The position numbers and the translations under genes are program-made. A stretch of 64,000 nucleotides of DNA from Proteinivorax hydrogeniformans. Lineage in GTDB: Bacteria; Bacillota; Proteinivoracia; Proteinivoracales; Proteinivoracaceae. The stretch is taken from contig NZ_CP159485.1 of NCBI RefSeq assembly GCF_040515995.1, positions 2,294,001 through 2,358,000 on the forward strand, given 5' to 3'. Positions 1-64,000 of the stretch are shown here, in pieces. Positions within the stretch are counted from its first letter, which is position 1. Each line of letters opens with the position of its first letter. The notes below the pieces were generated by a model that worked only from the letters and a program-made list of their open reading frames with translations, made no database searches and was not told where the DNA came from.

Positions 1-44
1 CCTAAAAAGGGAGGTTTTCTTTGTGTTAATAAGTGTTTTAGTTA

Positions 45-1244
45 TTACTTATCTTCTTTAGTTTTATCTTCTAACCTTTTTAACATATTAGCAGCAAACT
101 CTCTTCCGCCAATACCAAAAGATATAGCAAAAGCAATAGCTAATGCACCTAAAGTTATGATAAAGGCAGCATTTACAATAGACGAAGCTACGCCAAGTTG
201 GCTTAACGCCATAAACACTGCAATTACAATAATGGTAGTTTTAGCTATTAAAGCTGTCACTTTAGCATTTGGGGCTTTTTTGCCAATTAGTGCTTCCACC
301 CATGTAGCAATAAATAGTGCTGTCCCCATTATTATTATTGCACTTATTGCAAATGGTAGATACGCTATAATACCTTGACCTACTGTTTGTAGCACTTCCA
401 GTCTTAGAACATTTATAGCTTCCACAAAGAATAAAAGTCCTACAATATACTTTACTAGTTCACCAATAGCTGTTGATAATGAAAATTTGCTTATTTTTTC
501 GTCATCTGAAGGAATGATTTTTCCAATAAGCTTATCAGTACCAACACTTGAAAGAACTTGGGTAAGTAACTTGCCAGATATCTTAGCAATATAAACACCT
601 ATAACAACTATCGCTATAGCAACGAAAATATTAGGTAAAAATACTACAATTCTATTTAACATAGCAATCGCAGGATCTGATATGGCAGCGATATTTAAAA
701 CCTGAAGTGCAGAAATTACCACCGGAATTAAAATCAGAACGTACACAATATAAGAAATTACTGAAGATATTTGCGCCTCTTCAGAAGTTTCAACACCAGC
801 TTTTTCCTGAAGCTTATCTACGTTTAACTTCTTTAAAACCGGAACAAGAAGCTGTCTAATAATTTTTGCTATAAATATACCCACTACTAAAATAATGCTA
901 GCGGCAATTATATTAGGTATAAAATTTAAAAACCTAGAAACTACCATAGTAATTGGTTGAGCAGCATCATGCAATCCTAACTGGTTTAGGACCTCTGGCA
1001 AAAACAGTAAAAAAACTATGATATAAACTAATTTACCGATAAATTCTACGGAGCTACCGGTATCCTCATCCACAACACCTAATTTGTCAGTGTGTTTCTC
1101 TAGCTGTAATTTGTTTAATAGCTTCACCACAATACTCTTAACTACTGCTGATACAACTAAAGCTAAAACTAACAGTAGTGCCGCATGAATTACAGAAGGC
1201 ACTGCTGATATAAAAGATTCAAATAATCTCTCTAGATATTCCAT
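45..1244 (-). CDS. Mechanosensitive-channel-like TM-helix repeat membrane protein
   Basis: A 399-residue, very hydrophobic protein built from repeated units. Each has a long membrane helix (about residues 18-40, 108-130, 205-225) followed by an amphipathic stretch with an LxxLxxxKLxxK-like pattern and a charged VExTSEEA/PSDDEK-type segment. This is the layout of the conserved TM-helix repeat family related to small-conductance mechanosensitive channels (CmpX-like). No classical MscS beta-domain is visible, so gating by tension is not shown. The ATG is preceded by AAGGAGGAG at good spacing. It stands alone, with no co-directional partner within 380 bases. Role in osmotic or envelope stress is a family-based inference. 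Confidence 0.75.
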   Translation of the reverse strand: MEYLERLFESFISAVPSVIHAALLLVLALVVSAVVKSIVVKLLNKLQLEKHTDKLGVVDEDTGSSVEFIGKLVYIIVFLLFLPEVLNQLGLHDAAQPITMVVSRFLNFIPNIIAASIILVVGIFIAKIIRQLLVPVLKKLNVDKLQEKAGVETSEEAQISSVISYIVYVLILIPVVISALQVLNIAAISDPAIAMLNRIVVFLPNIFVAIAIVVIGVYIAKISGKLLTQVLSSVGTDKLIGKIIPSDDEKISKFSLSTAIGELVKYIVGLLFFVEAINVLRLEVLQTVGQGIIAYLPFAISAIIIMGTALFIATWVEALIGKKAPNAKVTALIAKTTIIVIAVFMALSQLGVASSIVNAAFIITLGALAIAFAISFGIGGREFAANMLKRLEDKTKEDK

Positions 1245-1596
1245 CTTTTTTCTCCTCCTTATTATTAATGGTAACTATTATTATAAAGGAAAATGGTAAT
1301 GATTACAAGGTTTCTTTGTGCAATGTTTTAAACTGTCAGTTTTTTCAGTTTAATAATGTTCGGTATTAAATTCGCTTTGGGTACAAAGAAGAATATCTAA
1401 ACTTTTCAAAACACCTTTATTTCTGAAAGAAACAGGTTGCAGAGAGCCTTAAACAAAGCTTTAAAAAGTTAAAACAGGGTATTGCCAAAACACAAAACAG
1501 GGATTATAATTAATAGTGTAGATATTAACTACTTTCTAATTTTCCCTCTAATCTTTTTAAATATACAAACTTAATTTCTCCGAAAAAAGATCAAAA
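1245..1596. other. Intergenic stretch without recognisable gene
   Basis: About 350 bases between the start of the channel-like gene and the terminator of lrgB. It should hold the promoter of the channel-like gene. I see no ORF with a ribosome site and no structured RNA. Confidence 0.5.
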
Positions 1597-1631
1597 CTAC
1601 CGCTAAGCCAAGTCTTAGCGGTAGTTTTTTT
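1597..1631 (-). terminator. Bidirectional-looking terminator after lrgB
   Basis: Perfect 11-bp stem CTACCGCTAAG / CTTAGCGGTAG with a 6-base loop. Seven T follow on the plus strand. On the minus strand TTTTGATC then six T follow, so it can end the lrgAB transcript. Confidence 0.85.
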
Positions 1632-1632
1632 A

Positions 1633-2331
1633 TTATATTATTGGAAAGGATGCAAAAAGCGGGGCTAATAATACTGTCACAAGCCCAGCCACAACTATAG
1701 CGAGGCTGCTCATGGCGCCTTCAACCTCTCCTATTTCTAAAGCTTTTGTGGTGCCCATAACGTGCGAAGATGTTCCTATTGCCAGTCCTATAGCAATAGG
1801 TTCTGTAATTTTAAATAATTTACATACACTAACTGCTATAATATTTCCAAATATGCCGGTTAATATTATAGTCGCTACGGTCAAAGTAATTATTCCTCCA
1901 AGTTCCTCTGAAACTCCTATTCCGATAGCTGTTGTTATAGACTTAGGAAGTAAAGTTACAAATTGTTGGTCGGTTAGCTGAAAAAATTTAGACAAAATAG
2001 TCACAGTTGTTAAGCTAGATAACACACCTGTTGTTATGCCGATTGTTAAAGCTTTTAAATTGTTTTTTAAGAGTTGTAATTGCTGATATAAAGGCACTGC
2101 TAAGCACACCGTTGCAGGAGTTAAAAGATAGCTAAGATATTTTGCCCCCTCATTATAGCTTTCATATTCTATATTGAAGATAACAAGAACTAAAATTACA
2201 AAAATAATTGAAATAAGAAGTGGGTTAAACACTCCCCATTTAAGCTTAGACTTTACCCATAACCCTAATGAATAACCAAGTACACTAATGACAACACCGA
2301 AGTAAACTGAGTTACTTAATATTTCTGTCAT
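1633..2331 (-). CDS. lrgB: LrgB/CidB family membrane protein
   Basis: A 232-residue protein with about seven membrane helices and the LrgB signature region: GVSEELGG near residue 140 and SSHVMGTTKALE near residue 188. LrgB/CidB proteins work with small LrgA/CidA proteins in control of murein hydrolase export, cell lysis or, in some bacteria, organic acid transport. Its start lies inside the end of lrgA (20-base overlap), so the pair is translationally coupled. No LytSR-type regulator is nearby. Length and motifs are normal for the family. Confidence 0.9.
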   Translation of the reverse strand: MTEILSNSVYFGVVISVLGYSLGLWVKSKLKWGVFNPLLISIIFVILVLVIFNIEYESYNEGAKYLSYLLTPATVCLAVPLYQQLQLLKNNLKALTIGITTGVLSSLTTVTILSKFFQLTDQQFVTLLPKSITTAIGIGVSEELGGIITLTVATIILTGIFGNIIAVSVCKLFKITEPIAIGLAIGTSSHVMGTTKALEIGEVEGAMSSLAIVVAGLVTVLLAPLFASFPII

Positions 2332-2689
2332 GCTTATTACCCCTCTTTTCCAAAAGGACTATGTATTGAGTAACTTTACCGGTAGCTACCATGACTATTA
2401 CAGTAGTTAAAGCAATTATTACAGCTAAAGGAAGTAAGATTTTTTGCATCTCGCCCCAAATATTAATTAGCCCCACACTAGCAGGTATAAACATAAGCGG
2501 CATTAGCTTTAACAATAGATCACTGGCATCTTTTATTTTATTTAACTTAATAATTTTGGTTTGTAGGCAAATCAGCATAATTAAGAGCCCGTAGACACTA
2601 GCAGGAATGGGTAACGGCAGTGCTTGATAAACTAGCTCGCCTATAAAAGTGACTACAAAAATAACGCCGAGCCCATAGATTAAGTTCAT
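2312..2689 (-). CDS. lrgA: LrgA/CidA family holin-like protein
   Basis: A 125-residue protein with four predicted helices. It begins with a GLGVIFVVTFIGE segment and has the LPLPIPASVYGLLI motif typical of CidA/LrgA proteins, followed by a short charged C-terminus (KRGNKHDRN). First gene of the two-gene lrgAB operon; it overlaps lrgB. Family members oligomerise in the membrane like phage holins. Regulation is not visible; the upstream gap to the Nudix gene is only 50 bases. Confidence 0.9.
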   Translation of the reverse strand: MNLIYGLGVIFVVTFIGELVYQALPLPIPASVYGLLIMLICLQTKIIKLNKIKDASDLLLKLMPLMFIPASVGLINIWGEMQKILLPLAVIIALTTVIVMVATGKVTQYIVLLEKRGNKHDRNIK

Positions 2690-2739
2690 TTTAAAACCTC
2701 CATCATAAAGATTTTGCCATGCCCATTATAACATACATC

Positions 2740-3261
2740 CTACCCTATTAATTCTTTTGCTATAAGCTCTAAAGCAAAAGTTTCTCTTTCGATCGATAGT
2801 CCCATAGATTTCTCCTTTTTAGCCATTACTTCCTTGTTATGCGTTATAGCCGTGTTGATATCTATCCAAACTGGAGCCATCCCATTAGCTACTTCATAAT
2901 CTTCTAAGTTAATCTCCCCAAGCTGAGAGTCAACCTTGCAGATGTAAAAATAGGATAGCATATGAATCAAGTCATACTCAGGCTTATAGTGCGGCCTATA
3001 CTCATCAATATATCCGAATTCGCTTAGCACCTCTATGTTTTTAGCTCCCGTTTCCTCTGCCAGCTCCCTTTTAAGCCCTTCTATTATATCTTCTTGTGGA
3101 TCAACTCCACCTCCAGGTAAGCTATAGTCATTATAAGCTTTTGTATAAAGCAATAGAATTTTCCTACCATCTAAAACAATAGCTCTAGCAGCTCTTCTAT
3201 TAAAAGTTCTACCCTCTAACTTATCTAAGTTTTTATGAATTAGTTTCTTTATTAGTCTCAA
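2740..3261 (-). CDS. Nudix hydrolase
   Basis: A 173-residue protein with a complete Nudix box, GX5EX7REXXEEXGX, at about residues 51-74 (GGVDPQE, then RELAEETGA). Such enzymes cleave nucleoside diphosphates linked to another moiety, using the box glutamates to bind Mg. A basic N-terminal stretch (KKLIHKNLDKLEGRTFNRRAAR, here split for brevity) precedes the fold. Substrate cannot be told from sequence. Its 3' end lies 50 bases from lrgA, on the same strand, so it could share a transcript, but no functional link is evident. Confidence 0.85.
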   Translation of the reverse strand: MRLIKKLIHKNLDKLEGRTFNRRAARAIVLDGRKILLLYTKAYNDYSLPGGGVDPQEDIIEGLKRELAEETGAKNIEVLSEFGYIDEYRPHYKPEYDLIHMLSYFYICKVDSQLGEINLEDYEVANGMAPVWIDINTAITHNKEVMAKKEKSMGLSIERETFALELIAKELIG

Positions 3262-3326
3262 GTTTTTATACCTCTTTTTTCATTAAATTATTTGACTTAC
3301 TTATTTTAGCATAATTACAAGACAGA

Positions 3327-3366
3327 AAAAATCCTCTCTTTTCAATTTATTAAAGAGAGGATTTTT
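3327..3366 (-). terminator. Terminator of the lip operon
   Basis: AAATCCTCTCTTT pairs with AAAGAGAGGATTT around a 10-base loop, with T runs on both sides. It sits 4 bases past the lipA stop codon. Confidence 0.85.
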
Positions 3367-3369
3367 AGT

Positions 3370-4230
3370 TTATTCAGCCTTTGCCAACATGTCTGACGCT
3401 TTGTAAGAACTTCTCACCAGTGGTTCAGATGCAACGAAACTAAAGCCTAGCTTTAGAGCCTCATCTTTATACCTTTTAAAGGTTTCTGGGGTTACATATT
3501 CCTGTATAGGGTAATGCTCATTACTTGGTGGAAGATATTGTCCTACTGTTAAAAAGTCGCATTTGTACTCTCTAAGGTCTGCCATTGTTTGAGCTATTTC
3601 CTCTTCTCTTTCTCCTAGGCCTACCATAATACCCGATTTTGTGTATATTTCGCTATCTAATTTCTTTATCTCCTCTAGAAGTTGTAGAGATCTTTTGTAA
3701 ATAGCTTGTGGCCTTACATCATCGTATAGTCTAGGGACAGTCTCGATGTTATGGTTGATTATATCTGGCTTTGCCTCAACCACATATTTTAAGGCTTTTT
3801 TATCACCTTTAAAGTCAGGTATCAACACTTCTATAGCAATATCCTTGTCTTTACTCCTTATTGATTCAATAACCTTAGCAAAGTGTTTTGCTCCACCATC
3901 AGGCAAATCATCTCTTGTAACTGAGGTTATAACTACATGCTTTAACCCAAGTTCCATTGTCGCCTGCGCAACGTTTTTTGGCTCTTTTTCGTCTACTTTT
4001 TCTAGTTTCTCAGAAGATACATTGCAAAATCTACAATTTCTAGAACACTGGCTCCCCAAAATCATAAACGTTGCTGTCTTTTTGCTAAAACATTCTATTT
4101 TATTAGGGCAGTTCGCCTCTTCGCATACTGTATTTAAAGATAATTTTTCCAATATATTTCTCACATATCTGTCTTTATGCACATCATTCATCTTAACTCT
4201 AAGCCACTTAGGCTTTCTTTTTATATCCAT
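3370..4230 (-). CDS. lipA: Lipoyl synthase (radical SAM)
   Basis: A 286-residue LipA. It inserts two sulfurs into octanoyl groups on lipoyl-domain proteins. Both cluster motifs are present: the auxiliary-cluster CX4CX5C (C36, C41, C47) and the radical-SAM CX3CX2C (C62, C66, C69). The C-terminal region contains the conserved RSSYKA serine that ligates the auxiliary cluster. It follows lipB by 27 bases with a clear GGAGGGGG-type ribosome site, so the two lipoate genes form an operon. Confidence 0.97.
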
Positions 4231-4257
4231 CGCTTCCCCCTCCTCCTAGAAATCTTG

Positions 4258-4926
4258 TTAATTTCTTTCTATCTTTTCGTAACTATTGAACTCAAAAGTA
4301 TCGCAGATTTTTTCTAAAACAAGAGAGCTCGCCTGCTGAAAATCTACTTTTTCCCCAACTTGTTTTTGTAGTGAGGTTACTCCCATCTCCGCTAATCCAC
4401 AAGGAATAATGAGTTTAAAATGTTCTAGATTTGTATTTATATTCATAGCAAAACCATGCATAGTGACCCCCTGCTTCACAGCTATACCGATTGCCACAAC
4501 TTTTTCATTACCTACCCAAACTCCTCTATGCTGTTCATGTCTTGTTGCATTAACATCATATTTTTCAGTTAGTAAGTCTATAAAAACTTGTTCTAGCTTT
4601 TCTACAAATTGTCTTACTCCAAGCTTGTTATCCTCAAGGTTAAATATAGGGTATCCCACCAATTGACCATCACCATGATAGGTTACATCCCCACCTCTAT
4701 TGGTTTCGATAAGCTCAATGCCATTTTCACTTAAATACTCTTTTGATGCTATTATATTTGATTTTGACGCATTTCTACCCGTTGTTATAACCGGGGGATG
4801 CTCAACTAAAATTAAGGTATCTCCTATATCACCTTTTTGCCTTTTTTCTAACAGCTCATGTTGGATCGCTAATGCTTTTTTATACCTGCATTTACCTAAA
4901 GAAATCACTCTTAACCTCTCATCCAT
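4258..4926 (-). CDS. lipB: Octanoyl-ACP:protein octanoyltransferase
   Basis: A 222-residue LipB. It moves octanoate from acyl carrier protein to apo lipoyl domains, the step before LipA. The motif RGGDVTYHGDGQ (residues 77-88) matches the family pattern RGGxxTYHGPGQ with D in place of P. Catalytic pair: K142 in NEKVVAIG and C176 in PCGLAEMGV. First gene of the lipB-lipA operon. The combination gives de novo protein lipoylation; no lipoate ligase gene is in the window. Confidence 0.95.
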   Translation of the reverse strand: MDERLRVISLGKCRYKKALAIQHELLEKRQKGDIGDTLILVEHPPVITTGRNASKSNIIASKEYLSENGIELIETNRGGDVTYHGDGQLVGYPIFNLEDNKLGVRQFVEKLEQVFIDLLTEKYDVNATRHEQHRGVWVGNEKVVAIGIAVKQGVTMHGFAMNINTNLEHFKLIIPCGLAEMGVTSLQKQVGEKVDFQQASSLVLEKICDTFEFNSYEKIERN

Positions 4927-5001
4927 AAAAACTCCCCCATCTTATTAGATTTATTAAATCATCTTTTTATATTATATCATCATTTAATAGTTTATTGGGA
5001 G

Positions 5002-5049
5002 TATAAATTTAACCTCTTCTCCACCACTGGAAAAGAGGTTAAATTTATA
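5002..5049. repeat. Long perfect hairpin over the end of the UPF0178 gene
   Basis: A 17-bp perfect stem (5002-5018 with 5033-5049) and 14-base loop. The right arm overlaps the stop codon of the UPF0178 gene. A U-run follows only in the plus direction, so as a minus-strand terminator it is atypical. Confidence 0.6.
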
Positions 5050-5482
5050 TTTTCTCTGCAATAAACTTTCTTAGTTTTTCTTCAAAAACCTCATTATCTT
5101 TTGGTTTACGTTTAGGGGTTTTTGAGTATTTTTTTTGTTTTCTTCGCATTTCTTGATGTATATGTCTTTTCATCAGCAAAGCATCAATGTTTTCATGAGT
5201 AAAAAACCAACCGTTTTGATGGATTGCATATGCCCCTTTACCTAGAACTAAGGATGCCAAACCATAGTCCTGCGTTACTACAAGATCACCTTTTCGGGTA
5301 TGCTTGACAATAACATGGTCTGCCATATCTTGATTTGCGTCAACTGTTATAATGTCACCATATTCATCGGAAATGTCATGATAAATATTTTTTACCATAA
5401 GAAGGGGAATTTGATATTCTTTTGCCACTCTGACAACAATTTTTCTTACAGGGCAGCCATCGGCATCTATAATAATTTTCAT
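5045..5482 (-). CDS. YaiI/YqxD family (UPF0178, DUF188) protein
   Basis: A 145-residue protein that starts with the family hallmark MKIIIDADGCPV and contains VTQDYGLASLVLGKGA near residue 90 and QNGWFFTHENI near residue 109. The family has a PIN-like nuclease fold in which the aspartates would bind metal, but no activity has been firmly assigned. The basic C-terminus (RRKQKKYSKTPKRKPK) may bind nucleic acid. A single gene; the long hairpin covers its stop codon. Confidence 0.88.
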   Translation of the reverse strand: MKIIIDADGCPVRKIVVRVAKEYQIPLLMVKNIYHDISDEYGDIITVDANQDMADHVIVKHTRKGDLVVTQDYGLASLVLGKGAYAIHQNGWFFTHENIDALLMKRHIHQEMRRKQKKYSKTPKRKPKDNEVFEEKLRKFIAEKI

Positions 5483-5577
5483 AAAATCACCTCTAGTTAA
5501 TTAAAGTTAATAACATATACAGTATATCATTATTACTGACTCAGTGTATAATTTATATTAAATGGGTAAAAAAGTCC

Positions 5578-5733
5578 TTAAGGGAATAATTTTTCATGCT
5601 TGACCACTATCACAACAGGAATTTTCTTATTAATTTTATCTCTTGGAATTCCTACAAAAAGCCTTTAGTAGATGTCATTGTTTTTGCATCTATCTAGTAT
5701 TATTTCATAAGTTTCATATGAGGCTCTTCCACT
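5578..5733 (-). pseudogene. Possible coding remnant with one in-frame stop
   Basis: In one minus-strand frame this gap reads SGRASYETYEIILDRC, then KNNDIY, a single TAA, then RLFVGIPRDKINKKIPVV and IVVKHEKLFP to a stop. The composition looks protein-like rather than random, but there is no start with a ribosome site and I do not recognise the family. It may be the decayed end of a gene. The rest of 5483-5834 shows only the terminator at 5760. Confidence 0.3.
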
Positions 5734-5759
5734 AGTATTTATTTAAAACCAATCGAATT

Positions 5760-5805
5760 AAAAGACAGCTCGGTATTATTTCCTATCCGTTGAGCTGTCT
5801 TTTTT
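5760..5805 (-). terminator. Terminator of the beta-lactamase-like gene
   Basis: AAAGACAGCTC pairs with GAGCTGTCTTT; seven T follow on the plus side and A-rich sequence on the other. It lies 30 bases past the stop of the beta-lactamase-like gene. Confidence 0.75.
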
Positions 5806-5834
5806 TAATTTTTGTGTTGTTATAAGTTATGTCT

Positions 5835-7424
5835 TTAGCTAATAGATGCTACTTTAACAAATTCTACGTTCTGAGCTCTGTTTCCTGTAAAAATCAGCCC
5901 CTTTATTTTGCCTTCTTCTTTAACAAACTCTACGGTAAAAGTAAAGGGTACGTTTGTTAAAAACTTATTCTCTTCTACCTGATATAATACGTGCTGTCCG
6001 TTTCTTGAGTGCGAGGTGTATAAAATTCCGTCCTCCTCAATCACATCATAGAAAGTATCTAGCTCCTCACTTTGATATCTTCCTGTATAATGCGTACTAT
6101 CAAAAGGTTGGTATGGCTTAATTTTTTCAAGTGGTATTAGCTTTTCTTTTGTTTTTAGGGCACTTTCCTTACCTAGGTATATTTCTAAGTTTAGCTGCTC
6201 TATTTTATAGTGATTTCCGGAAATATGAACTAGTGGGGCAAGACCGTAAGGGTTTTGCATGTGAGGCAAGCCATCTTTAACTACTATCTTAAATGCCATA
6301 ATTGTTTCCTGTGACTTAGGGAAGTAGTAACCCTCTACTTCATCTAGGTTAACTTCGTCGGAGTAAACTTCAGGCTTTTCTTCTTTTTTACTTTCTTCCT
6401 TTTCATACCCAAATACTGCGTCTGCTACTGCAAAAGCTGCGTCCTTCATCAAAAGATTTTGTGTGTTTGAAAATAAAACTATGTCAACATCATCTTCTGT
6501 AAAACGGATTGTGGCGCTTCTATATGCTGCATCTGCTCCTCCATGCTCAATATATTTATGTCCTTTATACTCTCCTACAAAAAGGCCTCCGGCATAACTG
6601 CTTTCTTTTCCATCTTTAAGTTTGGGTGCATCAGACATGATTTTAATGGTGTCTGGGCTACAGACAGTAGGTTTTTTAAAATTTCCCATCCATTTTAAAA
6701 AGTCATTTGCTGTGGTGTTTAAAGAGGTGGCGCCATATGTGCCGTAGTTTAGTACGCTATATATAAAACTTCCATCGCCGACATCATAGTAAGAGTTGGC
6801 TTTGTTAGGGATTACTTTCCAGTAGTTATCCTTAAAAAAGGTTTTTTTCATGCCTAAAGGCTTGAAAATACGCTCCGTTGCAAACTCATTAAGAGTTTTA
6901 CCTGAAGTTTTCTCAACTATCTCTGCTAGCAAGGTAAAGTTAGAGTTACTGTACAACCATTTAGTCTGAGGTGCAAAGTTTAATTTCTTTTGCTTACTTA
7001 TTAAAGATAAAGCATCCTTTTGAGTTATAGTATCTACAATCCTAACTCCACTTAGCCCTAAAAGCTCCCACTGATCTTTAATGCCACTAACATTATTTAT
7101 CATCTGTCTAACAGTAACCGGTTCATCAAATGCTATATACTCTGCTACATAATCTCTAACGTCATCATCTATGGAAAGCTTGCCATCTTCTTGAAGAAGT
7201 AGCACACACATAACAGCGACTTGCTTTGAAACAGATGCAACGTGGAAAACTGTTTCATCCTTTATTGGTATTAAATGTTCTAGGTTTGCATAACCAAAGT
7301 TTTTGTTATAAATAATCTCGTCTTTTTTTCTAACTACAACCTGCCCCCCTGGGCAAAGGTCTTTCTGCCAACAGGAAAATATTTTATCAATTTTCTTTTC
7401 TAGGCTGGTCATTTGCTTGTCCAC
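5835..7424 (-). CDS. Class-C beta-lactamase-like serine hydrolase
   Basis: A 529-residue serine hydrolase of the beta-lactamase/esterase/D-peptidase group. The SxxK motif is S64-V-S-K67. A YSN motif (about residue 158) supplies the second catalytic element, and HGG near residue 294 replaces the KTG triad as in class-C-type enzymes. There is no signal peptide, so it is probably cytoplasmic. The last 170 residues form a beta-rich extension as in DUF3471-bearing homologues. The substrate is unknown; peptide or ester hydrolysis is more likely than antibiotic resistance. A 101-residue gene of unknown function ends 11 bases upstream. Confidence 0.85.
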   Translation of the reverse strand: MDKQMTSLEKKIDKIFSCWQKDLCPGGQVVVRKKDEIIYNKNFGYANLEHLIPIKDETVFHVASVSKQVAVMCVLLLQEDGKLSIDDDVRDYVAEYIAFDEPVTVRQMINNVSGIKDQWELLGLSGVRIVDTITQKDALSLISKQKKLNFAPQTKWLYSNSNFTLLAEIVEKTSGKTLNEFATERIFKPLGMKKTFFKDNYWKVIPNKANSYYDVGDGSFIYSVLNYGTYGATSLNTTANDFLKWMGNFKKPTVCSPDTIKIMSDAPKLKDGKESSYAGGLFVGEYKGHKYIEHGGADAAYRSATIRFTEDDVDIVLFSNTQNLLMKDAAFAVADAVFGYEKEESKKEEKPEVYSDEVNLDEVEGYYFPKSQETIMAFKIVVKDGLPHMQNPYGLAPLVHISGNHYKIEQLNLEIYLGKESALKTKEKLIPLEKIKPYQPFDSTHYTGRYQSEELDTFYDVIEEDGILYTSHSRNGQHVLYQVEENKFLTNVPFTFTVEFVKEEGKIKGLIFTGNRAQNVEFVKVASIS

Positions 7425-7435
7425 CTCCGAATTTA

Positions 7436-7741
7436 TTATTTAGCTATAAATATATATTTCGTACTACGAATTAAAACCCCCTTTTTATTTGAGCAAATTT
7501 TTTCAATAATAAAAAAAGAAACCCCTCTTTCTAAATCCTTTTTGCACCTGAACTGCAATATCTCTTTTGTACTGTTATTTACAACCTGATATTTCTCGTG
7601 TTCTCCTATATTATTAAGCTTTTGCTTTAACTGTTTTACGCTATCAAAACCGACTTGGATGTCACCACTGCTGCCGCAAGGATATTCACCGCCATATGCT
7701 ATAAGGCAAAACATGTTTTGAGTAGTCTGATTCTTAGTCAA
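7436..7741 (-). CDS. Hypothetical protein
   Basis: A 101-residue protein I do not recognise. It is soluble, with two cysteines early (MFCLIAYGGEYPCGSSGD) and a basic C-terminal half. It has a ribosome site (GGAGGGCC) before the ATG and ends 11 bases before the beta-lactamase-like gene, so the two are probably co-transcribed. No membrane segment or nucleotide motif is visible. Confidence 0.55.
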   Translation of the reverse strand: MTKNQTTQNMFCLIAYGGEYPCGSSGDIQVGFDSVKQLKQKLNNIGEHEKYQVVNNSTKEILQFRCKKDLERGVSFFIIEKICSNKKGVLIRSTKYIFIAK

Positions 7742-7942
7742 TCTTTGGCCCTCCTTTGATATGCATCCGCAGCAATTAAGAGTTTGAACTTAGTTTGCCT
7801 TAATTCAAAACAGTTAATGCACTTTAATTTATGTTACTAAGCTTAGTTTGAGTATTTTAATTTTTGTATTTTACTATAAAAAGTATTAAACTACCGTTTA
7901 TATAGAAAACTATAATAGACTCTTTTTGTTGGAGGTTATAAT

Positions 7943-8191
7943 ATGGCAAAGAAAAAACTAAAGCTAGCCGATATCTTGTGGGTTGTTTTTATAGTTTTTT
8001 TAGCAATTGGATTAGTGTATCCCATAATTGGTATTATTGCGCTCGTATGTATGCTTGCTCCTGTCGTTGTAGGAGTTATTAAAGGGAAGAGGATCTGGTG
8101 CAGTAGTTATTGTAGATTATTTCTTCCTCAAAGCAGAAAAGTAACAAGCACTCAGCTAAACCTCAGAGCAACTGTGATCAATGCCCCTTAA
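7943..8191 (+). pseudogene. Truncated small membrane 4Fe-4S-like protein
   Basis: An 82-codon frame with a strong ribosome site (GGAGG, 8 bases before ATG). After a basic start come two hydrophobic helices with a YPIIGIIALVCMLAPVVVG pattern and then GKRIWCSSYC. That order recalls small NapH/YccM-type membrane proteins whose helices lead into a WCGxxCPRG cluster motif. Here the motif breaks off: RLFLPQSRK replaces the expected PRGSF, and no further Cys motif follows. I read it as a gene that lost its 3' part, but a short functional membrane protein cannot be excluded. Confidence 0.45.
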
Positions 8192-8290
8192 ACAAAGATA
8201 AAAAGAATTAGCAAAACTTCTTCGCCAAAGGTTTTAGTCCACTTCAAAATAAGATATAATATATAGTAAAAATGCTAAAGGAAGTGCACT

Positions 8291-8818
8291 ATGTCTTTGA
8301 TGTTAGAGAATCTAAGTTTAAAACCAATTACAGAGGATAACCTTGATGATTTACTTTCCTTACAAAACGAAATTGTAAAACAAATTAATAGTGATGAGAT
8401 GTTCGAACCCGAAACTAAAGATGGTCTATTACCTCTAATTGAAAACGACAAAATATATATACTAGGTTGTTATACCGATCAAACTTTAATTGCTTACGGA
8501 ACTTTGTTGTTTCCCAAGTTTGATAAGGAAAACTTAGGGTACGATCTAGAATTTGCAAAAGAGGAACTTCCCTTTGTTGCTCACGTTGATAGCATTGCTG
8601 TTCATCCTAAATACAGAGGGTTAGGTCTACAAACTTTTATAGGAAATTATTTAGGTAGTATTGCTAAAAATCAAGGCTTTAAACACTTAATGTCCACAGT
8701 ATCACCGGATAATTTTCATAGTATCAATAACGTTTTTAAACAGGGTTACAAAATAAAGAAACTTACAAGCAAGTATGGTGGAAAAAAAAGATACATCTTT
8801 TATAAAGAGGTAAAATAA
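8291..8818 (+). CDS. GNAT family N-acetyltransferase
   Basis: A 175-residue GNAT protein. The acetyl-CoA binding motif A is VDSIAVHPKYRGLGLQTFIG at about residues 100-119, followed by a motif-B-like GFKHLMSTVSPDN. The substrate is not predictable. It is monocistronic: a terminator-like hairpin begins 50 bases past the stop codon. The start has a GGAAG ribosome site; a second ATG four codons later is possible. Confidence 0.85.
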   Translation: MSLMLENLSLKPITEDNLDDLLSLQNEIVKQINSDEMFEPETKDGLLPLIENDKIYILGCYTDQTLIAYGTLLFPKFDKENLGYDLEFAKEELPFVAHVDSIAVHPKYRGLGLQTFIGNYLGSIAKNQGFKHLMSTVSPDNFHSINNVFKQGYKIKKLTSKYGGKKRYIFYKEVK

Positions 8819-8867
8819 TCGATTATTAGTAACAGAAACTGGCATATCTAGCCATAACAAATAACAA

Positions 8868-8907
8868 ACGGTTCCGTCATCGACTTTTGATGATTGGAAC
8901 CGTTTTT
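8868..8907 (+). terminator. Terminator hairpin with shared loop
   Basis: Outer stem ACGGTTCC / GGAACCGT, inner stem TCATC / GATGA, then five T. Read on the minus strand the apex resembles hairpins at 49526 and 59896 (see findings). Confidence 0.8.
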
Positions 8908-9095
8908 AACTAAATAACTTAATATTAATGTTTTGCCGCGCGAAAACGTATTAATAAGCTTATTCTGCGATTCAAAGTGTAAATGCTATCCTAAAAGTGT
9001 ACCAGTTAGAGCCATTTCGCTAGCGAATTAGTTTACCACCTATCATAAAATTCCTGTAAAATATAGTCAGATATATTTTCAGGAGGTTGAGGGGT

Positions 9096-10574
9096 GTGAA
9101 AATTGAAATGGATATGTATCAACAGATTCGCAAGCGATATCTAAACGGAGAGTCTCAAAGATCTATTGCAAAGAGTTTAGGCATCTCACGTCAATCGGTA
9201 AAAAAGTATTGTGACGGGTCAGCGCATCCAGAAAAAAGAAAGGAGTATAACAGAAGCCCAGTTAAAGTTACAAAAGAAGTAGAAGACTTTATCATAGGTT
9301 GTCTTAAGTCAGATGAAGAGGATAATATTAAAAAGCAAAAACATACTGCTAAACGCATATATGAACGACTTGTTGATGAGAAAGAATTTACAGGTGGTGA
9401 ATCAACTATACGAAATGCTGTAAAAAAACTACGTGCAGAACAGTTAGTTCCACCTCAAAGCAATGTTCCTCTATCATATGAGCCAGGTGAGGCAATTCAG
9501 ATAGACTGGGGCGAAGCCACAGCCTACCTCGATGATAAGAAAAGAAAATTGTATACTTTTTGCGCTAGGCTATGTTACAGCTGTGATATCTTTGTACAAG
9601 TCTTTAGAGCCGCCAATGAACAGGCTTTTTTAGAAGCGCAACAACGTATGTTTGATTTCTTTGGAGGAGTCCCCAGGCGAGTAATTTTTGATAATGCTAA
9701 AGTTGCAGTTAAAGAGGGTTTTGGAACCTATGCAAAACCACAAGATAAGTACTTTTCCTTCAGTGCCCATTATGCCTTTGAACTAGAGTTTTGTAACCCT
9801 GGTAAAGGAAACGAAAAGGGCCTTGTAGAAAACTTAGTTGGCTATTCTAGAAGAAATTTTTTAGTCCCTCTACCTAGGGTATCAAGTATAGAAGAGTTGA
9901 ATCAAAAGCTACTGGAAGATTGCTTAAAGTACAGAGAAAAGCACCATATCAAAGGTCGCTCGAATGCTGTAAATGTAATGTACCAAGAAGAAAAACAGTT
10001 TTTAAATCCGATTCCCCCGTACCGGTTTGATACAAGCAAAACTAAAATTGTTTCCGTTGATGATTACTCCACAGCTTGCTATGAAAGAAACTACTACTCT
10101 GTCCCTACCAAGTATTTAAGAAAGGATGTAACTGTAAAAGGCTACGGTAATGACATCCAAATTTTTTATCAGAATGAAGAAATAGCTACACATATAAGAA
10201 ACTACTACTCAGGAAAAACAGAGTATAAGTTAGAACATTACATAGACTTAATTGAAAGAAAACCACGCTCTGTTTTCAATGCTAAACCAGTTAAGCAAAA
10301 TGTTACTGAAGAGCTTTTAATATGGGGCAAACAACTCCCCGGTGGTAACAGAGAAATGGTTAAACTCCTTCGCCTATGTCTAGACTATGGCGAAGAATAT
10401 ATACTTAGCATTAAAGAGGCGATTCCTGGGCATATTGTGCCAACTGTTGATATGATTAGAGCCCATTTAAGCAAACCTGTAGACACCCCTGTATTGAATC
10501 TAAATAAAGAGATAGCTGTCGAGGAGGTAGATTTAAATAAATACGATAAAAAATATGGAATGGTGGTGCAATAA
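9096..10574 (+). CDS. istA: IS21 transposase IstA
   Basis: DDE transposase of the IS21 family. An N-terminal helix-turn-helix (GESQRSIAKSLGISRQSVKKY) is followed by an integrase core. Catalytic residues are visible as QIDWGE, IFDNAK and NEKGLVEN, so all three acidic positions are intact. I prefer the GTG at 9096, 9 bases after AGGAGG; the frame is open back to a TTG at 9087. istB follows directly (stop TAA, then ATG). It appears full length and functional. Confidence 0.93.
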   Translation: MKIEMDMYQQIRKRYLNGESQRSIAKSLGISRQSVKKYCDGSAHPEKRKEYNRSPVKVTKEVEDFIIGCLKSDEEDNIKKQKHTAKRIYERLVDEKEFTGGESTIRNAVKKLRAEQLVPPQSNVPLSYEPGEAIQIDWGEATAYLDDKKRKLYTFCARLCYSCDIFVQVFRAANEQAFLEAQQRMFDFFGGVPRRVIFDNAKVAVKEGFGTYAKPQDKYFSFSAHYAFELEFCNPGKGNEKGLVENLVGYSRRNFLVPLPRVSSIEELNQKLLEDCLKYREKHHIKGRSNAVNVMYQEEKQFLNPIPPYRFDTSKTKIVSVDDYSTACYERNYYSVPTKYLRKDVTVKGYGNDIQIFYQNEEIATHIRNYYSGKTEYKLEHYIDLIERKPRSVFNAKPVKQNVTEELLIWGKQLPGGNREMVKLLRLCLDYGEEYILSIKEAIPGHIVPTVDMIRAHLSKPVDTPVLNLNKEIAVEEVDLNKYDKKYGMVVQ

Positions 10575-11333
10575 ATGGGCGAAATAAATATTAATGAAGA
10601 GACAATTGCTTTATATGCAAAGCAACTGCGAGTTCCTACCTTCAATAGATATAAAGACGTAATTCGTCAGCTTGATAACAACAAGTCCTATGACGCTTTT
10701 CTCATTGAGCTTTTGAAAATGGAGGCAGAATCTAGAAGAGAAAGTAGCCAAAAACGCAAGATTAAAGCTGCTAAATTTCCATACATGAAAACATTAGACG
10801 AGTTAGACCTAAGCAGATATGAGCATGTGTCTGAAGCTTGTTTTCATGAACTTGGTACATGTGACTTTGTAAGAAAAAGACAAAACATCGTTATGATAGG
10901 AAACACTGGGCGAGGCAAAACTCATTTTTCTATAGCATTAGGAATAAAAGCTTGCATGCAAGGTATGAATGTTAAGTTTTATACTGCAGCCAATCTTTCT
11001 AATGAACTTATTGAGGCTACTGAGTATAAGCGCCTGTTAAAACTAGAAAAACAGCTGTCTAAAACAGACCTACTTATCATAGATGAAATGTCTTATTTAA
11101 CCTTTAACAGACATCAGTCTGAACTGCTATTTAAGGTTGTAGCAGATCGTGCTGAAAAGCGAAGTGTAATAGTATCCACTAACTTTAAGTTTTCAGAATG
11201 GACGAAGCTATTTGAAAATGAAACAATGGTATCTGCGCTTGTTGATAGACTTACATTTCGCTCTCACGTACTAAATATGAACGGAACCTCATATCGCGAT
11301 GAGTACTCTGGTGAGCCCTATGTGTTAGGATAG
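10575..11333 (+). CDS. istB: IS21 helper ATPase IstB, 3' end altered by IS insertion
   Basis: AAA+ helper of IS21 transposition, related to DnaC. Walker A GNTGRGKTH and Walker B LLIIDEMSYL are intact. The last five codons (PYVLG) and the stop codon come from the left end of the nested IS3-type element. Without the insertion the frame would read ...YSGEQI and stop. The change is tiny, so IstB may still work. Confidence 0.92.
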   Translation: MGEININEETIALYAKQLRVPTFNRYKDVIRQLDNNKSYDAFLIELLKMEAESRRESSQKRKIKAAKFPYMKTLDELDLSRYEHVSEACFHELGTCDFVRKRQNIVMIGNTGRGKTHFSIALGIKACMQGMNVKFYTAANLSNELIEATEYKRLLKLEKQLSKTDLLIIDEMSYLTFNRHQSELLFKVVADRAEKRSVIVSTNFKFSEWTKLFENETMVSALVDRLTFRSHVLNMNGTSYRDEYSGEPYVLG

Positions 11334-11396
11334 TTGTCGTATAAGAAAATTAATGCAATAATGAAGTTACGACACTAAACCTAAGGAGATAAAATT

Positions 11397-11897
11397 ATGT
11401 CAAAATCTAAAAGTAAGCACTACTCTAAAGAGTTTATTGAGTCCGTATTAAAAAGACTTGAGCCCCCTTCAAATGACACCGTTACTGCTATTGCAGCAGA
11501 GCTGGGCATTCCCAAAACAACCATTTATACATGGGTGAAAAGAAACAATAAAACTCTATCATCTCGCAAACCTCAAAATAGGTGGAACTCAGAAGATAAA
11601 TTCCAAATAGTATTAGAAACAGCAGCTTTAAGTGAAGCTGAGCTAGCCGATTACTGCCGACGTAAAGGTATATACCTTGAAGATATAAAGCGTTGGAAAG
11701 AGCAATGTTTAAAGGCAAACCAAGGTGAAACACAGGACTACCAAAAGACTAAAAGTGAGTTAAAGGAAGAAAAGGAAAAAGCAAAAGAATTAAAAAAGCA
11801 GCTTAGACAAAAAGAGAAGGCACTGGCAGAAACGGCTGCATTACTAGTATTAAGAAAAAAAGCAGACGCGATTTGGGGGGACCCCGAGGAAGACTGA
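11397..11897 (+). CDS. IS3-type transposase OrfA (copy 1)
   Basis: A 166-residue DNA-binding protein with two helix-turn-helix regions: VTAIAAELGIPKTTIYTWVK at about 30-49 and a second around 58-100. A long charged coiled coil follows (KSELKEEKEKAKELKKQL). In IS3 elements OrfA binds the ends, and the active transposase is the OrfAB fusion made by frameshifting. Its end overlaps orfB by 25 bases in the -1 frame at a run of six G (11875-11880). The protein is identical to the copy at 15714. Confidence 0.9.
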   Translation: MSKSKSKHYSKEFIESVLKRLEPPSNDTVTAIAAELGIPKTTIYTWVKRNNKTLSSRKPQNRWNSEDKFQIVLETAALSEAELADYCRRKGIYLEDIKRWKEQCLKANQGETQDYQKTKSELKEEKEKAKELKKQLRQKEKALAETAALLVLRKKADAIWGDPEED

Positions 11898-12958
11898 TCA
11901 GTAGCTCAGATCGCGTAAAAGCAGTAGAACTGATCGATGAAGCAAGAATAAATGGTGCAAGGTTAGCCCCTGCATGTGAAGTATTAAGTATCAGCGTGCG
12001 TACCTATCAAAGATGGACTAAGGAAAAAGGGAAGATCAAAGAAGATAAAAGACCTTCAGCTAAACGCCCCACTCCTAAAAACAAGCTAACAGATGAAGAA
12101 CGCCAAGAAATAATAAAAACAGCAAATAATCCTAAGTATGTCGACTTACCTCCATCACAAATAGTTCCTAAGCTGGCAGACGAAGGCAAATATTTGGCAT
12201 CTGAATCAACAATTTACAGGGTTTTAAAAGAAGAAAAAATGGATGCTCACCGAGGAAGGGCCAAAAAACCCACAAAAAGGGAGCCTCCTACTCATGTAGC
12301 TACTTCCCCTAATAAAATATGGACTTGGGATATAACATGGCTAAACTCTGCTGTTAAAGGTAGTTTCTATAAGTTATACCTTATAATAGATATGTTTAGC
12401 AGATTAATTGTAGCCTATGAAGTATGGGAGTCAGAGAAAGCAGAATATGCTGAAAGACTTATTAAAAAAGCAACATTGTCTCAAAAGATTTCAGGTCGAC
12501 CTTTAGTACTACACTCCGATAATGGCAGCCCAATGAAAGCAGCAACATTTCAGGCCACACTTGAAAAACTAGGTATTCAAAGCTCTTTTTCCCGTCCAAG
12601 AGTTAGTAATGACAACCCTTACTCCGAATCGCTCTTTAAGACCATGAAGTATCGCCCAGCATACCCTTATAAAGGTTTTAAAAGCATAGAGGAAGCAAGA
12701 AATTGGGTTAAAGAATTTGTTAGATGGTATAACTATGAACACTTACATAGTGGCTTAAAATTTGTTACACCTTACCAAAGACACTATGGAATTGATGTTA
12801 ATATAGTAGAAAAAAGAATCAGGATCTATGAGCATGCAAGGAAAAAGCACCCAGAGAGGTGGTCTAAAAATATCAGAGATTGGTCATTACCCGAATATGT
12901 TTCTCTAAACCCTATAAAAGACATACAGTTTAAAAATACTATAGATCATGTAGATTAG
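11873..12958 (+). CDS. IS3-type transposase OrfB, DDE integrase (copy 1)
   Basis: The catalytic half of the transposase. After an HTH_21-like region the integrase core shows all three catalytic positions: WDIT, HSDNG and NPYSESLFKTMKY. It is probably made as an OrfAB fusion by a -1 shift on the G run; the nominal first codon TTG has no clear ribosome site. It is identical in protein sequence to the copy at 16190, which means recent transposition. Confidence 0.92.
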   Translation: MGGPRGRLISSSDRVKAVELIDEARINGARLAPACEVLSISVRTYQRWTKEKGKIKEDKRPSAKRPTPKNKLTDEERQEIIKTANNPKYVDLPPSQIVPKLADEGKYLASESTIYRVLKEEKMDAHRGRAKKPTKREPPTHVATSPNKIWTWDITWLNSAVKGSFYKLYLIIDMFSRLIVAYEVWESEKAEYAERLIKKATLSQKISGRPLVLHSDNGSPMKAATFQATLEKLGIQSSFSRPRVSNDNPYSESLFKTMKYRPAYPYKGFKSIEEARNWVKEFVRWYNYEHLHSGLKFVTPYQRHYGIDVNIVEKRIRIYEHARKKHPERWSKNIRDWSLPEYVSLNPIKDIQFKNTIDHVD

Positions 12959-13015
12959 CTTTACAATCTAACAAGGTAATTCGTAAAACTTTTTAATTTT
13001 AATGCGACAACTTTC

Positions 13016-13044
13016 TTGACAAACACCGTGAGCAAATATAATAT
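13016..13044 (+). promoter_or_regulatory. Hybrid promoter at the IS right end
   Basis: The IS end supplies an outward TTGACA (13016-13021). The flanking IS21 DNA supplies TAATAT (13039-13044) at a 17-base spacing. It points toward the 3' end of selO, so it could make antisense RNA. Confidence 0.5.
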
Positions 13045-13343
13045 TTTATTATAATAAATTTTTAGGAAATGCTCACAAGGTATTTCCTAAAATTAGGCTA
13101 GTAGTGGTAAACTTTTTCGTTAGCGCCGCTGGTAAACAAATTCGATAGCGGGTGGTAAAGAAATTCATTGACATTCGCATTCAAAGGGCATGTTCCAAAT
13201 CTGGTTTGCAGTGCTCTGCTTTGTGATACCCCTGAATGTAGGATGTGAAAGGTGTGAGGTTTGTAAAATATGATGTTTTAGAAATAACTCCGCGGGAGAT
13301 GAGGTCAGTGGCTAGTCGGTACAGGTTGAAATGGTCGGCGCTT

Positions 13344-14816
13344 TTAAGTGCCACAGAAGGTTCGATATGGCATCTTAGATGGTGGAGGTGGTTTTGTGTA
13401 CTCTTCATGTTGAGATGAATGAGCATAAGGGGTTGCAAGCACTTTTAAAAGTCTATCCATGACGCTATAATCCTCTTGTTCTACTGCTGCCTCTAGCGCT
13501 TCTTCCACTTGGTGATTGCGAGGAATTACACCGGGGTTACTGTCTTTCATTAGCTGCTTGACCTCTGAGTGCGATGTATTTTGTCTTTGTAGCCTATTTA
13601 ACCATAACTGATGCCAACTAGCAAACTCTTTACTATCAAATATTTCCACCCCTTCTAGCCTATCAAATGTCAACGCTCGGAATGTATTAGTATAGTCAGC
13701 ACCATAGCTATGCATTATACTAAGAAGGCTTTCGATAAGACTTTCATCGTCTGGTTCTTGATTGAAGATGCCCAGCTTTGCCCTCATTTTGTTTATCCTA
13801 TTGCAATGATAAAGCTTTGTAAAATCAGATATAGCATCTTCAGCTATTTTGATGGCTTGTTCTTTGTCGTCATGTAGTAGCGGCAAAAGAGTTTCTGCAA
13901 AACGCGCTAAATTCCATGCAGCTATAGTAGGCTGGTTTTCGTAAGCATAGCGCCCCTGCCTATCAATTGAGCTAAATACCGTATCAGGGTCATATTCATC
14001 CATAAAGGCACACGGGCCATAGTCAATAGTCTCGCCACAAATACTGACGTTGTCAGTGTTCATAACGCCGTGTATAAAGCCTACCCCTTGCCATTTTGCA
14101 ATTAACAATGCTTGACGTTTTACTACTTCCTCAAGTAACCCGATATAAGGATTAGAACCTTGCGTTACGTCAGGGAAGTGTCTTGCTATTGTATAGTCTG
14201 CTAACGCTCTTAAATCCGAGTTATTACCCCAATTTGCAGCGTATTGAAAGGTGCCGACCCGTAAGTGGCTAGCAGCTACTCTTGTTAAAATAGCACCTGG
14301 AAGTGGTTTTTCACGAATTATTGTTTCTCCAGTGGTAACTACTGCTAGACTTCGTGTCGTTTCAATTCCCAGAGCATACATTGCTTCGCTTATAATATAT
14401 TCTCGCAACATTGGACCAAGAGTGGCTCTGCCGTCCCCGCCACGGGAGTAAGGGGTTTTACCAGCACCTTTTAGCTGAATATCATACCTCTTGCCTGCTA
14501 AAGTAAGCTGTTCACCTAAAAGTATAGCGCGACCATCCCCTAACATAGTAAAATGTCCAAATTGATGTCCTGCGTAGGCCTGGGCTAAGGGTAAAGCCTC
14601 TTTAGGAATCTTATTTCCAACAAATAAGTCTACATAATCCTCTTTTGTAAACTTTTTATCTAAACCAAGAAAGTGTGCTAGCTTAGCATTAAATATAACC
14701 AACTTTGGCGCACGTACGATAGTTGGCTTTACTTTAGTATAAAATAAATTTGGTAATTTAACATAGCTATTTTCTAAGTTCCAACCTCGGTTAGTTGTTG
14801 ATTTTTTATCTGTCAT
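13344..14816 (-). CDS. selO: SelO/YdiU family protein AMPylator
   Basis: A 490-residue SelO pseudokinase-fold enzyme. Family members transfer AMP from ATP to protein Ser/Thr/Tyr residues, with roles in redox balance. Conserved blocks: [17 protein letters not shown] (about 81-98), [17 protein letters not shown] (about 115-131) and [19 protein letters not shown] (about 254-272). It ends YRTFCGT, the usual Cys-containing C-terminus (selenocysteine in some lineages). It is full length. The IS21 element ends about 170 bases beyond its stop codon. Confidence 0.93.
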
Positions 14817-15002
14817 TTTATCCCCTTTCTTTGCTCAATATTTATATTAAGTATTCCCTTTTAACCAAAACAAAAATCACCTATTTAAGCTACACTACGC
14901 TGCGATAAAAATTTGCGTTTTTTATTATAACTAGTTTTAATTCTAAACTTGATAGTTTATAATGTTAAAGTAGCTTTTTCTAATTTAAGGGAGGGATTAT
15001 TA

Positions 15003-15488
15003 GTGGACTTTAAAAGGCCAAAGGAAAGGATACATCCAAAGGCAGTTAAAGCCTGGAGAGTTAATGGTAGTTGTTCTTTTTTAATCTACTTGTTAATGGT
15101 TATAGGGTACTTAATAGTTTCAAATGTATTTGGGCCTTTTCCTAAAATTATTTTATGGATAGCAATCGGGTTAGCACTTATCATAGGATTTTTAAAGATT
15201 TTAGTTATTCCTTCAATACGAATGCGCTATTGGTGCTATGAAATTAGAGAGCATGAGGTTGATATCCAAAGTGGGTTAATAGTTATTCAGCGAAGTCTTA
15301 TCCCCATGGCTAGGATTCAGCATATAGATACGGAGCAAGGTCCTATTCTAAGGTACTTTAAGCTAGCAACTCTTTCTATTTCTACAGCTGGAACTACTCA
15401 TAAAATTCCTGCTCTCAAAATGGAAACAGCTTTAAAACTAAGAGATCAAATTTCAGCATTGGCGAGGATTAGTAATGAAGAAGTTTAG
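15003..15488 (+). CDS. YdbS-like PH-domain membrane protein
   Basis: About 161 residues: two N-terminal helices (SFLIYLLMVIGYLIVS; IILWIAIGLALIIGF), then one bacterial PH (bPH2) domain with the hallmark IRMRYWCYEIREHEVDIQSG. I chose GTG 15003 because GGGAGGG lies 7 bases upstream; the frame is open from 14949. Family proteins pair with YdbT, and in Bacillus YdbS/YdbT are linked to resistance to certain antimicrobials. The downstream ydbT-like gene overlaps its end by 14 bases and is broken by an IS. Confidence 0.85.
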   Translation: MDFKRPKERIHPKAVKAWRVNGSCSFLIYLLMVIGYLIVSNVFGPFPKIILWIAIGLALIIGFLKILVIPSIRMRYWCYEIREHEVDIQSGLIVIQRSLIPMARIQHIDTEQGPILRYFKLATLSISTAGTTHKIPALKMETALKLRDQISALARISNEEV

Positions 15489-15632
15489 TCCCGAAAGACC
15501 TCACCCAATTATTATATTCACTGGTTTTTTGCGACACATTAAGGATTTGATATTTCCAATTATTTTAGTTTTCTTTTTGCAAATAAGATCCACTTCATTA
15601 CTTAAAAGTAGTTATACCGCTTATATAGTCAT
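15475..15632 (+). pseudogene. ydbT-like gene, 5' part (split by IS)
   Basis: ATG 15475 overlaps the end of the ydbS-like gene. It reads MKKFSPERPHPIIIFTGF, then a helix, and runs 52 codons to ...TAYIV, where the IS begins. The RPHPIIIFTGFLRHIKDLI start is typical for YdbT. When the IS and one TCAT copy are removed the frame continues exactly into the part at 17346, giving about 489 residues, the normal YdbT length. Confidence 0.85.
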
Positions 15633-15713
15633 CCCTATGTGTTAGGATAGTTGTCGTATAAGAAAATTAATGCAATAATGAAGTTACGACACTAAACCTA
15701 AGGAGATAAAATT

Positions 15714-16214
15714 ATGTCAAAATCTAAAAGTAAGCACTACTCTAAAGAGTTTATTGAGTCCGTATTAAAAAGACTTGAGCCCCCTTCAAATGACACCGTT
15801 ACTGCTATTGCAGCAGAGCTGGGCATTCCCAAAACAACCATTTATACATGGGTGAAAAGAAACAATAAAACTCTATCATCTCGCAAACCTCAAAATAGGT
15901 GGAACTCAGAAGATAAATTCCAAATAGTATTAGAAACAGCAGCTTTAAGTGAAGCTGAGCTAGCCGATTACTGCCGACGTAAAGGTATATACCTTGAAGA
16001 TATAAAGCGTTGGAAAGAGCAATGTTTAAAGGCAAACCAAGGTGAAACACAGGACTACCAAAAGACTAAAAGTGAGTTAAAGGAAGAAAAGGAAAAAGCA
16101 AAAGAATTAAAAAAGCAGCTTAGACAAAAAGAGAAGGCACTGGCAGAAACGGCTGCATTACTAGTATTAAGAAAAAAAGCAGACGCGATTTGGGGGGACC
16201 CCGAGGAAGACTGA
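15714..16214 (+). CDS. IS3-type transposase OrfA (copy 2)
   Basis: Identical 166-residue protein to the OrfA at 11397: two helix-turn-helix regions and a charged coiled coil, ending in the -1 frame overlap with OrfB at a run of six G. Confidence 0.9.
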   Translation: MSKSKSKHYSKEFIESVLKRLEPPSNDTVTAIAAELGIPKTTIYTWVKRNNKTLSSRKPQNRWNSEDKFQIVLETAALSEAELADYCRRKGIYLEDIKRWKEQCLKANQGETQDYQKTKSELKEEKEKAKELKKQLRQKEKALAETAALLVLRKKADAIWGDPEED

Positions 16215-17275
16215 TCAGTAGCTCAGATCGCGTAAAAGCAGTAGAACTGATCGATGAAGCAAGAATAAATGGTGCAAGGTTAGCCCCTGCATGTGAAGTA
16301 TTAAGTATCAGCGTGCGTACCTATCAAAGATGGACTAAGGAAAAAGGGAAGATCAAAGAAGATAAAAGACCTTCAGCTAAACGCCCCACTCCTAAAAACA
16401 AGCTAACAGATGAAGAACGCCAAGAAATAATAAAAACAGCAAATAATCCTAAGTATGTCGACTTACCTCCATCACAAATAGTTCCTAAGCTGGCAGACGA
16501 AGGCAAATATTTGGCATCTGAATCAACAATTTACAGGGTTTTAAAAGAAGAAAAAATGGATGCTCACCGAGGAAGGGCCAAAAAACCCACAAAAAGGGAG
16601 CCTCCTACTCATGTAGCTACTTCCCCTAATAAAATATGGACTTGGGATATAACATGGCTAAACTCTGCTGTTAAAGGTAGTTTCTATAAGTTATACCTTA
16701 TAATAGATATGTTTAGCAGATTAATTGTAGCCTATGAAGTATGGGAGTCAGAGAAAGCAGAATATGCTGAAAGACTTATTAAAAAAGCAACATTGTCTCA
16801 AAAGATTTCAGGTCGACCTTTAGTACTACACTCCGATAATGGCAGCCCAATGAAAGCAGCAACATTTCAGGCCACACTTGAAAAACTAGGTATTCAAAGC
16901 TCTTTTTCCCGTCCAAGAGTTAGTAATGACAACCCTTACTCCGAATCGCTCTTTAAGACCATGAAGTATCGCCCAGCATACCCTTATAAAGGTTTTAAAA
17001 GCATAGAGGAAGCAAGAAATTGGGTTAAAGAATTTGTTAGATGGTATAACTATGAACACTTACATAGTGGCTTAAAATTTGTTACACCTTACCAAAGACA
17101 CTATGGAATTGATGTTAATATAGTAGAAAAAAGAATCAGGATCTATGAGCATGCAAGGAAAAAGCACCCAGAGAGGTGGTCTAAAAATATCAGAGATTGG
17201 TCATTACCCGAATATGTTTCTCTAAACCCTATAAAAGACATACAGTTTAAAAATACTATAGATCATGTAGATTAG
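16190..17275 (+). CDS. IS3-type transposase OrfB (copy 2)
   Basis: Identical 361-residue DDE integrase to the one at 11873, with WDIT, HSDNG and NPYSESLF positions intact. Both copies look competent, so either could mobilise the other. Confidence 0.92.
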   Translation: MGGPRGRLISSSDRVKAVELIDEARINGARLAPACEVLSISVRTYQRWTKEKGKIKEDKRPSAKRPTPKNKLTDEERQEIIKTANNPKYVDLPPSQIVPKLADEGKYLASESTIYRVLKEEKMDAHRGRAKKPTKREPPTHVATSPNKIWTWDITWLNSAVKGSFYKLYLIIDMFSRLIVAYEVWESEKAEYAERLIKKATLSQKISGRPLVLHSDNGSPMKAATFQATLEKLGIQSSFSRPRVSNDNPYSESLFKTMKYRPAYPYKGFKSIEEARNWVKEFVRWYNYEHLHSGLKFVTPYQRHYGIDVNIVEKRIRIYEHARKKHPERWSKNIRDWSLPEYVSLNPIKDIQFKNTIDHVD

Positions 17276-17345
17276 CTTTACAATCTAACAAGGTAATTCG
17301 TAAAACTTTTTAATTTTAATGCGACAACTTTCTTGACAAACACCG

Positions 17346-18661
17346 TCATTGGTTTTCTGCTTTTTAACTTGATTTTTAGCATTTTAAAGTGGTACTTTTT
17401 TAAGTACTCATATTCCAATGGATTACTGCACATAAGGTCAGGAGTTTTTATCAAAAAAGAACGCTTTATTAAAAAAGAAAGAGTTCAAACTATAAAAAAT
17501 AAAGCTGGAATTCTTTTGAGGATCTTTGGCCTTGTAACGTTACAGATTGAGACTGCGGGAGGTTATGTAGTTCCAGAGGTCTTCATTGAAGCTATAGATA
17601 AAGATAAAGCTGAATACATCCGTAGCGCTTTAAGGGGAGAAGATGTCGATGCTTCCGATTCTGGTGCTGAACCTAAAAATGAACTCAGCAGTCAAAATAC
17701 CTGGAAGGTAAGTTATAAAAGACTAGTTATTGCGGGTATGACTTCCGGGGGTATTGGCGTCATATTTTCGTTGTTAGCAGTAATCTTTGGTCAGGGTATG
17801 GCTTTTCTCCCCGAAAGGTTTATTGATTCTATGTTTAAGACCTTTCAAAACACACATATTAACTTACTAATTCTACTAATATTGATTGTCTTCATTATAT
17901 CCTGGGTAGTTTCCATTCTCCGTTTTGTTATTTCATATGGAGAGTTTACAATCACGAAAACTGGCGATGAAATACAAATCACCCGTGGGTTAATTGAACA
18001 AAAGCAACTTACTCTAAAAAATCATAGAATACAGGCTATTCGAATAGAGGAAGGCCTTTTAAGGCAACCTCTAGGCTACGCACTAATTCAAGTGGAAGTG
18101 GCGGGTGGGGGGTCAGAAGATAACGGTTTTAAGACTATTTTACACCCTATGCTAAAACGAGAAGAATTACAGCTTTTTCTAAACTTTGTTACTCCCGAAA
18201 GAACTTTCTCTACTGACTATATTCGTCTTCCTAAAAAATCATTGAGGCGTTATCTGTTACGGGCCACTTTGCCTCTTGTACCACTTTTTTTACTTTTCTA
18301 TTTTGTCCCCTTTGTATGGATTTGGGTTGGTTTTATAATATTTTTTGTATCTGGTTATTTGGGTTACCTCCGTTATAAAGACGGCGGCTTTAAGCTATTA
18401 AATCAAGAGCTCATTTTGCGCTATAGAATTATTTCAAGAACTACGGTGTTAATTAAAAAAACACAAGTTCAATCTATGCAACTTAAAACTAATTTTATCC
18501 AAAAGCGAAAAAACCTCACCACAGTTAGCGCATCTGTGCTATCGGCTCTTTTAAGTACAACCTTTACATTAAAGGATATTAATCATAAATCGGGTAAAGA
18601 ATTATGGCTTTGGCTTTCAAAAAGTATAGAGGATGAAAAAAAACAGAGCAGCAGCGTCTAA
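17346..18661 (+). pseudogene. ydbT-like PH-domain gene, 3' part
   Basis: Remainder of the ydbT-like gene after the IS. It holds three bPH2-type PH domains separated by helix pairs, with recurring patterns such as RVQTIKNKAGILLRIFGLVTLQ (split across this text), HRIQAIRIEEGLLRQPLGYA and KKTQVQSMQLKTNF. The frame is intact to TAA at 18661. It is open from a TTG within the IS end (17333), but that TTG is part of the TTGACA box and has no ribosome site, so it is an unlikely start. Function is probably lost unless the fragment is re-initiated. Confidence 0.85.
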
Positions 18662-18686
18662 TTATACGCTGTGTGCTCTTTTTCTT
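18645..18686 (+). terminator. Terminator overlapping the ydbT stop
   Basis: AGAGCAGCAGCGT pairs with ACGCTGTGTGCTCT (one bulge), followed by TTTTTCTTTTT. The left arm lies in the last codons. Confidence 0.8.
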
Positions 18687-18698
18687 TTTAGTGTATAT

Positions 18699-18833
18699 TT
18701 ATTTTTTCTTGTATATATTAATAGGTTCTTGCTCTAACTCTCTTATTGCATTTTTCACAGCTAGCTTGATTAGAAAATATAATACTATAGCTATAGGTCC
18801 ACCATAAAAGATTAGAATCAACAATAACTCCAT
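18699..18833 (-). CDS. Small single-helix membrane protein (44 aa)
   Basis: ATG at 18833 is preceded by GGGGGTG at 9 bases. The protein is MELLLILIFYGGPIAIVLYF followed by LIKLAVKNAIRELEQEPINI and YKKK. It has one membrane helix and an amphipathic charged tail, and resembles short DUF6019-type proteins of Bacillota. It lies 35 bases downstream of the 188-residue membrane protein on the same strand, so the two likely form an operon. Function unknown. Confidence 0.65.
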   Translation of the reverse strand: MELLLILIFYGGPIAIVLYFLIKLAVKNAIRELEQEPINIYKKK

Positions 18834-18868
18834 ATTTTGTACACCCCCTAGCAAAAACAAGCTGCTTT

Positions 18869-19435
18869 TTATATTGCTTTTTCTTCTTTTTCGGTGGCAG
18901 TATTACCCTTTAATTCTAAAGCTAATGAAATGCTAAATAGCACCTCTATAAATATCATGATAATAGCTAGTATGTATGCTTCATAAATTAGGCCTACAAT
19001 CAACGCTACGATAGGTATTATAACAGCAGCCATCCTATAGCTTATAGATTTATATAGCCATCCAAATGGAAGCAAATGTGCCCCAAATATTATCGCAAGG
19101 ACCATTACCAATTTTTCAGGAGCTGCAGCATAAACCCACATCGCAATTAGCAAATATAACATCTGATTCATGGTCAGGACAAACCCTAGGTTATTAAAGG
19201 GATTTTCTTTGTTACTAAATCTAACGTTAATAACTCTTGATATGACGTACGATAGTGGAACCAAAAGTGATGTGGATATAAAAGTGTAAAGATTTTTAGT
19301 GGATATAGGCAAGTCAGTTAAATGAATAATAGCAATCAAACCCCATATAATTATTGAGGCCAGAATAAAATGGATACCCTTCTTTTGCTCTATGGCGCAG
19401 TTATTCCTTAGATCATTAAAGTCCATACGCTCCAA
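18869..19435 (-). CDS. Six-helix membrane protein (DUF7010-like)
   Basis: A 188-residue protein that starts MDFNDLRNNCAIEQKKGIHF, then has about six hydrophobic helices and a short acidic tail. The LRxxxxxxQKKGIHFILAS opening recalls the DUF7010 family of Bacillota membrane proteins. No catalytic motif is visible. The first three codons before MDF are optional (MER); GGAGA precedes the ATG. It is followed by the 44-residue membrane protein. Confidence 0.65.
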   Translation of the reverse strand: MERMDFNDLRNNCAIEQKKGIHFILASIIIWGLIAIIHLTDLPISTKNLYTFISTSLLVPLSYVISRVINVRFSNKENPFNNLGFVLTMNQMLYLLIAMWVYAAAPEKLVMVLAIIFGAHLLPFGWLYKSISYRMAAVIIPIVALIVGLIYEAYILAIIMIFIEVLFSISLALELKGNTATEKEEKAI

Positions 19436-19618
19436 TCTCCTTTTTAATTTCTTTTAGTTAAATAAATTTCAAATCTGTAAATCAACACTGATGATGAATT
19501 TAATTTTTGCAGGTTGAAATCCTTCTCATAAATATATTATAATATTTTAAAAATAATAGCAATTGTAAATTAACTTATTAGATTTTATCGGGATTTTTTT
19601 ATTAAAATACAAGCCCGT

Positions 19619-19667
19619 AAACTAGAAGCCACATTTATGCTAAACACATAAATGTGGCTTCTAGTTT
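19619..19667. repeat. Perfect 21-bp stem hairpin
   Basis: The 21-base arm at 19619-19639 and the arm at 19647-19667 are perfect complements, with a 7-base loop CTAAACA. It is about 55 bases past the hypA-like stop codon. No strong U-run follows on either strand, so it may be a 3'-end stabiliser rather than a simple terminator. Confidence 0.7.
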
Positions 19668-19721
19668 AATTATATATTTGAGTAAAAGCTCCCACTATTA
19701 AGGCAAAGGGTACGCTAAGTG

Positions 19722-20063
19722 TTAACAAGCTATAACTTCTTTTATTAAAAACTCTTTGCCGCTAAGAAGTTCTACTTTTTCACTTTCACACTGCGGGCAC
19801 CTTTTTTGTTGTTCAGAGAAACTAAATATATTTTCACAGCTTTTACACAATACATTTGCTGGTATTACTTCAATTTTTAGTTTTGTCTCTTCTAAGGATG
19901 TTCCATCGACTGCTGCAGGGTAACAAGCCTCTACATATCTTGGGATCATCGAAGATAGCTCGCCTATTTGAAGGACTAAGGTATCTACTTTTTTTAGATT
20001 ATTTTTTTTTGCAAAGTCTTCCACAGTTTCCACAACTTTTATTACTACTCCTAACTCATGCAA
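19722..20063 (-). CDS. HypA-like metallochaperone (locus A)
   Basis: A 113-residue HypA/HybF-family protein. Two CXXC pairs form the zinc site (CKSC...CPQC, about residues 73-92). I place the start at TTG 20063, which gives MHELG, the Ni-binding N-terminus of HypA (the free amine, H2 and E3). AGAGGTG sits 6 bases upstream. The GTG at 20072 is part of that ribosome site and would bury the His. No hydrogenase or urease genes are in the window; it is last of three genes after the Fe-S flavoprotein and the DUF5692-like protein. The locus B copy is also 113 residues. Confidence 0.85.
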   Translation of the reverse strand: MHELGVVIKVVETVEDFAKKNNLKKVDTLVLQIGELSSMIPRYVEACYPAAVDGTSLEETKLKIEVIPANVLCKSCENIFSFSEQQKRCPQCESEKVELLSGKEFLIKEVIAC

Positions 20064-20103
20064 AGGTTTCACCTCTATTCCTTAATTAAAAAAGTGAAGG
20101 GGC

Positions 20104-21015
20104 TTACGCTACATTTGTTGGCCCTTGATATTGGCTTGTGCCGGTCCAAACTTCTCCTTTTGCTGGGTTGCGGCGAAGCTTTACAATCCTATATATTTGC
20201 CAAGCAGCAAGAATTACATGTAAGCCAAAAGATGTTAAAGCTAAGATCCAGTTAGCTGTAGGATTATAGCTAACACTCACATTGAAGGTGCTGCCTACAG
20301 CAAAAAATGCTGGGAATGTCATTATCCATAACATCCAAAAAGATAAGGTATGGGCACGGTTTTGCATCCAAGTTCCCTTAGCCCAAAACAGTGCAGGAAT
20401 TATTGGTGCTATATTTAACGCCACCCCTGAATAAAAAGCGTTACCTGGGGCACATGAGTATACGTAGGATATATTCCATACAGCATAAGCGATAATATAA
20501 AACATACTTTGATCAGGCCAGACCATATCCCTACGCTTGTCGGTGGTACCATATATACCAACCCAACCACAAATAAGTAACATACTTAATATACCGGCTG
20601 CAGCGTTGAAGTAATTCCAACCACCAGAAATATAATACATGCCGTCTATCATACCTTCAAAACCTCTGATACCAACTTGCAGCTCTCTAATTGCAGCTTC
20701 GATAATATTTATAGCTAAAATTGCTGGAACCAAAAATAGATACCACTTGTGCTTTTTATGATAGTCGGTATATCTTATTACCATATAAATCAAACTACCT
20801 GCTAAAGCGGAATAAACTTTAACCCAATGAAACCATGATAAAAGTTCACTATCTGACTGAAGCCAAACAAAAGTTAGCAAAACTGGCATTATCATAAAGA
20901 TAGTGATGCTTCCCCACTTACTGGCACGAACTAATTCATTTAAACCAATGAGAGCTGCTAAAACTACAAACCACATTATTACGTTCTGCAAGGGTATTGC
21001 CTCAAAAAAGAACAT
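20104..21015 (-). CDS. DUF5692-like multi-helix membrane protein (locus A)
   Basis: A 303-residue protein with about eight membrane helices. It starts MFFFEAIPLQNVIMWFVVLA and has NELVR after helix 1, WFHWVKVYSALAG near residue 80, NIIEAAIREL near residue 104, and VWNISYVYSCAPGNAFYSG near residue 180. A paralogue with the same landmarks is at 52889 (NEITR; WFGWVKVISALAG; NIAEAVYKEF; LWNFAYVYNCISTRSLYAG). I place it in DUF5692 from memory. Function is unknown; a membrane partner for the neighbouring Fe-S flavoprotein is my inference. GGAGG precedes the ATG. Confidence 0.75.
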   Translation of the reverse strand: MFFFEAIPLQNVIMWFVVLAALIGLNELVRASKWGSITIFMIMPVLLTFVWLQSDSELLSWFHWVKVYSALAGSLIYMVIRYTDYHKKHKWYLFLVPAILAINIIEAAIRELQVGIRGFEGMIDGMYYISGGWNYFNAAAGILSMLLICGWVGIYGTTDKRRDMVWPDQSMFYIIAYAVWNISYVYSCAPGNAFYSGVALNIAPIIPALFWAKGTWMQNRAHTLSFWMLWIMTFPAFFAVGSTFNVSVSYNPTANWILALTSFGLHVILAAWQIYRIVKLRRNPAKGEVWTGTSQYQGPTNVA

Positions 21016-21107
21016 AATGTAAACCTCCTTTTATTTTATATACTTAATTTAGGTAGTTGCAGACCGGCGCCTTTAAGCATACTTGCTTCGCCGGCCCACA
21101 TTTTAAC

Positions 21108-23798
21108 TTACTCTCTTTTAAACATGCCTCCAAAGAAGTTTTTCATTTCTTTGCCCTTAATTCTAACTTTTCGTTTTATAGCGTATTTCATAACTTTAGG
21201 CTTAACATTCTCAAACTCAACAGTATTTTCATCATATTTTCTTACTAATGAAATAGCGTCAAACTTACATTTAGTTACACAGGATCCACATCCTACACAC
21301 ATAAACTCATCTACATGTGTTGCACCACAATCTAGACAACGCTCTGTTTCTTTTATCACTTGCTCCTCTGTGAAGGTACTGCGTAAGTCTTTAAAGGTTT
21401 CTTTAGCTTTATCGCCATCGACATGTAATCCTCTTTGTCTAGGTAAGCGGTCATAACCAGCAAGGTCAAGGTTTTCTTTGTCTAATGCTTTATATCCTTT
21501 ATTTACACGCCCTAGCGTTAAGCTTTGACCAGGATGGACATAGCGATGAATTGAAATAGCACCTTCTTTTCCTTGCGCTATGGCGTCTATGGCAAACTTA
21601 GGACCTGTTAGAGAGTCGCCACCAGCAAAAACATCTGGCTCGTCAGTTTGATAAGTAGTGCCGTCAGCTTTTATTGTGTTGTTAGGGTTTAGCTTTATTT
21701 TGCTGTCTTCGATTAAGCCGCCCCAATCCATCTGTTGCCCCACTGATATCAAGACATTATCTGTCTTAACAATCTTAGTCTCGCTTTCATCGAATTTAGG
21801 GCTAAAGTTACCTTTCTCATCAAAAACAGAAATACATTTTTTAAACTCTACACCAGTTACACGGCCGTTTTCGGTAATTATCTTTTTTGGGCCCCACGAG
21901 TTGTTTATTCCGATACTTTCAGATAAGGCCTCATCAATTTCTTCTTCTAATGCTGGCATATCTTTTCTTGTTTCTAGGCAATACATATTTACTTCAGATG
22001 CACCAATTCTAGTAGCTGTTCTTGCAACATCTATGGCGACGTTACCGCCCCCTATTACCACAGCTGAACCTTTCATCTGTTTTTCTTCACCTAAGTTTAC
22101 TTTTCGTAAAAATTCAACTCCGGTCTTTACACCTTCAGCGCCTTCGCCTTCTAATCCTAACTTTCTACCTGCCTTTGCGCCTATAGCCATATAAAAAGCT
22201 TTAAACCCTTGTGCCCTAAGCTCTTTTATGGTAGTATCTTTTCCAATCTCGACACCTGTTTTGAATTCAACTCCTAAGTCTCGTAAAATATCTATCTCGG
22301 CATTAACCACATCTCTGTCCAGTCTATATGAGGGGATCCCTAAAGTTAACATACCCCCTAGTATCTTTTCTTTCTCATATACAGTGACAGGGTAGCCTTG
22401 AACAGCTAAATAATAAGCACATGAAAGCCCTGCAGGACCGGCACCAATAACTGCTATTTGCTCTGTGTGCTCTCCTTTTTTCTTTGGTACAAAGCGGTGC
22501 TCTGATTTTAACTCCTGCTCTGCTATAAACTTTTTGATATCATCGATAGCCACTGGATCATCAATATCCGACCTTGTACATTCTGACTCACATTTTCTCG
22601 GACAAACTCGACCACATACAGCTGGGAATGGATTTTCTTCTTTTATAAGTTCTAAGGCTTTTTTGTACTCCCCTTGTGCGGCAAGCTTTATATATCCTTG
22701 AATACCTATATGTGCTGGACACTCGGTTTTACAAGGGCTAGTTCCACTTTCAACAACAAGTTCCTTATTAGTTCGATAGTCTGGGTCCCATTTATCTTCT
22801 CCCCACTCGGTATCATAGGGTAACGGACGCTCTTTTTGCTCTATAGGAGTCTTTGTGCAAATTTTTTGACCAAGTTTTAGCGCATTGGTTGGACAATTGT
22901 CGATACATTCTCCACAGGCAACACACTTTTCTTCGTCCACTTGTGATACATAATTTGAGCGGACCATGTCAGGGTTTTTGAACATCCCAGCTATCCTCAT
23001 TGCAAAACAGGAGCAACCACAACAGTTGCATATAGCGTGTGTTTTTCCCGGTCCATCTAAGTTAGGAATACTGTGCATTAACCCATTTTCTTCAGCTTTC
23101 TTAATGATTTCAAAGGCCTCTTCACGGGTTATTTCCCGCCCTCTACCTGTTCGTATGTAATACTCTGCTGCATGACCTAGCTGTATACACATTTCTTCCT
23201 TTAAATGACCACATCCTTCTCCCATAGCTTCTCTTGAAGTCCTACAAGAACAGTCAGAAACTGAAAAAACGTCATTTTCATTAAGATATTTTGATACTTC
23301 TTCATAAGATGCCCTTCTGGTTTCTCCTTGGATTGATTCCTCGATAGGTATAACACGCATAGGTCCTACACCTACAGGAAAAATCCCTGCAGCTTGTGGT
23401 CCTTTTACCTTGCCATACGCATCAAAAGCTTCGGCAATCTGGGGATATTTTTTTACATTTTCTCTGTGATTAGCCATCATTTCCATATGGCCAGGCACCC
23501 AAATATCGTGCCAGTATTTATCAACACCATCCATTTCGTTAACAAATGCCGCACCGCAATCCGCTAACTGAAGTAAAAGCTCTTCTGTTTTTTCTTCAGA
23601 CTTACCACACTTGGCAGCGATTTCTTTAACGCTTAAAGGTTCACGAAATGCTAGACAAAGCCCCACTTCTGCCATCTCTTCTGTAACGACTGGCTCTAAA
23701 ATTTTGTACTCCGGACGGTCTGGAGTTATTGCGTCTTTTTTGCCACGTTTAGTTCTGCTAATTTTGTTCGCAAAATCTAATACCCTCTCTTTTACCAT
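21108..23798 (-). CDS. Large Fe-S flavoprotein, GltD-like fusion (locus A)
   Basis: An 896-residue multidomain oxidoreductase. Residues 40-100 look like a winged helix. A Cys-rich module follows: C183, C185, C196, C204 (SDCSCRTS...CGHLKEEMC) and a CNCCGCSC cluster at 257-264. A ferredoxin site is at 292-302 (CVACGECIDNCP). Then comes a GltD-type half: N-terminal Cys at 395-407 (CGRVCPRKCESEC), FAD motif GAGPAGLSCAYYL near 452, and NAD(P) motif GGGNVAIDVARTA near 595. A last ferredoxin site, CVGCGSCVTKCKF, is near the C-terminus. It should pass electrons between NAD(P)H, FAD and several clusters; the final acceptor is unknown. A close paralogue is at 54456. Confidence 0.88.
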   Translation of the reverse strand: MVKERVLDFANKISRTKRGKKDAITPDRPEYKILEPVVTEEMAEVGLCLAFREPLSVKEIAAKCGKSEEKTEELLLQLADCGAAFVNEMDGVDKYWHDIWVPGHMEMMANHRENVKKYPQIAEAFDAYGKVKGPQAAGIFPVGVGPMRVIPIEESIQGETRRASYEEVSKYLNENDVFSVSDCSCRTSREAMGEGCGHLKEEMCIQLGHAAEYYIRTGRGREITREEAFEIIKKAEENGLMHSIPNLDGPGKTHAICNCCGCSCFAMRIAGMFKNPDMVRSNYVSQVDEEKCVACGECIDNCPTNALKLGQKICTKTPIEQKERPLPYDTEWGEDKWDPDYRTNKELVVESGTSPCKTECPAHIGIQGYIKLAAQGEYKKALELIKEENPFPAVCGRVCPRKCESECTRSDIDDPVAIDDIKKFIAEQELKSEHRFVPKKKGEHTEQIAVIGAGPAGLSCAYYLAVQGYPVTVYEKEKILGGMLTLGIPSYRLDRDVVNAEIDILRDLGVEFKTGVEIGKDTTIKELRAQGFKAFYMAIGAKAGRKLGLEGEGAEGVKTGVEFLRKVNLGEEKQMKGSAVVIGGGNVAIDVARTATRIGASEVNMYCLETRKDMPALEEEIDEALSESIGINNSWGPKKIITENGRVTGVEFKKCISVFDEKGNFSPKFDESETKIVKTDNVLISVGQQMDWGGLIEDSKIKLNPNNTIKADGTTYQTDEPDVFAGGDSLTGPKFAIDAIAQGKEGAISIHRYVHPGQSLTLGRVNKGYKALDKENLDLAGYDRLPRQRGLHVDGDKAKETFKDLRSTFTEEQVIKETERCLDCGATHVDEFMCVGCGSCVTKCKFDAISLVRKYDENTVEFENVKPKVMKYAIKRKVRIKGKEMKNFFGGMFKRE

Positions 23799-23882
23799 GA
23801 CTAGCCCTCCTAAGTGAAGATTAACTTTGTGATTGTTATCATTTTCTCAATCTAAGTATATTTAAATATGTAATCATTTGTC

Positions 23883-23917
23883 AAAAAAAGAAGAACCCTT
23901 TTATACAAAGGTTCTCC
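23883..23917 (-). terminator. Terminator between FAD gene and Fe-S flavoprotein
   Basis: AGAACC(C)TTT pairs with AAAGGTTCT; on the minus strand TCTTTTTTT follows. It separates the transposase-like/FAD pair from the Fe-S flavoprotein operon. Confidence 0.65.
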
Positions 23918-24048
23918 CCACTTTATATTTCATCTTTGGTTTACAGTTTTGATTTCACTTCAGTTCTATTATGGCAGGCATTATTGATAATTTATGAACA
24001 CAAGAAGTGTAAAGTTAACTTTAAAGTAAAATTTTGTAATTTAATTTT

Positions 24049-25305
24049 CTAAAAATATTTACTAATTAAGAAGTTTGAGTACTTAATGCAGTTTTCCATG
24101 GAGACAGTACTCATTATTTCACCTGCTAAAAACACATTGTGTTTCCCTTGCATAGACTCTAGCTTTTCATAAAATCCTTTTTGCAAGACCTCAGATTCAA
24201 CGTAAGGGCCTTGCTTTTGCCAATTTTTATACTGATATAACCGCGGGTTTTTAACTCCTAACTTTACAAGATCTGCTTTTAAAATATTCATAGATTCTTC
24301 TTTAGAGTGATTAGGGTTATTATAAGCATAAACCGTTAACAACTCTTCATCTATAGTGGAGTCCCAACGAGAGTTCCATATAACCAAGTGTCCTTTTTTT
24401 GTTGTTTTTAAGTTTTCTAACACGCACCCACAGCCATTTGGAAGATTGTCACCTAAAAAAGCATACACAGTATAGTTATTGTATTTTATACTTTTTAAAA
24501 AATCCACCATTTCGTTGTCCTGCTCATATAAATGAGTAAATTGATTAAGGGGAGCAGTTATGATGGCTTGATCAAACTCTAATTTTTCATACTCTGTATA
24601 AAGGACCAAAGTCTGTGCATTAGTTGGCTCTACTTGAGAAACTTTCTGCCCCAATCTTAGGTCTTTAACTCTTTGGCTCAATCTATCGACTATAGAAGAA
24701 ACACCATGCTTCCAGGTAAAAAGTTCCGGAACCTCCAAAAACGCCATTACAGTTTGGAAGTTTAGCAGTCTTAATACATAAACAGCAGGTACTTCGTTGA
24801 TATCACCCAATCCATAGCTAGAAAAATGATGAGTATATATTCGTTTTAAAACCGTTAAATTATGAAAATCACACCACTTTGCAAAAGGCATAGCTAGCCG
24901 CTTTTCTATAAACTTGATATTTACATTCCGAAGGGATTTATAGTCTTCTAAAACGTCAGGCAAGCGATATATTTCCTCAAGAAAATCATCAAGTTTGTTT
25001 TGAGGTATCTGCAAAATTTTATTGCCTTCTGCATCATAACTGACTCGGGACAAACTCGGACCATCAGGCTTTATATTCAGCTCTTTCATCAAACTTTGCA
25101 AGTTCTTTTGAACAGGAAGACCAAAAAGAGCACCAAGCTCATAAGACCTCCCCTTATACCAAATGGTATTAAGCTTGCCTCCTAACCTATCTTCCTTTTC
25201 AAAAACAGTAACATTTTTATAACCTTTTTTTTGTAGCTGTGCTGCAATAAAGAGTCCTGAAAATCCGCCTCCAACGACAGCTATTTTAGAATCTAAGCTT
25301 TTCAC
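24049..25305 (-). CDS. FAD-dependent oxidoreductase (locus A)
   Basis: A 418-residue flavoprotein of the amine oxidase/protoporphyrinogen oxidase type. The N-terminal FAD motif is AVVGGGFSGLFIAAQL, then EKEDRLGGKLNTI; the C-terminal flavin motif is VFLAGEIMSTVSMENCIKYS. Mid-region HHFSSYGLGDINEVPAVYVL (about residues 157-176) closely matches HLSSFGFGSIYEVQAYYAF in the paralogue at 58626. The ATG overlaps the stop of the transposase-like gene (ATGA), so translation is coupled. The substrate is unknown. Confidence 0.85.
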   Translation of the reverse strand: MKSLDSKIAVVGGGFSGLFIAAQLQKKGYKNVTVFEKEDRLGGKLNTIWYKGRSYELGALFGLPVQKNLQSLMKELNIKPDGPSLSRVSYDAEGNKILQIPQNKLDDFLEEIYRLPDVLEDYKSLRNVNIKFIEKRLAMPFAKWCDFHNLTVLKRIYTHHFSSYGLGDINEVPAVYVLRLLNFQTVMAFLEVPELFTWKHGVSSIVDRLSQRVKDLRLGQKVSQVEPTNAQTLVLYTEYEKLEFDQAIITAPLNQFTHLYEQDNEMVDFLKSIKYNNYTVYAFLGDNLPNGCGCVLENLKTTKKGHLVIWNSRWDSTIDEELLTVYAYNNPNHSKEESMNILKADLVKLGVKNPRLYQYKNWQKQGPYVESEVLQKGFYEKLESMQGKHNVFLAGEIMSTVSMENCIKYSNFLISKYF

Positions 25306-26363
25306 TTGAAATCAACTCTCTTCTTTTGATTAAGTAACGCCAAAATCCAAAGGGGTAGTGTGCTAAAGTCAGCACCATTTTCTTCAGCCTTTTGCAGTAC
25401 AACTTCTGCCGGTGTTTTTCCTTTTTTTGCACCACTTGTTATGGGCCGTAAAAAGTTATAGCTTCTTAGAAATTTATGAAATTCCCTCTCAACCTTTGCA
25501 AAAGAGTTAATATTGTTTTCTGCTTGAACCTTATTATAAAACTCTTTTACCAAAAACTCGTTAAACTCATTTATGGATTCTAGCGCAGTACTTTCTTCAG
25601 ATTCTACAAAATGGTGATTAACCTTTAGTTCCTCAATAATCTCTTTTTGCTTATTACCTTTTACAAAATAAGGCAAAAAAACTTTTGTCTTTTTAGTAAA
25701 AAGATATTCTATATCTAAGTTAAATGTCTTAAGGAGGTACATTATTTTATGTTCAAAAAAGTACCAAACGTCTATGTCTTGTTTTTTGTTGTAAAGCTTT
25801 ACAACTCCTAGTTTAGAGTAAACGTCATAAAGACTATACTGATATATCTTTCCAATCCCATCAAACTTGCCTATAAAATCAATCCGTTGAATGAGACAAT
25901 GTCCAGGGTATTTAATATCCTCAGCGGAAGCGAATATCGGAGCTGTACGCTTTTTTCGCTTTTCTTTAGGATTAAGTGCCTTGTCTTTAGAATACTTAAT
26001 TCTCTCTTGTTTTTTTGAAAGACTATGTCTTTTTAAAACATTATAAATACCAGACTCACCTATATCAAAACCTTCGGACTTCAATTCATAGTAAATCCTT
26101 TTAGGGCCGTCTGCAGGATACCTTTCTATGTAAGTTAGTATCTCATTTTCTATAGTTTTGCTGACTTTGTTTGGCATTTTAGGTTTTTGAGGCTCTTTGC
26201 TTTGTAGGCCCGTCACACCACTTTTTTGATATGCTTTAAACCAATTGTAAAAAGTTGTTCTTGATATACCATATAATTCACAAGTTAAGGAAACGTTTTT
26301 ATGCTTCAAAGCATGTTTTATAATGATATGTTTACTATGTGCGTTAAAGCCCTCAAACTTCAT
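25302..26363 (-). CDS. Degenerate transposase-like DNA-binding protein (locus A)
   Basis: A 353-residue protein with an N-terminal helix-turn-helix (VSLTCELYGISRTTFYNWFK, about 24-43), an HTH_21-like segment (YPADGPKRIYYELKSEGF, about 84-101) and an integrase-like core. The first catalytic Asp may persist (QRIDFIGKF), but the second site lacks the usual DNG and reads TKKTKVFLPYF. It ends with an LPLW motif shared with the paralogue at 57636. No flanking inverted repeats typical of an IS are seen. It overlaps the FAD gene by 4 bases. I infer a domesticated DNA-binding protein, not an active transposase. Confidence 0.75.
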   Translation of the reverse strand: MKFEGFNAHSKHIIIKHALKHKNVSLTCELYGISRTTFYNWFKAYQKSGVTGLQSKEPQKPKMPNKVSKTIENEILTYIERYPADGPKRIYYELKSEGFDIGESGIYNVLKRHSLSKKQERIKYSKDKALNPKEKRKKRTAPIFASAEDIKYPGHCLIQRIDFIGKFDGIGKIYQYSLYDVYSKLGVVKLYNKKQDIDVWYFFEHKIMYLLKTFNLDIEYLFTKKTKVFLPYFVKGNKQKEIIEELKVNHHFVESEESTALESINEFNEFLVKEFYNKVQAENNINSFAKVEREFHKFLRSYNFLRPITSGAKKGKTPAEVVLQKAEENGADFSTLPLWILALLNQKKRVDFK

Positions 26364-26498
26364 AGCATCGTCTCCCCTTAGTTAAAAAATAAAGTTTCAT
26401 CATATTATTATAAATTAGACGTTACCGTTAAAACTCCTTTTTTTAAAAAAGCTCGTCTAAATGGGTCCTTTTGATTTGCTTTAACTTAGTCATTATAA

Positions 26499-26535
26499 AA
26501 ATAAAAGCACTTCCATTTTAGAAGTGCTTTTATTT
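26499..26535. terminator. Terminator of the DUF2179 gene
   Basis: AAATAAAAGCACTTC pairs perfectly with GAAGTGCTTTTATTT (7-base loop). It touches the stop codon of the minus-strand gene. Confidence 0.75.
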
Positions 26536-27098
26536 CAACTTTTAAGGTTTGTATCTACCTTTTTATATTTAGATTTTTTGTTGGTCTTCTTTTTCATTGA
26601 CTTAACTAAAAATCCACCTTTAAACTTTCTAGCTTCATAAGAGATTATAAAAGCTCTTGGCTCAAACTCTTCTATAATATCAAAAAGCTCTTCTTCTCTA
26701 CTTCTTTTTGTAAGGATATCAAGTCGGTATCTCTTGCTATCTCTTCCTTCACCTTCATACACCGTAACACCGAACCCCTCATTTCTTAGATAAGTGATGA
26801 GCTCTGTATTTTTTTCTAATAAGTTAACCATAAGATTGTTGTATCCAATTGCCAATTTGTTTTCAATAGCGCTACCTATAAGCATGCCTACACCAAAACC
26901 TACTGCGTAAACTATTAGCGCTGCTGTTCCCGTATCACCGCTAAATACTAGCGATAAACCAAATACATACACTAACGCTTCTAAAAATCCTAGGAAGGAC
27001 GCCATCATAGTGACATTTTTTACAAGGAAGATTGTTCTAAGTGTAAATATGGGAACATACACCAGCTGTAGTAACAAAATTAAAATTATTTCTTGCAT
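26535..27098 (-). CDS. UPF0316/DUF2179 membrane protein
   Basis: A 187-residue protein with three N-terminal helices, including the landmark VPIFTLRTIFLVKN and GFGVGMLIGSAIENKLAIG. A cytoplasmic DUF2179 domain follows (GFGVTVYEGEGRDSKRYRLD, about 107-126). It is typical of the UPF0316 (YebE-like) family. DUF2179 domains are thought to sense small ligands. Its C-terminus is very basic (KKKTNKKSKYKK). Monocistronic. Confidence 0.88.
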   Translation of the reverse strand: MQEIILILLLQLVYVPIFTLRTIFLVKNVTMMASFLGFLEALVYVFGLSLVFSGDTGTAALIVYAVGFGVGMLIGSAIENKLAIGYNNLMVNLLEKNTELITYLRNEGFGVTVYEGEGRDSKRYRLDILTKRSREEELFDIIEEFEPRAFIISYEARKFKGGFLVKSMKKKTNKKSKYKKVDTNLKS

Positions 27099-27186
27099 TT
27101 AGCACCCTCCTTTTTAATTATAACGTTAATATTATCATACTTTTGGCAGAAATTCTATTTGAATAAATTACAAAAGTTAGCTATTT

Positions 27187-27234
27187 AAAAGTTTAACTCC
27201 TGCAGCTAAGCTCGTCAGCAGGAGTTAAACTTTT
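27187..27234 (-). terminator. Terminator of the sucrose operon
   Basis: A 17-bp perfect stem (27187-27203 with 27218-27234) with a 14-base loop, ending 2 bases past the EIIA stop codon. Confidence 0.85.
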
Positions 27235-27236
27235 AT

Positions 27237-27722
27237 CTACTTTTTTACAATGTCCATTATTTTTTCTTTAATATCCACAGCTTTTTTATCAATCTTATTG
27301 ATAGCCTCCATCTCATCTGCGTTAGTTATAACAATTGGAGTAACCAAAGACTTTGCATTTTTGCTAATATAATCTCTATTAAAAATAACCAAAGGCTCGC
27401 CAATCTTTACCTTGTCTCCAGCCTTTACCTTTACATCAAATCCTTCACCTTTAAGGTTTACAGTCTCCAAGCCTATATGGATTAAAAGTTCCACCCCATT
27501 TTTTGCTTTTAGACCTATAGCATGCTTTGTGTCAAAAACTTGAATTATCTCGCCATCAAAGGGCGCTACTACTGTATCATCTGTGGGGCTAATGGCAACT
27601 CCATCCCCCACCATTTTTTGTGCAAATACTTGGTCGTCAACATCCTCGATTTTAACTATCTCTCCCTTTAAAGGTGCCATTACTTCGATCTCTTTTGACT
27701 CTTTTTTAAATAAGTTAAACAT
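27237..27722 (-). CDS. crr: PTS glucose-type EIIA protein
   Basis: A 161-residue free-standing EIIA of the glucose superfamily. The phospho-accepting His lies in LLIHIGLETVNLKGEGF (about 85-101), with a second conserved His in DTKHAIGLKAKNG. The sucrose permease in this operon (scrA) has only EIIB and EIIC, so this protein most likely supplies its phosphate. It could also serve other PTS permeases and act in regulation. Last gene of the sucrose operon, 39 bases after scrB. Confidence 0.92.
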   Translation of the reverse strand: MFNLFKKESKEIEVMAPLKGEIVKIEDVDDQVFAQKMVGDGVAISPTDDTVVAPFDGEIIQVFDTKHAIGLKAKNGVELLIHIGLETVNLKGEGFDVKVKAGDKVKIGEPLVIFNRDYISKNAKSLVTPIVITNADEMEAINKIDKKAVDIKEKIMDIVKK

Positions 27723-27761
27723 TTAATTACCCTCCTATTTTTTTAATAAAACCATTTATCT

Positions 27762-29210
27762 TTAAACCAATTCCCACTTTTTGAGCTTTAACTTTCCCTG
27801 TCCGTCAAAGCTTATCTTGGTTTGGTTTTCTTTAGGATACACTCTTGTAGTAAATACCTTTTCACCCTCGTTTACGAATATTTCCAATGAGGAGGTATCA
27901 GAGAAAATTTGAAGTTTTTTTAACCTTTCAACCTCTGTCTTTCTCATAGTTCTTCCGTACCCTGACTTTTTGTGGTATAGCGATAAAAGCCTGTCTTTAC
28001 TATTGTAGCTAATAGTTGTATCTTCTCTTAAATTTATTTGAAGCACTTCACCTATCTTCTCAAAATCTATGATAAGCTCATATACATCGCCACTTAACCC
28101 TTTTTGTTCTGTTTTTCCTTTTACCTCTATGTTGCTTTCTAATAGGTCTTTTCTAAGCTTTTGGTATTCCTCTAAAGGTTTTTGTATAAGCTTGCCGTCT
28201 TTTATCAGCAGTTGTCTAGGAATAGTCATAGCATGCTGCCATCCCTTTTGGACAGTAGGGTTTGTGTAATCATTTTCTATATCAGGAAGACCCATCCAGG
28301 CCCACATTATTCTTCTACCTTTGCTGTCACAAAAAGTTTGAGGTGCATAAAAATCAAACCCACAGTCTAGTTCTATAAAATCTCCTTTAGGCTCGAATCT
28401 TCCTTTTGGAAAATCTGCTTGGCCGATTAAATAACCAGATTGATGAACATTGTTATATAAATGTCCTTTTGGCTTAACTCCCTGAGGTGATATAAGCAAA
28501 ACATCAGTTTGGTCTATGGTAAAAAAGTCAGGGCACTCCCACATATATCCTAGGTTTTGATAAGGTCCTGCAAAAACGCTCTTAAAATTCCACCTTTTTA
28601 AATCATCAGATTGAAAGAGCAGCACTTGCCCCTTACTATTAATATCTCTCGCACCTAAAACCATGTAATACATATCACCTTTAGCGAACACCTTAGGATC
28701 CCTTATGTGGGTACTAAACCCTTGTGGATATTGGTCGGCCCTTATAACGGTATGCTTTTTGGTTATATTGTATCCGTCGTCACTTACTGCATGTATGGTG
28801 TTTTGTTCACGGCCATTGTTGACAAAGTCATAACTTTCGCTTTTTTTAACATTGCCTGTATAGAAAAAGTGTATTTTATCCTTTGTTACAAATGCACTTC
28901 CTGAGTATATGCCATGGACATCATCGGCACGGTCTGGATAAAGCTTTACACCTTGGTCTTCAAATTTCACCATATCGTCGGAACACGCGTGCCCCCAGTA
29001 TTTCAAGCCACCTTCGGCGTCCAAAGGAGAGTATTGATAAAAAAGATGGTACTTGCCATTATACTGGCATACACCATTGGGGTCATTTAACCATCCTATA
29101 GGAGGCATGACGTGATATTTTAAGCGCCATCTATCACTGTCTACTTTTGATTTGTTTAGTTTTAGTGCGTTTTCTATACTTAACTTTAATTCTTTTTGTA
29201 ATGCATTCAT
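27762..29210 (-). CDS. scrB: Sucrose-6-phosphate hydrolase (GH32)
   Basis: A 482-residue GH32 enzyme that splits sucrose-6-phosphate into glucose-6-phosphate and fructose. The nucleophile motif WLNDPNG is near residue 39, the RDPKV transition-state motif near residue 171 and the acid/base motif WECPDFF near residue 224. It has a C-terminal beta-sandwich and no signal peptide, so it is cytoplasmic, in keeping with PTS uptake. GGAGAGA precedes the ATG. Confidence 0.95.
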   Translation of the reverse strand: MNALQKELKLSIENALKLNKSKVDSDRWRLKYHVMPPIGWLNDPNGVCQYNGKYHLFYQYSPLDAEGGLKYWGHACSDDMVKFEDQGVKLYPDRADDVHGIYSGSAFVTKDKIHFFYTGNVKKSESYDFVNNGREQNTIHAVSDDGYNITKKHTVIRADQYPQGFSTHIRDPKVFAKGDMYYMVLGARDINSKGQVLLFQSDDLKRWNFKSVFAGPYQNLGYMWECPDFFTIDQTDVLLISPQGVKPKGHLYNNVHQSGYLIGQADFPKGRFEPKGDFIELDCGFDFYAPQTFCDSKGRRIMWAWMGLPDIENDYTNPTVQKGWQHAMTIPRQLLIKDGKLIQKPLEEYQKLRKDLLESNIEVKGKTEQKGLSGDVYELIIDFEKIGEVLQINLREDTTISYNSKDRLLSLYHKKSGYGRTMRKTEVERLKKLQIFSDTSSLEIFVNEGEKVFTTRVYPKENQTKISFDGQGKLKLKKWELV

Positions 29211-29306
29211 AGTATCTCTCCTTGAGGTAAGTAAATATCCTATTATACAAAGTGAAACTTCATTCAGTAGGATTCTTACAGCCAGTTAACCTGCGCTAAA
29301 AATCAC

Positions 29307-30284
29307 TTATTTTCTGTTGATAAACTTTACCGTTTCATCTAAACTTGACAAGGCATCCACAGCCCCACTTCTTGTGGTTGTCAAAGCGGCATATCCATTG
29401 CAAAACTGCAATATTTTAGTCATTTCAGTTGAGCTTATATTCTTTAGACTATTAATGGTTTGTTTATTCTCAGATAGCTTATATAATAGGGCTCCAATAA
29501 AGGCATCCCCTGCCCCTGTAGTATCGCAAGCTTTAACTAAAAAGCTAGGAGAAGTAACTTTTTTATTATCCCTAGTAATTATAGTAGCTCCTTTTGAACC
29601 TAAAGTATAAACTACCCACTGTACATTACCCACAAAAAGGCTTTGGATAGCTTTGTCGGCATCGTTTATGCCCGTAATAAACTCCAGCTCATCATCAGAA
29701 ATCTTCAATATATGAGCATAAGGCAGAAATTCTAAAATGGCATTTTTGCACTCTGTGTGGGATGGCCATAAAGGAAGCCTTACATTAGGATCAAAACTAA
29801 TTAGAGTATCACTATTTAGCCCAGCTTCAATAAGCCTTCGGTGAGCTTTTTTTACTGGCGCATCTATCAAATCAACAGAACAAAAATGAAGTATATCATT
29901 ATTTGTTAGGGGTACATCATCTACATCGTTTTCGGTTAGTAGCATGTCGGCACTAGGATTTCTATAAAAAGAAAAATCCCTTTGCCCATCCTTTTGTAGT
30001 GATACAAAGGCCAGTCCTGTATTCGCCTCGTCAGTTTTAAATACCCAATTAGTGTTCACTGCATTTGCTTTAAGTGTATCTATAATGTGCTCACCGAATG
30101 AATCTCTACCTAGCTTGGAGATAAACGCACTTTTACCACCTAACTTTGCTACAGCCACAGCTACATTTGCTGGCGCTCCACCCATAACCCGTTTAAACTC
30201 TTTAACGTCCTTTAATGCCACACCTGTCTCGTCAGGGATAAAATCAATGAGTGCCTCCCCTATAGTATAAACTTTATTTTCCAC
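29307..30284 (-). CDS. scrK: Fructokinase (PfkB family)
   Basis: About 325 residues. The PfkB signatures are GGAPANVAVAVAKLGG near the N-terminus and DTTGAGDAFIGALLYKL near residue 255. It phosphorylates the fructose released by ScrB. I prefer GTG 30284 (MENKVYTIGEALIDF), 10 bases after AGGAAG; the frame is open from a TTG at 30311, which would lie within the intercistronic hairpin. Third gene of the sucrose operon. Confidence 0.9.
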   Translation of the reverse strand: MENKVYTIGEALIDFIPDETGVALKDVKEFKRVMGGAPANVAVAVAKLGGKSAFISKLGRDSFGEHIIDTLKANAVNTNWVFKTDEANTGLAFVSLQKDGQRDFSFYRNPSADMLLTENDVDDVPLTNNDILHFCSVDLIDAPVKKAHRRLIEAGLNSDTLISFDPNVRLPLWPSHTECKNAILEFLPYAHILKISDDELEFITGINDADKAIQSLFVGNVQWVVYTLGSKGATIITRDNKKVTSPSFLVKACDTTGAGDAFIGALLYKLSENKQTINSLKNISSTEMTKILQFCNGYAALTTTRSGAVDALSSLDETVKFINRK

Positions 30285-30309
30285 CTTGTTCTCACTTCCT
30301 TTAATCTCC

Positions 30310-30350
30310 AAATTAGGGTAAAAAGAAAAATTGACTTTTTACCCTAATTT
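30310..30350 (-). repeat. Intercistronic hairpin between scrA and scrK
   Basis: A 16-bp perfect stem (30310-30325 with 30335-30350). No U-run follows on the minus strand. It may limit read-through or protect the upstream message, giving unequal expression of scrA and scrKB-crr. Confidence 0.65.
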
Positions 30351-30368
30351 AGTTATTTCAGTTAAGTT

Positions 30369-31742
30369 TTAGTTAATCTCTTCTACTATTTTACCGCCTT
30401 GAAGTCTTACAACTAAAAATGCAATGCTAAACGAAATTAGTATTACTAATAGATATTGTATCATGCTAGCTATACTGCCAGTGTATAATAGTAAACCAGG
30501 AATAAATGTTATTCCCATGCCGGTAGCTGAAAGCCCCATTATATATGTGGCAAGCCCACCGGCTGCTCCACCTATCATGCCAGATAAAAAGACCCGAAAA
30601 TGCCTAAGAGTTACACCAAATAGCAATGGCTCTGTTATACCAAATAAAGTTGACGAACTTGAAGAAACAGAATTAGCCCTTTTAACTTTATTTCTCATAA
30701 GAAGGGCAGTGGCTATTGCAGCTCCAAACTGTCCAGCCATACTAGCTGTCATAAGTGGATTTAGCATGTTCTGACCTGTCTCCGACAGAAGCTGAAGCTC
30801 GATCATACCTAACGAATGGTGCAAACCTGTAACAACCAAAAGCTGCTGAAAGGCTGCAAAAAGCATATAACCAATACCTAGCGGCGCTTCTATTGTAAAT
30901 ATGATAAAGTTAATTACTCCTGTTTCTAACTGCTGAAGTAACGGTCCAAATACTACAAGCATCAAAAAGATTGTAAATGTTAATGTTATAAAAGGTGTTA
31001 CCACAAGGTCCATCATCTGCGGCACAAAGTTGCGTAATTTTTTTTCAGTTTTAGCTACTAAATATCCAGCAAAAATAGCGGGAATTACAGAACCCTGATA
31101 CCCCACTAAAGGAATTGAAATACCCAATAGATTTATAAATAAAGGTTCAGCGTCACCACCGGCAACTGCCCAAGCATTAGGCAGCTGAGGTGCTACCATC
31201 ATAAGCCCCACAACTATACCAATAACTGGTGTCCCACCAAATTTTCTAGTAGCACTATAGGCAATAAGGACTGGTAAGAAAGCAAAGGCTGTATCTGTTA
31301 GCATCTGAAATAGAGCCATTCCAGCAGAGGTAAACTCTACACCAAGCTCAATTAACAACCCTCGAATACCCATTAAAAGACCTGTAGTAACAAGGGCTGG
31401 TATCAAAGGCACTAAAATATCTGCTAGAGTACGTACAACTTTTTGTACTGGATTCATGTTTGAATAAACATCTTCTTTGAAATCCTTAGATTCCAGTTCT
31501 AATTCCTGGCTTAATTCACTATAAACCTCATTCACCTTTCCAGTTCCAAAGATAAATTGGTGCTGACCGGTATTAAAAAAGTATCCTTTTGCTCCGTTAA
31601 CATTTTCTGCTTTTTCTTTATCAACCACAGAATCGTCCTTTAAAATAATTCGTAGCCTAGTTGCACAGTTTTCAAAGTTCTTTATGTTATCCTTTCCACC
31701 TACAACAGCTAAAAGCTCCTTGATTGTTTGCTGATGTTTCAT
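30369..31742 (-). CDS. scrA: PTS sucrose-specific EIIBC component
   Basis: A 457-residue permease. The EIIB domain comes first, with the phospho-Cys in NFENCATRLRIILKD (C27). An EIIC domain of about ten helices follows, including GITEPLLFGVTLRH near residue 370. There is no EIIA domain, matching the separate EIIA at the end of the operon. It imports sucrose as sucrose-6-phosphate. It begins downstream of the LacI gene, with a palindromic operator candidate about 125 bases upstream. Confidence 0.93.
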   Translation of the reverse strand: MKHQQTIKELLAVVGGKDNIKNFENCATRLRIILKDDSVVDKEKAENVNGAKGYFFNTGQHQFIFGTGKVNEVYSELSQELELESKDFKEDVYSNMNPVQKVVRTLADILVPLIPALVTTGLLMGIRGLLIELGVEFTSAGMALFQMLTDTAFAFLPVLIAYSATRKFGGTPVIGIVVGLMMVAPQLPNAWAVAGGDAEPLFINLLGISIPLVGYQGSVIPAIFAGYLVAKTEKKLRNFVPQMMDLVVTPFITLTFTIFLMLVVFGPLLQQLETGVINFIIFTIEAPLGIGYMLFAAFQQLLVVTGLHHSLGMIELQLLSETGQNMLNPLMTASMAGQFGAAIATALLMRNKVKRANSVSSSSSTLFGITEPLLFGVTLRHFRVFLSGMIGGAAGGLATYIMGLSATGMGITFIPGLLLYTGSIASMIQYLLVILISFSIAFLVVRLQGGKIVEEIN

Positions 31743-31864
31743 CGCAACCTCTCCTCAAAATTTGATTAATAAACTTACCGCTCAAACAAAACTTTAACCA
31801 TAACTTGTACATTAGAACATTCTATCCATAAGATACCCCCTAACATGATTATTACCTTAGGCAA

Positions 31865-31876
31865 GAAATCGATTTC
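31865..31876 (-). promoter_or_regulatory. Candidate LacI-family operator upstream of scrA
   Basis: Perfect 12-bp palindrome GAAATCGATTTC with the central CG of LacI-family operators, in the gap between lacI and scrA. It resembles the site at 32923. Confidence 0.6.
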
Positions 31877-31909
31877 ATTAGATGTCTAAAAAAAGGAAAT
31901 CTTTTAAAT

Positions 31910-32908
31910 TTACGATTCCCTTATGGAGTTAACGCTACTTCTTAATTTTACGTCATAGCCTACCACTATATCAGAAGTGTTTTTCCCCTTAGAGTTAATC
32001 AAACTCATTAGATGCTCACAAGCCAGCTTCCCCACCTTTTTGTGGTGATACTTAGCAGTAGTCAAGGCTGGTATAAAGTACTTAGACATTTTACCATCAC
32101 CTATGCCAGTTACTGAAATATCTTCAGGAACCGAAAGCTTGTTGTCTTTTATGCAGTGTATTGCACCGAATGCCATTTGGTCGGTGACAGCCATAACTGC
32201 TGAGGGCTGCCCTTTTTGTAGTATTTCCCCCATTGCTTTATAACCAGATTCTAAAGAAAAATCTCCAATTGCAATTAGGTTTTTATCTATGGTGATATTA
32301 TGTTCTGTTAAAGCATCGAAATATGCTTGTTTTCTTACCTTACCTACCGCTACATCCTTTTCTGATACACCGACAAAGGCTATTTTCTCGTGTCCTTTTT
32401 CGATAAGGTGTTGGGCCATAGCTTTTGCAGCATTATAATCATCATGAACTATACTAGTATATTTTTCAACTCTCTGACCCACAAAAACTACTGGTTTATT
32501 TAAGTTGTTAAGAATTCTAAGATGTTCATCGGTGACTACCGTTGCCATTATAATTATACCGTCGACAAGGTTATTGCTAAAGACTTTTAGGTAGTTTAAT
32601 TCTTCCTCTACCTGTAGGTTGGTATTTGCAATTAGCAGCTGATAATTATTTTCTTTAGAAATCATGGTAATTCCATCAACGACTCTACTAACTGTTTCGG
32701 TGCTTATTTTAGGAACAATAACACCAATGATATTTGATTTTTGGGTTTTTAAAGACTTTGCAAACTCATTAGGGGTATAGTTAACTTCTTCTATAACCTT
32801 TTTTACAGCTTTCTTTTTTTCTTCCTTTACATAGCCAGAGTTGTTTATCACTCTAGAAACTGTTGCCGGCGAGACTTTTGCTAACCGTGCAATATCTTTT
32901 ATTTTCAT
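31910..32908 (-). CDS. LacI-family sucrose operon repressor
   Basis: A 332-residue LacI/GalR regulator. The N-terminal helix-turn-helix is IKDIARLAKVSPATVSRVIN, and a periplasmic-binding-protein-like sugar domain follows. It lies directly upstream of scrA on the same strand. The expected ligand is sucrose, sucrose-6-phosphate or fructose. A CcpA/LacI-type site lies just downstream of its promoter, so autoregulation and carbon catabolite control are both plausible. Confidence 0.9.
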   Translation of the reverse strand: MKIKDIARLAKVSPATVSRVINNSGYVKEEKKKAVKKVIEEVNYTPNEFAKSLKTQKSNIIGVIVPKISTETVSRVVDGITMISKENNYQLLIANTNLQVEEELNYLKVFSNNLVDGIIIMATVVTDEHLRILNNLNKPVVFVGQRVEKYTSIVHDDYNAAKAMAQHLIEKGHEKIAFVGVSEKDVAVGKVRKQAYFDALTEHNITIDKNLIAIGDFSLESGYKAMGEILQKGQPSAVMAVTDQMAFGAIHCIKDNKLSVPEDISVTGIGDGKMSKYFIPALTTAKYHHKKVGKLACEHLMSLINSKGKNTSDIVVGYDVKLRSSVNSIRES

Positions 32909-32922
32909 ATTTTTTCACCTTT

Positions 32923-32938
32923 GTGTAATCGTTTTCAT
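32923..32938 (-). promoter_or_regulatory. cre/LacI-type operator in the repressor leader
   Basis: Minus-strand ATGAAAACGATTACAC matches 15 of 16 positions of the CcpA cre consensus WTGNNARCGNWWWCAW. It lies between the -10 box and the start codon of the repressor gene, where a bound protein would block transcription. Confidence 0.6.
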
Positions 32939-32942
32939 ATTC

Positions 32943-32970
32943 ATTATATCAATGCTATAATCTTTGTCAA
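32943..32970 (-). promoter_or_regulatory. Sigma-A promoter of the sucrose regulator
   Basis: Consensus TTGACA and TATAAT at a 16-base spacing on the minus strand, 35 bases upstream of the ATG. This is the strongest promoter match I noticed in the window. Confidence 0.8.
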
Positions 32971-33030
32971 GATTAATCTTCTTTTGTTTTTAAATTTTCT
33001 AATATCTTGTTAACCTAGTCCTCTATGTTA

Positions 33031-33876
33031 CTATATCCTACTTTTTTTACGTATATTTCTGATGTTATATAAGGTGGCATTAATTTCTCCACCTATTATC
33101 AAAATAAATCCACTTAAGTAAAACCAAAACATCAGTATAATAACTCCACCTAAGGCTCCGTATGTAGCCGTAAAGTTATTAAAGTTAGCAATATATATTG
33201 AAAACCCATAAGAAATTAACAGCCATCCTAATGTTGCAGTTATTGCTCCTAAGACAACATGACGAAAAGCTATGTTTTTATTAGGTGCTATATAATAAAT
33301 CAACATTAAAGCAGTTATCATAATAACCACAGAAATAATCCATCGTAAATAATTTAGAAAGTTTATGGTCTGGTTAGAAAAATAAAATACACGACCTAGA
33401 AACCTTAAAATTTCATCACCAAAAACAGGCATAAGTAAGATGACGAAAAACGTTATTACTATTCCTAAAGTCATAAAAATAGAAATCATCTTTAGCTTTA
33501 CAAATGAACGTGTCTCATCTACATTATGTACTTTGTTAAGCGCTCTTACTAGTGCATTTATTCCGTTAGAAGCAGTCCAAATAGATGCTAATATTCCAAA
33601 GGATAACAAGCCACCCTTAGGCTCTGATACCACTTCTAAAATTGTATCTATAAATAGCTGCGCTAGGTGAGATGGAGCAAACTCGTGTACAAAGTGATGA
33701 ATTTGTTCTATAGTTATCGGAATGTAGGATATAAGAGCTAGTATAAAAATCAGAAAGGGAAATATGGCAAGCATAAAGTAAAAGGCTAAGGTTGCTGCCC
33801 AGTCTTGCATTGGGTCTTTTCTTATTTGTTCTATAAACTCTTTCAAAAATAATTTAACTAACCTAACTAACTTCAT
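33031..33876 (-). CDS. YihY/BrkB family membrane protein
   Basis: A 281-residue protein with about six helices and the YihY landmarks DWAATLAFYFMLAIFPFLIF (about 25-44), FGILASIWTASNGINALVRALN (split here as FGILASIWTASNG plus INALVRALN) and GALGGVIILMFWFYLSGFIL (about 240-259). The family was once called ribonuclease BN, but that activity is not supported. Function is uncertain. Monocistronic, divergent from the next gene. Confidence 0.88.
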   Translation of the reverse strand: MKLVRLVKLFLKEFIEQIRKDPMQDWAATLAFYFMLAIFPFLIFILALISYIPITIEQIHHFVHEFAPSHLAQLFIDTILEVVSEPKGGLLSFGILASIWTASNGINALVRALNKVHNVDETRSFVKLKMISIFMTLGIVITFFVILLMPVFGDEILRFLGRVFYFSNQTINFLNYLRWIISVVIMITALMLIYYIAPNKNIAFRHVVLGAITATLGWLLISYGFSIYIANFNNFTATYGALGGVIILMFWFYLSGFILIIGGEINATLYNIRNIRKKSRI

Positions 33877-34089
33877 AAAAGTACACCGCCTTTATTTAAA
33901 ACCATTTTTATCTCTTTTAAGATGGATAATTTTAAGCATTAACCACTGTCATAGCAAGCTTGGAATAATATTCAACTATTTATGTTTGATATGATTTGTT
34001 ATAATCAATTTAGAGTTTAAGTTGACATCTTGTCTGTTAAGAAAATTTCATTTCTTTATTCATAAACTAACATTGAGGAGGGGAGAGGA

Positions 34090-35049
34090 ATGGATCCAAT
34101 ATCACACGCAATAATAGGCCTTTCTATATATGGGTTAAACAATGTGCCCGACATCGGAAATCCTGCTTTAATTGGCACGATAATAGGGGCGGTGGCGCCA
34201 GATTTTGATATAGTCACCAAGGTTAAAAGTGACTATGTTTATCTAAAACATCATCGAGTGGAAAGCCATTCCCTGCCAGGTATTATAGGTTTAGCTTTGT
34301 TGATTACGTTATTTCTTTCGTTGTTTTATACGACCTTTATGTTTAAAGAGGTATTTATTTGGTCATTTATCGGAGCGTTATCCCATGTGCTATTTGATTT
34401 ATTAAATTCGTACGGAGTGGCTTTATTATATCCTTTTAGCAAGAAAAAGTATTCTTTAAGTCTGATAACTATTTATGACCCATTAGTTCTGATCTTAGGT
34501 GGGTATATACTATTTTATAGCGGTAGAACTTTGCATGAAAAATTTATAATAGGATTTACCCTGTTTTCATACCTATTACTCAAACAAACAAATAAGAAGA
34601 TAATAGCTAAAAAGTTAAAGCAGTATTATGACAGTCAGTGTAAAGATACTAAGATAAACAGTATTAGTGTAATGCCATCAGATTACAGCATTTTAAAATG
34701 GGATTATATTGTCAGTACAAAAAAGGAATATATCGCCGGAGAAATTAAAGGTTATAACGGCTATCCCACTTCTTTTAAAAGATTTGCTAAAGTCTCTAAT
34801 CCATTAATGGAAAAAATCCATAATGAAGAATTAGGCTCATATTTTAAAGACTTTACACCAATTTATCATGTGGAGTTTGAACAAAAAACAGATGGTTTTA
34901 TAGTTAAAATGATTGACTTAAGGTATAAAATAAAAAATAGATTTAAGCACCATGCCATGTTTTATTATAATAATAACGCTAAGCTTATCAAAAGTGTATT
35001 CCATCCCTTTAGTATGGAAAATCAAATTGAGATAAATAAAAATAAATAA
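34090..35049 (+). CDS. YdjM/LexA-regulated-type membrane-bound hydrolase (DUF457)
   Basis: A 319-residue protein beginning MDPISHAIIGLSIYG, with GAVAPDFDI, HHRVESHSLPG and SHVLFDLLNSYGVALLYPFS. These His/Asp positions are those of the DUF457 membrane-bound metal-dependent hydrolases. About four helices occupy residues 60-165; a soluble tail of 150 residues follows. The substrate is unknown. GGAGGGGAGAGG precedes the ATG; a terminator follows the stop. Confidence 0.85.
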   Translation: MDPISHAIIGLSIYGLNNVPDIGNPALIGTIIGAVAPDFDIVTKVKSDYVYLKHHRVESHSLPGIIGLALLITLFLSLFYTTFMFKEVFIWSFIGALSHVLFDLLNSYGVALLYPFSKKKYSLSLITIYDPLVLILGGYILFYSGRTLHEKFIIGFTLFSYLLLKQTNKKIIAKKLKQYYDSQCKDTKINSISVMPSDYSILKWDYIVSTKKEYIAGEIKGYNGYPTSFKRFAKVSNPLMEKIHNEELGSYFKDFTPIYHVEFEQKTDGFIVKMIDLRYKIKNRFKHHAMFYYNNNAKLIKSVFHPFSMENQIEINKNK

Positions 35050-35055
35050 ATAAAT

Positions 35056-35093
35056 AAGATACCACCTACTTACTAAAAGTTAGGTGGTATCTT
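35056..35093 (+). terminator. Terminator of the DUF457 gene
   Basis: AAGATACCACCTA pairs with TAGGTGGTATCTT around a 12-base loop, followed by ATTTCT. Confidence 0.75.
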
Positions 35094-35182
35094 ATTTCTA
35101 CACTGATATAAAAAAACCTCTAATTACTATCAATAATTTGTAAACTAAGCCCCTAGTGAGTGCTGCATTGGAATATGAACTG

Positions 35183-35884
35183 CTACTTTTGGGTTTCGTT
35201 ATTAATGATAGCTTTACTTTTTTTCATCCTTCTTCTTTTAATAGCTTTAACTTGTTTAGAACGCTCAAATATCAACCTATCCTTATCTAAATTAAATTCT
35301 TTAGTTGCTGTATCTAAAAAAAGATTAGAAAATTTAACTTTCCAATCTGTATATTCTGGTGAGTATAGAAGTATAAAAGCTGATATTCTAGCTAAGTCTT
35401 CTTCTCGCTTTCCCTTAGCACAGTCCTCAAAGTCAACTCCATAAATGTCGTTATTTGACACTAAGAAGTTCCTTAAATTGCAATCCTGCAAAGTTAATCC
35501 TGTAAAATTATAAAACTGGTCTAACCAAGCGAGAAAATTATAAGTTATTTTTATGACCCTTTCGTCGTCTACTTTATAGGATTTTCTTTCAAAGTCTAGG
35601 ATCGTTTCTAATAAAGTGTTTGCAGGTAGGTATTCCATTAAGAGCATCTGGTCGTTGTGGTAATACACTTTAGGGACATTAAATCCATTCCGATACAGTT
35701 TGATTAATATATTATTTTCTTTTTGGATACCTCTATTTTTGTACTTTAGTACAAATCGATTGCTTTTCCCCAAAAAATCTTCTGTGTAAACTAACATAAC
35801 CTTGTTTTTTTTGCTGGGAAAAACTTTTTCAAACTTGTATTTAACTATTTGATGACTATCAACAAACTGTTTTGGCAGGCACAT
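35183..35884 (-). CDS. Small protein-kinase-fold phosphotransferase, end of riboswitch operon
   Basis: A 233-residue kinase-like protein. The likely ATP lysine is K47 (FVLKYKN), the hinge region is LLMEYLPANT (81-90), the catalytic loop is QDCNLRNFL (D134, N139) and the metal-binding Asp is D151 (GVDFEDC). This matches RIO/APH-type small-molecule or protein kinases. A basic tail (KAIKRRRMKKSK) ends the protein. It is the ninth and last gene of the operon, starting directly after the mobB stop codon with GAGGAG overlapping it. In this context phosphorylation of an imported cofactor precursor is my inference; a protein substrate is also possible. Confidence 0.7.
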   Translation of the reverse strand: MCLPKQFVDSHQIVKYKFEKVFPSKKNKVMLVYTEDFLGKSNRFVLKYKNRGIQKENNILIKLYRNGFNVPKVYYHNDQMLLMEYLPANTLLETILDFERKSYKVDDERVIKITYNFLAWLDQFYNFTGLTLQDCNLRNFLVSNNDIYGVDFEDCAKGKREEDLARISAFILLYSPEYTDWKVKFSNLFLDTATKEFNLDKDRLIFERSKQVKAIKRRRMKKSKAIINNETQK

Positions 35885-36634
35885 TTACTCCTCACCTATT
35901 TTTATTTTTATTGACTTGCCTTTTTTATAGCCATCTAACTCTTTAGCTACTGCAAGAACATTATTATACAAAATATTTTTCACAAATGGCACCATATCAA
36001 TTTTTTGCCCGTCTATCTCAAGCTCTATTTTTCCTTCATTTATTAAGCAATCGCTTACACTTTTCTCTTTTTTGATAATCTTTTGTTTAAGCTCCTCACA
36101 ACTAAACCCACAAGCATTACAGCATTTTGAAGGAAAATCTGGTAGTTTATTATATGTTTTTTCTAATATCAGGTCTACTAATTTATCTACTTCAGTTAAA
36201 GCACTTAAAGCAGGTACTCCTTTATATGAGCTAATTTTTTCAGATATTCGACCGGATATAGCAATAGTATGATTATCTACCCGTTCTTTAAGCTCTTGCT
36301 CGTTGTGGGCTGTTATAATCTTAGGGCAGCTATAATCTACCACTCCCTCTAGCACAACAAAATCATGCTCATAACAGCGCAGTATTTCTTCTATAGAAAG
36401 CCTTCTTTTATATAAGATGTCAGTTTCAAATAGGCCTCTAGCTGTAACTAAGTCGGATCCTGCTTTGTAGTGTCTATGAGTATTAGTCCCCTCTGTATCA
36501 ATTGCAAACTTTTCAAAATGTATGTCTTTAACAGAGCCCACCGTAAATCTTCTTTTTTTCAATTCTGTTATTATCTTTTCTATAGTAGTGGTTTTGCCAG
36601 ACTGAGTAATTCCTATAACTGAAAATAGCTTCAT
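35885..36634 (-). CDS. mobB: MobB-type P-loop GTPase with Cys-rich C-terminal extension
   Basis: A 249-residue protein whose first 160 residues match MobB: P-loop GITQSGKTTTIEK (8-20), KDIHFEKFAIDTEGTNTHRH (36-55) and VVLEGVVDY. MobB assists MobA in making molybdopterin guanine dinucleotide. Residues 165-249 are an extension with C171, C172, C175, C179 and C196, a spacing that could hold an Fe-S cluster or a metal. It follows the ecfT gene by 32 bases. It is the clearest in-operon link to molybdenum or tungsten cofactor chemistry. Confidence 0.85.
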   Translation of the reverse strand: MKLFSVIGITQSGKTTTIEKIITELKKRRFTVGSVKDIHFEKFAIDTEGTNTHRHYKAGSDLVTARGLFETDILYKRRLSIEEILRCYEHDFVVLEGVVDYSCPKIITAHNEQELKERVDNHTIAISGRISEKISSYKGVPALSALTEVDKLVDLILEKTYNKLPDFPSKCCNACGFSCEELKQKIIKKEKSVSDCLINEGKIELEIDGQKIDMVPFVKNILYNNVLAVAKELDGYKKGKSIKIKIGEE

Positions 36635-36666
36635 CTTAACCCTCCCAAACTTTTTAACTGTTTACT

Positions 36667-37392
36667 TTAAGAAAAGTATTTAAAAATCACTGCACCGGTT
36701 GAAAAACAAAATATTACCATGGAGACATAATCTCTATAGCCTAGCTTTAACTGTCTATAACTTGTTCTGTTCGAGCATGCTCTAAGACCTCTCATTTCAA
36801 CTGCAATTGCCAGTTCTTTAGCTTTTAAAATAACGCTTGCTATCATAGGCATTATTAAGTATGAATATATTTTAATTTTGGTTCCTTTGGGTATTTTTTT
36901 TAAGTTTATACCTCTTAGTTGTATTGCTGTCATCATATCTATTACTTCTTCTTTAAGCATAGGTAGAAATCTTATCGCCACAGAAACCATAAAAGCTAAT
37001 TCGTACGGTATTTTCCATTGGTATAGACCTTGAACAATATCACGAGAGTTTGATGTTGTCATAACAGTAGCAGAGGTGATTATAATTGATATTCTTAAAA
37101 AAATAGATGCAGAATTTGCCAGACCAACTGTAGAAACTATTGTGAGGTTTCCTAATGTAACTAATCCTTCTCCGCCGTCGGTGAAAATACTTTGTATAAA
37201 AATCATAAACACAAAAATCCAAGCAAATCTTTTTAGCTTCCAGAAAATCATAAGAGATCCACTTTTAAACAGCACTGACATCATTACAGCTACACACAAT
37301 ACACACAAAAGCCATAAAGCATCATTAAATAAAACTGCCATGCTGGATATACACATCACCATTATTAGCTTAGTTCTGGGGTCACACTGCAT
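36667..37392 (-). CDS. ecfT: ECF transporter T component
   Basis: About 241 residues with five to six helices. The cytoplasmic coupling motifs are AIQLRGINL and AVEMRGLRA, which match the paired A-x-RG signatures by which EcfT grips the two ATPases. I prefer ATG 37392 (MQCDPRTKLIMVM), as DPRTKLI is the normal EcfT opening; a GTG 15 bases upstream is possible. It overlaps the end of the preceding ATPase gene. Confidence 0.9.
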   Translation of the reverse strand: MQCDPRTKLIMVMCISSMAVLFNDALWLLCVLCVAVMMSVLFKSGSLMIFWKLKRFAWIFVFMIFIQSIFTDGGEGLVTLGNLTIVSTVGLANSASIFLRISIIITSATVMTTSNSRDIVQGLYQWKIPYELAFMVSVAIRFLPMLKEEVIDMMTAIQLRGINLKKIPKGTKIKIYSYLIMPMIASVILKAKELAIAVEMRGLRACSNRTSYRQLKLGYRDYVSMVIFCFSTGAVIFKYFS

Positions 37393-38047
37393 AAGAGCTT
37401 TCCTCACCTTTTTTTAACTCAATTATTCTATTAGCGTACTTAGTGACAAAACTCTTATCGTGACTAATTATTAACATCCCGATACCATCATCTAGCAATG
37501 TCTTTAAAATATTTAATAGCGCTTGTTTTCTCTTTATGTCTAAAGCAGTTGTGGGCTCATCTAAAATCAAGAATTTAGGCCGGTTGATTAAAATGGAGGC
37601 TAAAACTAATCTTTGCTTTTCCCCTCTGCTTAGATAAAAAGGAAATTTAGTTCTTTCATTTAATAATTCAAAATCTGATAGTGCTTTCAACACTTTTTTT
37701 TCAATAATGTCTTCTCTATAGCCATTAATTCTTAACGCAAACGAAAGTTCTTCTTCCACTGTAGGAGCAAAGATTTGTTTTTCGGGGTCTTGAAACATAT
37801 AACCTACTTTCTGGCCTACCTCGCCTAAAGAGATTTCTTTGGTGTTTAAACCATCTATTAACACATCACCAGCAGTTGGCTTTATTATGCCTGCCATCAA
37901 CTTCCCTATGGTGGATTTGCCGCTGCCATTAGATCCAAGTAATGCTGTCAAGCCAGTTTTAGGAATTGTCATATTTAAATTATCTATGACTAATTCTTTT
38001 GGATTCATCCCATAACCATAAGATATCCCATCAAAAACAATACTCAT
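37382..38047 (-). CDS. ecfA: ECF transporter ATPase (second)
   Basis: A 221-residue ABC ATPase. Walker A is GSNGSGKST (39-47), the Q-loop is YMFQDPEKQIFAPTVEEEL, the signature is LSRGEKQRLVLAS and Walker B is FLILDEPTTALD. The FQDPExQ(L/I)F motif is characteristic of ECF/cobalt ATPases. Its ATG overlaps the stop of the preceding ATPase by 4 bases (ATGA). It pairs with the other ATPase as the energising heterodimer. Confidence 0.92.
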   Translation of the reverse strand: MSIVFDGISYGYGMNPKELVIDNLNMTIPKTGLTALLGSNGSGKSTIGKLMAGIIKPTAGDVLIDGLNTKEISLGEVGQKVGYMFQDPEKQIFAPTVEEELSFALRINGYREDIIEKKVLKALSDFELLNERTKFPFYLSRGEKQRLVLASILINRPKFLILDEPTTALDIKRKQALLNILKTLLDDGIGMLIISHDKSFVTKYANRIIELKKGEESSYAV

Positions 38048-38733
38048 AAAGTCTCCCCCCTAAAGTCCGATAACTTTCCATTTTTTAAAAGCATTACTCT
38101 ATCTGCTACCTTTAGATTATCAAAATCATGTTCTACCATAATTATAGTTTTTCCCTCTGCCTTTAAGGTCTTTATTAAATCTAAAATCTTGTTTTTTTCA
38201 TATAGGTCTAGTTGAGACAAAGCCTCGTCAAATATTAGAATATCAGGTTTTAGGCTTAACACCGAAGCTAGTGCAACTAATTGTTTTTCACCACCGGAAA
38301 GCATTTTGGGATTTTTAAAACGATGTTTTTTTATGCCCACTTTGTTAATTACCTCAGATATGCGCTTGCCTATCTCCTCACGAGGCAACCCAAAGTTTTC
38401 AGGACCAAATGCTATCTCATCTTCTACAGTTGGAGAAAACAGTTGTGTGTCAGGGTTTTGGAAAATAACCCCCACCTTTTTAACTAAATGTGGCATGCTT
38501 AGCTCCTTTAAGGAAGTCCCATCAATTAGTATCTCCCCTTGTGCATCACCTTGCTTAATCCGTGGAATCACCCCACTTATTAAGGCACATAATGTGCTTT
38601 TGCCGCTTCCGCTTAACCCTACTATTGCAATAATTTCACCACGTTGAACTGTTAGATCTATTCCTTTTAGCAGTTTTTCTTCTGATTTTTTAAATCCAAA
38701 ATAGAGATTTTTTACCTCAATTTTTTTTATCAA
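38044..38733 (-). CDS. ecfA: ECF transporter ATPase (first)
   Basis: A 229-residue ABC ATPase. Walker A is GLSGSGKST (38-46), the Q-loop is VIFQNPDTQLFSPTVEDEI, the signature is LSGGEKQLVALAS and Walker B is ILIFDEALSQLD, where ALSQ replaces the common PTSA. Its start is a TTG whose last bases overlap the stop codon of the preceding gene (TTGA). It forms a heterodimer with the next ATPase. Confidence 0.92.
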   Translation of the reverse strand: MIKKIEVKNLYFGFKKSEEKLLKGIDLTVQRGEIIAIVGLSGSGKSTLCALISGVIPRIKQGDAQGEILIDGTSLKELSMPHLVKKVGVIFQNPDTQLFSPTVEDEIAFGPENFGLPREEIGKRISEVINKVGIKKHRFKNPKMLSGGEKQLVALASVLSLKPDILIFDEALSQLDLYEKNKILDLIKTLKAEGKTIIMVEHDFDNLKVADRVMLLKNGKLSDFRGETL

Positions 38734-39242
38734 TTAACATCCAGCTCCATTAAAAACTTGTTCCACCGTTGTCCAAATTGGTCTTGCTTTATTACCACCT
38801 GGTACGGACCGGAACCTCCATCTTCCCGTGGTGCTAGGTACTCACCGTTTTCTTTATATACTATATACACGTTGTCTTTGTCTAAAATTTCACTTTGCGT
38901 AAGAGCTACAGTGTAACCGTCGGCAGCTCGAGTGATAACCTGATTTATGTCATCTAAGTTAATGTCATATTTAGACAATAAATCTTTCATCAAAATTCCT
39001 TTATATGTGTTGTCCTTGTTTGGACTGCTGCTGCTTCTTAAGGTTACTTCAAATTCATGTTGAGCCAGTTCTAACATATCATCAAAATTAACTGTTGCTA
39101 CGCGCTCGTCCTCAAAGTTAATGAAGATTTTTGCCTCTTCTTGGCTTAGCACTCTTTCCTCTCTATCATTTAAGTTTAAGTAAGCGAAAACTACTATAAC
39201 TCCCAACAAAATACCTAAGGTAATAAGAATTTTTTTATTCAT
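38730..39242 (-). CDS. Membrane-anchored SUOX-like (molybdopterin-binding-like) domain protein
   Basis: About 170 residues: an N-terminal membrane anchor (KKILITLGILLGVIVVFAYL), then one extracytoplasmic domain. The domain shows the pattern of the SUOX-type oxidoreductase molybdopterin-binding fold: YKGILMKDLL, AADGYTVALTQSEI, NVYIVYKENGEYL and GSGPYQVVI...WNKFLMELDV. The Mo-ligating Cys of true enzymes is not visible. I chose ATG 39242, 7 bases after GGGGGTG. It overlaps the phosphatase gene by 8 bases. A cofactor-binding role is inferred. Confidence 0.7.
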   Translation of the reverse strand: MNKKILITLGILLGVIVVFAYLNLNDREERVLSQEEAKIFINFEDERVATVNFDDMLELAQHEFEVTLRSSSSPNKDNTYKGILMKDLLSKYDINLDDINQVITRAADGYTVALTQSEILDKDNVYIVYKENGEYLAPREDGGSGPYQVVIKQDQFGQRWNKFLMELDVN

Positions 39243-40737
39243 TAATTGCACCCCCGTTAAAAATCCAATATGGCATAAACATATCTTCTGTTATCAACGA
39301 ACCATGGTCGCCACCTTCCTCTGTCTTATGCATTCCATGGTCAGCATATACTATTACTTTTCCGTCCCATTTGGCTACTAACTGATTGACATAACTATCT
39401 ATCTTTTTTAAATCCTCTAAGATTTCAACGGCAAGATCTCCATAATTGTGTCCAGCTATATCAACATCTTTGTAATGTACAAACAGCAAGTCAAGACCTT
39501 TTGACATCTTCTTTAACGCGTTTTCGGTTTTTTCGTCGTCTGTGCTGCCATCGTTATTTTCATCCATAGACAGAACAGGAGGGATCTCTAATTCTATTGT
39601 TCCAATAGGGCCTATTACGGCAGCAGCTTCTTTGTTTTGCTTTTTACAAAACCCAAAAATTGTTGGCACCTCTACCTTTCTTATCCCTCTTTTGTAAACA
39701 CCGTTGACATAAGGAAGCTCTCCGGTTAAAGAAGCTGCTAGATTGACAGGAGTTACAGAAGGATAAGCTACCATAGCTTTTTGGGGCTCTGGCAAGCTTT
39801 CTAAAAATGGGATGTAATCGTTCTTTTTTGCGTACTGGTATTGATGATACCCAAGCCCGTCAATTAAAATCAGCATTACATTTTCTTCTTGATTAAGCAT
39901 TTTTTTTGTATCGTAATAAACATCTGTTATTCTTTTAGCCGGTGGCTTTATAACTACCCCAACAACGTCTTGGATCTTTAACTCACCATTAACCACATAC
40001 CCTATACTGTTATTGTTCAAAACTAGTTTACCTTCTTTATCTAAAGAAGCTTCCTCACCTTTTTTACCAACTACTAGAGCCTCTTCATCATCATTTATAT
40101 ATTTTTCAATGTCGATTATTTTTCTTTTATTAAAAGTGGTTACATCTAAACTTTCTCCATCGTTTTTAATTGTTGATTCTCCTCTAAAAGTAAAAACAGT
40201 AGAGTATCCTTTTTTATATAGCTGCCCCACCGATAGGCTAGCTATATTCTCACCCGGTCTAATTATATTAAAACTATCTTCCACTGATAAATCATCGCTC
40301 ACTATAACGATTTTTTTGACATCTTTAACATTGCTGCTGGGTGGATGGTTTTTGTTTATTGCCTCCCAACCGTACTCTTTACTTTGCGCAATATAGCTTT
40401 TTTCTAGATTTTTGTTAGAAATCAAAGCACTATAACCATCATGTGATATAAATAGCACATCAAACCTTTCAGTTTTAGGGTTTGCTTTTTTTATTACTTC
40501 TTCTAGTGGTGCTACTTCTAAGGAATCATCTCTGTAATTTATAGTGACTGCCTCGGAATGTTTCTGAACATAATCCAAACTAACTGATTCTTTAACATCC
40601 CCGACAACTTCTAATAAAGGCATATAATGGGTAGAATCACCTGACTGAGGTATTACATTTAGAAGTAAAAGCACTAAAAGACCAACACTTATAAGAACTA
40701 TTGCGCTAATTTTATTATGCTTCTTTATATTTAACAC
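39235..40737 (-). CDS. Membrane-tethered alkaline-phosphatase-superfamily phosphodiesterase
   Basis: A 500-residue protein. One N-terminal helix (residues 10-28) anchors it outside the cell. Residues 45-270 include a degenerate SUOX-like stretch with SHDGYSALI (98-106). Residues 285-500 are an alkaline-phosphatase/NPP-type catalytic domain with every metal position visible: D293 (LIDGLG), nucleophile T329 (PSVTPVN), D426 and H430 (DIAGHNYG), D466-H467 (ADHGM) and H478 (GGDHG). Such enzymes cleave phosphodiesters or phosphomonoesters. Position before ECF genes suggests it trims a phosphorylated or nucleotide-linked ligand before uptake (inference). Confidence 0.8.
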   Translation of the reverse strand: MLNIKKHNKISAIVLISVGLLVLLLLNVIPQSGDSTHYMPLLEVVGDVKESVSLDYVQKHSEAVTINYRDDSLEVAPLEEVIKKANPKTERFDVLFISHDGYSALISNKNLEKSYIAQSKEYGWEAINKNHPPSSNVKDVKKIVIVSDDLSVEDSFNIIRPGENIASLSVGQLYKKGYSTVFTFRGESTIKNDGESLDVTTFNKRKIIDIEKYINDDEEALVVGKKGEEASLDKEGKLVLNNNSIGYVVNGELKIQDVVGVVIKPPAKRITDVYYDTKKMLNQEENVMLILIDGLGYHQYQYAKKNDYIPFLESLPEPQKAMVAYPSVTPVNLAASLTGELPYVNGVYKRGIRKVEVPTIFGFCKKQNKEAAAVIGPIGTIELEIPPVLSMDENNDGSTDDEKTENALKKMSKGLDLLFVHYKDVDIAGHNYGDLAVEILEDLKKIDSYVNQLVAKWDGKVIVYADHGMHKTEEGGDHGSLITEDMFMPYWIFNGGAINE

Positions 40738-40767
40738 TTATATCACACCCCCCTAGAGTAAAGTACT

Positions 40768-41319
40768 CTACCAAGCTAGCTTATCCTTAAATTGCTTAAC
40801 CACCTTATGGGCAATTATACCTCCTATCCCTCCTGATAAGGATGCTACCGCAAGACTCAGCACCAAAGGTACAAAAGGCAGCCTAAAAAAAACTAAGTTT
40901 ACTAAAAAGCTACCGCTCACGTTTGCAGCTATGCCGGCAGCAAAGCAACACCCTGCGCAACAGCCTTTATGCCTTGAAATAAGAAATATCAAGTCCACAG
41001 CCACCCCTGGCAATATATATGTAGCCAAGCTCATAATTCCATGAGTTCCAAAAAAACCAACTGAAATAACTACAATAGCCTGCACAAGGGCGATTAACGT
41101 TGCGGAGCCGGTCTTTCCAACAAGAGCAGCTCCCATTACAATCCACATCATATAAAATCCGCCTGCAACTACCCCGCCTGGTATAAAAAAAGGCCCTGTA
41201 ATTATATATGCTAGGGGAACTACTATTGGCTTTACTGCTAAACCTAAGCATGCCATTAGAGCTATAATCATCAAATCATAGATAGAAAAACGCTCAAGAA
41301 AAGAGCTTGGGTTGTTCAT
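40768..41319 (-). CDS. ECF transporter S component (YkoE-like)
   Basis: About 183 residues with five to six helices. It contains GPFFIPGGVVAGGFYMMWIV and LATYILPGVAVDLIFLI, which recall YkoE/thiamine-precursor-type substrate-binding subunits. A short loop RHKGCCAGCCFAAG carries four cysteines, which is unusual. I chose ATG 41319, 6 bases after GGGAGGTG, rather than the upstream codon at 41334. The genetic setting (Moco-type riboswitch, mobB) argues for a molybdenum/tungsten-cofactor-related ligand; a thiamine-like or other pterin ligand cannot be excluded. Confidence 0.75.
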   Translation of the reverse strand: MNNPSSFLERFSIYDLMIIALMACLGLAVKPIVVPLAYIITGPFFIPGGVVAGGFYMMWIVMGAALVGKTGSATLIALVQAIVVISVGFFGTHGIMSLATYILPGVAVDLIFLISRHKGCCAGCCFAAGIAANVSGSFLVNLVFFRLPFVPLVLSLAVASLSGGIGGIIAHKVVKQFKDKLAW

Positions 41320-41357
41320 TTTGTCACCTCCCATTTTGATGCCACAACTTTTCTAAC

Positions 41358-42458
41358 TTAGTTTATAGGCTTTATAAATAAAAGATCTCTAACTGCAGTA
41401 TTTCTTGGTAAAAAGTCAAATTCAGAAGCCACCTCTTTGCTTTCTCTTATATACACTATCCCGGAGGCTAAATCCTCGTAGGTTACCTCAGCTGAAAATC
41501 CATCTGCAGCTTCTAAAAGATATTTGTCAGCTTTTTTAAGTCCGTACTCCTCAACTAAAACCTGCAAGTTTATACCGTTGTTTTCGCCAACTTCATATTC
41601 ATCAAATATCTCCTTCCCTCTTTCCACTGAAAATACCCCTGTATTATTAACAGATAACCAAACAAGGTCTCTAACGTGCATTCCTCTTGGAAGGTCAGGA
41701 GATCTGAAAGCTGGTGTGTTTTCACCTTGAGTAACTATGAAAGCATCTTTAAATGTTTCATATTCTTCGTTTTTATCAAAGCCATCTGTGGCTAACATAT
41801 AAACATCTCCTGATGCATCTATTTTCTCTAAAAACTTTGAACCTTTAACACTCTTTTTGTCTTCACTACCATCGTATGGAAGTTCTTCCATTTCAGAAAT
41901 TACCGATTCAAAAAACTTAATTTTTCCTAGTTCATTATTTTTTTCTTGAGTAGGTTCCCCATTTTCTAACTTAATCTCAACTAAGCTGCTAACCCAGTAC
42001 ATGGACTCTTCCTCAGGTATAAAAACTCTAATTGGCCTTGATTCTTCATGTAGTGGATCGCCTTTAATTTCGTAAGCTAAAATTATATCCCTTTTTGCTA
42101 GAATATGATTTGGTACTTCCAGGGAATATCCATCCGAGGCTGTCAACCTAATAGTCTCAATGCTTTTTATATCTTGATCTATCGACTTTAATACATCTTC
42201 GAACAAAGCTCCTTTAATTGTATACTCCTCTTCTATTTCTCCATCATCATCTCTTCTAATAATTTTTTCCGTAGTTTCTTGTAATTCCATTAGCTCCATA
42301 ACGCTAATTTCAGTTTTCCCTTGGCTAGAACTCAAAATTGTTATTACATCTTCTACAGTAGGGTATTCACTAATAGCCTTTTCTTCTGTAGAGCAACCAA
42401 CAATTGCTCCCATTGTAAGTAATAATACGCAAATTATAGCTAGCAATTTTTGTCTCAT
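41358..42458 (-). CDS. Lipoprotein with tandem SUOX-like domains
   Basis: About 366 residues. Signal peptide MRQKLLAIICVLLLTMGAIV ends at lipobox Cys22. Two or more repeats of a SUOX-like fold follow, marked by ASDGYSLEV, ATDGFDKNEE and AADGFSAEV, plus YTIKGALFEDVLKSI and ESRPIRVFIPEEESMYWVSS. The Mo-ligating Cys is absent, so catalysis is unlikely and ligand capture is more plausible. I start at ATG 42458 (GAGGAG 11 bases upstream); a start at 42515 would lie against the riboswitch terminator. First gene of the operon. Confidence 0.75.
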   Translation of the reverse strand: MRQKLLAIICVLLLTMGAIVGCSTEEKAISEYPTVEDVITILSSSQGKTEISVMELMELQETTEKIIRRDDDGEIEEEYTIKGALFEDVLKSIDQDIKSIETIRLTASDGYSLEVPNHILAKRDIILAYEIKGDPLHEESRPIRVFIPEEESMYWVSSLVEIKLENGEPTQEKNNELGKIKFFESVISEMEELPYDGSEDKKSVKGSKFLEKIDASGDVYMLATDGFDKNEEYETFKDAFIVTQGENTPAFRSPDLPRGMHVRDLVWLSVNNTGVFSVERGKEIFDEYEVGENNGINLQVLVEEYGLKKADKYLLEAADGFSAEVTYEDLASGIVYIRESKEVASEFDFLPRNTAVRDLLFIKPIN

Positions 42459-42516
42459 GATTCTAAACACTCCTCTTAGAGAAATTTTGATAAAATTTGG
42501 GTACATTTCTTCCAAA

Positions 42517-42552
42517 TAAAAAAAATGCCTTTCTTTTAATGGAAAGACATTT
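42517..42552 (-). terminator. Riboswitch expression-platform terminator
   Basis: On the minus strand AAATGTCTTTC pairs with GAAAGGCATTT (one G-U) and eight T follow. It lies between the aptamer and the first gene, so ligand binding could stop transcription of the whole operon. Confidence 0.85.
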
Positions 42553-42576
42553 AATATATAAAAACTATAACCACCA

Positions 42577-42735
42577 TCAGGCAGTTACGATTAAACTCCT
42601 TTCCACCGGGAGGCATACCCGTTTCCAAATATACCCTAACGGCCTAGATACCATAGATTAATCCTTAGATATAAAGGCTCGGAGCAAATATTTAATTGTG
42701 AACTACCCACCAATTACCACCTATGCGGGTTGCTT
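42577..42735 (-). ncRNA. Moco/Tuco-type riboswitch
   Basis: The minus strand holds the conserved core GCCTCCCGGTGGAAAGGAG (42596-42614), and upstream GAGCC ... GGCCGTTA, in the order seen in the moaA leader Moco motif. The 5' flank (42698-42733) can form a further hairpin (AACCC/GGGT). The hairpin that normally precedes GCCTCCCG appears reduced to a few bases. In the literature loss of the P3 stem marks the putative tungsten-cofactor (Tuco) variants. A terminator follows at 42517-42552. I recognise it from memory of the motif; a covariance search would settle it. Confidence 0.8.
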
Positions 42736-42782
42736 GAATAAAAAAGAGTTGAGATGAGAAGTGTTATTTAATCTCTCCTCTT

Positions 42783-42810
42783 ACTATAATTATTCTACAC
42801 TTAATCTAAA
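42783..42810 (-). promoter_or_regulatory. Promoter of the riboswitch operon
   Basis: Minus-strand TTTAGA and TATAGT at a 16-base spacing, just upstream of the riboswitch. The -10 matches 5 of 6 and the -35 matches 4 of 6. Confidence 0.45.
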
Positions 42811-42903
42811 TTTCCTTTTATTTTTTAGTAGATAAAATTAGAAATTACTGGCCCTTAGGGCTGCCACTTTTATCAAAATTATCTCTTAAAGCTAATTCGT
42901 CGT

Positions 42904-43620
42904 TTACTCCTTACTTTCCCATAAGTCAAATATTAAAGGCATAATGTCATCACATGCCTTTAGTAGTGTGCAAACTTGCTCTTGTGTCAGTCTTTCTCTC
43001 CCCCATGTTATCCACAAGTCATAAATTACATTAATTTTCTCATTAAGCAACTTTCTATCTTTAAATTTTTTGTTGCAAACTGTCACCACGTCTTTTTTGG
43101 AGCTTACATATATCCCTTTTCCACTTAAAACTATGCAAAGAGTTCTAAAAGTGGCACTAAAATATCTTTCTATAACTTCTTCCTCATAATCTTTATAGCT
43201 AGCCTCAAAGAATTTCAAACATTGATCTGCAGTTTTTATTTCTTCCTCTCTTGTAGGCTTAGGAATCCTGTCCTTAATCTCCTGTCCATAAATCAGTTTT
43301 CCTTCTCTTATAAAGTTATTATATTCAAAACCGCTACCTAAAAATGATTGTCCGCCTATTACTTCTTTTTTAGTGGTATAGGCCACACTAATCGGTTTTT
43401 CCTTACTTTTAATCTTTTCTAATTCCAACTGGAGCTTATTTTGAATTTCATTACTTTTTAACACAATATACAAATCAATATCGCTTCTTCCCGGCACAAA
43501 GTCTCCTCTAGCCACACTCCCCCCGACATATACAGAACATATCTCATCGGCAAACTTAATCTGGCATATGTTTTTCACTTCATCTAAGGCCTCAAAATAA
43601 CTCTCTCGATTTCCCAGCAT
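42904..43620 (-). CDS. Nucleotidyltransferase (aminoglycoside-adenylyltransferase-like)
   Basis: About 238 residues. The polymerase-beta-type motif GGSVARGDFVPGRSDIDLYI gives GS-x-AR-G and the D-x-D metal pair. A helical C-terminal domain follows, with WGRERLTQEQVCTLLK near the end, resembling the DUF4111-type domain of ANT(3'')/ANT(9)-like enzymes. Whether it modifies a drug or another small molecule is unknown. I chose ATG 43620, 10 bases after AAGGAG. Monocistronic; the Moco-type operon begins 90 bases beyond its stop codon. Confidence 0.8.
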   Translation of the reverse strand: MLGNRESYFEALDEVKNICQIKFADEICSVYVGGSVARGDFVPGRSDIDLYIVLKSNEIQNKLQLELEKIKSKEKPISVAYTTKKEVIGGQSFLGSGFEYNNFIREGKLIYGQEIKDRIPKPTREEEIKTADQCLKFFEASYKDYEEEVIERYFSATFRTLCIVLSGKGIYVSSKKDVVTVCNKKFKDRKLLNEKINVIYDLWITWGRERLTQEQVCTLLKACDDIMPLIFDLWESKE

Positions 43621-43713
43621 ACAACCACTCCTTTTTACCAACGCTGGATTTTAGAAAATTCTAACTGATTCTTTATATACTACATTCAACCTATTTATTC
43701 CTGCTACTTTTGA

Positions 43714-43755
43714 ATTTATGCAGTGAAGGGGGGCTTATCCTCCACTGCATAAAAA
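43714..43755. repeat. Inverted repeat upstream of the YczE-like gene
   Basis: TTTATGCAGTG and CACTGCATAAA, an 11-bp perfect inverted repeat with a GGGGGG-containing centre. It lies between two divergent genes and may be an operator. No U-run follows. Confidence 0.5.
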
Positions 43756-43871
43756 TTCACCAAAACTTTTTACGTAAATTGTGTTATAATTGTAACGCTA
43801 ATATACCTGTATGGTAATTCCAAAAGTGTGATTAAATTGACTATATAATTTTTGCAAAGGTGGTTACTAAT

Positions 43872-44486
43872 TTGAAACGTTTTCTTTTTTATTTTGTGGG
43901 CCTATATATGACTGCAATGGGTATTTCCAGCATTATCGTTGCTGACCTTGGTGCTGGTTCATGGGACACGGTTTTTGTAGGACTTTATAATAAGCTTGGA
44001 CTAACTCCCGGAACATGGAGTATAATTGTTGGTGGTTTGCTTATGTTTTTAAATGGCTTTTTGGCGAAAGAAAAGCCTGATTTTTTGGCGTTTCTCACTG
44101 TGTTTACATTAGGTGTTTTTATTGATTTTAACCTTTTTATATACAGTTTTATAAGCGTTGCATATCTTTCTGATAAATTAATGCTTTTTGCTTTTGGGTT
44201 TGTACTGTTAGCCACTGGGGTTGGTGTTTATTTACAGGCTAAGTTTTCACCAAATCCTATTGATAAACTCATGGTAGTTGTGCATAAAAGGTTTGGAATT
44301 AGTATTGCCTTATCAAGGTTTTTGTGTGAAGCTACAGCTCTTACTATTGGTTTTTTATTAGCGGGACCTGTGTCGTATGGCACTGTGATTATAGTGCTTT
44401 TTATCGGGCCTTGTATCCAGTTTTCTTATAGCAAAATGGAGCTACTTTATAACCAACCAAAAAGAGCAGCCAAAAGAGTTATTTAA
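43872..44486 (+). CDS. YczE/YitT-type membrane protein
   Basis: About 204 residues with five to six helices. The landmark segment is VADLGAGSWDTVFVGLYNKLGLTPGTWSIIVG (given here as VADLGAGSWDTVF and LGLTPGTWSIIVG), typical of YczE/YyaS/YitT proteins. I chose TTG 43872 (MKRFLFYFVGLY), 8 bases after AGGTGG; GTG 43860 would place the start within that site. Function is unknown; some relatives affect antibiotic or siderophore production. Confidence 0.8.
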   Translation: MKRFLFYFVGLYMTAMGISSIIVADLGAGSWDTVFVGLYNKLGLTPGTWSIIVGGLLMFLNGFLAKEKPDFLAFLTVFTLGVFIDFNLFIYSFISVAYLSDKLMLFAFGFVLLATGVGVYLQAKFSPNPIDKLMVVVHKRFGISIALSRFLCEATALTIGFLLAGPVSYGTVIIVLFIGPCIQFSYSKMELLYNQPKRAAKRVI

Positions 44487-44521
44487 AAAATCCCTCAAAC
44501 TATTTGTTTGAGGGATTTTTT
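44485..44521 (+). terminator. Terminator of the YczE-like gene
   Basis: AAAAAATCCCTCAAAC pairs perfectly with GTTTGAGGGATTTTTT, 5-base loop. It starts at the stop codon. Confidence 0.88.
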
Positions 44522-44717
44522 AAATAAACATCTATAATGATACTTTTGTTATTCTTCTATATCTGAGGTTTTCTCTATCCAACACTACGCTAAAACGTTT
44601 CATAGCCTCTTTGTAGGGTTTTTATAATATTGTGGTACCTCACTTCTTTTATAACTTTATCATTCTTTTATTATGATTTGTAATATGGCCCATGTAAGAG
44701 TCTACAGTATGAGGGTA

Positions 44718-45587
44718 TCATCTAGTGTATCTATATCTAATCAAAGTATTTTTAAAACCTGTCTTTTCATACAATTTCACAGCTTTTTCGTTGTGTCCAA
44801 AAACATGAAGATGTAATGTTTTATAGCCTAAATTATTTACAAATGAAAACATATCGTACATAACTTTTTTTCCAAAGCCTTGTCCTCTGAACTCTTTAAA
44901 AATTTCTATATAAGCTATAAACATTGTTTCTGAATCTTCTTCGTATAACCATAGTATCCCTATAACTTCATTATTCCAACAAACACCATACATTTTTTGA
45001 TTATCTAGTTTGAAGACTGGAAGAACATGTTTTTCAAATTTTGCAACTGCTTCACTTTCACTCATTATAGGATCCTCTAACATATAATCTCTAACTGTAG
45101 CTTTTTTAAAAGCATCTAGGTCAAAGTATTTATCCATTTCTGAGTTGCAAAGTTCTTTAAACTCAATTCCGTATGATACGCTATCATCAGCAACATCTTT
45201 TCCCATGCGTAAGTTGATAGGCTTAAATCTTTCTAATTCAAATTTCTCGCTACAAGTTGTAGTCAAATAGAGAATGTCAATTAAATTACTTTTTTCTTTT
45301 AAAGTATATTCTAGGTTACTATTTTTTAGTTTCTGTATTATTGATGAATCGTGATTTTTCAAATATAAGTCTCCTACTTTTCTTGCAGAAATAAAAATAT
45401 ACCCAAGTAACTCATCTTCATGGTTTATTGCTAGTAAAGGCAGTTTGTTTTTCTCTAAATATTTCTTTCTTTCGTCTACGTGTTCTTTGTACTTTTCAAA
45501 GGGCATTCCTTGAAAAAAAGTTGAGTTCTTATAACTTTCATCATAGAAACTTTCTTCAATTGATGTATGTTCGATTATTTTAGGCAC
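44718..45587 (-). CDS. GNAT family N-acetyltransferase
   Basis: A 289-residue protein. The C-terminal half is a clear GNAT domain: FIAYIEIFKEFRGQGFGKKV at about 228-247 (motif A) and HVFGHNEKAVKLYEKTGFKN (motif B). The N-terminal 140 residues may be a decayed GNAT repeat, since a LLAINHEDELLGYIFIS segment looks like a GNAT beta-hairpin. The substrate is unknown. Single gene with a GGAGG ribosome site. Confidence 0.82.
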   Translation of the reverse strand: MPKIIEHTSIEESFYDESYKNSTFFQGMPFEKYKEHVDERKKYLEKNKLPLLAINHEDELLGYIFISARKVGDLYLKNHDSSIIQKLKNSNLEYTLKEKSNLIDILYLTTTCSEKFELERFKPINLRMGKDVADDSVSYGIEFKELCNSEMDKYFDLDAFKKATVRDYMLEDPIMSESEAVAKFEKHVLPVFKLDNQKMYGVCWNNEVIGILWLYEEDSETMFIAYIEIFKEFRGQGFGKKVMYDMFSFVNNLGYKTLHLHVFGHNEKAVKLYEKTGFKNTLIRYRYTR

Positions 45588-45746
45588 GACACTAGCCTCC
45601 TTTTATATGATTTTTAATATTTTATAATATTTATTCAATTAAAAGACTATAAGTCCCTGTTAAATAATAAAAGTTAATACTCTTTTAACTTTTATAGTAC
45701 CGCTACTAAAGTTTAATAGGGAAGAAAAATCGCATATAAAACACCC

Positions 45747-46574
45747 CTATTCTCTACCCCTATCGCTGCAATTTTTAGTTCCTATATACAATAAGTGCTC
45801 ACACCCAGCCCAAGTTAAAGGGTCTGTGGAGGTATGGAATATTAAGTTTACCCATTTATCAAAGGCTTCTTTTGAAAGGTTATTAAGCTTAGGCTCACTT
45901 TGAGCTGCTAAGCCTTCTACTGCTGCTATCACCTGTTTATTTAACCCAAATTTTTTCATAAATAGTTCAATTTTATCAGGCTTTTTAAAATAGGCAGTTG
46001 TAAATCCTGGGTTTGAATCTGAAACTATATTTTTTCCATCTTGTAAATATCGTAAAAGAGCATCCTCCCCATAGTTTTCTAGCTCTTCGGGATAGTTTTT
46101 TAGTAGGTCGATAATAGGCGCATAAGCTGAAATAAAAGCGACAAATATGCTGCCATCTTTTTTGAGCTTTTTTAAGCATTCTTTTATGGCTCTTTTTCTG
46201 TCATCTTCTTCTGTTAGGTGATACATCGGACCCATACATAGCACTACGTCGTAGCTTTGATCTTGTAATTTACTTAAATCTAAAGCATTTCCATGTATGT
46301 AGTTTGATAGCGAAACTCCTCTTTCTTCAGCTTTTTGTTTTGCCAAGCTTATGTTGTTAGATGAAAGGTCTAACAAAGTCACATCATGACCTTGCTGTGC
46401 TAAATAAATAGAGTATCTGCCAGGGCCTCCTCCAACATCTAAAATCTTTGCCCCCTTTTGAATATACCTGTCTAAATACCTTTTAGTTATTTCAAACTCT
46501 ATCTTATGCTTGTTTAGCCTCTCCCACTCGTTGTTTGCTGAGCTATCGTAAAACTCTTCCACTTCCTTAGCCAT
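45747..46574 (-). CDS. Class I SAM-dependent methyltransferase
   Basis: A 275-residue methyltransferase. Motif I is ILDVGGGPGRYSIYLAQQGH (45-64), motif II LLDLSSNNI, and motif post-II YDVVLCMGPMYHL near residue 110. The substrate cannot be inferred. The C-terminal part contains KKFGLNKQVIAAVEGLAAQS and ends CSDRGRE. Monocistronic. Confidence 0.88.
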   Translation of the reverse strand: MAKEVEEFYDSSANNEWERLNKHKIEFEITKRYLDRYIQKGAKILDVGGGPGRYSIYLAQQGHDVTLLDLSSNNISLAKQKAEERGVSLSNYIHGNALDLSKLQDQSYDVVLCMGPMYHLTEEDDRKRAIKECLKKLKKDGSIFVAFISAYAPIIDLLKNYPEELENYGEDALLRYLQDGKNIVSDSNPGFTTAYFKKPDKIELFMKKFGLNKQVIAAVEGLAAQSEPKLNNLSKEAFDKWVNLIFHTSTDPLTWAGCEHLLYIGTKNCSDRGRE

Positions 46575-46644
46575 CTTTGTCCTCTCCTTTATTGTTTTTC
46601 TTTGGTTCTTTTCGCCTTACTTCTTAAATTCGTTTCTCCTTCTC

Positions 46645-46802
46645 TTAACGGCAGATTTTTTCTAGTTCAAGTACCTTTTTAATGCAAGCATCTTCTGCAG
46701 GATTGCCTGTCTTTTTCACGTTACTTACTTTATAGTGGGGAGTTGTTTTATATACAAATGGTTAAAATCCTTTACTTTCTCTTCTAAAGTTAATTGATCC
46801 AT
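46645..46802 (-). pseudogene. Small frameshifted gene
   Basis: ATG 46802 follows GGGGAGAG. The frame reads MDQLTLEEKVKDFNHLYIKQ then stops. One base away the frame continues TTPHYKVSNVKKTGNPAEDA then CIKKVLELEKICR to TAA at 46645. The span of 158 bases is not a multiple of three, consistent with a one-base deletion. The family is not certain. Elsewhere in 46575-46974 I see nothing. Confidence 0.45.
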
Positions 46803-46974
46803 AAGCATCTCTCCCCTTACTATGAAAATTTATTTAGTGTTCTCATAGCATGAGAACTTTCTCCCCCATCACTGTTCCAAAAAGTTCTGTGCCATTACCA
46901 CATATGCTACTTTTTTTAGAATACTATAGAGTTTCATATTAATAATTTTTTAAAATTCATTATCCTTACAAGGA

Positions 46975-47499
46975 TTAATTTGATTTGAAAAATATATATA
47001 TCCAAATATAGCTGCAAAAGTAAATAACATAAAACACTGATGTAAAAAATGGTTTAAGCATGTATGCCCCACTAAAATCACCACACGGATTTTTCGCATA
47101 TAATGACAACACTATATCAAAGACTAAGTAAAGTAATGAGGTAAGTAGTATTAAAAATACACATATACGAACAGGTATCAAAGGAAAGAAATCGACTGAA
47201 AATGCCAATATACTCAAAGATAAAACTATAATAAACTCAAAAATATGTCCACCTGTTACATATAACCAAAAACCTTTTTCGGAAGGTATATACTTCTCTA
47301 TAATTTCAAAATACCTCTCAAAGTTTTCAACGGAAACTTTAACACCTGCATCATCTTTAAGTAATACTTGTGGTGGATATTTAAACAATTGAATTGTCAT
47401 TTTATTTTTTGGGATCCCTAAGTACCAACCAGCTAAAAAGTGACCCAATTCATGACTAGCAGTTATTAAAAAATATAATACCAAAATGTAAAAAAACAT
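46975..47499 (-). CDS. HExxH membrane protein, M50-like
   Basis: A 174-residue membrane protein with four helices. The zinc motif SHELGHFLAG sits in the first helix (about 15-24). NPCGDFSGAYMLKP (about 137-150) could give the third metal ligand, as the NPxPxLDG motif does in site-2 proteases. It is much shorter than typical S2P proteins and has no PDZ domain. It may be a small intramembrane peptidase for export or signalling. No partner gene is adjacent. Confidence 0.65.
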   Translation of the reverse strand: MFFYILVLYFLITASHELGHFLAGWYLGIPKNKMTIQLFKYPPQVLLKDDAGVKVSVENFERYFEIIEKYIPSEKGFWLYVTGGHIFEFIIVLSLSILAFSVDFFPLIPVRICVFLILLTSLLYLVFDIVLSLYAKNPCGDFSGAYMLKPFFTSVFYVIYFCSYIWIYIFFKSN

Positions 47500-47692
47500 A
47501 TATATCTACTCCTAAATAAACTTTGTTTCTTCAATCTTTTAGACTTATATAAAGCAAGTGCTCTCAGCTACCCAAGTTATAACTATATGGCTGAATTTTT
47601 TAACTATACTAATTATTCAATATGAACCTTCATATCCCTTTATTTTATCGTTTTATATTTAAGATGTAGAAAATATGGGTCCGGCTTCGGGC

Positions 47693-47742
47693 TAAAATTA
47701 GAACAACCCAGGATGCTTTATGCCAGGTTGTTCCAATTTTAT
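47693..47742 (-). terminator. Terminator after murE
   Basis: Outer AAAATT/AATTTT and AACAACC/GGTTGTT arms with a partly paired apex, 40 bases past the murE stop codon; T-rich on both sides. Confidence 0.7.
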
Positions 47743-47783
47743 TTTCTTTTGTTCTCTCTTTTAAAAAGCCTCATAAACCCCGG

Positions 47784-49283
47784 TTACAAGTGTATAAGGC
47801 TTTTGCTGTTCTTTAACGAAGTTAGTTCTAGTTCTTTTAATGCTTGCTTTGCTATTTCTCTTTCATTGAAATATATAGTTTTATCACCTATAATTTGACG
47901 CTTTTCATGCCCCTTTCCGGTAATTATTATGGTATCCTCTTTGCTACTATTTATAATGGCATATCGAATAGCTTCTTCTCTGTCAAGAATCTCTATATAT
48001 GGTTTATCACCCTTGTTAAATCCTTTTTTAATTTCATTTACAATGCTTTTAGGATCTTCTGAGCGACAATTATCCGTAGTAAGAATGCTTAAATCGCAGT
48101 ACCGCTGTGCTATCTGTCCCATCTTACTTCTTTTGGTATAATCCCTTTCTCCAACACATCCAAATACAATTATTATCCTACCTTTTGCATATTCACTTAT
48201 GGTTCTTAGTACGTTTTCAAAACCATCAGGTGTATGGGCATAGTCAACTATAATATTTAAGTCTTTATCTGTAGGGATAACTTGGAACCTACCAGGTATG
48301 CTAGTGACAGCTTCTATCCCTTTTTTTATTTGTTGCAAATCTATACCTAAAGCGAAGCCACAAGCTACTGCAGCCAAGCTATTATAGATATTGTACAGTC
48401 CAGGAATTCTAGTTTTAAATTTCACTTTTTGTGTAGGAGTGTTAATAGTGTATTCACTGCAATCTTTGTAAAAAAGGATATCTTTAGCATTTATATCAGC
48501 ATCATTATTAATTCCATAGGTTAGTAAGCGAGTTTTATGGCTCTTTAATTCTGTAGCTAATCTACTACCATAATAGTCATCTATGTTCACAATGTTAAAA
48601 TCATTGGTGTTATAAAATAACTGTTTTTTTGAGCTATAGTAGTTTTCCATGCTGCCATGAAAGTCTAAATGCTCATGGGTTAAGTTTGTAAATATTCCTA
48701 TATTAAAGTCACAGTCATTGACCCTTGATAATTGTAAAGAATGAGAAGAAACTTCCATAACACAAGTATCAACTTTTTTAAGAAGCATAGAGTTAAACAT
48801 CCCTTGCAAAGCTAAAGACTCTGGGGTGGTGTGAGAAGAGCAAAAGGACTTTCCATTTATAATCGTTTCTACAGTTCCTATTAGTGAGGTGTTTCTTTTT
48901 GAAGCTTCTAGCACTGATTTTACGAAGTAAATAGTGGTAGTTTTACCGTTAGTTCCGGTTACACCGATCAACTCTAGATTTTTAGAGGGTTGTCTATAAA
49001 AGGCAGCTGACAAATTACTTAGTGCTACCCTTGTGTCTTTTACTTTAATAACTGTTATATCTTCTGACACCTCTATATCTCTACTCACTACAATAGCTTT
49101 TGCACCATTAGAAATGGCGTCCTTTATATACTTATGTCCATCCACTTGGAAACCTTCTATAGCTACAAAAACATAATTGTCTTTGACTGAACTTGAGTTA
49201 TATGCTAAACCTTTAATTTCGATTTTAATATTACCCTTTATATCTATTGCTTCGAGATGCTTTATGATATTTGCAAGCTTCAA
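47784..49283 (-). CDS. murE: UDP-MurNAc-tripeptide synthetase (MurE family)
   Basis: A 499-residue Mur ligase. ATP motif GVTGTNGKTTTIYFVKS (about 109-125), substrate motifs SSHSLQLSR and FTNLTHEHLDFHG, and C-terminal GKGHEKRQ. It adds the third amino acid to UDP-MurNAc-L-Ala-D-Glu. The specificity loop reads TTDNCRSEDP, where meso-DAP enzymes have DNPR; C replaces P. The start is TTG 49283 with GGGGA upstream. It lies alone, away from any mur/fts cluster, so it may be a second MurE. Confidence 0.9.
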   Translation of the reverse strand: MKLANIIKHLEAIDIKGNIKIEIKGLAYNSSSVKDNYVFVAIEGFQVDGHKYIKDAISNGAKAIVVSRDIEVSEDITVIKVKDTRVALSNLSAAFYRQPSKNLELIGVTGTNGKTTTIYFVKSVLEASKRNTSLIGTVETIINGKSFCSSHTTPESLALQGMFNSMLLKKVDTCVMEVSSHSLQLSRVNDCDFNIGIFTNLTHEHLDFHGSMENYYSSKKQLFYNTNDFNIVNIDDYYGSRLATELKSHKTRLLTYGINNDADINAKDILFYKDCSEYTINTPTQKVKFKTRIPGLYNIYNSLAAVACGFALGIDLQQIKKGIEAVTSIPGRFQVIPTDKDLNIIVDYAHTPDGFENVLRTISEYAKGRIIIVFGCVGERDYTKRSKMGQIAQRYCDLSILTTDNCRSEDPKSIVNEIKKGFNKGDKPYIEILDREEAIRYAIINSSKEDTIIITGKGHEKRQIIGDKTIYFNEREIAKQALKELELTSLKNSKSLIHL

Positions 49284-49303
49284 TTGTTCTTCCCCTTTCG
49301 CTT

Positions 49304-49339
49304 CTTAGGAAAATCACCACCTAGTCCGATTTTCCTAAG
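49304..49339 (-). repeat. Leader hairpin upstream of murE
   Basis: A 12-bp perfect stem CTTAGGAAAATC / GATTTTCCTAAG with a 12-base loop, 20 bases before the murE TTG, just upstream of the ribosome site. Possible operator or leader structure. Confidence 0.5.
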
Positions 49340-49525
49340 AAAATCAGCTAAGCTTGACGTTAATGTTTTTGTTTGTTTTTTTATGGCTGTTAAGCAAAAA
49401 ATCTACTCATCAAATATATTAGCCCATATCAAAAAGCATTATACCTATTATAGCCTCATCTATAACTTAATGATTGTGTATTTTGTACAACTTTTAGGTA
49501 TATAAGAATTGTTCTATAAGACACA

Positions 49526-49576
49526 ATAAAAAATGGTTGCAACCATCCAAAATCGATGGTTGCAACCATTTTTTAT
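49526..49576 (-). terminator. Long terminator hairpin with shared loop
   Basis: A 22-bp perfect stem (49526-49547 with 49555-49576), loop CAAAATC, with A- and T-runs built into the stem, so it can work in both directions. It lies 28 bases past the ABC ATPase stop codon. The rest of 49284-49604 has only the murE leader hairpin. Confidence 0.85.
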
Positions 49577-49604
49577 CGCTTTTGCTAGTTATGTTCCCGC
49601 ATCT

Positions 49605-50354
49605 TTAACCGATTACGACCGTTTTTTGTCCCTTAACCTCGCCTATAGCGGAAGTGATTCCATAAACAGATTCAATCGTTTCCGGTGTAACGACGGACTC
49701 ATCCCCATATTTATACGCCTTGCCGTCTTTTAAAAAAAGAAATCTATCACAATAACGTAGTGCAAGATTGATATCATGTGAAACAATGATAGTGCTGATA
49801 TTTCGTTCTTTTGTCACATGTCGCACCAACGCCATCATTTCATACTGATTTTTTGGGTCAAGATTACTGGTCGGCTCATCTAAAAGCAACAGACGGGGTT
49901 GCTGGACGAGAGCACGGGCCAGCATTACCTTTTGCAACTCTCCTCCGGAAAGTTCGTCTATATACCTTAGCTTAAATTCAGACAAACCCATTTTCTCAAG
50001 CATTTCATCACAAATATCTATATCCTCCTGAGATACAGCCCACTTTATGTATGGCTTCCTTCCCAGCAGTACGGAGTCAAACACGGTCATTTGGTGTATT
50101 TCATTTTTTTGTGCCACATATGAAATGTGTCGGGCAGTTTCTAATCTACTCATTTTAAGGATATCATGCTTGTCGATTAGAACCCTTCCCTTTTTCGGTG
50201 CTCGAATCTTATTTAAGCAAGTAACGAGCGTACTTTTTCCTGCGCCGTTTTTGCCTAAAATTCCTACGAACTCACCGGCCACAACGTTGAAACTGACGTC
50301 TTTTAAAATATTACTTTTGCCGTAAGAAAAAGAAATATCTTTAATTTCTATCAA
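49605..50354 (-). CDS. FecE-type ABC transporter ATPase
   Basis: A 249-residue ATPase of the iron/cobalamin importer class. Walker A is GKNGAGKST (35-43), signature LSGGELQKVMLARAL, Walker B LLLLDEPTSNLD, and switch His in VSHDINLAL. Its start overlaps the permease stop by 4 bases. Last gene of a binding protein-permease-ATPase operon. Confidence 0.92.
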   Translation of the reverse strand: MIEIKDISFSYGKSNILKDVSFNVVAGEFVGILGKNGAGKSTLVTCLNKIRAPKKGRVLIDKHDILKMSRLETARHISYVAQKNEIHQMTVFDSVLLGRKPYIKWAVSQEDIDICDEMLEKMGLSEFKLRYIDELSGGELQKVMLARALVQQPRLLLLDEPTSNLDPKNQYEMMALVRHVTKERNISTIIVSHDINLALRYCDRFLFLKDGKAYKYGDESVVTPETIESVYGITSAIGEVKGQKTVVIG

Positions 50355-51442
50355 TCAACCCACCTCTTCTTCCTTTGCTTTATGATTAAATATAAGAACA
50401 GAGGTCCGCCTAAAAAAGAGGTGATGGCACCTATGGGCAAAATGGCGGGAGCCTTTATCATTCGTGATGCGATATCCGCTAAAAGCATAATCACACCACC
50501 CATGAGCGCCGAACAAGGTATCAAAAAACGGTAGTCGCTACCTACGAACCTGCGTACAATATGAGGTGCAATCAACCCTATGAAGCTAATCGTCCCGACA
50601 AAGGCAATTGCCGTTGCAGAAATAAGAGTAGCTATGGACATACTGACAAGAATCAATCTATCGACATTAACCCCAAGACTTTTGGCTGTATTGGCACCGC
50701 TTTCCATGGCATTATAGTTCCAGCGATTAAGGAAAAAATAAAAGAAAGCAAGCACACTGAGTATGAATATCAGAGATATCTCCTTCCATCCAGCTCTCCC
50801 AAGATTGCCAAAGGTCCAGTATACAATGGAAGCAACCATATCATCATCGCTGAAATATTGAATTAACGTCGTTGCCCCAGTAAACATCGAACTCAACGCC
50901 ACACCGGCTAAGATCATCACAGCTGGTGACACCCCACTTACGCGAGATAACATCAAGATAACCAAGGTAGTAGAAATACCACCTAAAAACGCCCAAGTGG
51001 CTACCGTGTATGGATTGGTAACAGAGATACTTGCGCTGGAGGCATTACTAATTTGGGCACCTGCCTGAAAATATACGATTGCGATAGACGCCCCGAAAGA
51101 TGCACCCTGAGATACCCCTAGCGTCGAGGCAGAAGCTAGCGGGTTGCGCAGTACACTTTGCATCACGCACCCCGCCATAGCAAGGGCTATTCCAACACTA
51201 ACTGCCGTTGCAACCCGCGGCATACGCACGTTCCAGACAATTGTTTGGCTTGTCGCTTCATTGCTAAAGCCAAACAGAGCTCGCAGCACCTCACTAATGG
51301 GAATACCTGATGACCCCACCGAAATAGACACTATGGCAGCGGCTAGCAGGATTATGACAAGTGACACGAGAAACAACCATTTTTTGGCGATGTAGCGGTA
51401 ATATTCGTTGTGTTTACCTATAGAGCATTTGAGTGTTCTCAT
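50351..51442 (-). CDS. FecCD-type ABC transporter permease
   Basis: A 363-residue permease with about nine to ten helices. The BtuC/FecD landmarks are NVRMPRVATAVSVGIALAMA (about 68-87), RNPLASASTLGVSQGASFGA (about 94-113) and FIGLIAPHIVRRFVGSDYRF near residue 290. It starts 4 bases after the binding-protein stop codon. GC content in this operon seems somewhat higher than in flanking genes, which may hint at a separate origin. Confidence 0.92.
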   Translation of the reverse strand: MRTLKCSIGKHNEYYRYIAKKWLFLVSLVIILLAAAIVSISVGSSGIPISEVLRALFGFSNEATSQTIVWNVRMPRVATAVSVGIALAMAGCVMQSVLRNPLASASTLGVSQGASFGASIAIVYFQAGAQISNASSASISVTNPYTVATWAFLGGISTTLVILMLSRVSGVSPAVMILAGVALSSMFTGATTLIQYFSDDDMVASIVYWTFGNLGRAGWKEISLIFILSVLAFFYFFLNRWNYNAMESGANTAKSLGVNVDRLILVSMSIATLISATAIAFVGTISFIGLIAPHIVRRFVGSDYRFLIPCSALMGGVIMLLADIASRMIKAPAILPIGAITSFLGGPLFLYLIIKQRKKRWVD

Positions 51443-51446
51443 AACA

Positions 51447-52583
51447 TCACTCGCCTATTGTAATCTGCCCATAGTAGAGGCCGCCTTCATTCATAAGTTC
51501 ATACGTATTCTCACCAAGGAATGTCGTTAATATCTCTTTAGCTTTATCGTCGATGTCAACATCGGAAAACTGCTCGGGAAACAAAACAGTGCCGGCATAG
51601 TATGCATTTATAAATGCGTAGGTAAAATTTGTTCCGGCGTTATTAAATGCTGGCATTGTATAAACTTTCCCTTCCTGCACTGCCTGCAGTGAATCGAAAT
51701 AGCTTGGGTTTTGCGCATATTCATCGTTTACCAAGTCCATATTACCTGGATCAAGGAATATTACATCAGGATCCCAGATTAGTATTTTTTCTAAGTCTAC
51801 CTCATAAAAACTTTCGATGCTTTTATCCTCAGCTACATTAATTGCGTTAATGGCGTCAAATATACCAAATTCGGAGTATGTCCCAGAAAAGCCCCGTCTG
51901 CCGTTCCATGTAACCGCACCAGCATACGCCCGCTGTTTATCACTATCAGAAACATCAGATGTACGTTTATGTAAGTCAGCAAGCATGGAGTCCACATAGT
52001 CAAGAATCATTTCCGCTCGTTTTTCTGCGCCGATCACATCGCCAAATACCCTAGTAGCTTTATAAAAAGATTCCGGCGCTAAACCGGTGCCGTGCCGCAC
52101 CGAAACTACAGGAATACCAGTTTGTGCCTGCAATTCGTCTGCTGCTTCCAAATCAAACCCAGCAACTATAACGTCGGGCGCAGCCATGATAATCTCTTCA
52201 GGGTAACCGTTGTTTTGGCCACTGCCTCCACCTTGACCAACGAAGGGCAACTCCTTTAAGGTATCGTGGTGCACAGGATTATAGTCTCTGCGAATATTTA
52301 CGCCTTGTGCTATATATTCTTCCGCCCCTACAACCATATCCATTGCATCAAGGTATGCCGCTAAACGAGGCGCCCCTGAGCCTAAACAGATGATTGACTC
52401 TACACTCACAGGGATTTTTACCTCCCTGCCTGTTACATCTGTAATTATTCTAGTCTCAGATGTGGATGTTTTCTCTATGGACTCGCTGCTCCCTTCAGTG
52501 GGCTCGCTGCTGCATCCGACAATCGATATAAAAAGTGAAAAGGTTAATAGTAGTGTCAACGCTTTTTTCATACTGTTACTCAT
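51447..52583 (-). CDS. Fec-type substrate-binding lipoprotein
   Basis: About 378 residues: lipoprotein signal LLTFSLFISIVGC followed by a two-lobed periplasmic-binding domain (ITDVTGREVKIPVSVESIIC; APDVIVAGFDLEAADELQAQ). I chose ATG 52583 with GGAGGAAGAG upstream. Typical ligands of this class are ferric siderophores, haem or cobalamin; some relatives bind molybdate or tungstate. No cobalamin riboswitch or Fur-like box was recognised upstream, so the ligand is open. It neighbours redox locus B. Confidence 0.88.
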   Translation of the reverse strand: MSNSMKKALTLLLTFSLFISIVGCSSEPTEGSSESIEKTSTSETRIITDVTGREVKIPVSVESIICLGSGAPRLAAYLDAMDMVVGAEEYIAQGVNIRRDYNPVHHDTLKELPFVGQGGGSGQNNGYPEEIIMAAPDVIVAGFDLEAADELQAQTGIPVVSVRHGTGLAPESFYKATRVFGDVIGAEKRAEMILDYVDSMLADLHKRTSDVSDSDKQRAYAGAVTWNGRRGFSGTYSEFGIFDAINAINVAEDKSIESFYEVDLEKILIWDPDVIFLDPGNMDLVNDEYAQNPSYFDSLQAVQEGKVYTMPAFNNAGTNFTYAFINAYYAGTVLFPEQFSDVDIDDKAKEILTTFLGENTYELMNEGGLYYGQITIGE

Positions 52584-52773
52584 TTCTCTTCCTCCTTCAT
52601 TTTCAATGTTACGAAACCTCTTTATACCACTTCGAAACAAAAACTACCTGCTTATACCTAAGTTCAACGTCAACTTTAAATTTCTTCTTTAGTATTTATG
52701 GAGAACTTAAACACTCACTTCTTTATTCTAACATTTTTCTAACCCTTTCCCAATAAATTTATTTAACATTAAA

Positions 52774-52817
52774 AACCGAACCCATAGGAGGTAAATAGCT
52801 CTTCTATGGGTTCGGTT
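52774..52817. terminator. Terminator upstream of the Fec-type operon
   Basis: AACCGAACCCATA pairs with TATGGGTTCGGTT (18-base loop), then TCTGTTTT on the plus strand and A-rich or T-rich flank on the other. It most likely ends the locus B transcript. The remaining 52584-52888 shows nothing else. Confidence 0.75.
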
Positions 52818-52888
52818 CTGTTTTACAAAATCTTATCATCCCAGACCATCAACCTAAAATATGAACAGTTCCTATCCAACCATCCTAA

Positions 52889-53818
52889 CTACAGGTTATT
52901 TTCCGCTAGATTTTTCTTGTATGCGTTTGTATGTGTAAAAATCTCTTCTTTTAGTGGGTTCTTTTTGTTCTTGCCCATGGTATAAATCATATAAACAAAA
53001 ACACCCAAGTTAAAAATAAAAGAAAATACACTAAGCCCGATTAACAAGTTTTCTTGGTATGTTGGAAAGATTTGAAAGTATGAGGCCTGTTGATAATCTA
53101 CAGCCAAAGCAAACATGGCAAAAAACGCTAATATTTGTGCTCTATGTTGTAGCCACGCACCTCTTTTAAATACATATTCTGCTATTATGGCTGCGGTTAG
53201 TATAGCAAATCCCGCATACAAAGATCTTGTGGAAATGCAGTTGTAAACATATGCAAAGTTCCATAAGGTATAACCTATAATATACATCCATGTCATATCA
53301 GGCCAAATCATATCTTTAGTTTTATCTTTTGATACCCTTATGCCTGCAAATCCTGTTAGTGTGAGAATACATAAAATCCCCGCAAGCCCGTTAAAAATAT
53401 TCCACGGACCACCTAAAACAAGGATGCCAGCTGGGTCAACGGTGGGAGTATTATAAGTCATAAATACCTCAAATTCTTTATACACTGCTTCTGCAATATT
53501 TAGCGATAGTATTGCAACGGGAAATAACGCTGCAAACTTTCTACCTCCAAACTTGGTGAATCGAATCAACATAAAACCATACACACCTGCTAATGCAGAT
53601 ATAACTTTAACCCATCCAAACCATGTTTGGCCTGATGGTGATCCTAAGATATCCATATAGACACCAATGGCTAATAAAACTGGAAGTACACAAAATACAA
53701 TAATTGATACCTTTATTGATCTTCTTGTGATTTCATTCACGAACACAACCGCAGAAATTAACAAGATGAGACCCATAACGCTTTCAAAAGTTAAACCTTC
53801 ATAAAAGAGCATTTTCAT
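52889..53818 (-). CDS. DUF5692-like multi-helix membrane protein (locus B)
   Basis: A 309-residue paralogue of the protein at 20104, with about eight helices and matching landmarks: NEITRRSIKVSIIVF, WFGWVKVISALAG, NIAEAVYKEF, GGPWNIFNGLAGILCILTLT and LWNFAYVYNC. Its ATG overlaps the stop of a 49-residue ORF (ATGA). Last gene of the locus B minus-strand operon, whereas in locus A it precedes the HypA-like gene. Function unknown. Confidence 0.75.
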   Translation of the reverse strand: MKMLFYEGLTFESVMGLILLISAVVFVNEITRRSIKVSIIVFCVLPVLLAIGVYMDILGSPSGQTWFGWVKVISALAGVYGFMLIRFTKFGGRKFAALFPVAILSLNIAEAVYKEFEVFMTYNTPTVDPAGILVLGGPWNIFNGLAGILCILTLTGFAGIRVSKDKTKDMIWPDMTWMYIIGYTLWNFAYVYNCISTRSLYAGFAILTAAIIAEYVFKRGAWLQHRAQILAFFAMFALAVDYQQASYFQIFPTYQENLLIGLSVFSFIFNLGVFVYMIYTMGKNKKNPLKEEIFTHTNAYKKNLAENNL

Positions 53819-53964
53819 TCCCCCTTAATATACTGACAAATAGGCAATTGCAAAACTTTACACACCTGATATAACAGCGTTTTATAGATAACTCCAGCTC
53901 CCCAAACTAATGTCAGGCTAAGCTTAAGGCAAAGAATCTTGTTTCTTTGTAAGTTTAAAGTCAT
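53815..53964 (-). CDS. Small 49-residue protein coupled to DUF5692 gene
   Basis: ATG 53964 has an excellent GGAGGTG site 8 bases upstream. The product is MTLNLQRNKILCLKLSLTLV then WGAGVIYKTLLYQVCKVLQL and PICQYIKGE: one hydrophobic helix and four Cys. Its stop overlaps the next start (ATGA). No equivalent exists in locus A, where the gap is 40 bases. It may be a real small membrane protein or a leader that couples translation. Confidence 0.5.
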   Translation of the reverse strand: MTLNLQRNKILCLKLSLTLVWGAGVIYKTLLYQVCKVLQLPICQYIKGE

Positions 53965-54053
53965 AGATCCTTCACCTCCGCTTAACAAGACATGTTGTAT
54001 AGGGAACTAAAACCTGATCGTTTTGCAATTACCTAAAAGTAACAAAACAGTTG

Positions 54054-54395
54054 TTAGTAGCCGGCAATCTCTTTAATTCTAAATTCTTTTCCTGAAATCA
54101 AAGTAAAGTCTTCACCATCGCAATTTGGGCATACTTTCCTGTTATCAATTATGTTGTAAACTTCTTTGCATAGATTGCATTTACCGTTAGCTGGTAAAAT
54201 AATAATCTCTAGTTTTGTCTGTTCGTAAGGTGTTTCAGTTACAGCTGCAGGATAGCAATCTTCAATATACCTTGGTATTGCTTGGGATAACTGTCCAATT
54301 TCCAAAACTATCTTTTCCACTTTTTCAACATTATTTTCTTTTGCAAAATTATCTACGATTTTTATAACTTCGTATACAATTCCCAATTCATGCAT
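54054..54395 (-). CDS. HypA-like metallochaperone (locus B)
   Basis: A 113-residue HypA/HybF homologue. Starting at ATG 54395 gives MHELG, the Ni-binding N-terminus, with GAGGG 8 bases upstream; an upstream in-frame codon at 54410 would bury it. Zinc motifs are CNLC and CPNC. It follows the Fe-S flavoprotein gene by 60 bases. It is the same length as the locus A copy. No hydrogenase genes are nearby. Confidence 0.85.
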   Translation of the reverse strand: MHELGIVYEVIKIVDNFAKENNVEKVEKIVLEIGQLSQAIPRYIEDCYPAAVTETPYEQTKLEIIILPANGKCNLCKEVYNIIDNRKVCPNCDGEDFTLISGKEFRIKEIAGY

Positions 54396-54455
54396 AACAT
54401 AATCCCTCATTTTCCTATGATGGTTTGTTCTTGGATGATAAGAAAATCTAATTAA

Positions 54456-57230
54456 CTATCTGGTTTCCGTAAAAGGGTTTATTTTATTTAAAGCAATTTT
54501 AGCTTTTCTAGAGACTGCTTTTTTGATTACTTTTTTAGGTAAATCATCAATTTCGTAGCCAATAACATCGTGAACCCTTTCTAAGTCGATTGCATCAAAC
54601 TTACATCTTAAGGTACAGGCACCACAACCAACACATAAGTATTCGTCCACTTTGGTTGCGCCACAGCCTAAACATCTAGCTGTCTCCTTTTCTATTTCCT
54701 CTTCTGTGAAAACTCCTCTCAAATCTTTAAAAGTAGTTTTAGAAACCTCTCCATCTATATGCTTGATTCTTTGACGCTCAGTTCCGTCGTAATCTATTAA
54801 ATCCGCTAGATTTTCCTTATCAAGCGCTATATATGAGTGGGTATCCCTTCCAAACACTAAAGATTGGCCATTTTGAACAAATCTGTGGATAGAAACAGCA
54901 GCTTCCTTTCCAGCAGCTATGGCATCAATTGCAAGCCTTGGTCCACTAACAACGTCTCCACCTGAGAAAATATCACTCTTTGAAGACTGTAATGTTATAG
55001 GATCAACTTTTATAGTGTTTCTATTAGTTAAAGTAACATCTTCACCTTCTAATAAATTGCCATAATCAAAGTTTTGCCCTACTGACATTAAAACATAGTC
55101 ACAAGGAACTACCTTCTTATCAGATTCGTCAAACTTAGGGTTAAAGTTTCCGTTTTGATCAAATGTCGATATACAGCGTTTAAACTCAACTGCCTTTACC
55201 TTGCCATTTTCCGTTATGATTTTGGAGGGGCCCCATGAATTGTTAATTCCTACTTGTTCTTGTAAAGCTTCCTCCACTTCCTCTTTATGAGCAGGCATAT
55301 TTTCCCTGTCTTCAAGACAGTATATGTCTGTTTGAAGGACATTTTTTAGCCTAGCTGAGCTCCTAGCAACATCAATAGCAACATTGCCACCACCAATTAC
55401 TACTACCTTACCTTGGACGTTGGTTTCTTGACCTAAGTTAAGTGTTTTAAGGAACTTAACCCCACTAAGTACTTCCTTTGATTCTTCTCCCTCTAAGCCC
55501 AGTTTTCTACCTGACTGAGCTCCAATAGCTACATAAAAAGCATTAAAGCCTTGATTTCTAAGTTCCTCAATAGTAATATCTTTTCCTACTTCTACTCCCG
55601 TTTTAAATTTCACGCCCATTTTTCTAATCACGTCAATCTCTGCTTCTATAACGTCTTTTTCTAACCTGTATGAAGGAATACCTAAACTTAACATACCACC
55701 TAGCTTTTCCTCTTTTTCAAAAACTGTGATGTCGTATCCATCAATAGCAAGGTCATAAGCACATGTAAGTCCTGATGGTCCAGAACCGATAATTGCAATC
55801 TTCTTGTCCCCATAGTTATGTCTTTTTGTAGGGATGTATCTAGTCTCCGTATCTAAATCCTTCTGAGCAATAAACTTTTTGATATCATCAACAGCTACTG
55901 CTTCATCTAAATCACCACGGGTACAGTCTTCCTCACAAAGTCTTGGACATATACGTCCACATACTGCTGGAAGTGGATTATGTTTCTTTATAAGCTCAAG
56001 AGCCTCTGTATATTTCCCTTGTGATGCTAACTTGATATAGCCTTGAACTGGAATATGAGCAGGACAGCTTGTAATACAAGGGGCAGTACCAGAATCTAAA
56101 GTGTTTTTCCGATTTTCTCTGTAGTCGGTGTTCCATTTGTCTTCTAACCATTCAGTGTCTCTTGGAGTAACTTTTGTAATGGTTTCGTCAATTGGATTTT
56201 CTGAGCATAGCTTTTGACCAAGCCTTAATGCGTTAGTTGGACATACATCAATACACTCCCCGCAAGCCACGCAGTTTGATTCGTCCACTACAGATTTATA
56301 ATTAGACCTTACAATATCATTGTTTAAGTACTCATTTGCAAGTCTCATGGCAAAACATCCACATCCACAGCAGTTACAAATAGCATGGGTGTGCCCCAGT
56401 CCATCTAGGTTGGGTATAGAGTGCATTAATCCATTATCTTCTGCCCTTTTAATAATTTCAAAGGCTTCTTCCCTTGTTATTTCACGACCCCGGCCAGTTT
56501 TTATATAATATTCTGCGGCGTGGTCTAGCTGGATACACATTTCTTCTTTTAAGTGTCCACAACCTTCTCCCATAGCCTCTCTAGATGTTCTACATGAACA
56601 GTCTGATACCGTAAAAACGCTAGCTTCATTTAAATACTTAGATAGTTCTTCATAAGATGCTCTTCTTGTATTGGCATCAATAGATCTTTCAATAGGTATT
56701 ACTCTCATAGGGCCTCCACCAATAGGCATAATTCCTGCCGCCATTGGCCCCCTTTTACTGCCGAAATAATAAAAAGCTTCAGCAACTTCAGGGTGTTTTT
56801 CAACGATTTCCTTGTTATTGTTAATCGTTTCAAGATGGCCGGGAACAAAAATATCCTGCCAATACATATCTACCCCATCAACAGTATTAACAAAGGCAAC
56901 ACCAGCCCAAGCAATATGATCTAGTGCAGTTTTGACTTTTTCATAAGGTTCTCCCGCTGCTTTTGCAACATCGTCAGCGCTAAGCTTTTTCCTAAATTCT
57001 AAGTGCATTGCGATTTTAGCCTGATAAGAATCTAAAAGCGGTTCAAGAGCATAATACTCTGGTCCAAATGGTATAGCTTCTCTGCTTGTTCCAGCTTTGG
57101 TTCTGCCTATTTTATTGGCAAGATCAAGAATCTCTTGCCTATACGGACGGCCATCAACATCTGCCCATGTTAAAGCAAAATTAAAACGCTTAGACTTATT
57201 AAAGTTTGTTTTTTCATTTTTTTTAGCCAT
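54456..57230 (-). CDS. Large Fe-S flavoprotein, GltD-like fusion (locus B)
   Basis: A 924-residue paralogue of the protein at 21108 with the same order: winged-helix-like N-terminus, SDCSCRTSREAMGEGCGH, CNCCGCGCFAMR, CVACGECIDVCPTNALRLGQ, GltD-type CGRICPRLCEEDC, FAD motif GSGPSGLTCAYDLA, NAD(P) motif GGGNVAIDVARSSAR and C-terminal CVGCGACTLRCKFDAI. Near-identical blocks show common ancestry; an N-terminal extension of about 25 residues differs. It should be a multi-cluster NAD(P)H oxidoreductase. It is first of a minus-strand operon and divergent from the transposase-like gene. Confidence 0.88.
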   Translation of the reverse strand: MAKKNEKTNFNKSKRFNFALTWADVDGRPYRQEILDLANKIGRTKAGTSREAIPFGPEYYALEPLLDSYQAKIAMHLEFRKKLSADDVAKAAGEPYEKVKTALDHIAWAGVAFVNTVDGVDMYWQDIFVPGHLETINNNKEIVEKHPEVAEAFYYFGSKRGPMAAGIMPIGGGPMRVIPIERSIDANTRRASYEELSKYLNEASVFTVSDCSCRTSREAMGEGCGHLKEEMCIQLDHAAEYYIKTGRGREITREEAFEIIKRAEDNGLMHSIPNLDGLGHTHAICNCCGCGCFAMRLANEYLNNDIVRSNYKSVVDESNCVACGECIDVCPTNALRLGQKLCSENPIDETITKVTPRDTEWLEDKWNTDYRENRKNTLDSGTAPCITSCPAHIPVQGYIKLASQGKYTEALELIKKHNPLPAVCGRICPRLCEEDCTRGDLDEAVAVDDIKKFIAQKDLDTETRYIPTKRHNYGDKKIAIIGSGPSGLTCAYDLAIDGYDITVFEKEEKLGGMLSLGIPSYRLEKDVIEAEIDVIRKMGVKFKTGVEVGKDITIEELRNQGFNAFYVAIGAQSGRKLGLEGEESKEVLSGVKFLKTLNLGQETNVQGKVVVIGGGNVAIDVARSSARLKNVLQTDIYCLEDRENMPAHKEEVEEALQEQVGINNSWGPSKIITENGKVKAVEFKRCISTFDQNGNFNPKFDESDKKVVPCDYVLMSVGQNFDYGNLLEGEDVTLTNRNTIKVDPITLQSSKSDIFSGGDVVSGPRLAIDAIAAGKEAAVSIHRFVQNGQSLVFGRDTHSYIALDKENLADLIDYDGTERQRIKHIDGEVSKTTFKDLRGVFTEEEIEKETARCLGCGATKVDEYLCVGCGACTLRCKFDAIDLERVHDVIGYEIDDLPKKVIKKAVSRKAKIALNKINPFTETR

Positions 57231-57365
57231 TTTTTAATCTCCTCCCTTTTTAACCCAGTTTTACCCATTGTCCTATGCCCTTTTTCCCCGTACTCTTAGC
57301 TTTAAGTTGATTATATCAATACCGAAAACTCCCCGGCAAGAAAGGCTTGTCTAATAAATCAAGGG

Positions 57366-57480
57366 ATATTTTACTTTACATTTGTGTTTACACTTAGATT
57401 CATTTCGCCAACAGCTTAATTTTCTGATAATAATAAAATTAATAGATAGGTATTGTAAACAAAAACCTAAAGTAAAATAT
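57366..57480. repeat. 26-bp inverted repeat in divergent promoter region
   Basis: The arm at 57366-57391 and the arm at 57455-57480 are complementary at 23 of 26 positions, separated by 63 bases. They lie between the Fe-S flavoprotein and the transposase-like gene. The rest of 57231-57635 has no ORF with a ribosome site. Confidence 0.65.
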
Positions 57481-57558
57481 TTTTCTATTGGCAGAGAACA
57501 TAATAGAAAAACCTATAGCTTAGCTAAAAATCAAAATATTGTAAACCCATCGTATGTA

Positions 57559-57574
57559 TGTTAAAATTTTAACA
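57559..57574. promoter_or_regulatory. Palindrome upstream of transposase-like gene
   Basis: Perfect 16-bp palindrome TGTTAAAATTTTAACA, 62 bases before the start codon. Candidate operator; AT-rich palindromes also arise by chance. Confidence 0.35.
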
Positions 57575-57635
57575 AACATTAAATGCTTTGCGATTATACA
57601 TTTTTAGTACGTTTTAGGTGGGGGCCGGGGGCGCT

Positions 57636-58613
57636 ATGGATAAACAGTTAAAGTTTGAAATAATTATCGAAGGGCAAAAATATGGTGTCACTGCAACCTG
57701 TAAAAAGCATAACATCTCAAGGACACTTTATTATCGTTGGTTAAAACGATATAAAACCCATGGCATTGAAGGCTTAGGTAAGATAGAAAAGAGCTTCACT
57801 CCGGTTAATAAAACTAAACCAGAAATAGTTTCTACTATTTTAAATCTAATAAAAAAACACCCAAAGTTTGGGCCTAGGGAAATCAAATATCTTTTAGAAG
57901 AGATAGGCTATGATATAAGCGAATCTGCTGTGTATAATGTTATGAATAGAAATAATCTAACCAAAAGAGCTAAAAGGCTCAAGTTTGCAAATAAGTCAGA
58001 GAAAAAGGCAAACAGGAATTACCCCGACTTTGGAAGGATAAAAAGTGGTGAATGTTGGTTGTGTTGGACAACATTCTGTGGAGAGTTTGAAGCTTTAGGC
58101 TCAATATATGCTTACACTATATTTGATTACAAAAGTAAAATTGCTTGTACTAGGCTATACAATCAGCTGTCTATGAAAAATTTTGAAGACATTCTAACAG
58201 GCTTGGCTATCCCTGTTGCTCAAAGCTTGAGTGCAGAGGGTAAACATTTGTGCTTTTTTGATAATGACATCACCGTAAAACAGAAAGGTTCTCTTTTGTC
58301 TTACACAACTGTTCAACATTTCGGGTATGATATAAATGTTCATATGTTAAAAGAAAGCGATGATTTAACTGAAGCTAACGAATTAAGAAAAGAATATACT
58401 CATCGCTGCTTGTCTTTTCTCATGCCTCTTATTTATAAAGGAGTATCGTTTAATAAACTTAAAATTGATCTGCAAAGTTATATCAGAGATTACAACATTA
58501 AAAACAAATTATCGTATAACGGTGAGCTTTATTCACCAGTTGAATATCATGCTAAGTCAACAAATGCTGAAGTGATTTTGCCCCTATGGGCTTATATAGA
58601 AAGACAATATTAA
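57636..58613 (+). CDS. Degenerate transposase-like DNA-binding protein (locus B)
   Basis: A 325-residue paralogue of the protein at 25302: helix-turn-helix (GVTATCKKHNISRTLYYRWL), HTH_21-like HPKFGPREIKYLLEEIGYDI and an integrase-like core. The first catalytic position reads CWLCWTTFCGEF with no Asp, while FFDNDITV lies near the second. So the lost residue differs from locus A. It ends in the same LPLW motif. The ATG at 57636 follows an unusually G-rich stretch; GTG 57618 is also open. The FAD gene follows after 12 bases. I infer a DNA-binding role without transposition. Confidence 0.72.
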   Translation: MDKQLKFEIIIEGQKYGVTATCKKHNISRTLYYRWLKRYKTHGIEGLGKIEKSFTPVNKTKPEIVSTILNLIKKHPKFGPREIKYLLEEIGYDISESAVYNVMNRNNLTKRAKRLKFANKSEKKANRNYPDFGRIKSGECWLCWTTFCGEFEALGSIYAYTIFDYKSKIACTRLYNQLSMKNFEDILTGLAIPVAQSLSAEGKHLCFFDNDITVKQKGSLLSYTTVQHFGYDINVHMLKESDDLTEANELRKEYTHRCLSFLMPLIYKGVSFNKLKIDLQSYIRDYNIKNKLSYNGELYSPVEYHAKSTNAEVILPLWAYIERQY

Positions 58614-58625
58614 GAGGTGATAAAG

Positions 58626-59816
58626 ATGCGCTATGCCATAATAGGTGCAGGGTTTAGCGGCATGTTAGCAGCTTATCTTTTAGAAAAAAAAGGCGTAGAT
58701 GTCACTGTATATGAAAAGCAAGAAAATATAGGTGGCCACTGCAGAACAATTGTAAACAAGTATATGCATATTGAACTTGCTACCGTATTTTGCTTTTCTC
58801 AACATATTAAAGAGCTTTTAATAGAGCTGGATGTTGGATATACTGAGCGTTTTACATACAGAAACTTTTTAGATGAGAATTTTTCCAAAGTTGAACATAT
58901 AGCTAGAGATAGAGTAGAGGGGCTGATGGGGGAACTAGTTAAATTAAATGATATATTAAAACCTTACCGTCCTTATTTAAATGATATTAATTATGGGTAT
59001 ATCCCTGAAGAGTTAATGGTATCTTTGCATGAATTTCTTAAAAAGAACAATTTAAATAATATTAGCGAAGTAATTGCTCCCCACCTCTCTTCGTTTGGTT
59101 TTGGAAGTATCTACGAGGTTCAAGCATACTATGCTTTTCATATCTTTGATATGGATACTATTTATTCATTTATTCAGAGCAATAAACTTCTATTTGTGAA
59201 TAAGGGAATGTCTGAGGTAATACATAAGCTGAGTCAGAATATATCAGATATTCGCTATTCCATCGAAGTAATAAATATCGAAAGATTAGATGACAAAGTT
59301 AAGGTTGAATCGGAATATGGCTCTGATTTATATGATAAAGTTCTTATCACAACTAAGTTGCCTAATGATGTGATAAAAGATGATTTATACAACCAGTTGA
59401 TGAATAAGATTGATACAAACCCATATATCACCTGTGCTTATGAGGTAGATAATAGAAATATCGTCACAACATATTATAAAGCCAATTTAGGGAAAAAAGG
59501 AAAAGTACAGTTTTTCCATACCTTTAATCATAATAACAAAAACGTATTGGTTGCTTATGCCTATGGTCATGTAAACAAAGAGCTTGTTAACAGTATTACC
59601 AATGATATTCAAAAGTCAGGTATACAGGTGAAGCACTTAATAACAGCTAAGCAATGGTATATATTCCCTCACTTAAAAGAGAAAAACTTAACTCAGAGCT
59701 TTTATAAGGACATCTTAGACAGACAAAAAAATAGCAATATATGCCTAATCGGCTCCATAGTCTCAAAACCGTCAATTTCAAATTTATATGCTTCTATTAA
59801 GCAGTTTATAGGTTGA
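58626..59816 (+). CDS. FAD-dependent oxidoreductase (locus B)
   Basis: A 396-residue flavoprotein, paralogue of 24049. FAD motif AIIGAGFSGMLAAYLLEKKG, then EKQENIGGHCRTI. The mid-motif HLSSFGFGSIYEVQAYYAF matches locus A. The C-terminal flavin motif is weaker (CLIGSIVSKPSISNLYASIK), lacking the usual GE. I chose ATG 58626 with GAGGTG upstream; GTG 58617 lies in that site. It is co-transcribed with the transposase-like gene. Substrate unknown. Confidence 0.82.
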   Translation: MRYAIIGAGFSGMLAAYLLEKKGVDVTVYEKQENIGGHCRTIVNKYMHIELATVFCFSQHIKELLIELDVGYTERFTYRNFLDENFSKVEHIARDRVEGLMGELVKLNDILKPYRPYLNDINYGYIPEELMVSLHEFLKKNNLNNISEVIAPHLSSFGFGSIYEVQAYYAFHIFDMDTIYSFIQSNKLLFVNKGMSEVIHKLSQNISDIRYSIEVINIERLDDKVKVESEYGSDLYDKVLITTKLPNDVIKDDLYNQLMNKIDTNPYITCAYEVDNRNIVTTYYKANLGKKGKVQFFHTFNHNNKNVLVAYAYGHVNKELVNSITNDIQKSGIQVKHLITAKQWYIFPHLKEKNLTQSFYKDILDRQKNSNICLIGSIVSKPSISNLYASIKQFIG

Positions 59817-59895
59817 ATAATATAGTATGGTGCCCCTGCTTACAACTGTTGAATTACCCTCGAGTTTGCTGAGGTTGGGGTCTTTAACCTGCGAT

Positions 59896-59944
59896 AAAAA
59901 AGATGTTCCAATCATCAAGAATCGATGATCGGAACATCTTTTTT
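59896..59944 (+). terminator. Terminator hairpin with shared loop
   Basis: Outer stem AAAAAAGATGTTCC / GGAACATCTTTTTT, inner ATCATC / GATGAT, loop AAGAATC. It lies 80 bases past the FAD gene. Confidence 0.85.
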
Positions 59945-59991
59945 ATATTACTGGGCTAGATATGTCCCAGCCTCATTTTAATTAATTATGT

Positions 59992-60051
59992 CCAGCAAAC
60001 AAGTATTTTCAATGAATTGTCAACGTCAATTTTAAAAAGGGGGTGTTGGAC
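59992..60051. repeat. Dispersed repeat, copy 1
   Basis: About 60 bases (CAGCAAACAAGT ... ACGTCAA ... GTGTTGGAC) that resemble 62958-63028 in order and spacing of conserved blocks. Both copies follow a terminator. Confidence 0.5.
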
Positions 60052-60071
60052 CTGAAGTTTTAATAGTTTTT

Positions 60072-61355
60072 TTATTTGGTATCTTTATTAACTTGCTTTT
60101 TTTGGCGTTTCAAGCAGTAAATTGTAAGCGATGCAGGTATCATTAGTATAGGTAGTATAACCTTAGGGTTTATCCACGCCTTTACTTTGTCCCATCTAGT
60201 ATTTTCTACTGTCTCTTCTACTTCGTCCTCTTTATCTTCTTTATCTTCTTTCTCCGCTTCCTTTAACTCCTCAATCTTATGACTCTTTTCGCCTAAGTTA
60301 TATGGTTTAGACATATAAACTTCTTCTGACTCTCTACTATCGTCTGTCACTAATAAAACTAAAGTCAGACTACTGTCTTTGTCTTCGAAGTTAGGAGAAG
60401 AATCAGCTATGAACTCGGTTTTTTCAGAAACAGAGTCTTGCAATAAGCTAAAGGTAGAAAAACCTCTTACTACCTTGTTTAAGTCCTCTAACGAAGAATT
60501 TTCGTCTAGTTTATCGGTTACCCAAGTGTATAAAACTTTTTGATTGGTTTCTTTTTCTATTTCACTCAGATCTGCATCTACAAACACGTCTCTACCATCA
60601 TACCTTAGGGATTCCCAGTCTATATCGATGGCTATATGGTCTGTGGATACTTCGGATGTGTTTTGGCTTGATTGGCTTGATTGGCTTGCCTGATTAGACT
60701 GACTTGATTGACTTGACTGGTTAGACTGGCTGGACTCCTCAGCTTGATTCGATTGGTTAGACTGATTTGACTCCTCAGGTTGACTCGGCTGTTCAGGTTC
60801 AGGTTCGGGTTCGGGTTGAGTTTCTGTAGGGCGTGGACCTTCCCCCGCCCACACTCTTCCTATAAACTGCGGTTGGTCGGCTTTATAGATTTTCTCTACA
60901 CCGTATCTTCGGTTATCGACTAAAATATCGCCTTTACTGCCGTCAGGTAGTACCTCCCATTTTATCATCGTAGTCATTTCCCCTATATAATGAAGCCAAT
61001 TACCGTTAGAGTCGATGTCCCCGTCACAGTTTCTTCTCATGGCATAATAGTAGTCCTGCCTCTCGCCTAACTGAGGTTCTATGTTCTCGGAGACTACTTT
61101 CCATCTTCCATGCTCTTCGTTGTTTACCTCTTTCTCTATTATTTTTAGTATATCATAAGATATAATATCGTCTGCTGTGTCTACTTTAGCTACTTTGTAA
61201 CGTGTCTCTCTGTAGGTTATCCCGTCTTCTTCATATCTTATATTCCTTATTAACTTACCCGGTTCGCTTGCGGACGCGGATAAGCTGCTGGCAAAAACCA
61301 CCGCCGCCGTTAATAATCCTGTAAATGCTATTTTGCATGTCTTTTTCTTGTTCAT
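60072..61355 (-). CDS. Exported surface protein with Ser/Asn/Gln-rich repeats
   Basis: A 427-residue protein. Signal peptide (KIAFTGLLTAAVVFASSLSA then SASEP), a folded N-terminal region with several Arg/Tyr-rich strands, a PEPEPEPEQPSQ linker, a tract of SNQ/SSQ triplets (about 195-235), a second folded domain, an acidic KEDKEDKEDE stretch and a C-terminal membrane helix (VILPILMIPASLTIYCL) with a basic tail. No LPXTG motif is visible, so the helix itself is the anchor. Function is unknown; adhesion or wall contact is possible. Confidence 0.75.
   Translation of the reverse strand: MNKKKTCKIAFTGLLTAAVVFASSLSASASEPGKLIRNIRYEEDGITYRETRYKVAKVDTADDIISYDILKIIEKEVNNEEHGRWKVVSENIEPQLGERQDYYYAMRRNCDGDIDSNGNWLHYIGEMTTMIKWEVLPDGSKGDILVDNRRYGVEKIYKADQPQFIGRVWAGEGPRPTETQPEPEPEPEQPSQPEESNQSNQSNQAEESSQSNQSSQSSQSNQASQSSQSSQNTSEVSTDHIAIDIDWESLRYDGRDVFVDADLSEIEKETNQKVLYTWVTDKLDENSSLEDLNKVVRGFSTFSLLQDSVSEKTEFIADSSPNFEDKDSSLTLVLLVTDDSRESEEVYMSKPYNLGEKSHKIEELKEAEKEDKEDKEDEVEETVENTRWDKVKAWINPKVILPILMIPASLTIYCLKRQKKQVNKDTK
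60663..60775 (-). repeat. 9-base tandem repeat in the surface protein gene
   Basis: Degenerate repeats of TTGGCTTGA/TTAGACTGA type (period 9), encoding SNQ/SSQ triplets, interrupted by EES. Likely length-variable by slippage. Confidence 0.7.
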
Positions 61356-61641
61356 AATAAAACACCCTCTCCCGAAATAAATCTATACCTATATTATAAC
61401 TTAAGTAGTTTATTTTTCCAGAAGAAATACTTCCTAAAAATCCAATATAGATATAAAAGTTATAACAAAGGGGCGTTAGCGCTTCCTTTGAGTCAGGCCT
61501 TTGATGTTTCAATATGACAATAAAACCATTTTCGTAATAATCGCTACTTATCCCTTTGGTGTAATTAGGATTACATCTAGTTAAATAATATACTATTTTT
61601 TACATCTTATACAATACTTATTCATATATTGAGAAGGATAT

Positions 61642-62127
61642 ATGAAATTAGTTAGGGAATTAATTAAAGGGGAAGGATTAAGCGTGGGAAAAATAATTAA
61701 AGTTAATGATCGATCCATAGATAGCGTAACAGAACTAGCCATGAAGCTATGGCCAGACAATGATTATCAAGAGCTAAAAGAAGAATTTGCTAAAATGCTA
61801 CATACCGATAACAATAAGGTTTTTCTTTACCTAGTTGACGGCAATCCCATAGGTTTTGCTCATTTTTCCATAAGAACTGACTATGTAGAAGGCTCTGATA
61901 GCTCTCCAATTGGTTACATCGAAGGAATATATGTTGAAGCCGAATACCGAAGACAAGGGGTATCAAAAGAGCTGCTAGCAAAGGGGGAGCAATGGGTAAG
62001 GGAAAAGGGCTATTCAGAAATTGCTTCATCTTGTGAGTATGACAATACAACAAGCTACCATTTCCACAAGGGAATAGGCTTTAAAGAAGCCAATAGGATT
62101 ATCTGTTTTATAAAGGATATTAGGTAG
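61642..62127 (+). CDS. AAC(6')-type GNAT acetyltransferase
   Basis: Up to 161 residues. It resembles aminoglycoside 6'-N-acetyltransferases of the short AAC(6') type: AMKLWPDNDYQELKEEF near the N-terminus, IGYIEGIYVEAEYRRQGVSK (motif A) and YHFHKGIGFKEANRIICFIK at the end. A GTG at 61684 with GGGGAAGG upstream would give the usual length of about 147 residues and is a good alternative start. A real resistance role is uncertain. Confidence 0.8.
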   Translation: MKLVRELIKGEGLSVGKIIKVNDRSIDSVTELAMKLWPDNDYQELKEEFAKMLHTDNNKVFLYLVDGNPIGFAHFSIRTDYVEGSDSSPIGYIEGIYVEAEYRRQGVSKELLAKGEQWVREKGYSEIASSCEYDNTTSYHFHKGIGFKEANRIICFIKDIR

Positions 62128-62191
62128 GATAAAAAAATCAGAGGAGATGAAAAGAGAGAGTTGACTACCTAAAAGTCCACCGAGATACTAT

Positions 62192-62242
62192 TTTATGACA
62201 GATCCCGATGGTTATGAGATAGAAGTTATTAGAATAAAGTAA
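62192..62242 (+). pseudogene. Glyoxalase-family C-terminal remnant
   Basis: Reads FMTDPDGYEIEVIRIK then stop, the standard end of glyoxalase/bleomycin-resistance (VOC) proteins. The preceding 40 bases are out of frame and nothing else of the gene remains. Confidence 0.7.
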
Positions 62243-62261
62243 AGGAGAAGGAGGAATGTAA

Positions 62262-62831
62262 ATGAAGGGTTCAGAGAATGAAGCAAAATATGAAAGGGCT
62301 ATTTTTGCAGGAGGATGTTTTTGGTGTATGGTATCTCCCTTCCATGTTTTTGATGGGATAATAGATGTGGTATCAGGCTATATGGGGGGACATAAAGAAA
62401 ATCCAACCTATGAAGATGTGAAGTCTCAAACATCAGGACATTATGAGGTTGTGCAAATTACCTATGACCCAGATAAGATAGACTATGATAAGTTACTAAA
62501 GGCTTTTTGGATGCAGATAGATCCTACAGACCCCGATGGTCAGTTCCATGACAGAGGGCCATCTTATAAATCTGCTATTTTCTACACCACAGAGGAACAA
62601 AAAGAGAAAGCTGAAGCATCAAAAAAAGCTTTAGATGCCTCAGGTAGATTTTCTAATCCAGTTGTAACGGAGATATTACCTGCTTCAACCTTCTACAAAG
62701 CTGAGGAATATCATCAAGATTACCATGAAAAAAATCCTACCCATTATAAAGAAGATAGGAAAATATCAGGAAGAGATGAGTTCATTAAAAAGCACTGGGG
62801 AGAAGAATTCTGGGAGCTATTTGATGAATAA
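62262..62831 (+). CDS. msrA: Peptide methionine-S-sulfoxide reductase MsrA
   Basis: A 189-residue MsrA that reduces the S epimer of methionine sulfoxide. The active site is FAGGCFWCMVSPF (about 15-27), with the catalytic Cys in GGCFW; the family YxGG and GHYEVV motifs follow. A thioredoxin-recycling Cys near the C-terminus is not visible, but FWCM gives a second Cys three residues on. GGAGG lies 7 bases before the ATG. A glyoxalase remnant lies upstream. Confidence 0.94.
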   Translation: MKGSENEAKYERAIFAGGCFWCMVSPFHVFDGIIDVVSGYMGGHKENPTYEDVKSQTSGHYEVVQITYDPDKIDYDKLLKAFWMQIDPTDPDGQFHDRGPSYKSAIFYTTEEQKEKAEASKKALDASGRFSNPVVTEILPASTFYKAEEYHQDYHEKNPTHYKEDRKISGRDEFIKKHWGEEFWELFDE

Positions 62832-62910
62832 AGACAAGCTGAAGTGTGCGTGAATGCAAAACCAGTGGGTTCAAGCTTTTGATATTTCAATATATGGAAG
62901 TAAACCAATT

Positions 62911-62946
62911 AAAGAACCTACCCAAAAATATGGGTAGGTTCTTTTA
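62911..62946 (+). terminator. Terminator of msrA
   Basis: AAAGAACCTACCC pairs with GGGTAGGTTCTTT, 8-base loop, T-run at the end. Confidence 0.85.
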
Positions 62947-62957
62947 ATTATCCTTGA

Positions 62958-63028
62958 TCAGCAGACAAATGTTCTCTACATGTGTTGAATTGACGACGTC
63001 AACAAATTAGAAAAGGATAGTGTTGGCT
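62958..63028. repeat. Dispersed repeat, copy 2
   Basis: Second copy of the repeat at 59992: CAGCAGACAAAT, ACGTCAACAA, AAAAGGATAGTGTTGGCT. Confidence 0.5.
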
Positions 63029-63230
63029 AATATTATTTTTGAGTTCTATTTCCTGTTTAAGAAGGGTTTATGTTCATTTCGTGTATGTGTGTAGAAACAT
63101 GGTAACAACTGTACTATGAATTTATTTGTTAATAAGTTTTTTAAGAAACTAGGGTTTTATTGTCAAGTTAACTCACATGTTGGACGCACTAAAAAAGGAA
63201 AGATCTTTATATACCCTTACCCTTATAACC

Positions 63231-63408
63231 TTATTGATCCTTAAATTTGCTTATTCTCTTTTGCATTTCCCTTTCTAATTCAAATAATTCATCACTAGCT
63301 TCGGATACTTCTTGTATAAAGGTGAACTGAGACTCCATGTTAGCAGATACTTCTCGGTGCCTGCCGCTTTCTCCTCCGATACAGCAATAAACCCTTTGCC
63401 ACTCTCAC
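63231..63408 (-). pseudogene. Methyl-accepting chemotaxis protein remnant
   Basis: The minus strand reads KGFIAVSEEKAAGTE, then after a one-base shift EVSANMESQFTFIQEVSEAS, DELFELEREMQKRISKFKDQ and a stop. This is the end of an MCP signalling domain with an internal deletion and frameshift. Most of the gene is gone. The rest of 62832-63575 holds the msrA terminator, repeats and no gene. Confidence 0.7.
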
Positions 63409-63575
63409 CCACCTTATAGGTTGAGTGGGTGAAAAGTATTGAAATATCAAAAGCCTGAACATCCCGTACGTTTTGTCAAGTTTCTTTATAATATGTTTAT
63501 TTTTAACTTTTTTTCTTTTAAATGGATATAGTTGAACATAAGTTCCCTTAGTTTAGAAAAAGTGCTTTTTAAAAA

Positions 63576-64000
63576 TTACGCAGCTTTACTTGTTTCTTTT
63601 TCACGACGTTCATATTTTCTATTGTTTTTGATCATACTCCATATTACTCTTGTTAAATGCCGTCCTAAGGACCGCAGAGCTTGATTGTATTTCTTGCCTT
63701 CATCACATTTTTTTTGGAAGTAAACTTTAGATTCATCAACCCTTCGCACATGATGCTGCAGTGCTTGCATCATAGCTTTTTTCGCATGTTTGTTAACTTG
63801 TTTAGGTGATTTTGTTCCTTCATATAGGCCAGAACTATTGTCAAGAGGAGCCATACCTAGGTAGATTGCTAACCCAGCCTCAGAGTCAAACCTACTAATT
63901 GTACCTATTTCTGCAGCTATTATTCCAGAACAAATAGGGCCAAAGCCTGGTATGCTTCGAATAAGAGAGCCCAATCTTGACTGCCTAACTAATGATTTGA
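63576..64000 (-). CDS. IS110-family transposase, C-terminal part (runs off window)
   Basis: At least 140 residues, open to the window edge. RSIPGFGPICSGIIAAEIGT and GLAIYLGMAPLDNSSG are the hallmark of the IS110/IS1111 C-terminal domain, whose Ser is catalytic; HAKKAMMQALQHHVRRVD follows. The N-terminal DEDD domain must lie beyond 64000. These elements use RuvC-like and Ser residues and insert without large target duplications. Confidence 0.88.
   Translation of the reverse strand, partial: KSLVRQSRLGSLIRSIPGFGPICSGIIAAEIGTISRFDSEAGLAIYLGMAPLDNSSGLYEGTKSPKQVNKHAKKAMMQALQHHVRRVDESKVYFQKKCDEGKKYNQALRSLGRHLTRVIWSMIKNNRKYERREKETSKAA

Follow-up and report, generated by a model that had tools for sequence, protein, structure and literature searches.

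HypA-like proteins of Proteinivorax hydrogeniformans as candidate metallochaperones of neighbouring IsrA-type oxidoreductases

IsrA was described by Kronen et al. (2023, PMC10134865) as a proposed bacterial isoprene reductase, and the same authors proposed that HypA and HypB metallate it, with nickel perhaps placed at a six-cysteine site, 'cluster V'. In Acetobacterium wieringae ISORED-2 the isr operon comprises IsrA, HypA1, HypB, a ferredoxin and HypA2, and the sections of that article available to us report HypA, HypB and DUF5692 at 0.73, 0.56 and 0.40, respectively, in the neighbourhoods of 988 clade 9 IsrA homologues, and place A. woodii homologues near an oleate hydratase. The pairing of HypA with IsrA is thus not new, as it has already been published there. 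Neither 'linole' nor 'isomerase' occurs in the text of PMC10134865, and the neighbours named in its available sections do not include a polyunsaturated fatty acid isomerase (PAI) or the helix–turn–helix (HTH) partner described below. Two further systems bear on the comparison, in each case as given in an extract of the source: strain Y, which reduces dienes and not mono-enes (PMC9765523), and the PAI of P. acnes, which makes trans-10,cis-12 conjugated linoleate (PMC13365329).

Two HypA-like genes lie on the minus strand of the window, by which we mean the whole 64,000-nucleotide stretch of P. hydrogeniformans DNA analysed: copy A at 19722..20063 and copy B at 54054..54395. The first-pass annotation had held that both frames become 113 residues long and begin MHELG when read from the TTG at 20063 and the ATG at 54395, with which coordinates and translations agree, and that the apparent GTG start of copy A falls in the ribosome site, as it does: GTG 20072 is part of AGAGGTG, a good ribosome site for TTG 20063. 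For copy B, the Shine-Dalgarno sequence alone cannot settle the start, because the longer start at ATG 54410 has a weak AGGA of its own; conservation settles it. A start codon stands before HE in 71 of the 72 HypA ORFs adjacent to IsrA in the named genomes (43 TTG, 21 ATG, 6 GTG and 1 CTG), and 67 of these 71 ORFs are exactly 113 aa long, while the single exception among the 72 (L185) begins MHE and has only 80 aa. Start codons at MHE throughout the relatives, unlike what an ordinary internal leucine would give, argue that the MHE start is right, and judged by this conservation it is the correct one for both genes.

Both proteins belong to the Pfam HypA family PF01155, with 109.3 bits for copy A and 108.6 for copy B against a gathering score of 28.9, and both fall narrowly short of the NCBI hydrogenase-HypA equivalog TIGR00100 (87.0 and 80.6 bits against a cut-off of 88.1). 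The predicted nickel-binding ends appear intact in both copies, as had been claimed, MHE and two CxxC pairs being present and conserved. M1, H2, E3 and the four zinc-site cysteines are invariant across 46 aligned HypA rows, which consist of the two window copies, E. coli HypA and 43 HypAs from named loci, these last being those among 68 references whose first start already gave 113 aa.

At both window loci the genes for IsrA, DUF5692 and HypA are neighbours, with an oxidoreductase of about 900 aa encoded upstream of each hypA. In unit A, all on the minus strand, hypA is accompanied by a DUF5692 membrane protein (20104..21015; 303 aa; PF18948, 331.5 bits; modelled with about 8 long helices), an IsrA-type FAD/NAD(P)/Fe-S oxidoreductase (21108..23798; 896 aa; Pyr_redox_2, Fer4_20 and Fer4), a PAI homologue (24049..25305; 418 aa) and an IS481-transposase-like HTH protein (25302..26363; HTH_28/29/32, with NF033577 below its cut-off), the gene for which overlaps that for PAI. 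A hairpin scan of the region placed a terminator-like hairpin at 23888..23919 on the minus strand, between PAI-A and IsrA-A; it is insignificant by number, since five such hairpins were found in the region against 4.3 expected, and promoter and terminator scans gave results close to chance level. Unit B contains, on the minus strand, a DUF5692 protein (52889..53818; 309 aa; PF18948, 346.6 bits) and an IsrA-type oxidoreductase (54456..57230; 924 aa; 61% identical to A) and, on the plus strand, an IS481-like HTH protein (57618..58613) and a more divergent PAI-like protein (58617..59816; 399 aa), so that the genes for PAI-B and IsrA-B are divergent. No HypB or ferredoxin gene lies between the unit genes at either window locus. 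Elsewhere in the window, a 1,562-bp stretch occurs twice on the plus strand (11397-12958 and 15714-17275) at 100% identity; by eye its two ORFs resemble those of transposases, and it is probably a recently active insertion sequence.

Beside unit B, 248 bp from DUF5692-B, lies a FecBCD-type importer on the minus strand (49605..52640; binding protein, permease and ATPase, matching Peripla_BP_2, FecCD and ABC_tran), which may import a metal chelate. A FecCD permease is inside the flanks of 6 of 80 named IsrA loci (the best 80 of 272 relatives found). In L052 HypB is similarly accompanied by ABC-importer-like genes, and several named loci combine FecCD permeases with an FmdE-like protein. Two further genes occur near hypA, in L053 (5786-6923) and in named loci: that for a SAM methyltransferase in 11 loci, 10 of which have PAI, and that for an ECF-transporter S component in six, all with PAI.

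The same genome has a third IsrA at a locus denoted C (L050, 4231-9712); its companions there are HypB, a diverged DUF5692-like protein and a TetR gene, the best match of which is a Bacillus FadR model, below cut-off. This HypB is the single one of the genome (1844314-1844787; TIGR00073, 243 bits against a cut-off of 121). There is no hypA at locus C, where a few genes resembling, by eye, an ECF sigma system lie between IsrA and hypB; the sister genome G004 retains hypA (L051, 7794-8144) at the place of these sigma-like genes. By this comparison hypA has been lost from locus C, and HypB is encoded 470 kb away from the window units; with HypA and HypB spread over three loci, the two would therefore act in trans. 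In both genomes of the genus, the HypB of the third locus has an Old-yellow-enzyme-type reductase as its neighbour (L050, 3111-4103; L051, 9616-10599).

Among the 80 named loci, which are biased to close relatives because they are the best 80 of the 272 IsrA relatives found, HypA is inside the flanks of 72, HypB of 71 and DUF5692 of 37, one of these last at only 24 bits. When counting was restricted to the 67 of these best 80 loci whose flanks extend 4 kb or more upstream and 2 kb or more downstream, HypA was present in 62, HypB in 60, DUF5692 in 32 and PAI in 20; some of the eight named loci lacking HypA, again among the best 80, are at contig ends. Similar linkage was seen by coordinates in a sample of 299 genomes of the phylum, where full-length IsrA occurs in seven genomes as 12 copies, 10 of which lie no more than about 1.1 kb from a HypA match. 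HypA scoring at roughly 44 bits or above, here called strong, was found in 118 of the 299 genomes by lists transcribed by hand from the result tables; 110 of these also match PF00374, and six of the remaining eight have IsrA. In a tree built on only 113 columns, a single branch (SH-aLRT 100) separates the 72 IsrA-linked HypAs from 31 others, which are the top-scoring 30 phylum loci plus E. coli and not a random draw. What is new here is that IsrA-linked HypAs form one clade, and that most sampled genomes with HypA and without a NiFe match (6/8) have IsrA. In Moritella (L166, L189), a genus that makes polyunsaturated fatty acids, IsrA occurs twice at close spacing, with a single HypA and a single HypB.

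Each window oxidoreductase has the architecture of the IsrA type, with about 900 aa, a cysteine-rich N-terminus, Fer4, Fer4_20, an FAD/NAD(P) domain and a C-terminal Fer4. Nine N-terminal cysteines (C183, 185, 196, 204, 257, 259, 260, 262 and 264 in copy A numbering) are invariant in 84 of 84 rows and are a plausible candidate metal site; one IsrA set comprised 57 of the 80 IsrA references and the two window proteins. For residues 1-273, neither a PDB sequence nor a Pfam family above its cut-off was matched. From about residue 350 the fold is GltD/NfnL-like, the best PDB matches of a whole-protein search that mostly covered residues from there on being 9bov (Z 42.3) and 8oh5 (Z 41.0), aligned over some 480 residues. 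In HypB, C95-H96 and C127 are conserved in all 69 rows, among them that of E. coli. For DUF5692, no PDB sequence match was found, nor did the predicted model (mean pLDDT 76.8) return a Foldseek match under 0.001; a GPCR-like assignment was rejected, as Z reached only 8.2, a level that helix bundles of any kind can be expected to give.

PAI-A matches PDB 2b9w over 416 residues (3-418; E 1.3e-54), and PAI-B, 27% identical to PAI-A, matches it distantly (residues 5-384; E 4.2e-20). We take 2b9w to be the P. acnes PAI; a literature search by this code did not confirm the name, the paper reached using 2b9w, in the text available, as an FAD control only. Residues aligned to R88 and F193, presumably positions with a functional role in PAI, are kept in 19 of 19 and 18 of 19 homologues. 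The HTH gene is directly upstream of PAI, usually overlapping it, in all 17 named loci that have both (17 of the best 80). PADLOC gave no match for the HTH protein. That it is an active transposase is doubtful, as is a working DDE triad, D180 being its sole invariant acidic residue (19/19); it is perhaps a domesticated transposase turned regulator.

The first-pass annotation had suggested that HypA, with no NiFe hydrogenase or urease nearby, delivers to another client, and had named a hydrogenase operon without its own hypA elsewhere in the genome as the case that would speak against this. The genome, a single contig of 2,833,627 bases that is 99.88% complete, contains exactly two HypA matches, and neither the [NiFe]-hydrogenase large subunit (PF00374) nor the urease alpha subunit (PF00449) has a match anywhere in the 2.83-Mb sequence or in four order mates, so that no such operon was found and the absence noted locally holds genome-wide. 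It does encode one other nickel-enzyme candidate, the only one found and one that the earlier annotation did not mention, a Ni-type CO dehydrogenase at about 1627482-1629176 (TIGR01702, 697.7 bits). Some sampled genomes have HypA near such a gene by coordinates (e.g. G016, G068), but delivery of nickel from HypA to CO dehydrogenase is very improbable here, given that strong HypA is missing from 51 of 124 genomes with the enzyme, that three of seven IsrA genomes have HypA and no CO dehydrogenase match, and that roughly 0.7 Mb separates this gene from either hypA copy in the source genome (G000). That the hypA genes are remnants of a lost hydrogenase system would suit a genome with no hydrogenase match, yet it is barely credible for two intact copies with IsrA, belonging to a dedicated clade that extends across Bacillota, Spirochaetota, Chloroflexota and Pseudomonadota. 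The suggestion of another client is thereby supported, with an IsrA-type oxidoreductase beside both copies and HypA linked to it in nine-tenths of the closest named loci (72/80), and we regard IsrA as very probably that client. The metal is probably nickel, to judge from the conserved residues; the HypA/HypB pair might instead handle another metal, or assemble an Fe-S site, which the unproven nickel ligands of IsrA and the scores of the window HypAs below the hydrogenase equivalog cut-off would allow, but conservation of MHE, both CxxC pairs and the Cys-His...Cys residues of the HypB G-domain makes this improbable.

The substrate is less securely assigned than the client. With the same machinery, IsrA might act on isoprene, on terpenes or on a different diene, leaving PAI as a neighbour with a job of its own. 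Isoprene induces the IsrA operon of A. wieringae, and its authors suggest terpenes in the sections of PMC10134865 available; moreover, 60 of the 80 named loci (best 80 of 272) show no PAI in their flanks, PAI being the only fatty-acid family scanned for there, and because most IsrA loci are without PAI nearby the substrate is probably not uniform across the family. Against this stands the distribution of PAI, which is rare (6 of 299 phylum genomes) and yet lies beside IsrA in five of those six, with gene order fixed in most loci. These five come from only three families, seven of the eight PAI genes in the sample are within about 2.1 kb of IsrA by coordinates, and the hypergeometric probability of the co-occurrence is 6.5e-9 when kinship is ignored. 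PAI is also within the flanks of 20 of the 80 named loci (best 80 of 272) and flanks IsrA at both window loci. On a FastTree IsrA tree, in which placement of window copy B is uncertain, the PAI label changes 12 times (19.6 for shuffled labels), with at least 9 of these changes falling on well-supported branches, and the PAI–IsrA linkage has therefore been gained or lost repeatedly. On balance a different substrate is possible but unlikely, while a conjugated fatty acid as the IsrA substrate stands at a little under even odds.

The explanation we prefer, to which as a whole we give a probability of roughly 0.6, is that HypA serves IsrA, and that nickel-loaded IsrA hydrogenates a conjugated fatty acid made by PAI. 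Each HypA would be a metallochaperone dedicated to the IsrA-type oxidoreductase of its own unit, working with the single HypB encoded at the third IsrA locus, and the pair would load nickel into a metal site of the invariant cysteines in the IsrA N-terminal domain. Electrons might then pass from NAD(P)H to FAD, through four [4Fe-4S] clusters and on to this site. PAI would move a double bond in linoleate-type fats to give a conjugated diene, of which the IsrA metal site would hydrogenate one bond; in P. hydrogeniformans the diene would most likely be the conjugated fatty acid from the neighbouring PAI-like isomerase, and the DUF5692 protein may handle or sense lipid in the membrane. Such a mechanism fits the reduction of dienes and not mono-enes by strain Y and the oleate hydratase near the A. 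woodii homologues. Against it speak the absence of HypB from both window units and of HypA from locus C, a site with IsrA and HypB, as well as from eight of the 80 named loci; the hairpin separating PAI-A from IsrA-A; and the divergent orientation of PAI-B and IsrA-B together with the distance of PAI-B from 2b9w. Searches of literature other than subscription journals and preprints brought up no published link between IsrA and a fatty-acid isomerase, and the literature searched, as far as its text was available, yielded no report on the metal, substrate or activity of a purified IsrA homologue.

If correct, this would provide the orphan HypAs with a concrete client, add to the clients of HypA and HypB a class that is neither hydrogenase nor urease, and turn the search for the substrate towards lipids, away from the hydrocarbons considered in print. 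It would also name a gene for conjugated-fatty-acid reduction in anaerobes, an activity long known there and, to our knowledge, without a firm gene. More tentatively, HTH, PAI, HypB, IsrA, DUF5692 and HypA may together form a complete anaerobic pathway of polyunsaturated-fatty-acid biohydrogenation, whose conjugated-fatty-acid reductase would be a nickel/iron-sulfur flavoenzyme. Were isomerase and reductase to act in series, fatty-acid biohydrogenation genes could be named in many anaerobes, and a class of enzymes reducing unactivated conjugated double bonds would be added to those that use nickel.

Considering the described systems together, the window units share with the isr operon an IsrA-type protein that is about 900 aa long and carries a cysteine domain at its N-terminus, an adjacent HypA and a genome without NiFe hydrogenase, and differ from it in having DUF5692 and a PAI-like isomerase and in lacking HypB and the operon ferredoxin. 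The clade 9 neighbourhoods show the same company of HypA, HypB and DUF5692, whereas the available text names neither PAI nor HTH as a neighbour. To the P. acnes PAI the likeness is that of a full-length FAD protein that retains the counterparts of R88 and F193; unlike it, the window homologues adjoin a reductase and an IS481-like gene, and their isomerase role is putative. With the HypA of the E. coli [NiFe]-hydrogenase system the window proteins have MHE and two CxxC pairs in common, but they are only 26% identical to it, fall in a separate clade and belong to a genome without a hydrogenase.

Follow-up and report, generated by a model that had tools for sequence, protein, structure and literature searches.

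Moco/Tuco riboswitches have been described in front of genes for cofactor synthesis, molybdate/tungstate transport and cofactor-dependent enzymes, and aptamers lacking the P3 stem are associated with tungsten-cofactor genes (Regulski et al. 2008, PMC2408646). About 300 bacteria carry molybdoenzymes without a complete Moco pathway, for which no mechanism has been given (Peng et al. 2018, PMC6147048). Among ECF transporters, the S component YkoE contacts thiamine through a stacking Trp49 in helix 2 and through Glu77 in helix 3 (PMC5037267). PruR, a periplasmic SUOX-like protein without cysteine, binds pterins (PMC13259868). Here, we describe an operon that most likely imports preformed molybdenum/tungsten cofactor by salvage, in place of a synthesis pathway that has been lost, although no binding or transport data are available.

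An ECF transporter operon under a Moco/Tuco riboswitch

The window analyzed comprises 64,000 nt of Proteinivorax hydrogeniformans (NZ_CP159485.1, positions 2,294,001-2,358,000; GCF_040515995.1). Nine co-directional genes run from 42458 to 35183 on the minus strand, as do the aptamer and terminator described below, downstream of a Moco/Tuco riboswitch and a terminator; successive genes either overlap or are separated by 0-32 bp. An earlier note, made from the sequence alone, had claimed nine same-strand open reading frames with mostly overlapping or adjacent ends, encoding SUOX-like, NPP-type, ECF S, A, A and T, MobB and kinase-like proteins behind a Moco/Tuco-type riboswitch. These claims held: all nine frames were found where it had placed them, Pfam matches were obtained for each product type, and the Rfam Moco model matched strongly, with the aptamer span corrected from 42577-42735 to 42580-42696.

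The aptamer (42580..42696) scored 77.7 bits (E 4.4e-17) with the RF01055 covariance model, meeting the membership criterion (gathering score, 36), and was the only Rfam match in the window and the only RF01055 match in the host genome. The alignment had a gap at P3, an aptamer without this stem being of the tungsten-cofactor type. An intrinsic terminator recognized by sequence and predicted fold (about 42518..42550; a 9-bp hairpin and U tract) is presumed to be an OFF expression platform. That the aptamer senses Moco or Tuco is inferred, without binding data. The operon gene set was seen again in many genomes, as a survey of S-component neighborhoods proposed in the earlier note bore out, and a Moco riboswitch lay upstream in 17 of 24 S-component loci and in all 4 further class members; some homologous operons had no riboswitch at all. 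Because the gene set recurs and the riboswitch is upstream in most loci, the arrangement is not due to chance.

The transporter genes met the criteria for a group I ECF transporter: two motif-bearing ATPases, a T component with two RG motifs, and a dedicated S component in the operon. ATPases A1 (38044..38733; ABC_tran; TIGR04520, 1.6e-67) and A2 (37382..38047; ABC_tran; TIGR04521, 2.5e-50) each have Walker A, Walker B and signature motifs, and the CbiQ-family T component (36667..37407; PF02361, 2.7e-32) carries the coupling motifs IQLRG and VEMRG. The YkoE-like S component (40768..41334) belongs to PF09819 (ABC_cobalt/YkoE-like; 2.3e-13). A PDB sequence search with its profile returned no relative, so the structural comparison rests on a predicted model (AlphaFold, pLDDT 88.5), which was closest to YkoE (5EDL, TM 0.69).

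With YkoEDC, through which Bacillus subtilis takes up thiamine and which is likewise a group I ECF transporter (5EDL, PMC5037267), the operon thus shares the S family, the fold and a dedicated A, A, T module. This likeness is the argument for a rival explanation, namely, a YkoE-type thiamine/HMP transporter that lies under a Moco RNA by chance. We consider it very unlikely. In contrast to YkoE, all 24 S proteins compared lack a tryptophan in helix 2 and an acidic residue in helix 3; the Trp49 and Glu77 criterion was therefore not met, and assignment as a thiamine/HMP S component was rejected, albeit by a helix-level comparison without residue-level structural alignment. The operons carry Moco riboswitches, and no TPP riboswitch was found at the homologous operons examined for riboswitches. 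The neighbors are MobB, formate dehydrogenase (FDH) and MobA, and the operon, unlike YkoEDC, adds SUOX-like proteins, an NPP protein, MobB and a kinase. The earlier note had named three results that would refute its reading: no match to the Moco model, homologous operons consistently under another riboswitch such as TPP, and an S component that binds thiamine precursors. The model matched, the homologous operons had the same Moco class instead, and binding of thiamine precursors is made less likely, from sequence alone, by two YkoE thiamine-contact positions that appear to be missing.

Proteins with proposed roles in capture and remodeling

The two SUOX-like proteins would face outward. The first, suox1 (41358..42458), is a lipoprotein (lipobox-like IVGC) with a SUOX-like Oxidored_molyb domain (PF00174, 6.7e-8) and two further DGY/DGF repeats; it is presumed to be a pterin-binding capture protein, an inference without binding data. 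The second, suox2 (38730..39251; PF00174, 4.8e-8), is small and membrane anchored. It contains no cysteine anywhere and so fails the criterion of a Mo-ligating cysteine, by which it was rejected as a SUOX-family molybdoenzyme. Its family profile was closest to the solved structure 7KOM (4e-7), followed by weak matches to the pterin-binding PruR entries 7KOS (E 0.012) and 7RKB (E 0.017), and pterin binding by suox2 is accordingly only inferred. PruR (PMC13259868) resembles the operon protein in being a small secreted SUOX-like protein without a Mo-ligating cysteine, yet it functions in pterin signaling with DcpA in Proteobacteria, whereas the operon protein is linked to an ECF importer. The PruR pocket is reported to be probably too small for Moco, which counts against the salvage reading.

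A membrane-anchored ectophosphodiesterase (39235..40737; PF01663 [Phosphodiest], 7.1e-15) has a catalytic domain of the NPP/alkaline-phosphatase fold behind a weakly SUOX-like domain. Both fold and motif criteria for an NPP were met: a structure search with the catalytic domain only gave Z scores of about 20 to ENPP1, ENPP3 and Xac NPP, and the metal-binding catalytic motifs are present. The N-terminal domain aligned with suox2 (hhalign E 1.4e-5, prob 80), which is suggestive only, and its SUOX-like nature remains a possibility. Cleavage of molybdopterin dinucleotides by this protein is inferred in the absence of enzyme data. The small APH/RIO1/Bud32-like protein (35183..35884; PF01636, 3.9e-9; PF01163, 6.5e-8) has conserved D-x-N-x-R-N-F and DFE motifs and is, by inference, a candidate dephospho-molybdopterin kinase. 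MobB (35885..36634; PF03205, 8.1e-18) met the criterion for its GTPase domain (65 bits; cut-off, 26.6), fell just below the TIGR00176 cut-off (74.2 versus 76.2) and below that of NF011064 (3e-39), and ends in an Fe-S-type cysteine domain (PF04060, weak). The NPP was accompanied by the kinase in every locus where both were readable, and both were missing from several salvage genomes and are therefore accessory.

Lost synthesis and retained enzymes in the host

No MoaA, MoaC, Mog or MoeA (MoeA_N) was found in the genome of the host, which is 99.9% complete and consists of one contig. The claim does not extend to MoaE, as the MoaE part of our concatenated query was uninformative, with no listed match in any genome. 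Neither was TupA, TupB or ModA detectable; this covers neither WtpA nor sulfate-type transporters, and the Escherichia coli ModB query part was disregarded because it matches ordinary ABC permeases. An ABC transporter elsewhere in the window (49605-52640) was considered as a Mo/W transporter and rejected, being of the FecCD type. The earlier note had held that genome-wide absence of moaA, moaC and moeA would favor salvage, and that test was positive, although several Mo/W enzymes are encoded: three molybdopterin oxidoreductases, of which one is a selenocysteine FDH, and a tungsten-type aldehyde oxidoreductase (AOR). A chromosomal MobA-like protein was also kept.

A congener (G004) is the mirror image of the host, with moaA-moaC and TupA/TupB and without the S component or ECF operon. 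Where the congener has moaA-moaC, a short spacer with a decayed C-terminal tail of moaA occupies the syntenic position in the host. These data bear on a rival explanation in which the kept enzymes are nonfunctional or cofactor independent and the operon serves another purpose. In its favor, Peng et al. (PMC6147048) suggest for their roughly 300 organisms with orphan molybdoproteins that the proteins do not depend on Mo or that parts of the synthesis pathway are still unknown. Against it, the host FDH and AOR are about 96% identical to those of the cofactor-making congener, the FDH is full length with its Sec motif, and the MobA-like protein is retained; we regard it as very unlikely.

Distribution across genomes

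Since an order-level search covered only 5 genomes, distribution was judged from S-component loci and a 12-genome class sample, the comparison genomes being mostly MAGs. The S component was found in 24 other genomes, of which 11 lacked MoaC and 13 still make the cofactor, the latter counting against the salvage reading; in all, 15 other S-component genomes were without MoaC. MoaA and MoeA were also absent from 11 of 11 MoaC-less genomes tested further, and a Mog-like protein was kept in 2. None of these 11 other salvage genomes had TupA, TupB or ModA, and every one had a molybdopterin oxidoreductase or AOR. No genome of the class sample (duplicates G029 and G031 of G023 and G026 counted once) had both S and MoaC: 7 genomes had S only, 4 had MoaC only and 1 had neither (Fisher p 0.01). 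Against the salvage reading, FDH occurs without either MoaC or S in one genome, G033, which is 90% complete and split into 120 contigs. In three genomes, the ECF-MobB-kinase genes directly adjoin FDH, mobA and fdhD.

That the ECF transporter imports molybdate or tungstate, with the cofactor made by an unrecognized route, would fit the frequent control of such transporters by Moco riboswitches (PMC2408646) and the failure to find TupA/ModA in salvage genomes. It is nonetheless very unlikely: there is no MoaA or MoaC for making the pterin, known Mo/W uptake is by ModABC, WtpABC or TupABC (PMC6147048), and MobB, a kinase and pterin-binding-like proteins would have no role in oxyanion uptake. A more serious possibility, although still unlikely, is import of molybdopterin without its metal, or of an earlier precursor such as cPMP, the metal arriving by an unidentified route. 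In its favor, the ligands of S components are usually small organic molecules, the 13 of 24 S-component genomes noted above also make the cofactor, and MoaE is outside our absence finding. Against this, all 12 salvage genomes, the host included, lack MoeA as well as TupA/TupB/ModA, and the host and 9 of the other 11 also lack Mog.

A proposed model for cofactor salvage

The gene set, the riboswitch, the missing synthesis and uptake genes, the retained Mo/W enzymes and MobA-like protein, and the recurrence of the operon are shown by sequence, and the comparison between genomes strongly supports the salvage or uptake reading of the earlier note. That the genes for taking up and inserting the metal have also been lost points to a cofactor that arrives with its metal; we infer that metal-bearing molybdopterin is the most likely imported form, and tungsten-molybdopterin the most likely in the host. 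In the salvage model, pterin cofactor shed by other organisms would be bound at the outer face by the SUOX-like proteins, which lack cysteine; the ectoenzyme, where present, would split the dinucleotide form (MGD) at its pyrophosphate and perhaps remove the terminal phosphate too. The YkoE-like S component would bind the ligand for import by the A1-A2-T module, and the kinase, where present, would put the phosphate back. MobB and chromosomal MobA would re-attach GMP for FDH, AOR would use the nucleotide-free cofactor, and the riboswitch would sense the cofactor and switch off expression of the operon at high cofactor levels. The imported molecule, its carrying metal and each enzymatic step are inferred. 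Two details of the earlier proposal changed: ectophosphatase and kinase as pathway steps held only in part, given their accessory status, and MobB as rebuilder of the dinucleotide was refined, since the kept MobA-like protein indicates that the nucleotide is probably added inside.

A bolder reading, which we favor by a narrow margin, is that anaerobic Bacillota lineages no longer make the cofactor, take up the metal or insert it, and rely on their neighbors' intact, metal-bearing Moco/Tuco through a dedicated, riboswitch-controlled ECF transporter, with the ectoenzyme and MobA/MobB handling the nucleotide.

Comparison with known systems

No account of a bacterial importer for Moco or molybdopterin was found in the open-access literature searched, and no ECF importer was seen among the riboswitch contexts taken from Regulski et al. 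2008 (PMC2408646). The operon shares with that regulon the aptamer class, the P3-less Tuco type and the terminator, and differs from it in the context described above. It offers a directly testable mechanism for molybdoenzyme bacteria without a complete Moco pathway. If the reading is true, it would explain part of the orphan-molybdoprotein bacteria, make Moco a traded metabolite and Moco/Tuco a resource that anaerobes share, extend ECF transport to a new class of ligand, and provide a handle for study or delivery of an unstable cofactor; it would also be the first such cofactor salvage system known in bacteria. Relative to TupABC/ModABC with MoaABCDE-MoeA, the end product and riboswitch class are the same, but that system has been replaced in the host, where MoaA/MoaC/Mog/MoeA and TupA/TupB/ModA were not found. 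A parallel in kind is dietary Moco acquisition by Caenorhabditis elegans (PMC9793310), in which an organism likewise takes up preformed Moco; there the organism is an animal, whereas here the putative route is a bacterial ECF transporter.

Operon and riboswitch

An earlier note, made from the sequence alone, had described nine minus-strand genes running from window position 42458 to 35183, and both their order and their coordinates held: suox1, S, NPP, suox2, A1, A2, T, MobB and kinase (suox1 and suox2, SUOX-like proteins; NPP, ectophosphodiesterase; S, A1, A2 and T, ECF transporter components), with intergenic distances of -26 to +32 bp. Its claim of a Moco-type riboswitch also held, as the Rfam model matched a single Moco RNA in the leader (RF01055, 77.7 bits), the only such match in the host genome, with a terminator hairpin downstream. 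The aptamer is missing the P3 stem; P3-less Moco RNAs have been associated with tungsten-cofactor genes (Regulski et al. 2008, PMC2408646). In five loci fetched from other genomes, two or three tandem Moco aptamers lie upstream of the S component (L011:9378-9674, L012:6096-6370, L013:530-884, L014:8198-8664 and L015:7191-7479). Elsewhere in the window, two ORF pairs of equal sizes (166 and 361 aa; 11397-12958 and 15714-17275) are likely two copies of one mobile element.

Molybdenum and tungsten enzymes without a known route of cofactor synthesis

The host genome (2.83 Mb, single contig, completeness 99.88%) encodes three molybdopterin oxidoreductases, one of them a Sec formate dehydrogenase (FDH) with an in-frame TGA (context HCARL-Sec-HSSTVAG), as well as a tungsten-type aldehyde oxidoreductase (AOR) and a MobA-like protein; no xanthine-oxidase-type MoCoBD_1 protein was found in it. 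The genome-wide check for moaA, moaC and moeA that the earlier note had called for revealed no known route of cofactor synthesis: family searches, in which control genomes gave the expected results, found neither MoaC nor MoeA_N, and a joint MoaA, Mog and MoeA query gave only weak radical-SAM matches. Searches of the same genome for TupA, TupB and ModA were also negative. About 300 organisms are reported to have molybdoproteins and no complete Moco pathway, for which unknown synthesis parts or Mo-independent forms have been suggested (Peng et al. 2018, PMC6147048). The proposal considered here is that the operon imports preformed cofactor in place of synthesis.

The congener G004 lacks the S component and carries moaA and moaC, MoeA- and Mog-like matches, and TupA/TupB. 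It shares 96% identity with the host both in AOR, across the whole protein, and in FDH, for which 195 residues were compared. The genes flanking its moaC-moaA are collinear in the host, where a spacer of ~300-400 bp takes the place of that interval and contains a decayed moaA C-terminus (L141:5417-5476, or G000:C1:2738417-2738476 in host coordinates; LENGIKQKLSGHDISRE against LKNGIKQKPRGHDIDRD). Upstream of the riboswitch, the nucleotidyltransferase gene has a 91% identical counterpart in G004, whereas none of the genes on the downstream side of the operon turned up in the G004 stretches retrieved, consistent with gain of the operon. We infer that the pair likely represents a natural replacement of cofactor synthesis by the operon.

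Recurrence across genomes

Searches with the S component yielded 24 further loci with much the same operon. MoaC was absent from 11 of these 24 genomes; in the same 11, MoaA and MoeA were not found, no TupA, TupB or ModA was seen, and a Mog-like protein was kept in only two. TupA/TupB occurred in all four MoaC-positive controls of the metal-uptake search (Fisher p 0.0005). Among the host and these eleven, 10 of 12 encode a molybdopterin oxidoreductase and the remaining two, G006 and G019, have AOR. In a class sample of 12 genomes, two of which duplicate loci already among the S-component loci, S and MoaC were mutually exclusive (p 0.01, uncorrected for relatedness), with one genome having neither. 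The MoaC-absent label requires three changes on the S tree, so that loss or replacement of synthesis probably occurred more than once. Cofactor synthesis was kept in the other 13 of the 24, so that the proposed salvage can coexist with it.

Several individual genomes deserve mention. Orphan Mog-like proteins in G016 and G020 (34% and 46% to the query) occur where MoaA, MoaC and MoeA are absent. Genome G033 (L132; 90% complete, 120 contigs) has an FDH-type gene, and neither MoaC nor S was found in it. Anaerovirgula, which keeps cofactor synthesis, has a TupABC-type transporter under its own Moco riboswitch, convergent to the ECF operon (L002:16173-18805).

Gene neighborhoods and putative pathway

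The operon in three genomes (G025, G027 and G028) directly adjoins a NuoE/NuoF-type pair, Sec FDH, mobA and fdhD, all on the same strand (in G025 the FDH-to-mobA-to-fdhD stretch is divided between two contigs), which connects the transporter with an enzyme that uses a pterin dinucleotide. Pelotomaculum and relatives (L011:10640-20439, L012:7312-16836, L014:10823-20546 and L021:3731-10796) have genes for large surface proteins, MotA/ExbB and DUF2149 after S, the surface proteins following either directly or after the A-A-T genes; those of L011 have SUOX-like, S-layer and Shr-like domains. At L004:5307-9982 and L016:16007-16390, ApbE, FMN-binding and polyferredoxin-type proteins lie beside the ECF genes, one FMN-binding protein being fused to a SUOX-like domain; an extracellular redox step is a possible inference.

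MobA/MobB are retained where the functions of making the pterin, taking up the metal and inserting it are missing, which points to import of a nucleotide-free, metal-bearing molybdopterin. This likely ligand remains inferred, and no transport or enzyme step of the putative salvage pathway has been shown. The NPP catalytic domain resembles ENPP1, ENPP3 and Xac NPP (Z ~20) with its motifs intact, the kinase keeps its catalytic-loop motifs, and the kinase always accompanied NPP in loci where both were readable. The two would fit a cycle of stripping, import and rephosphorylation. Several salvage genomes (S present, synthesis genes absent) are missing both, so this route would be accessory.

Comparison with known systems

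No bacterial Moco or molybdopterin importer was described in the open-access literature searched (subscription journals mostly fell outside); C. elegans obtains Moco from its diet (PMC9793310). The suox2 profile was nearest to 7KOM (4e-7), with weak matches to the pterin-binding proteins 7KOS and 7RKB. PruR is periplasmic, without the Mo-ligating Cys, and pterin-binding; its pocket is probably too small for Moco, and the route of pterins across the membrane is unknown (review, PMC13259868). The S component model (pLDDT 88.5) was nearest to YkoE (TM 0.69), then to RibU and ThiT. None of 24 S proteins has an equivalent of YkoE's Trp49 or Glu77 (PMC5037267) in the matching helices. The invariant polar residues of the S proteins, including K35, K74, Q85, H98 and N138, would by inference suit an anionic ligand.
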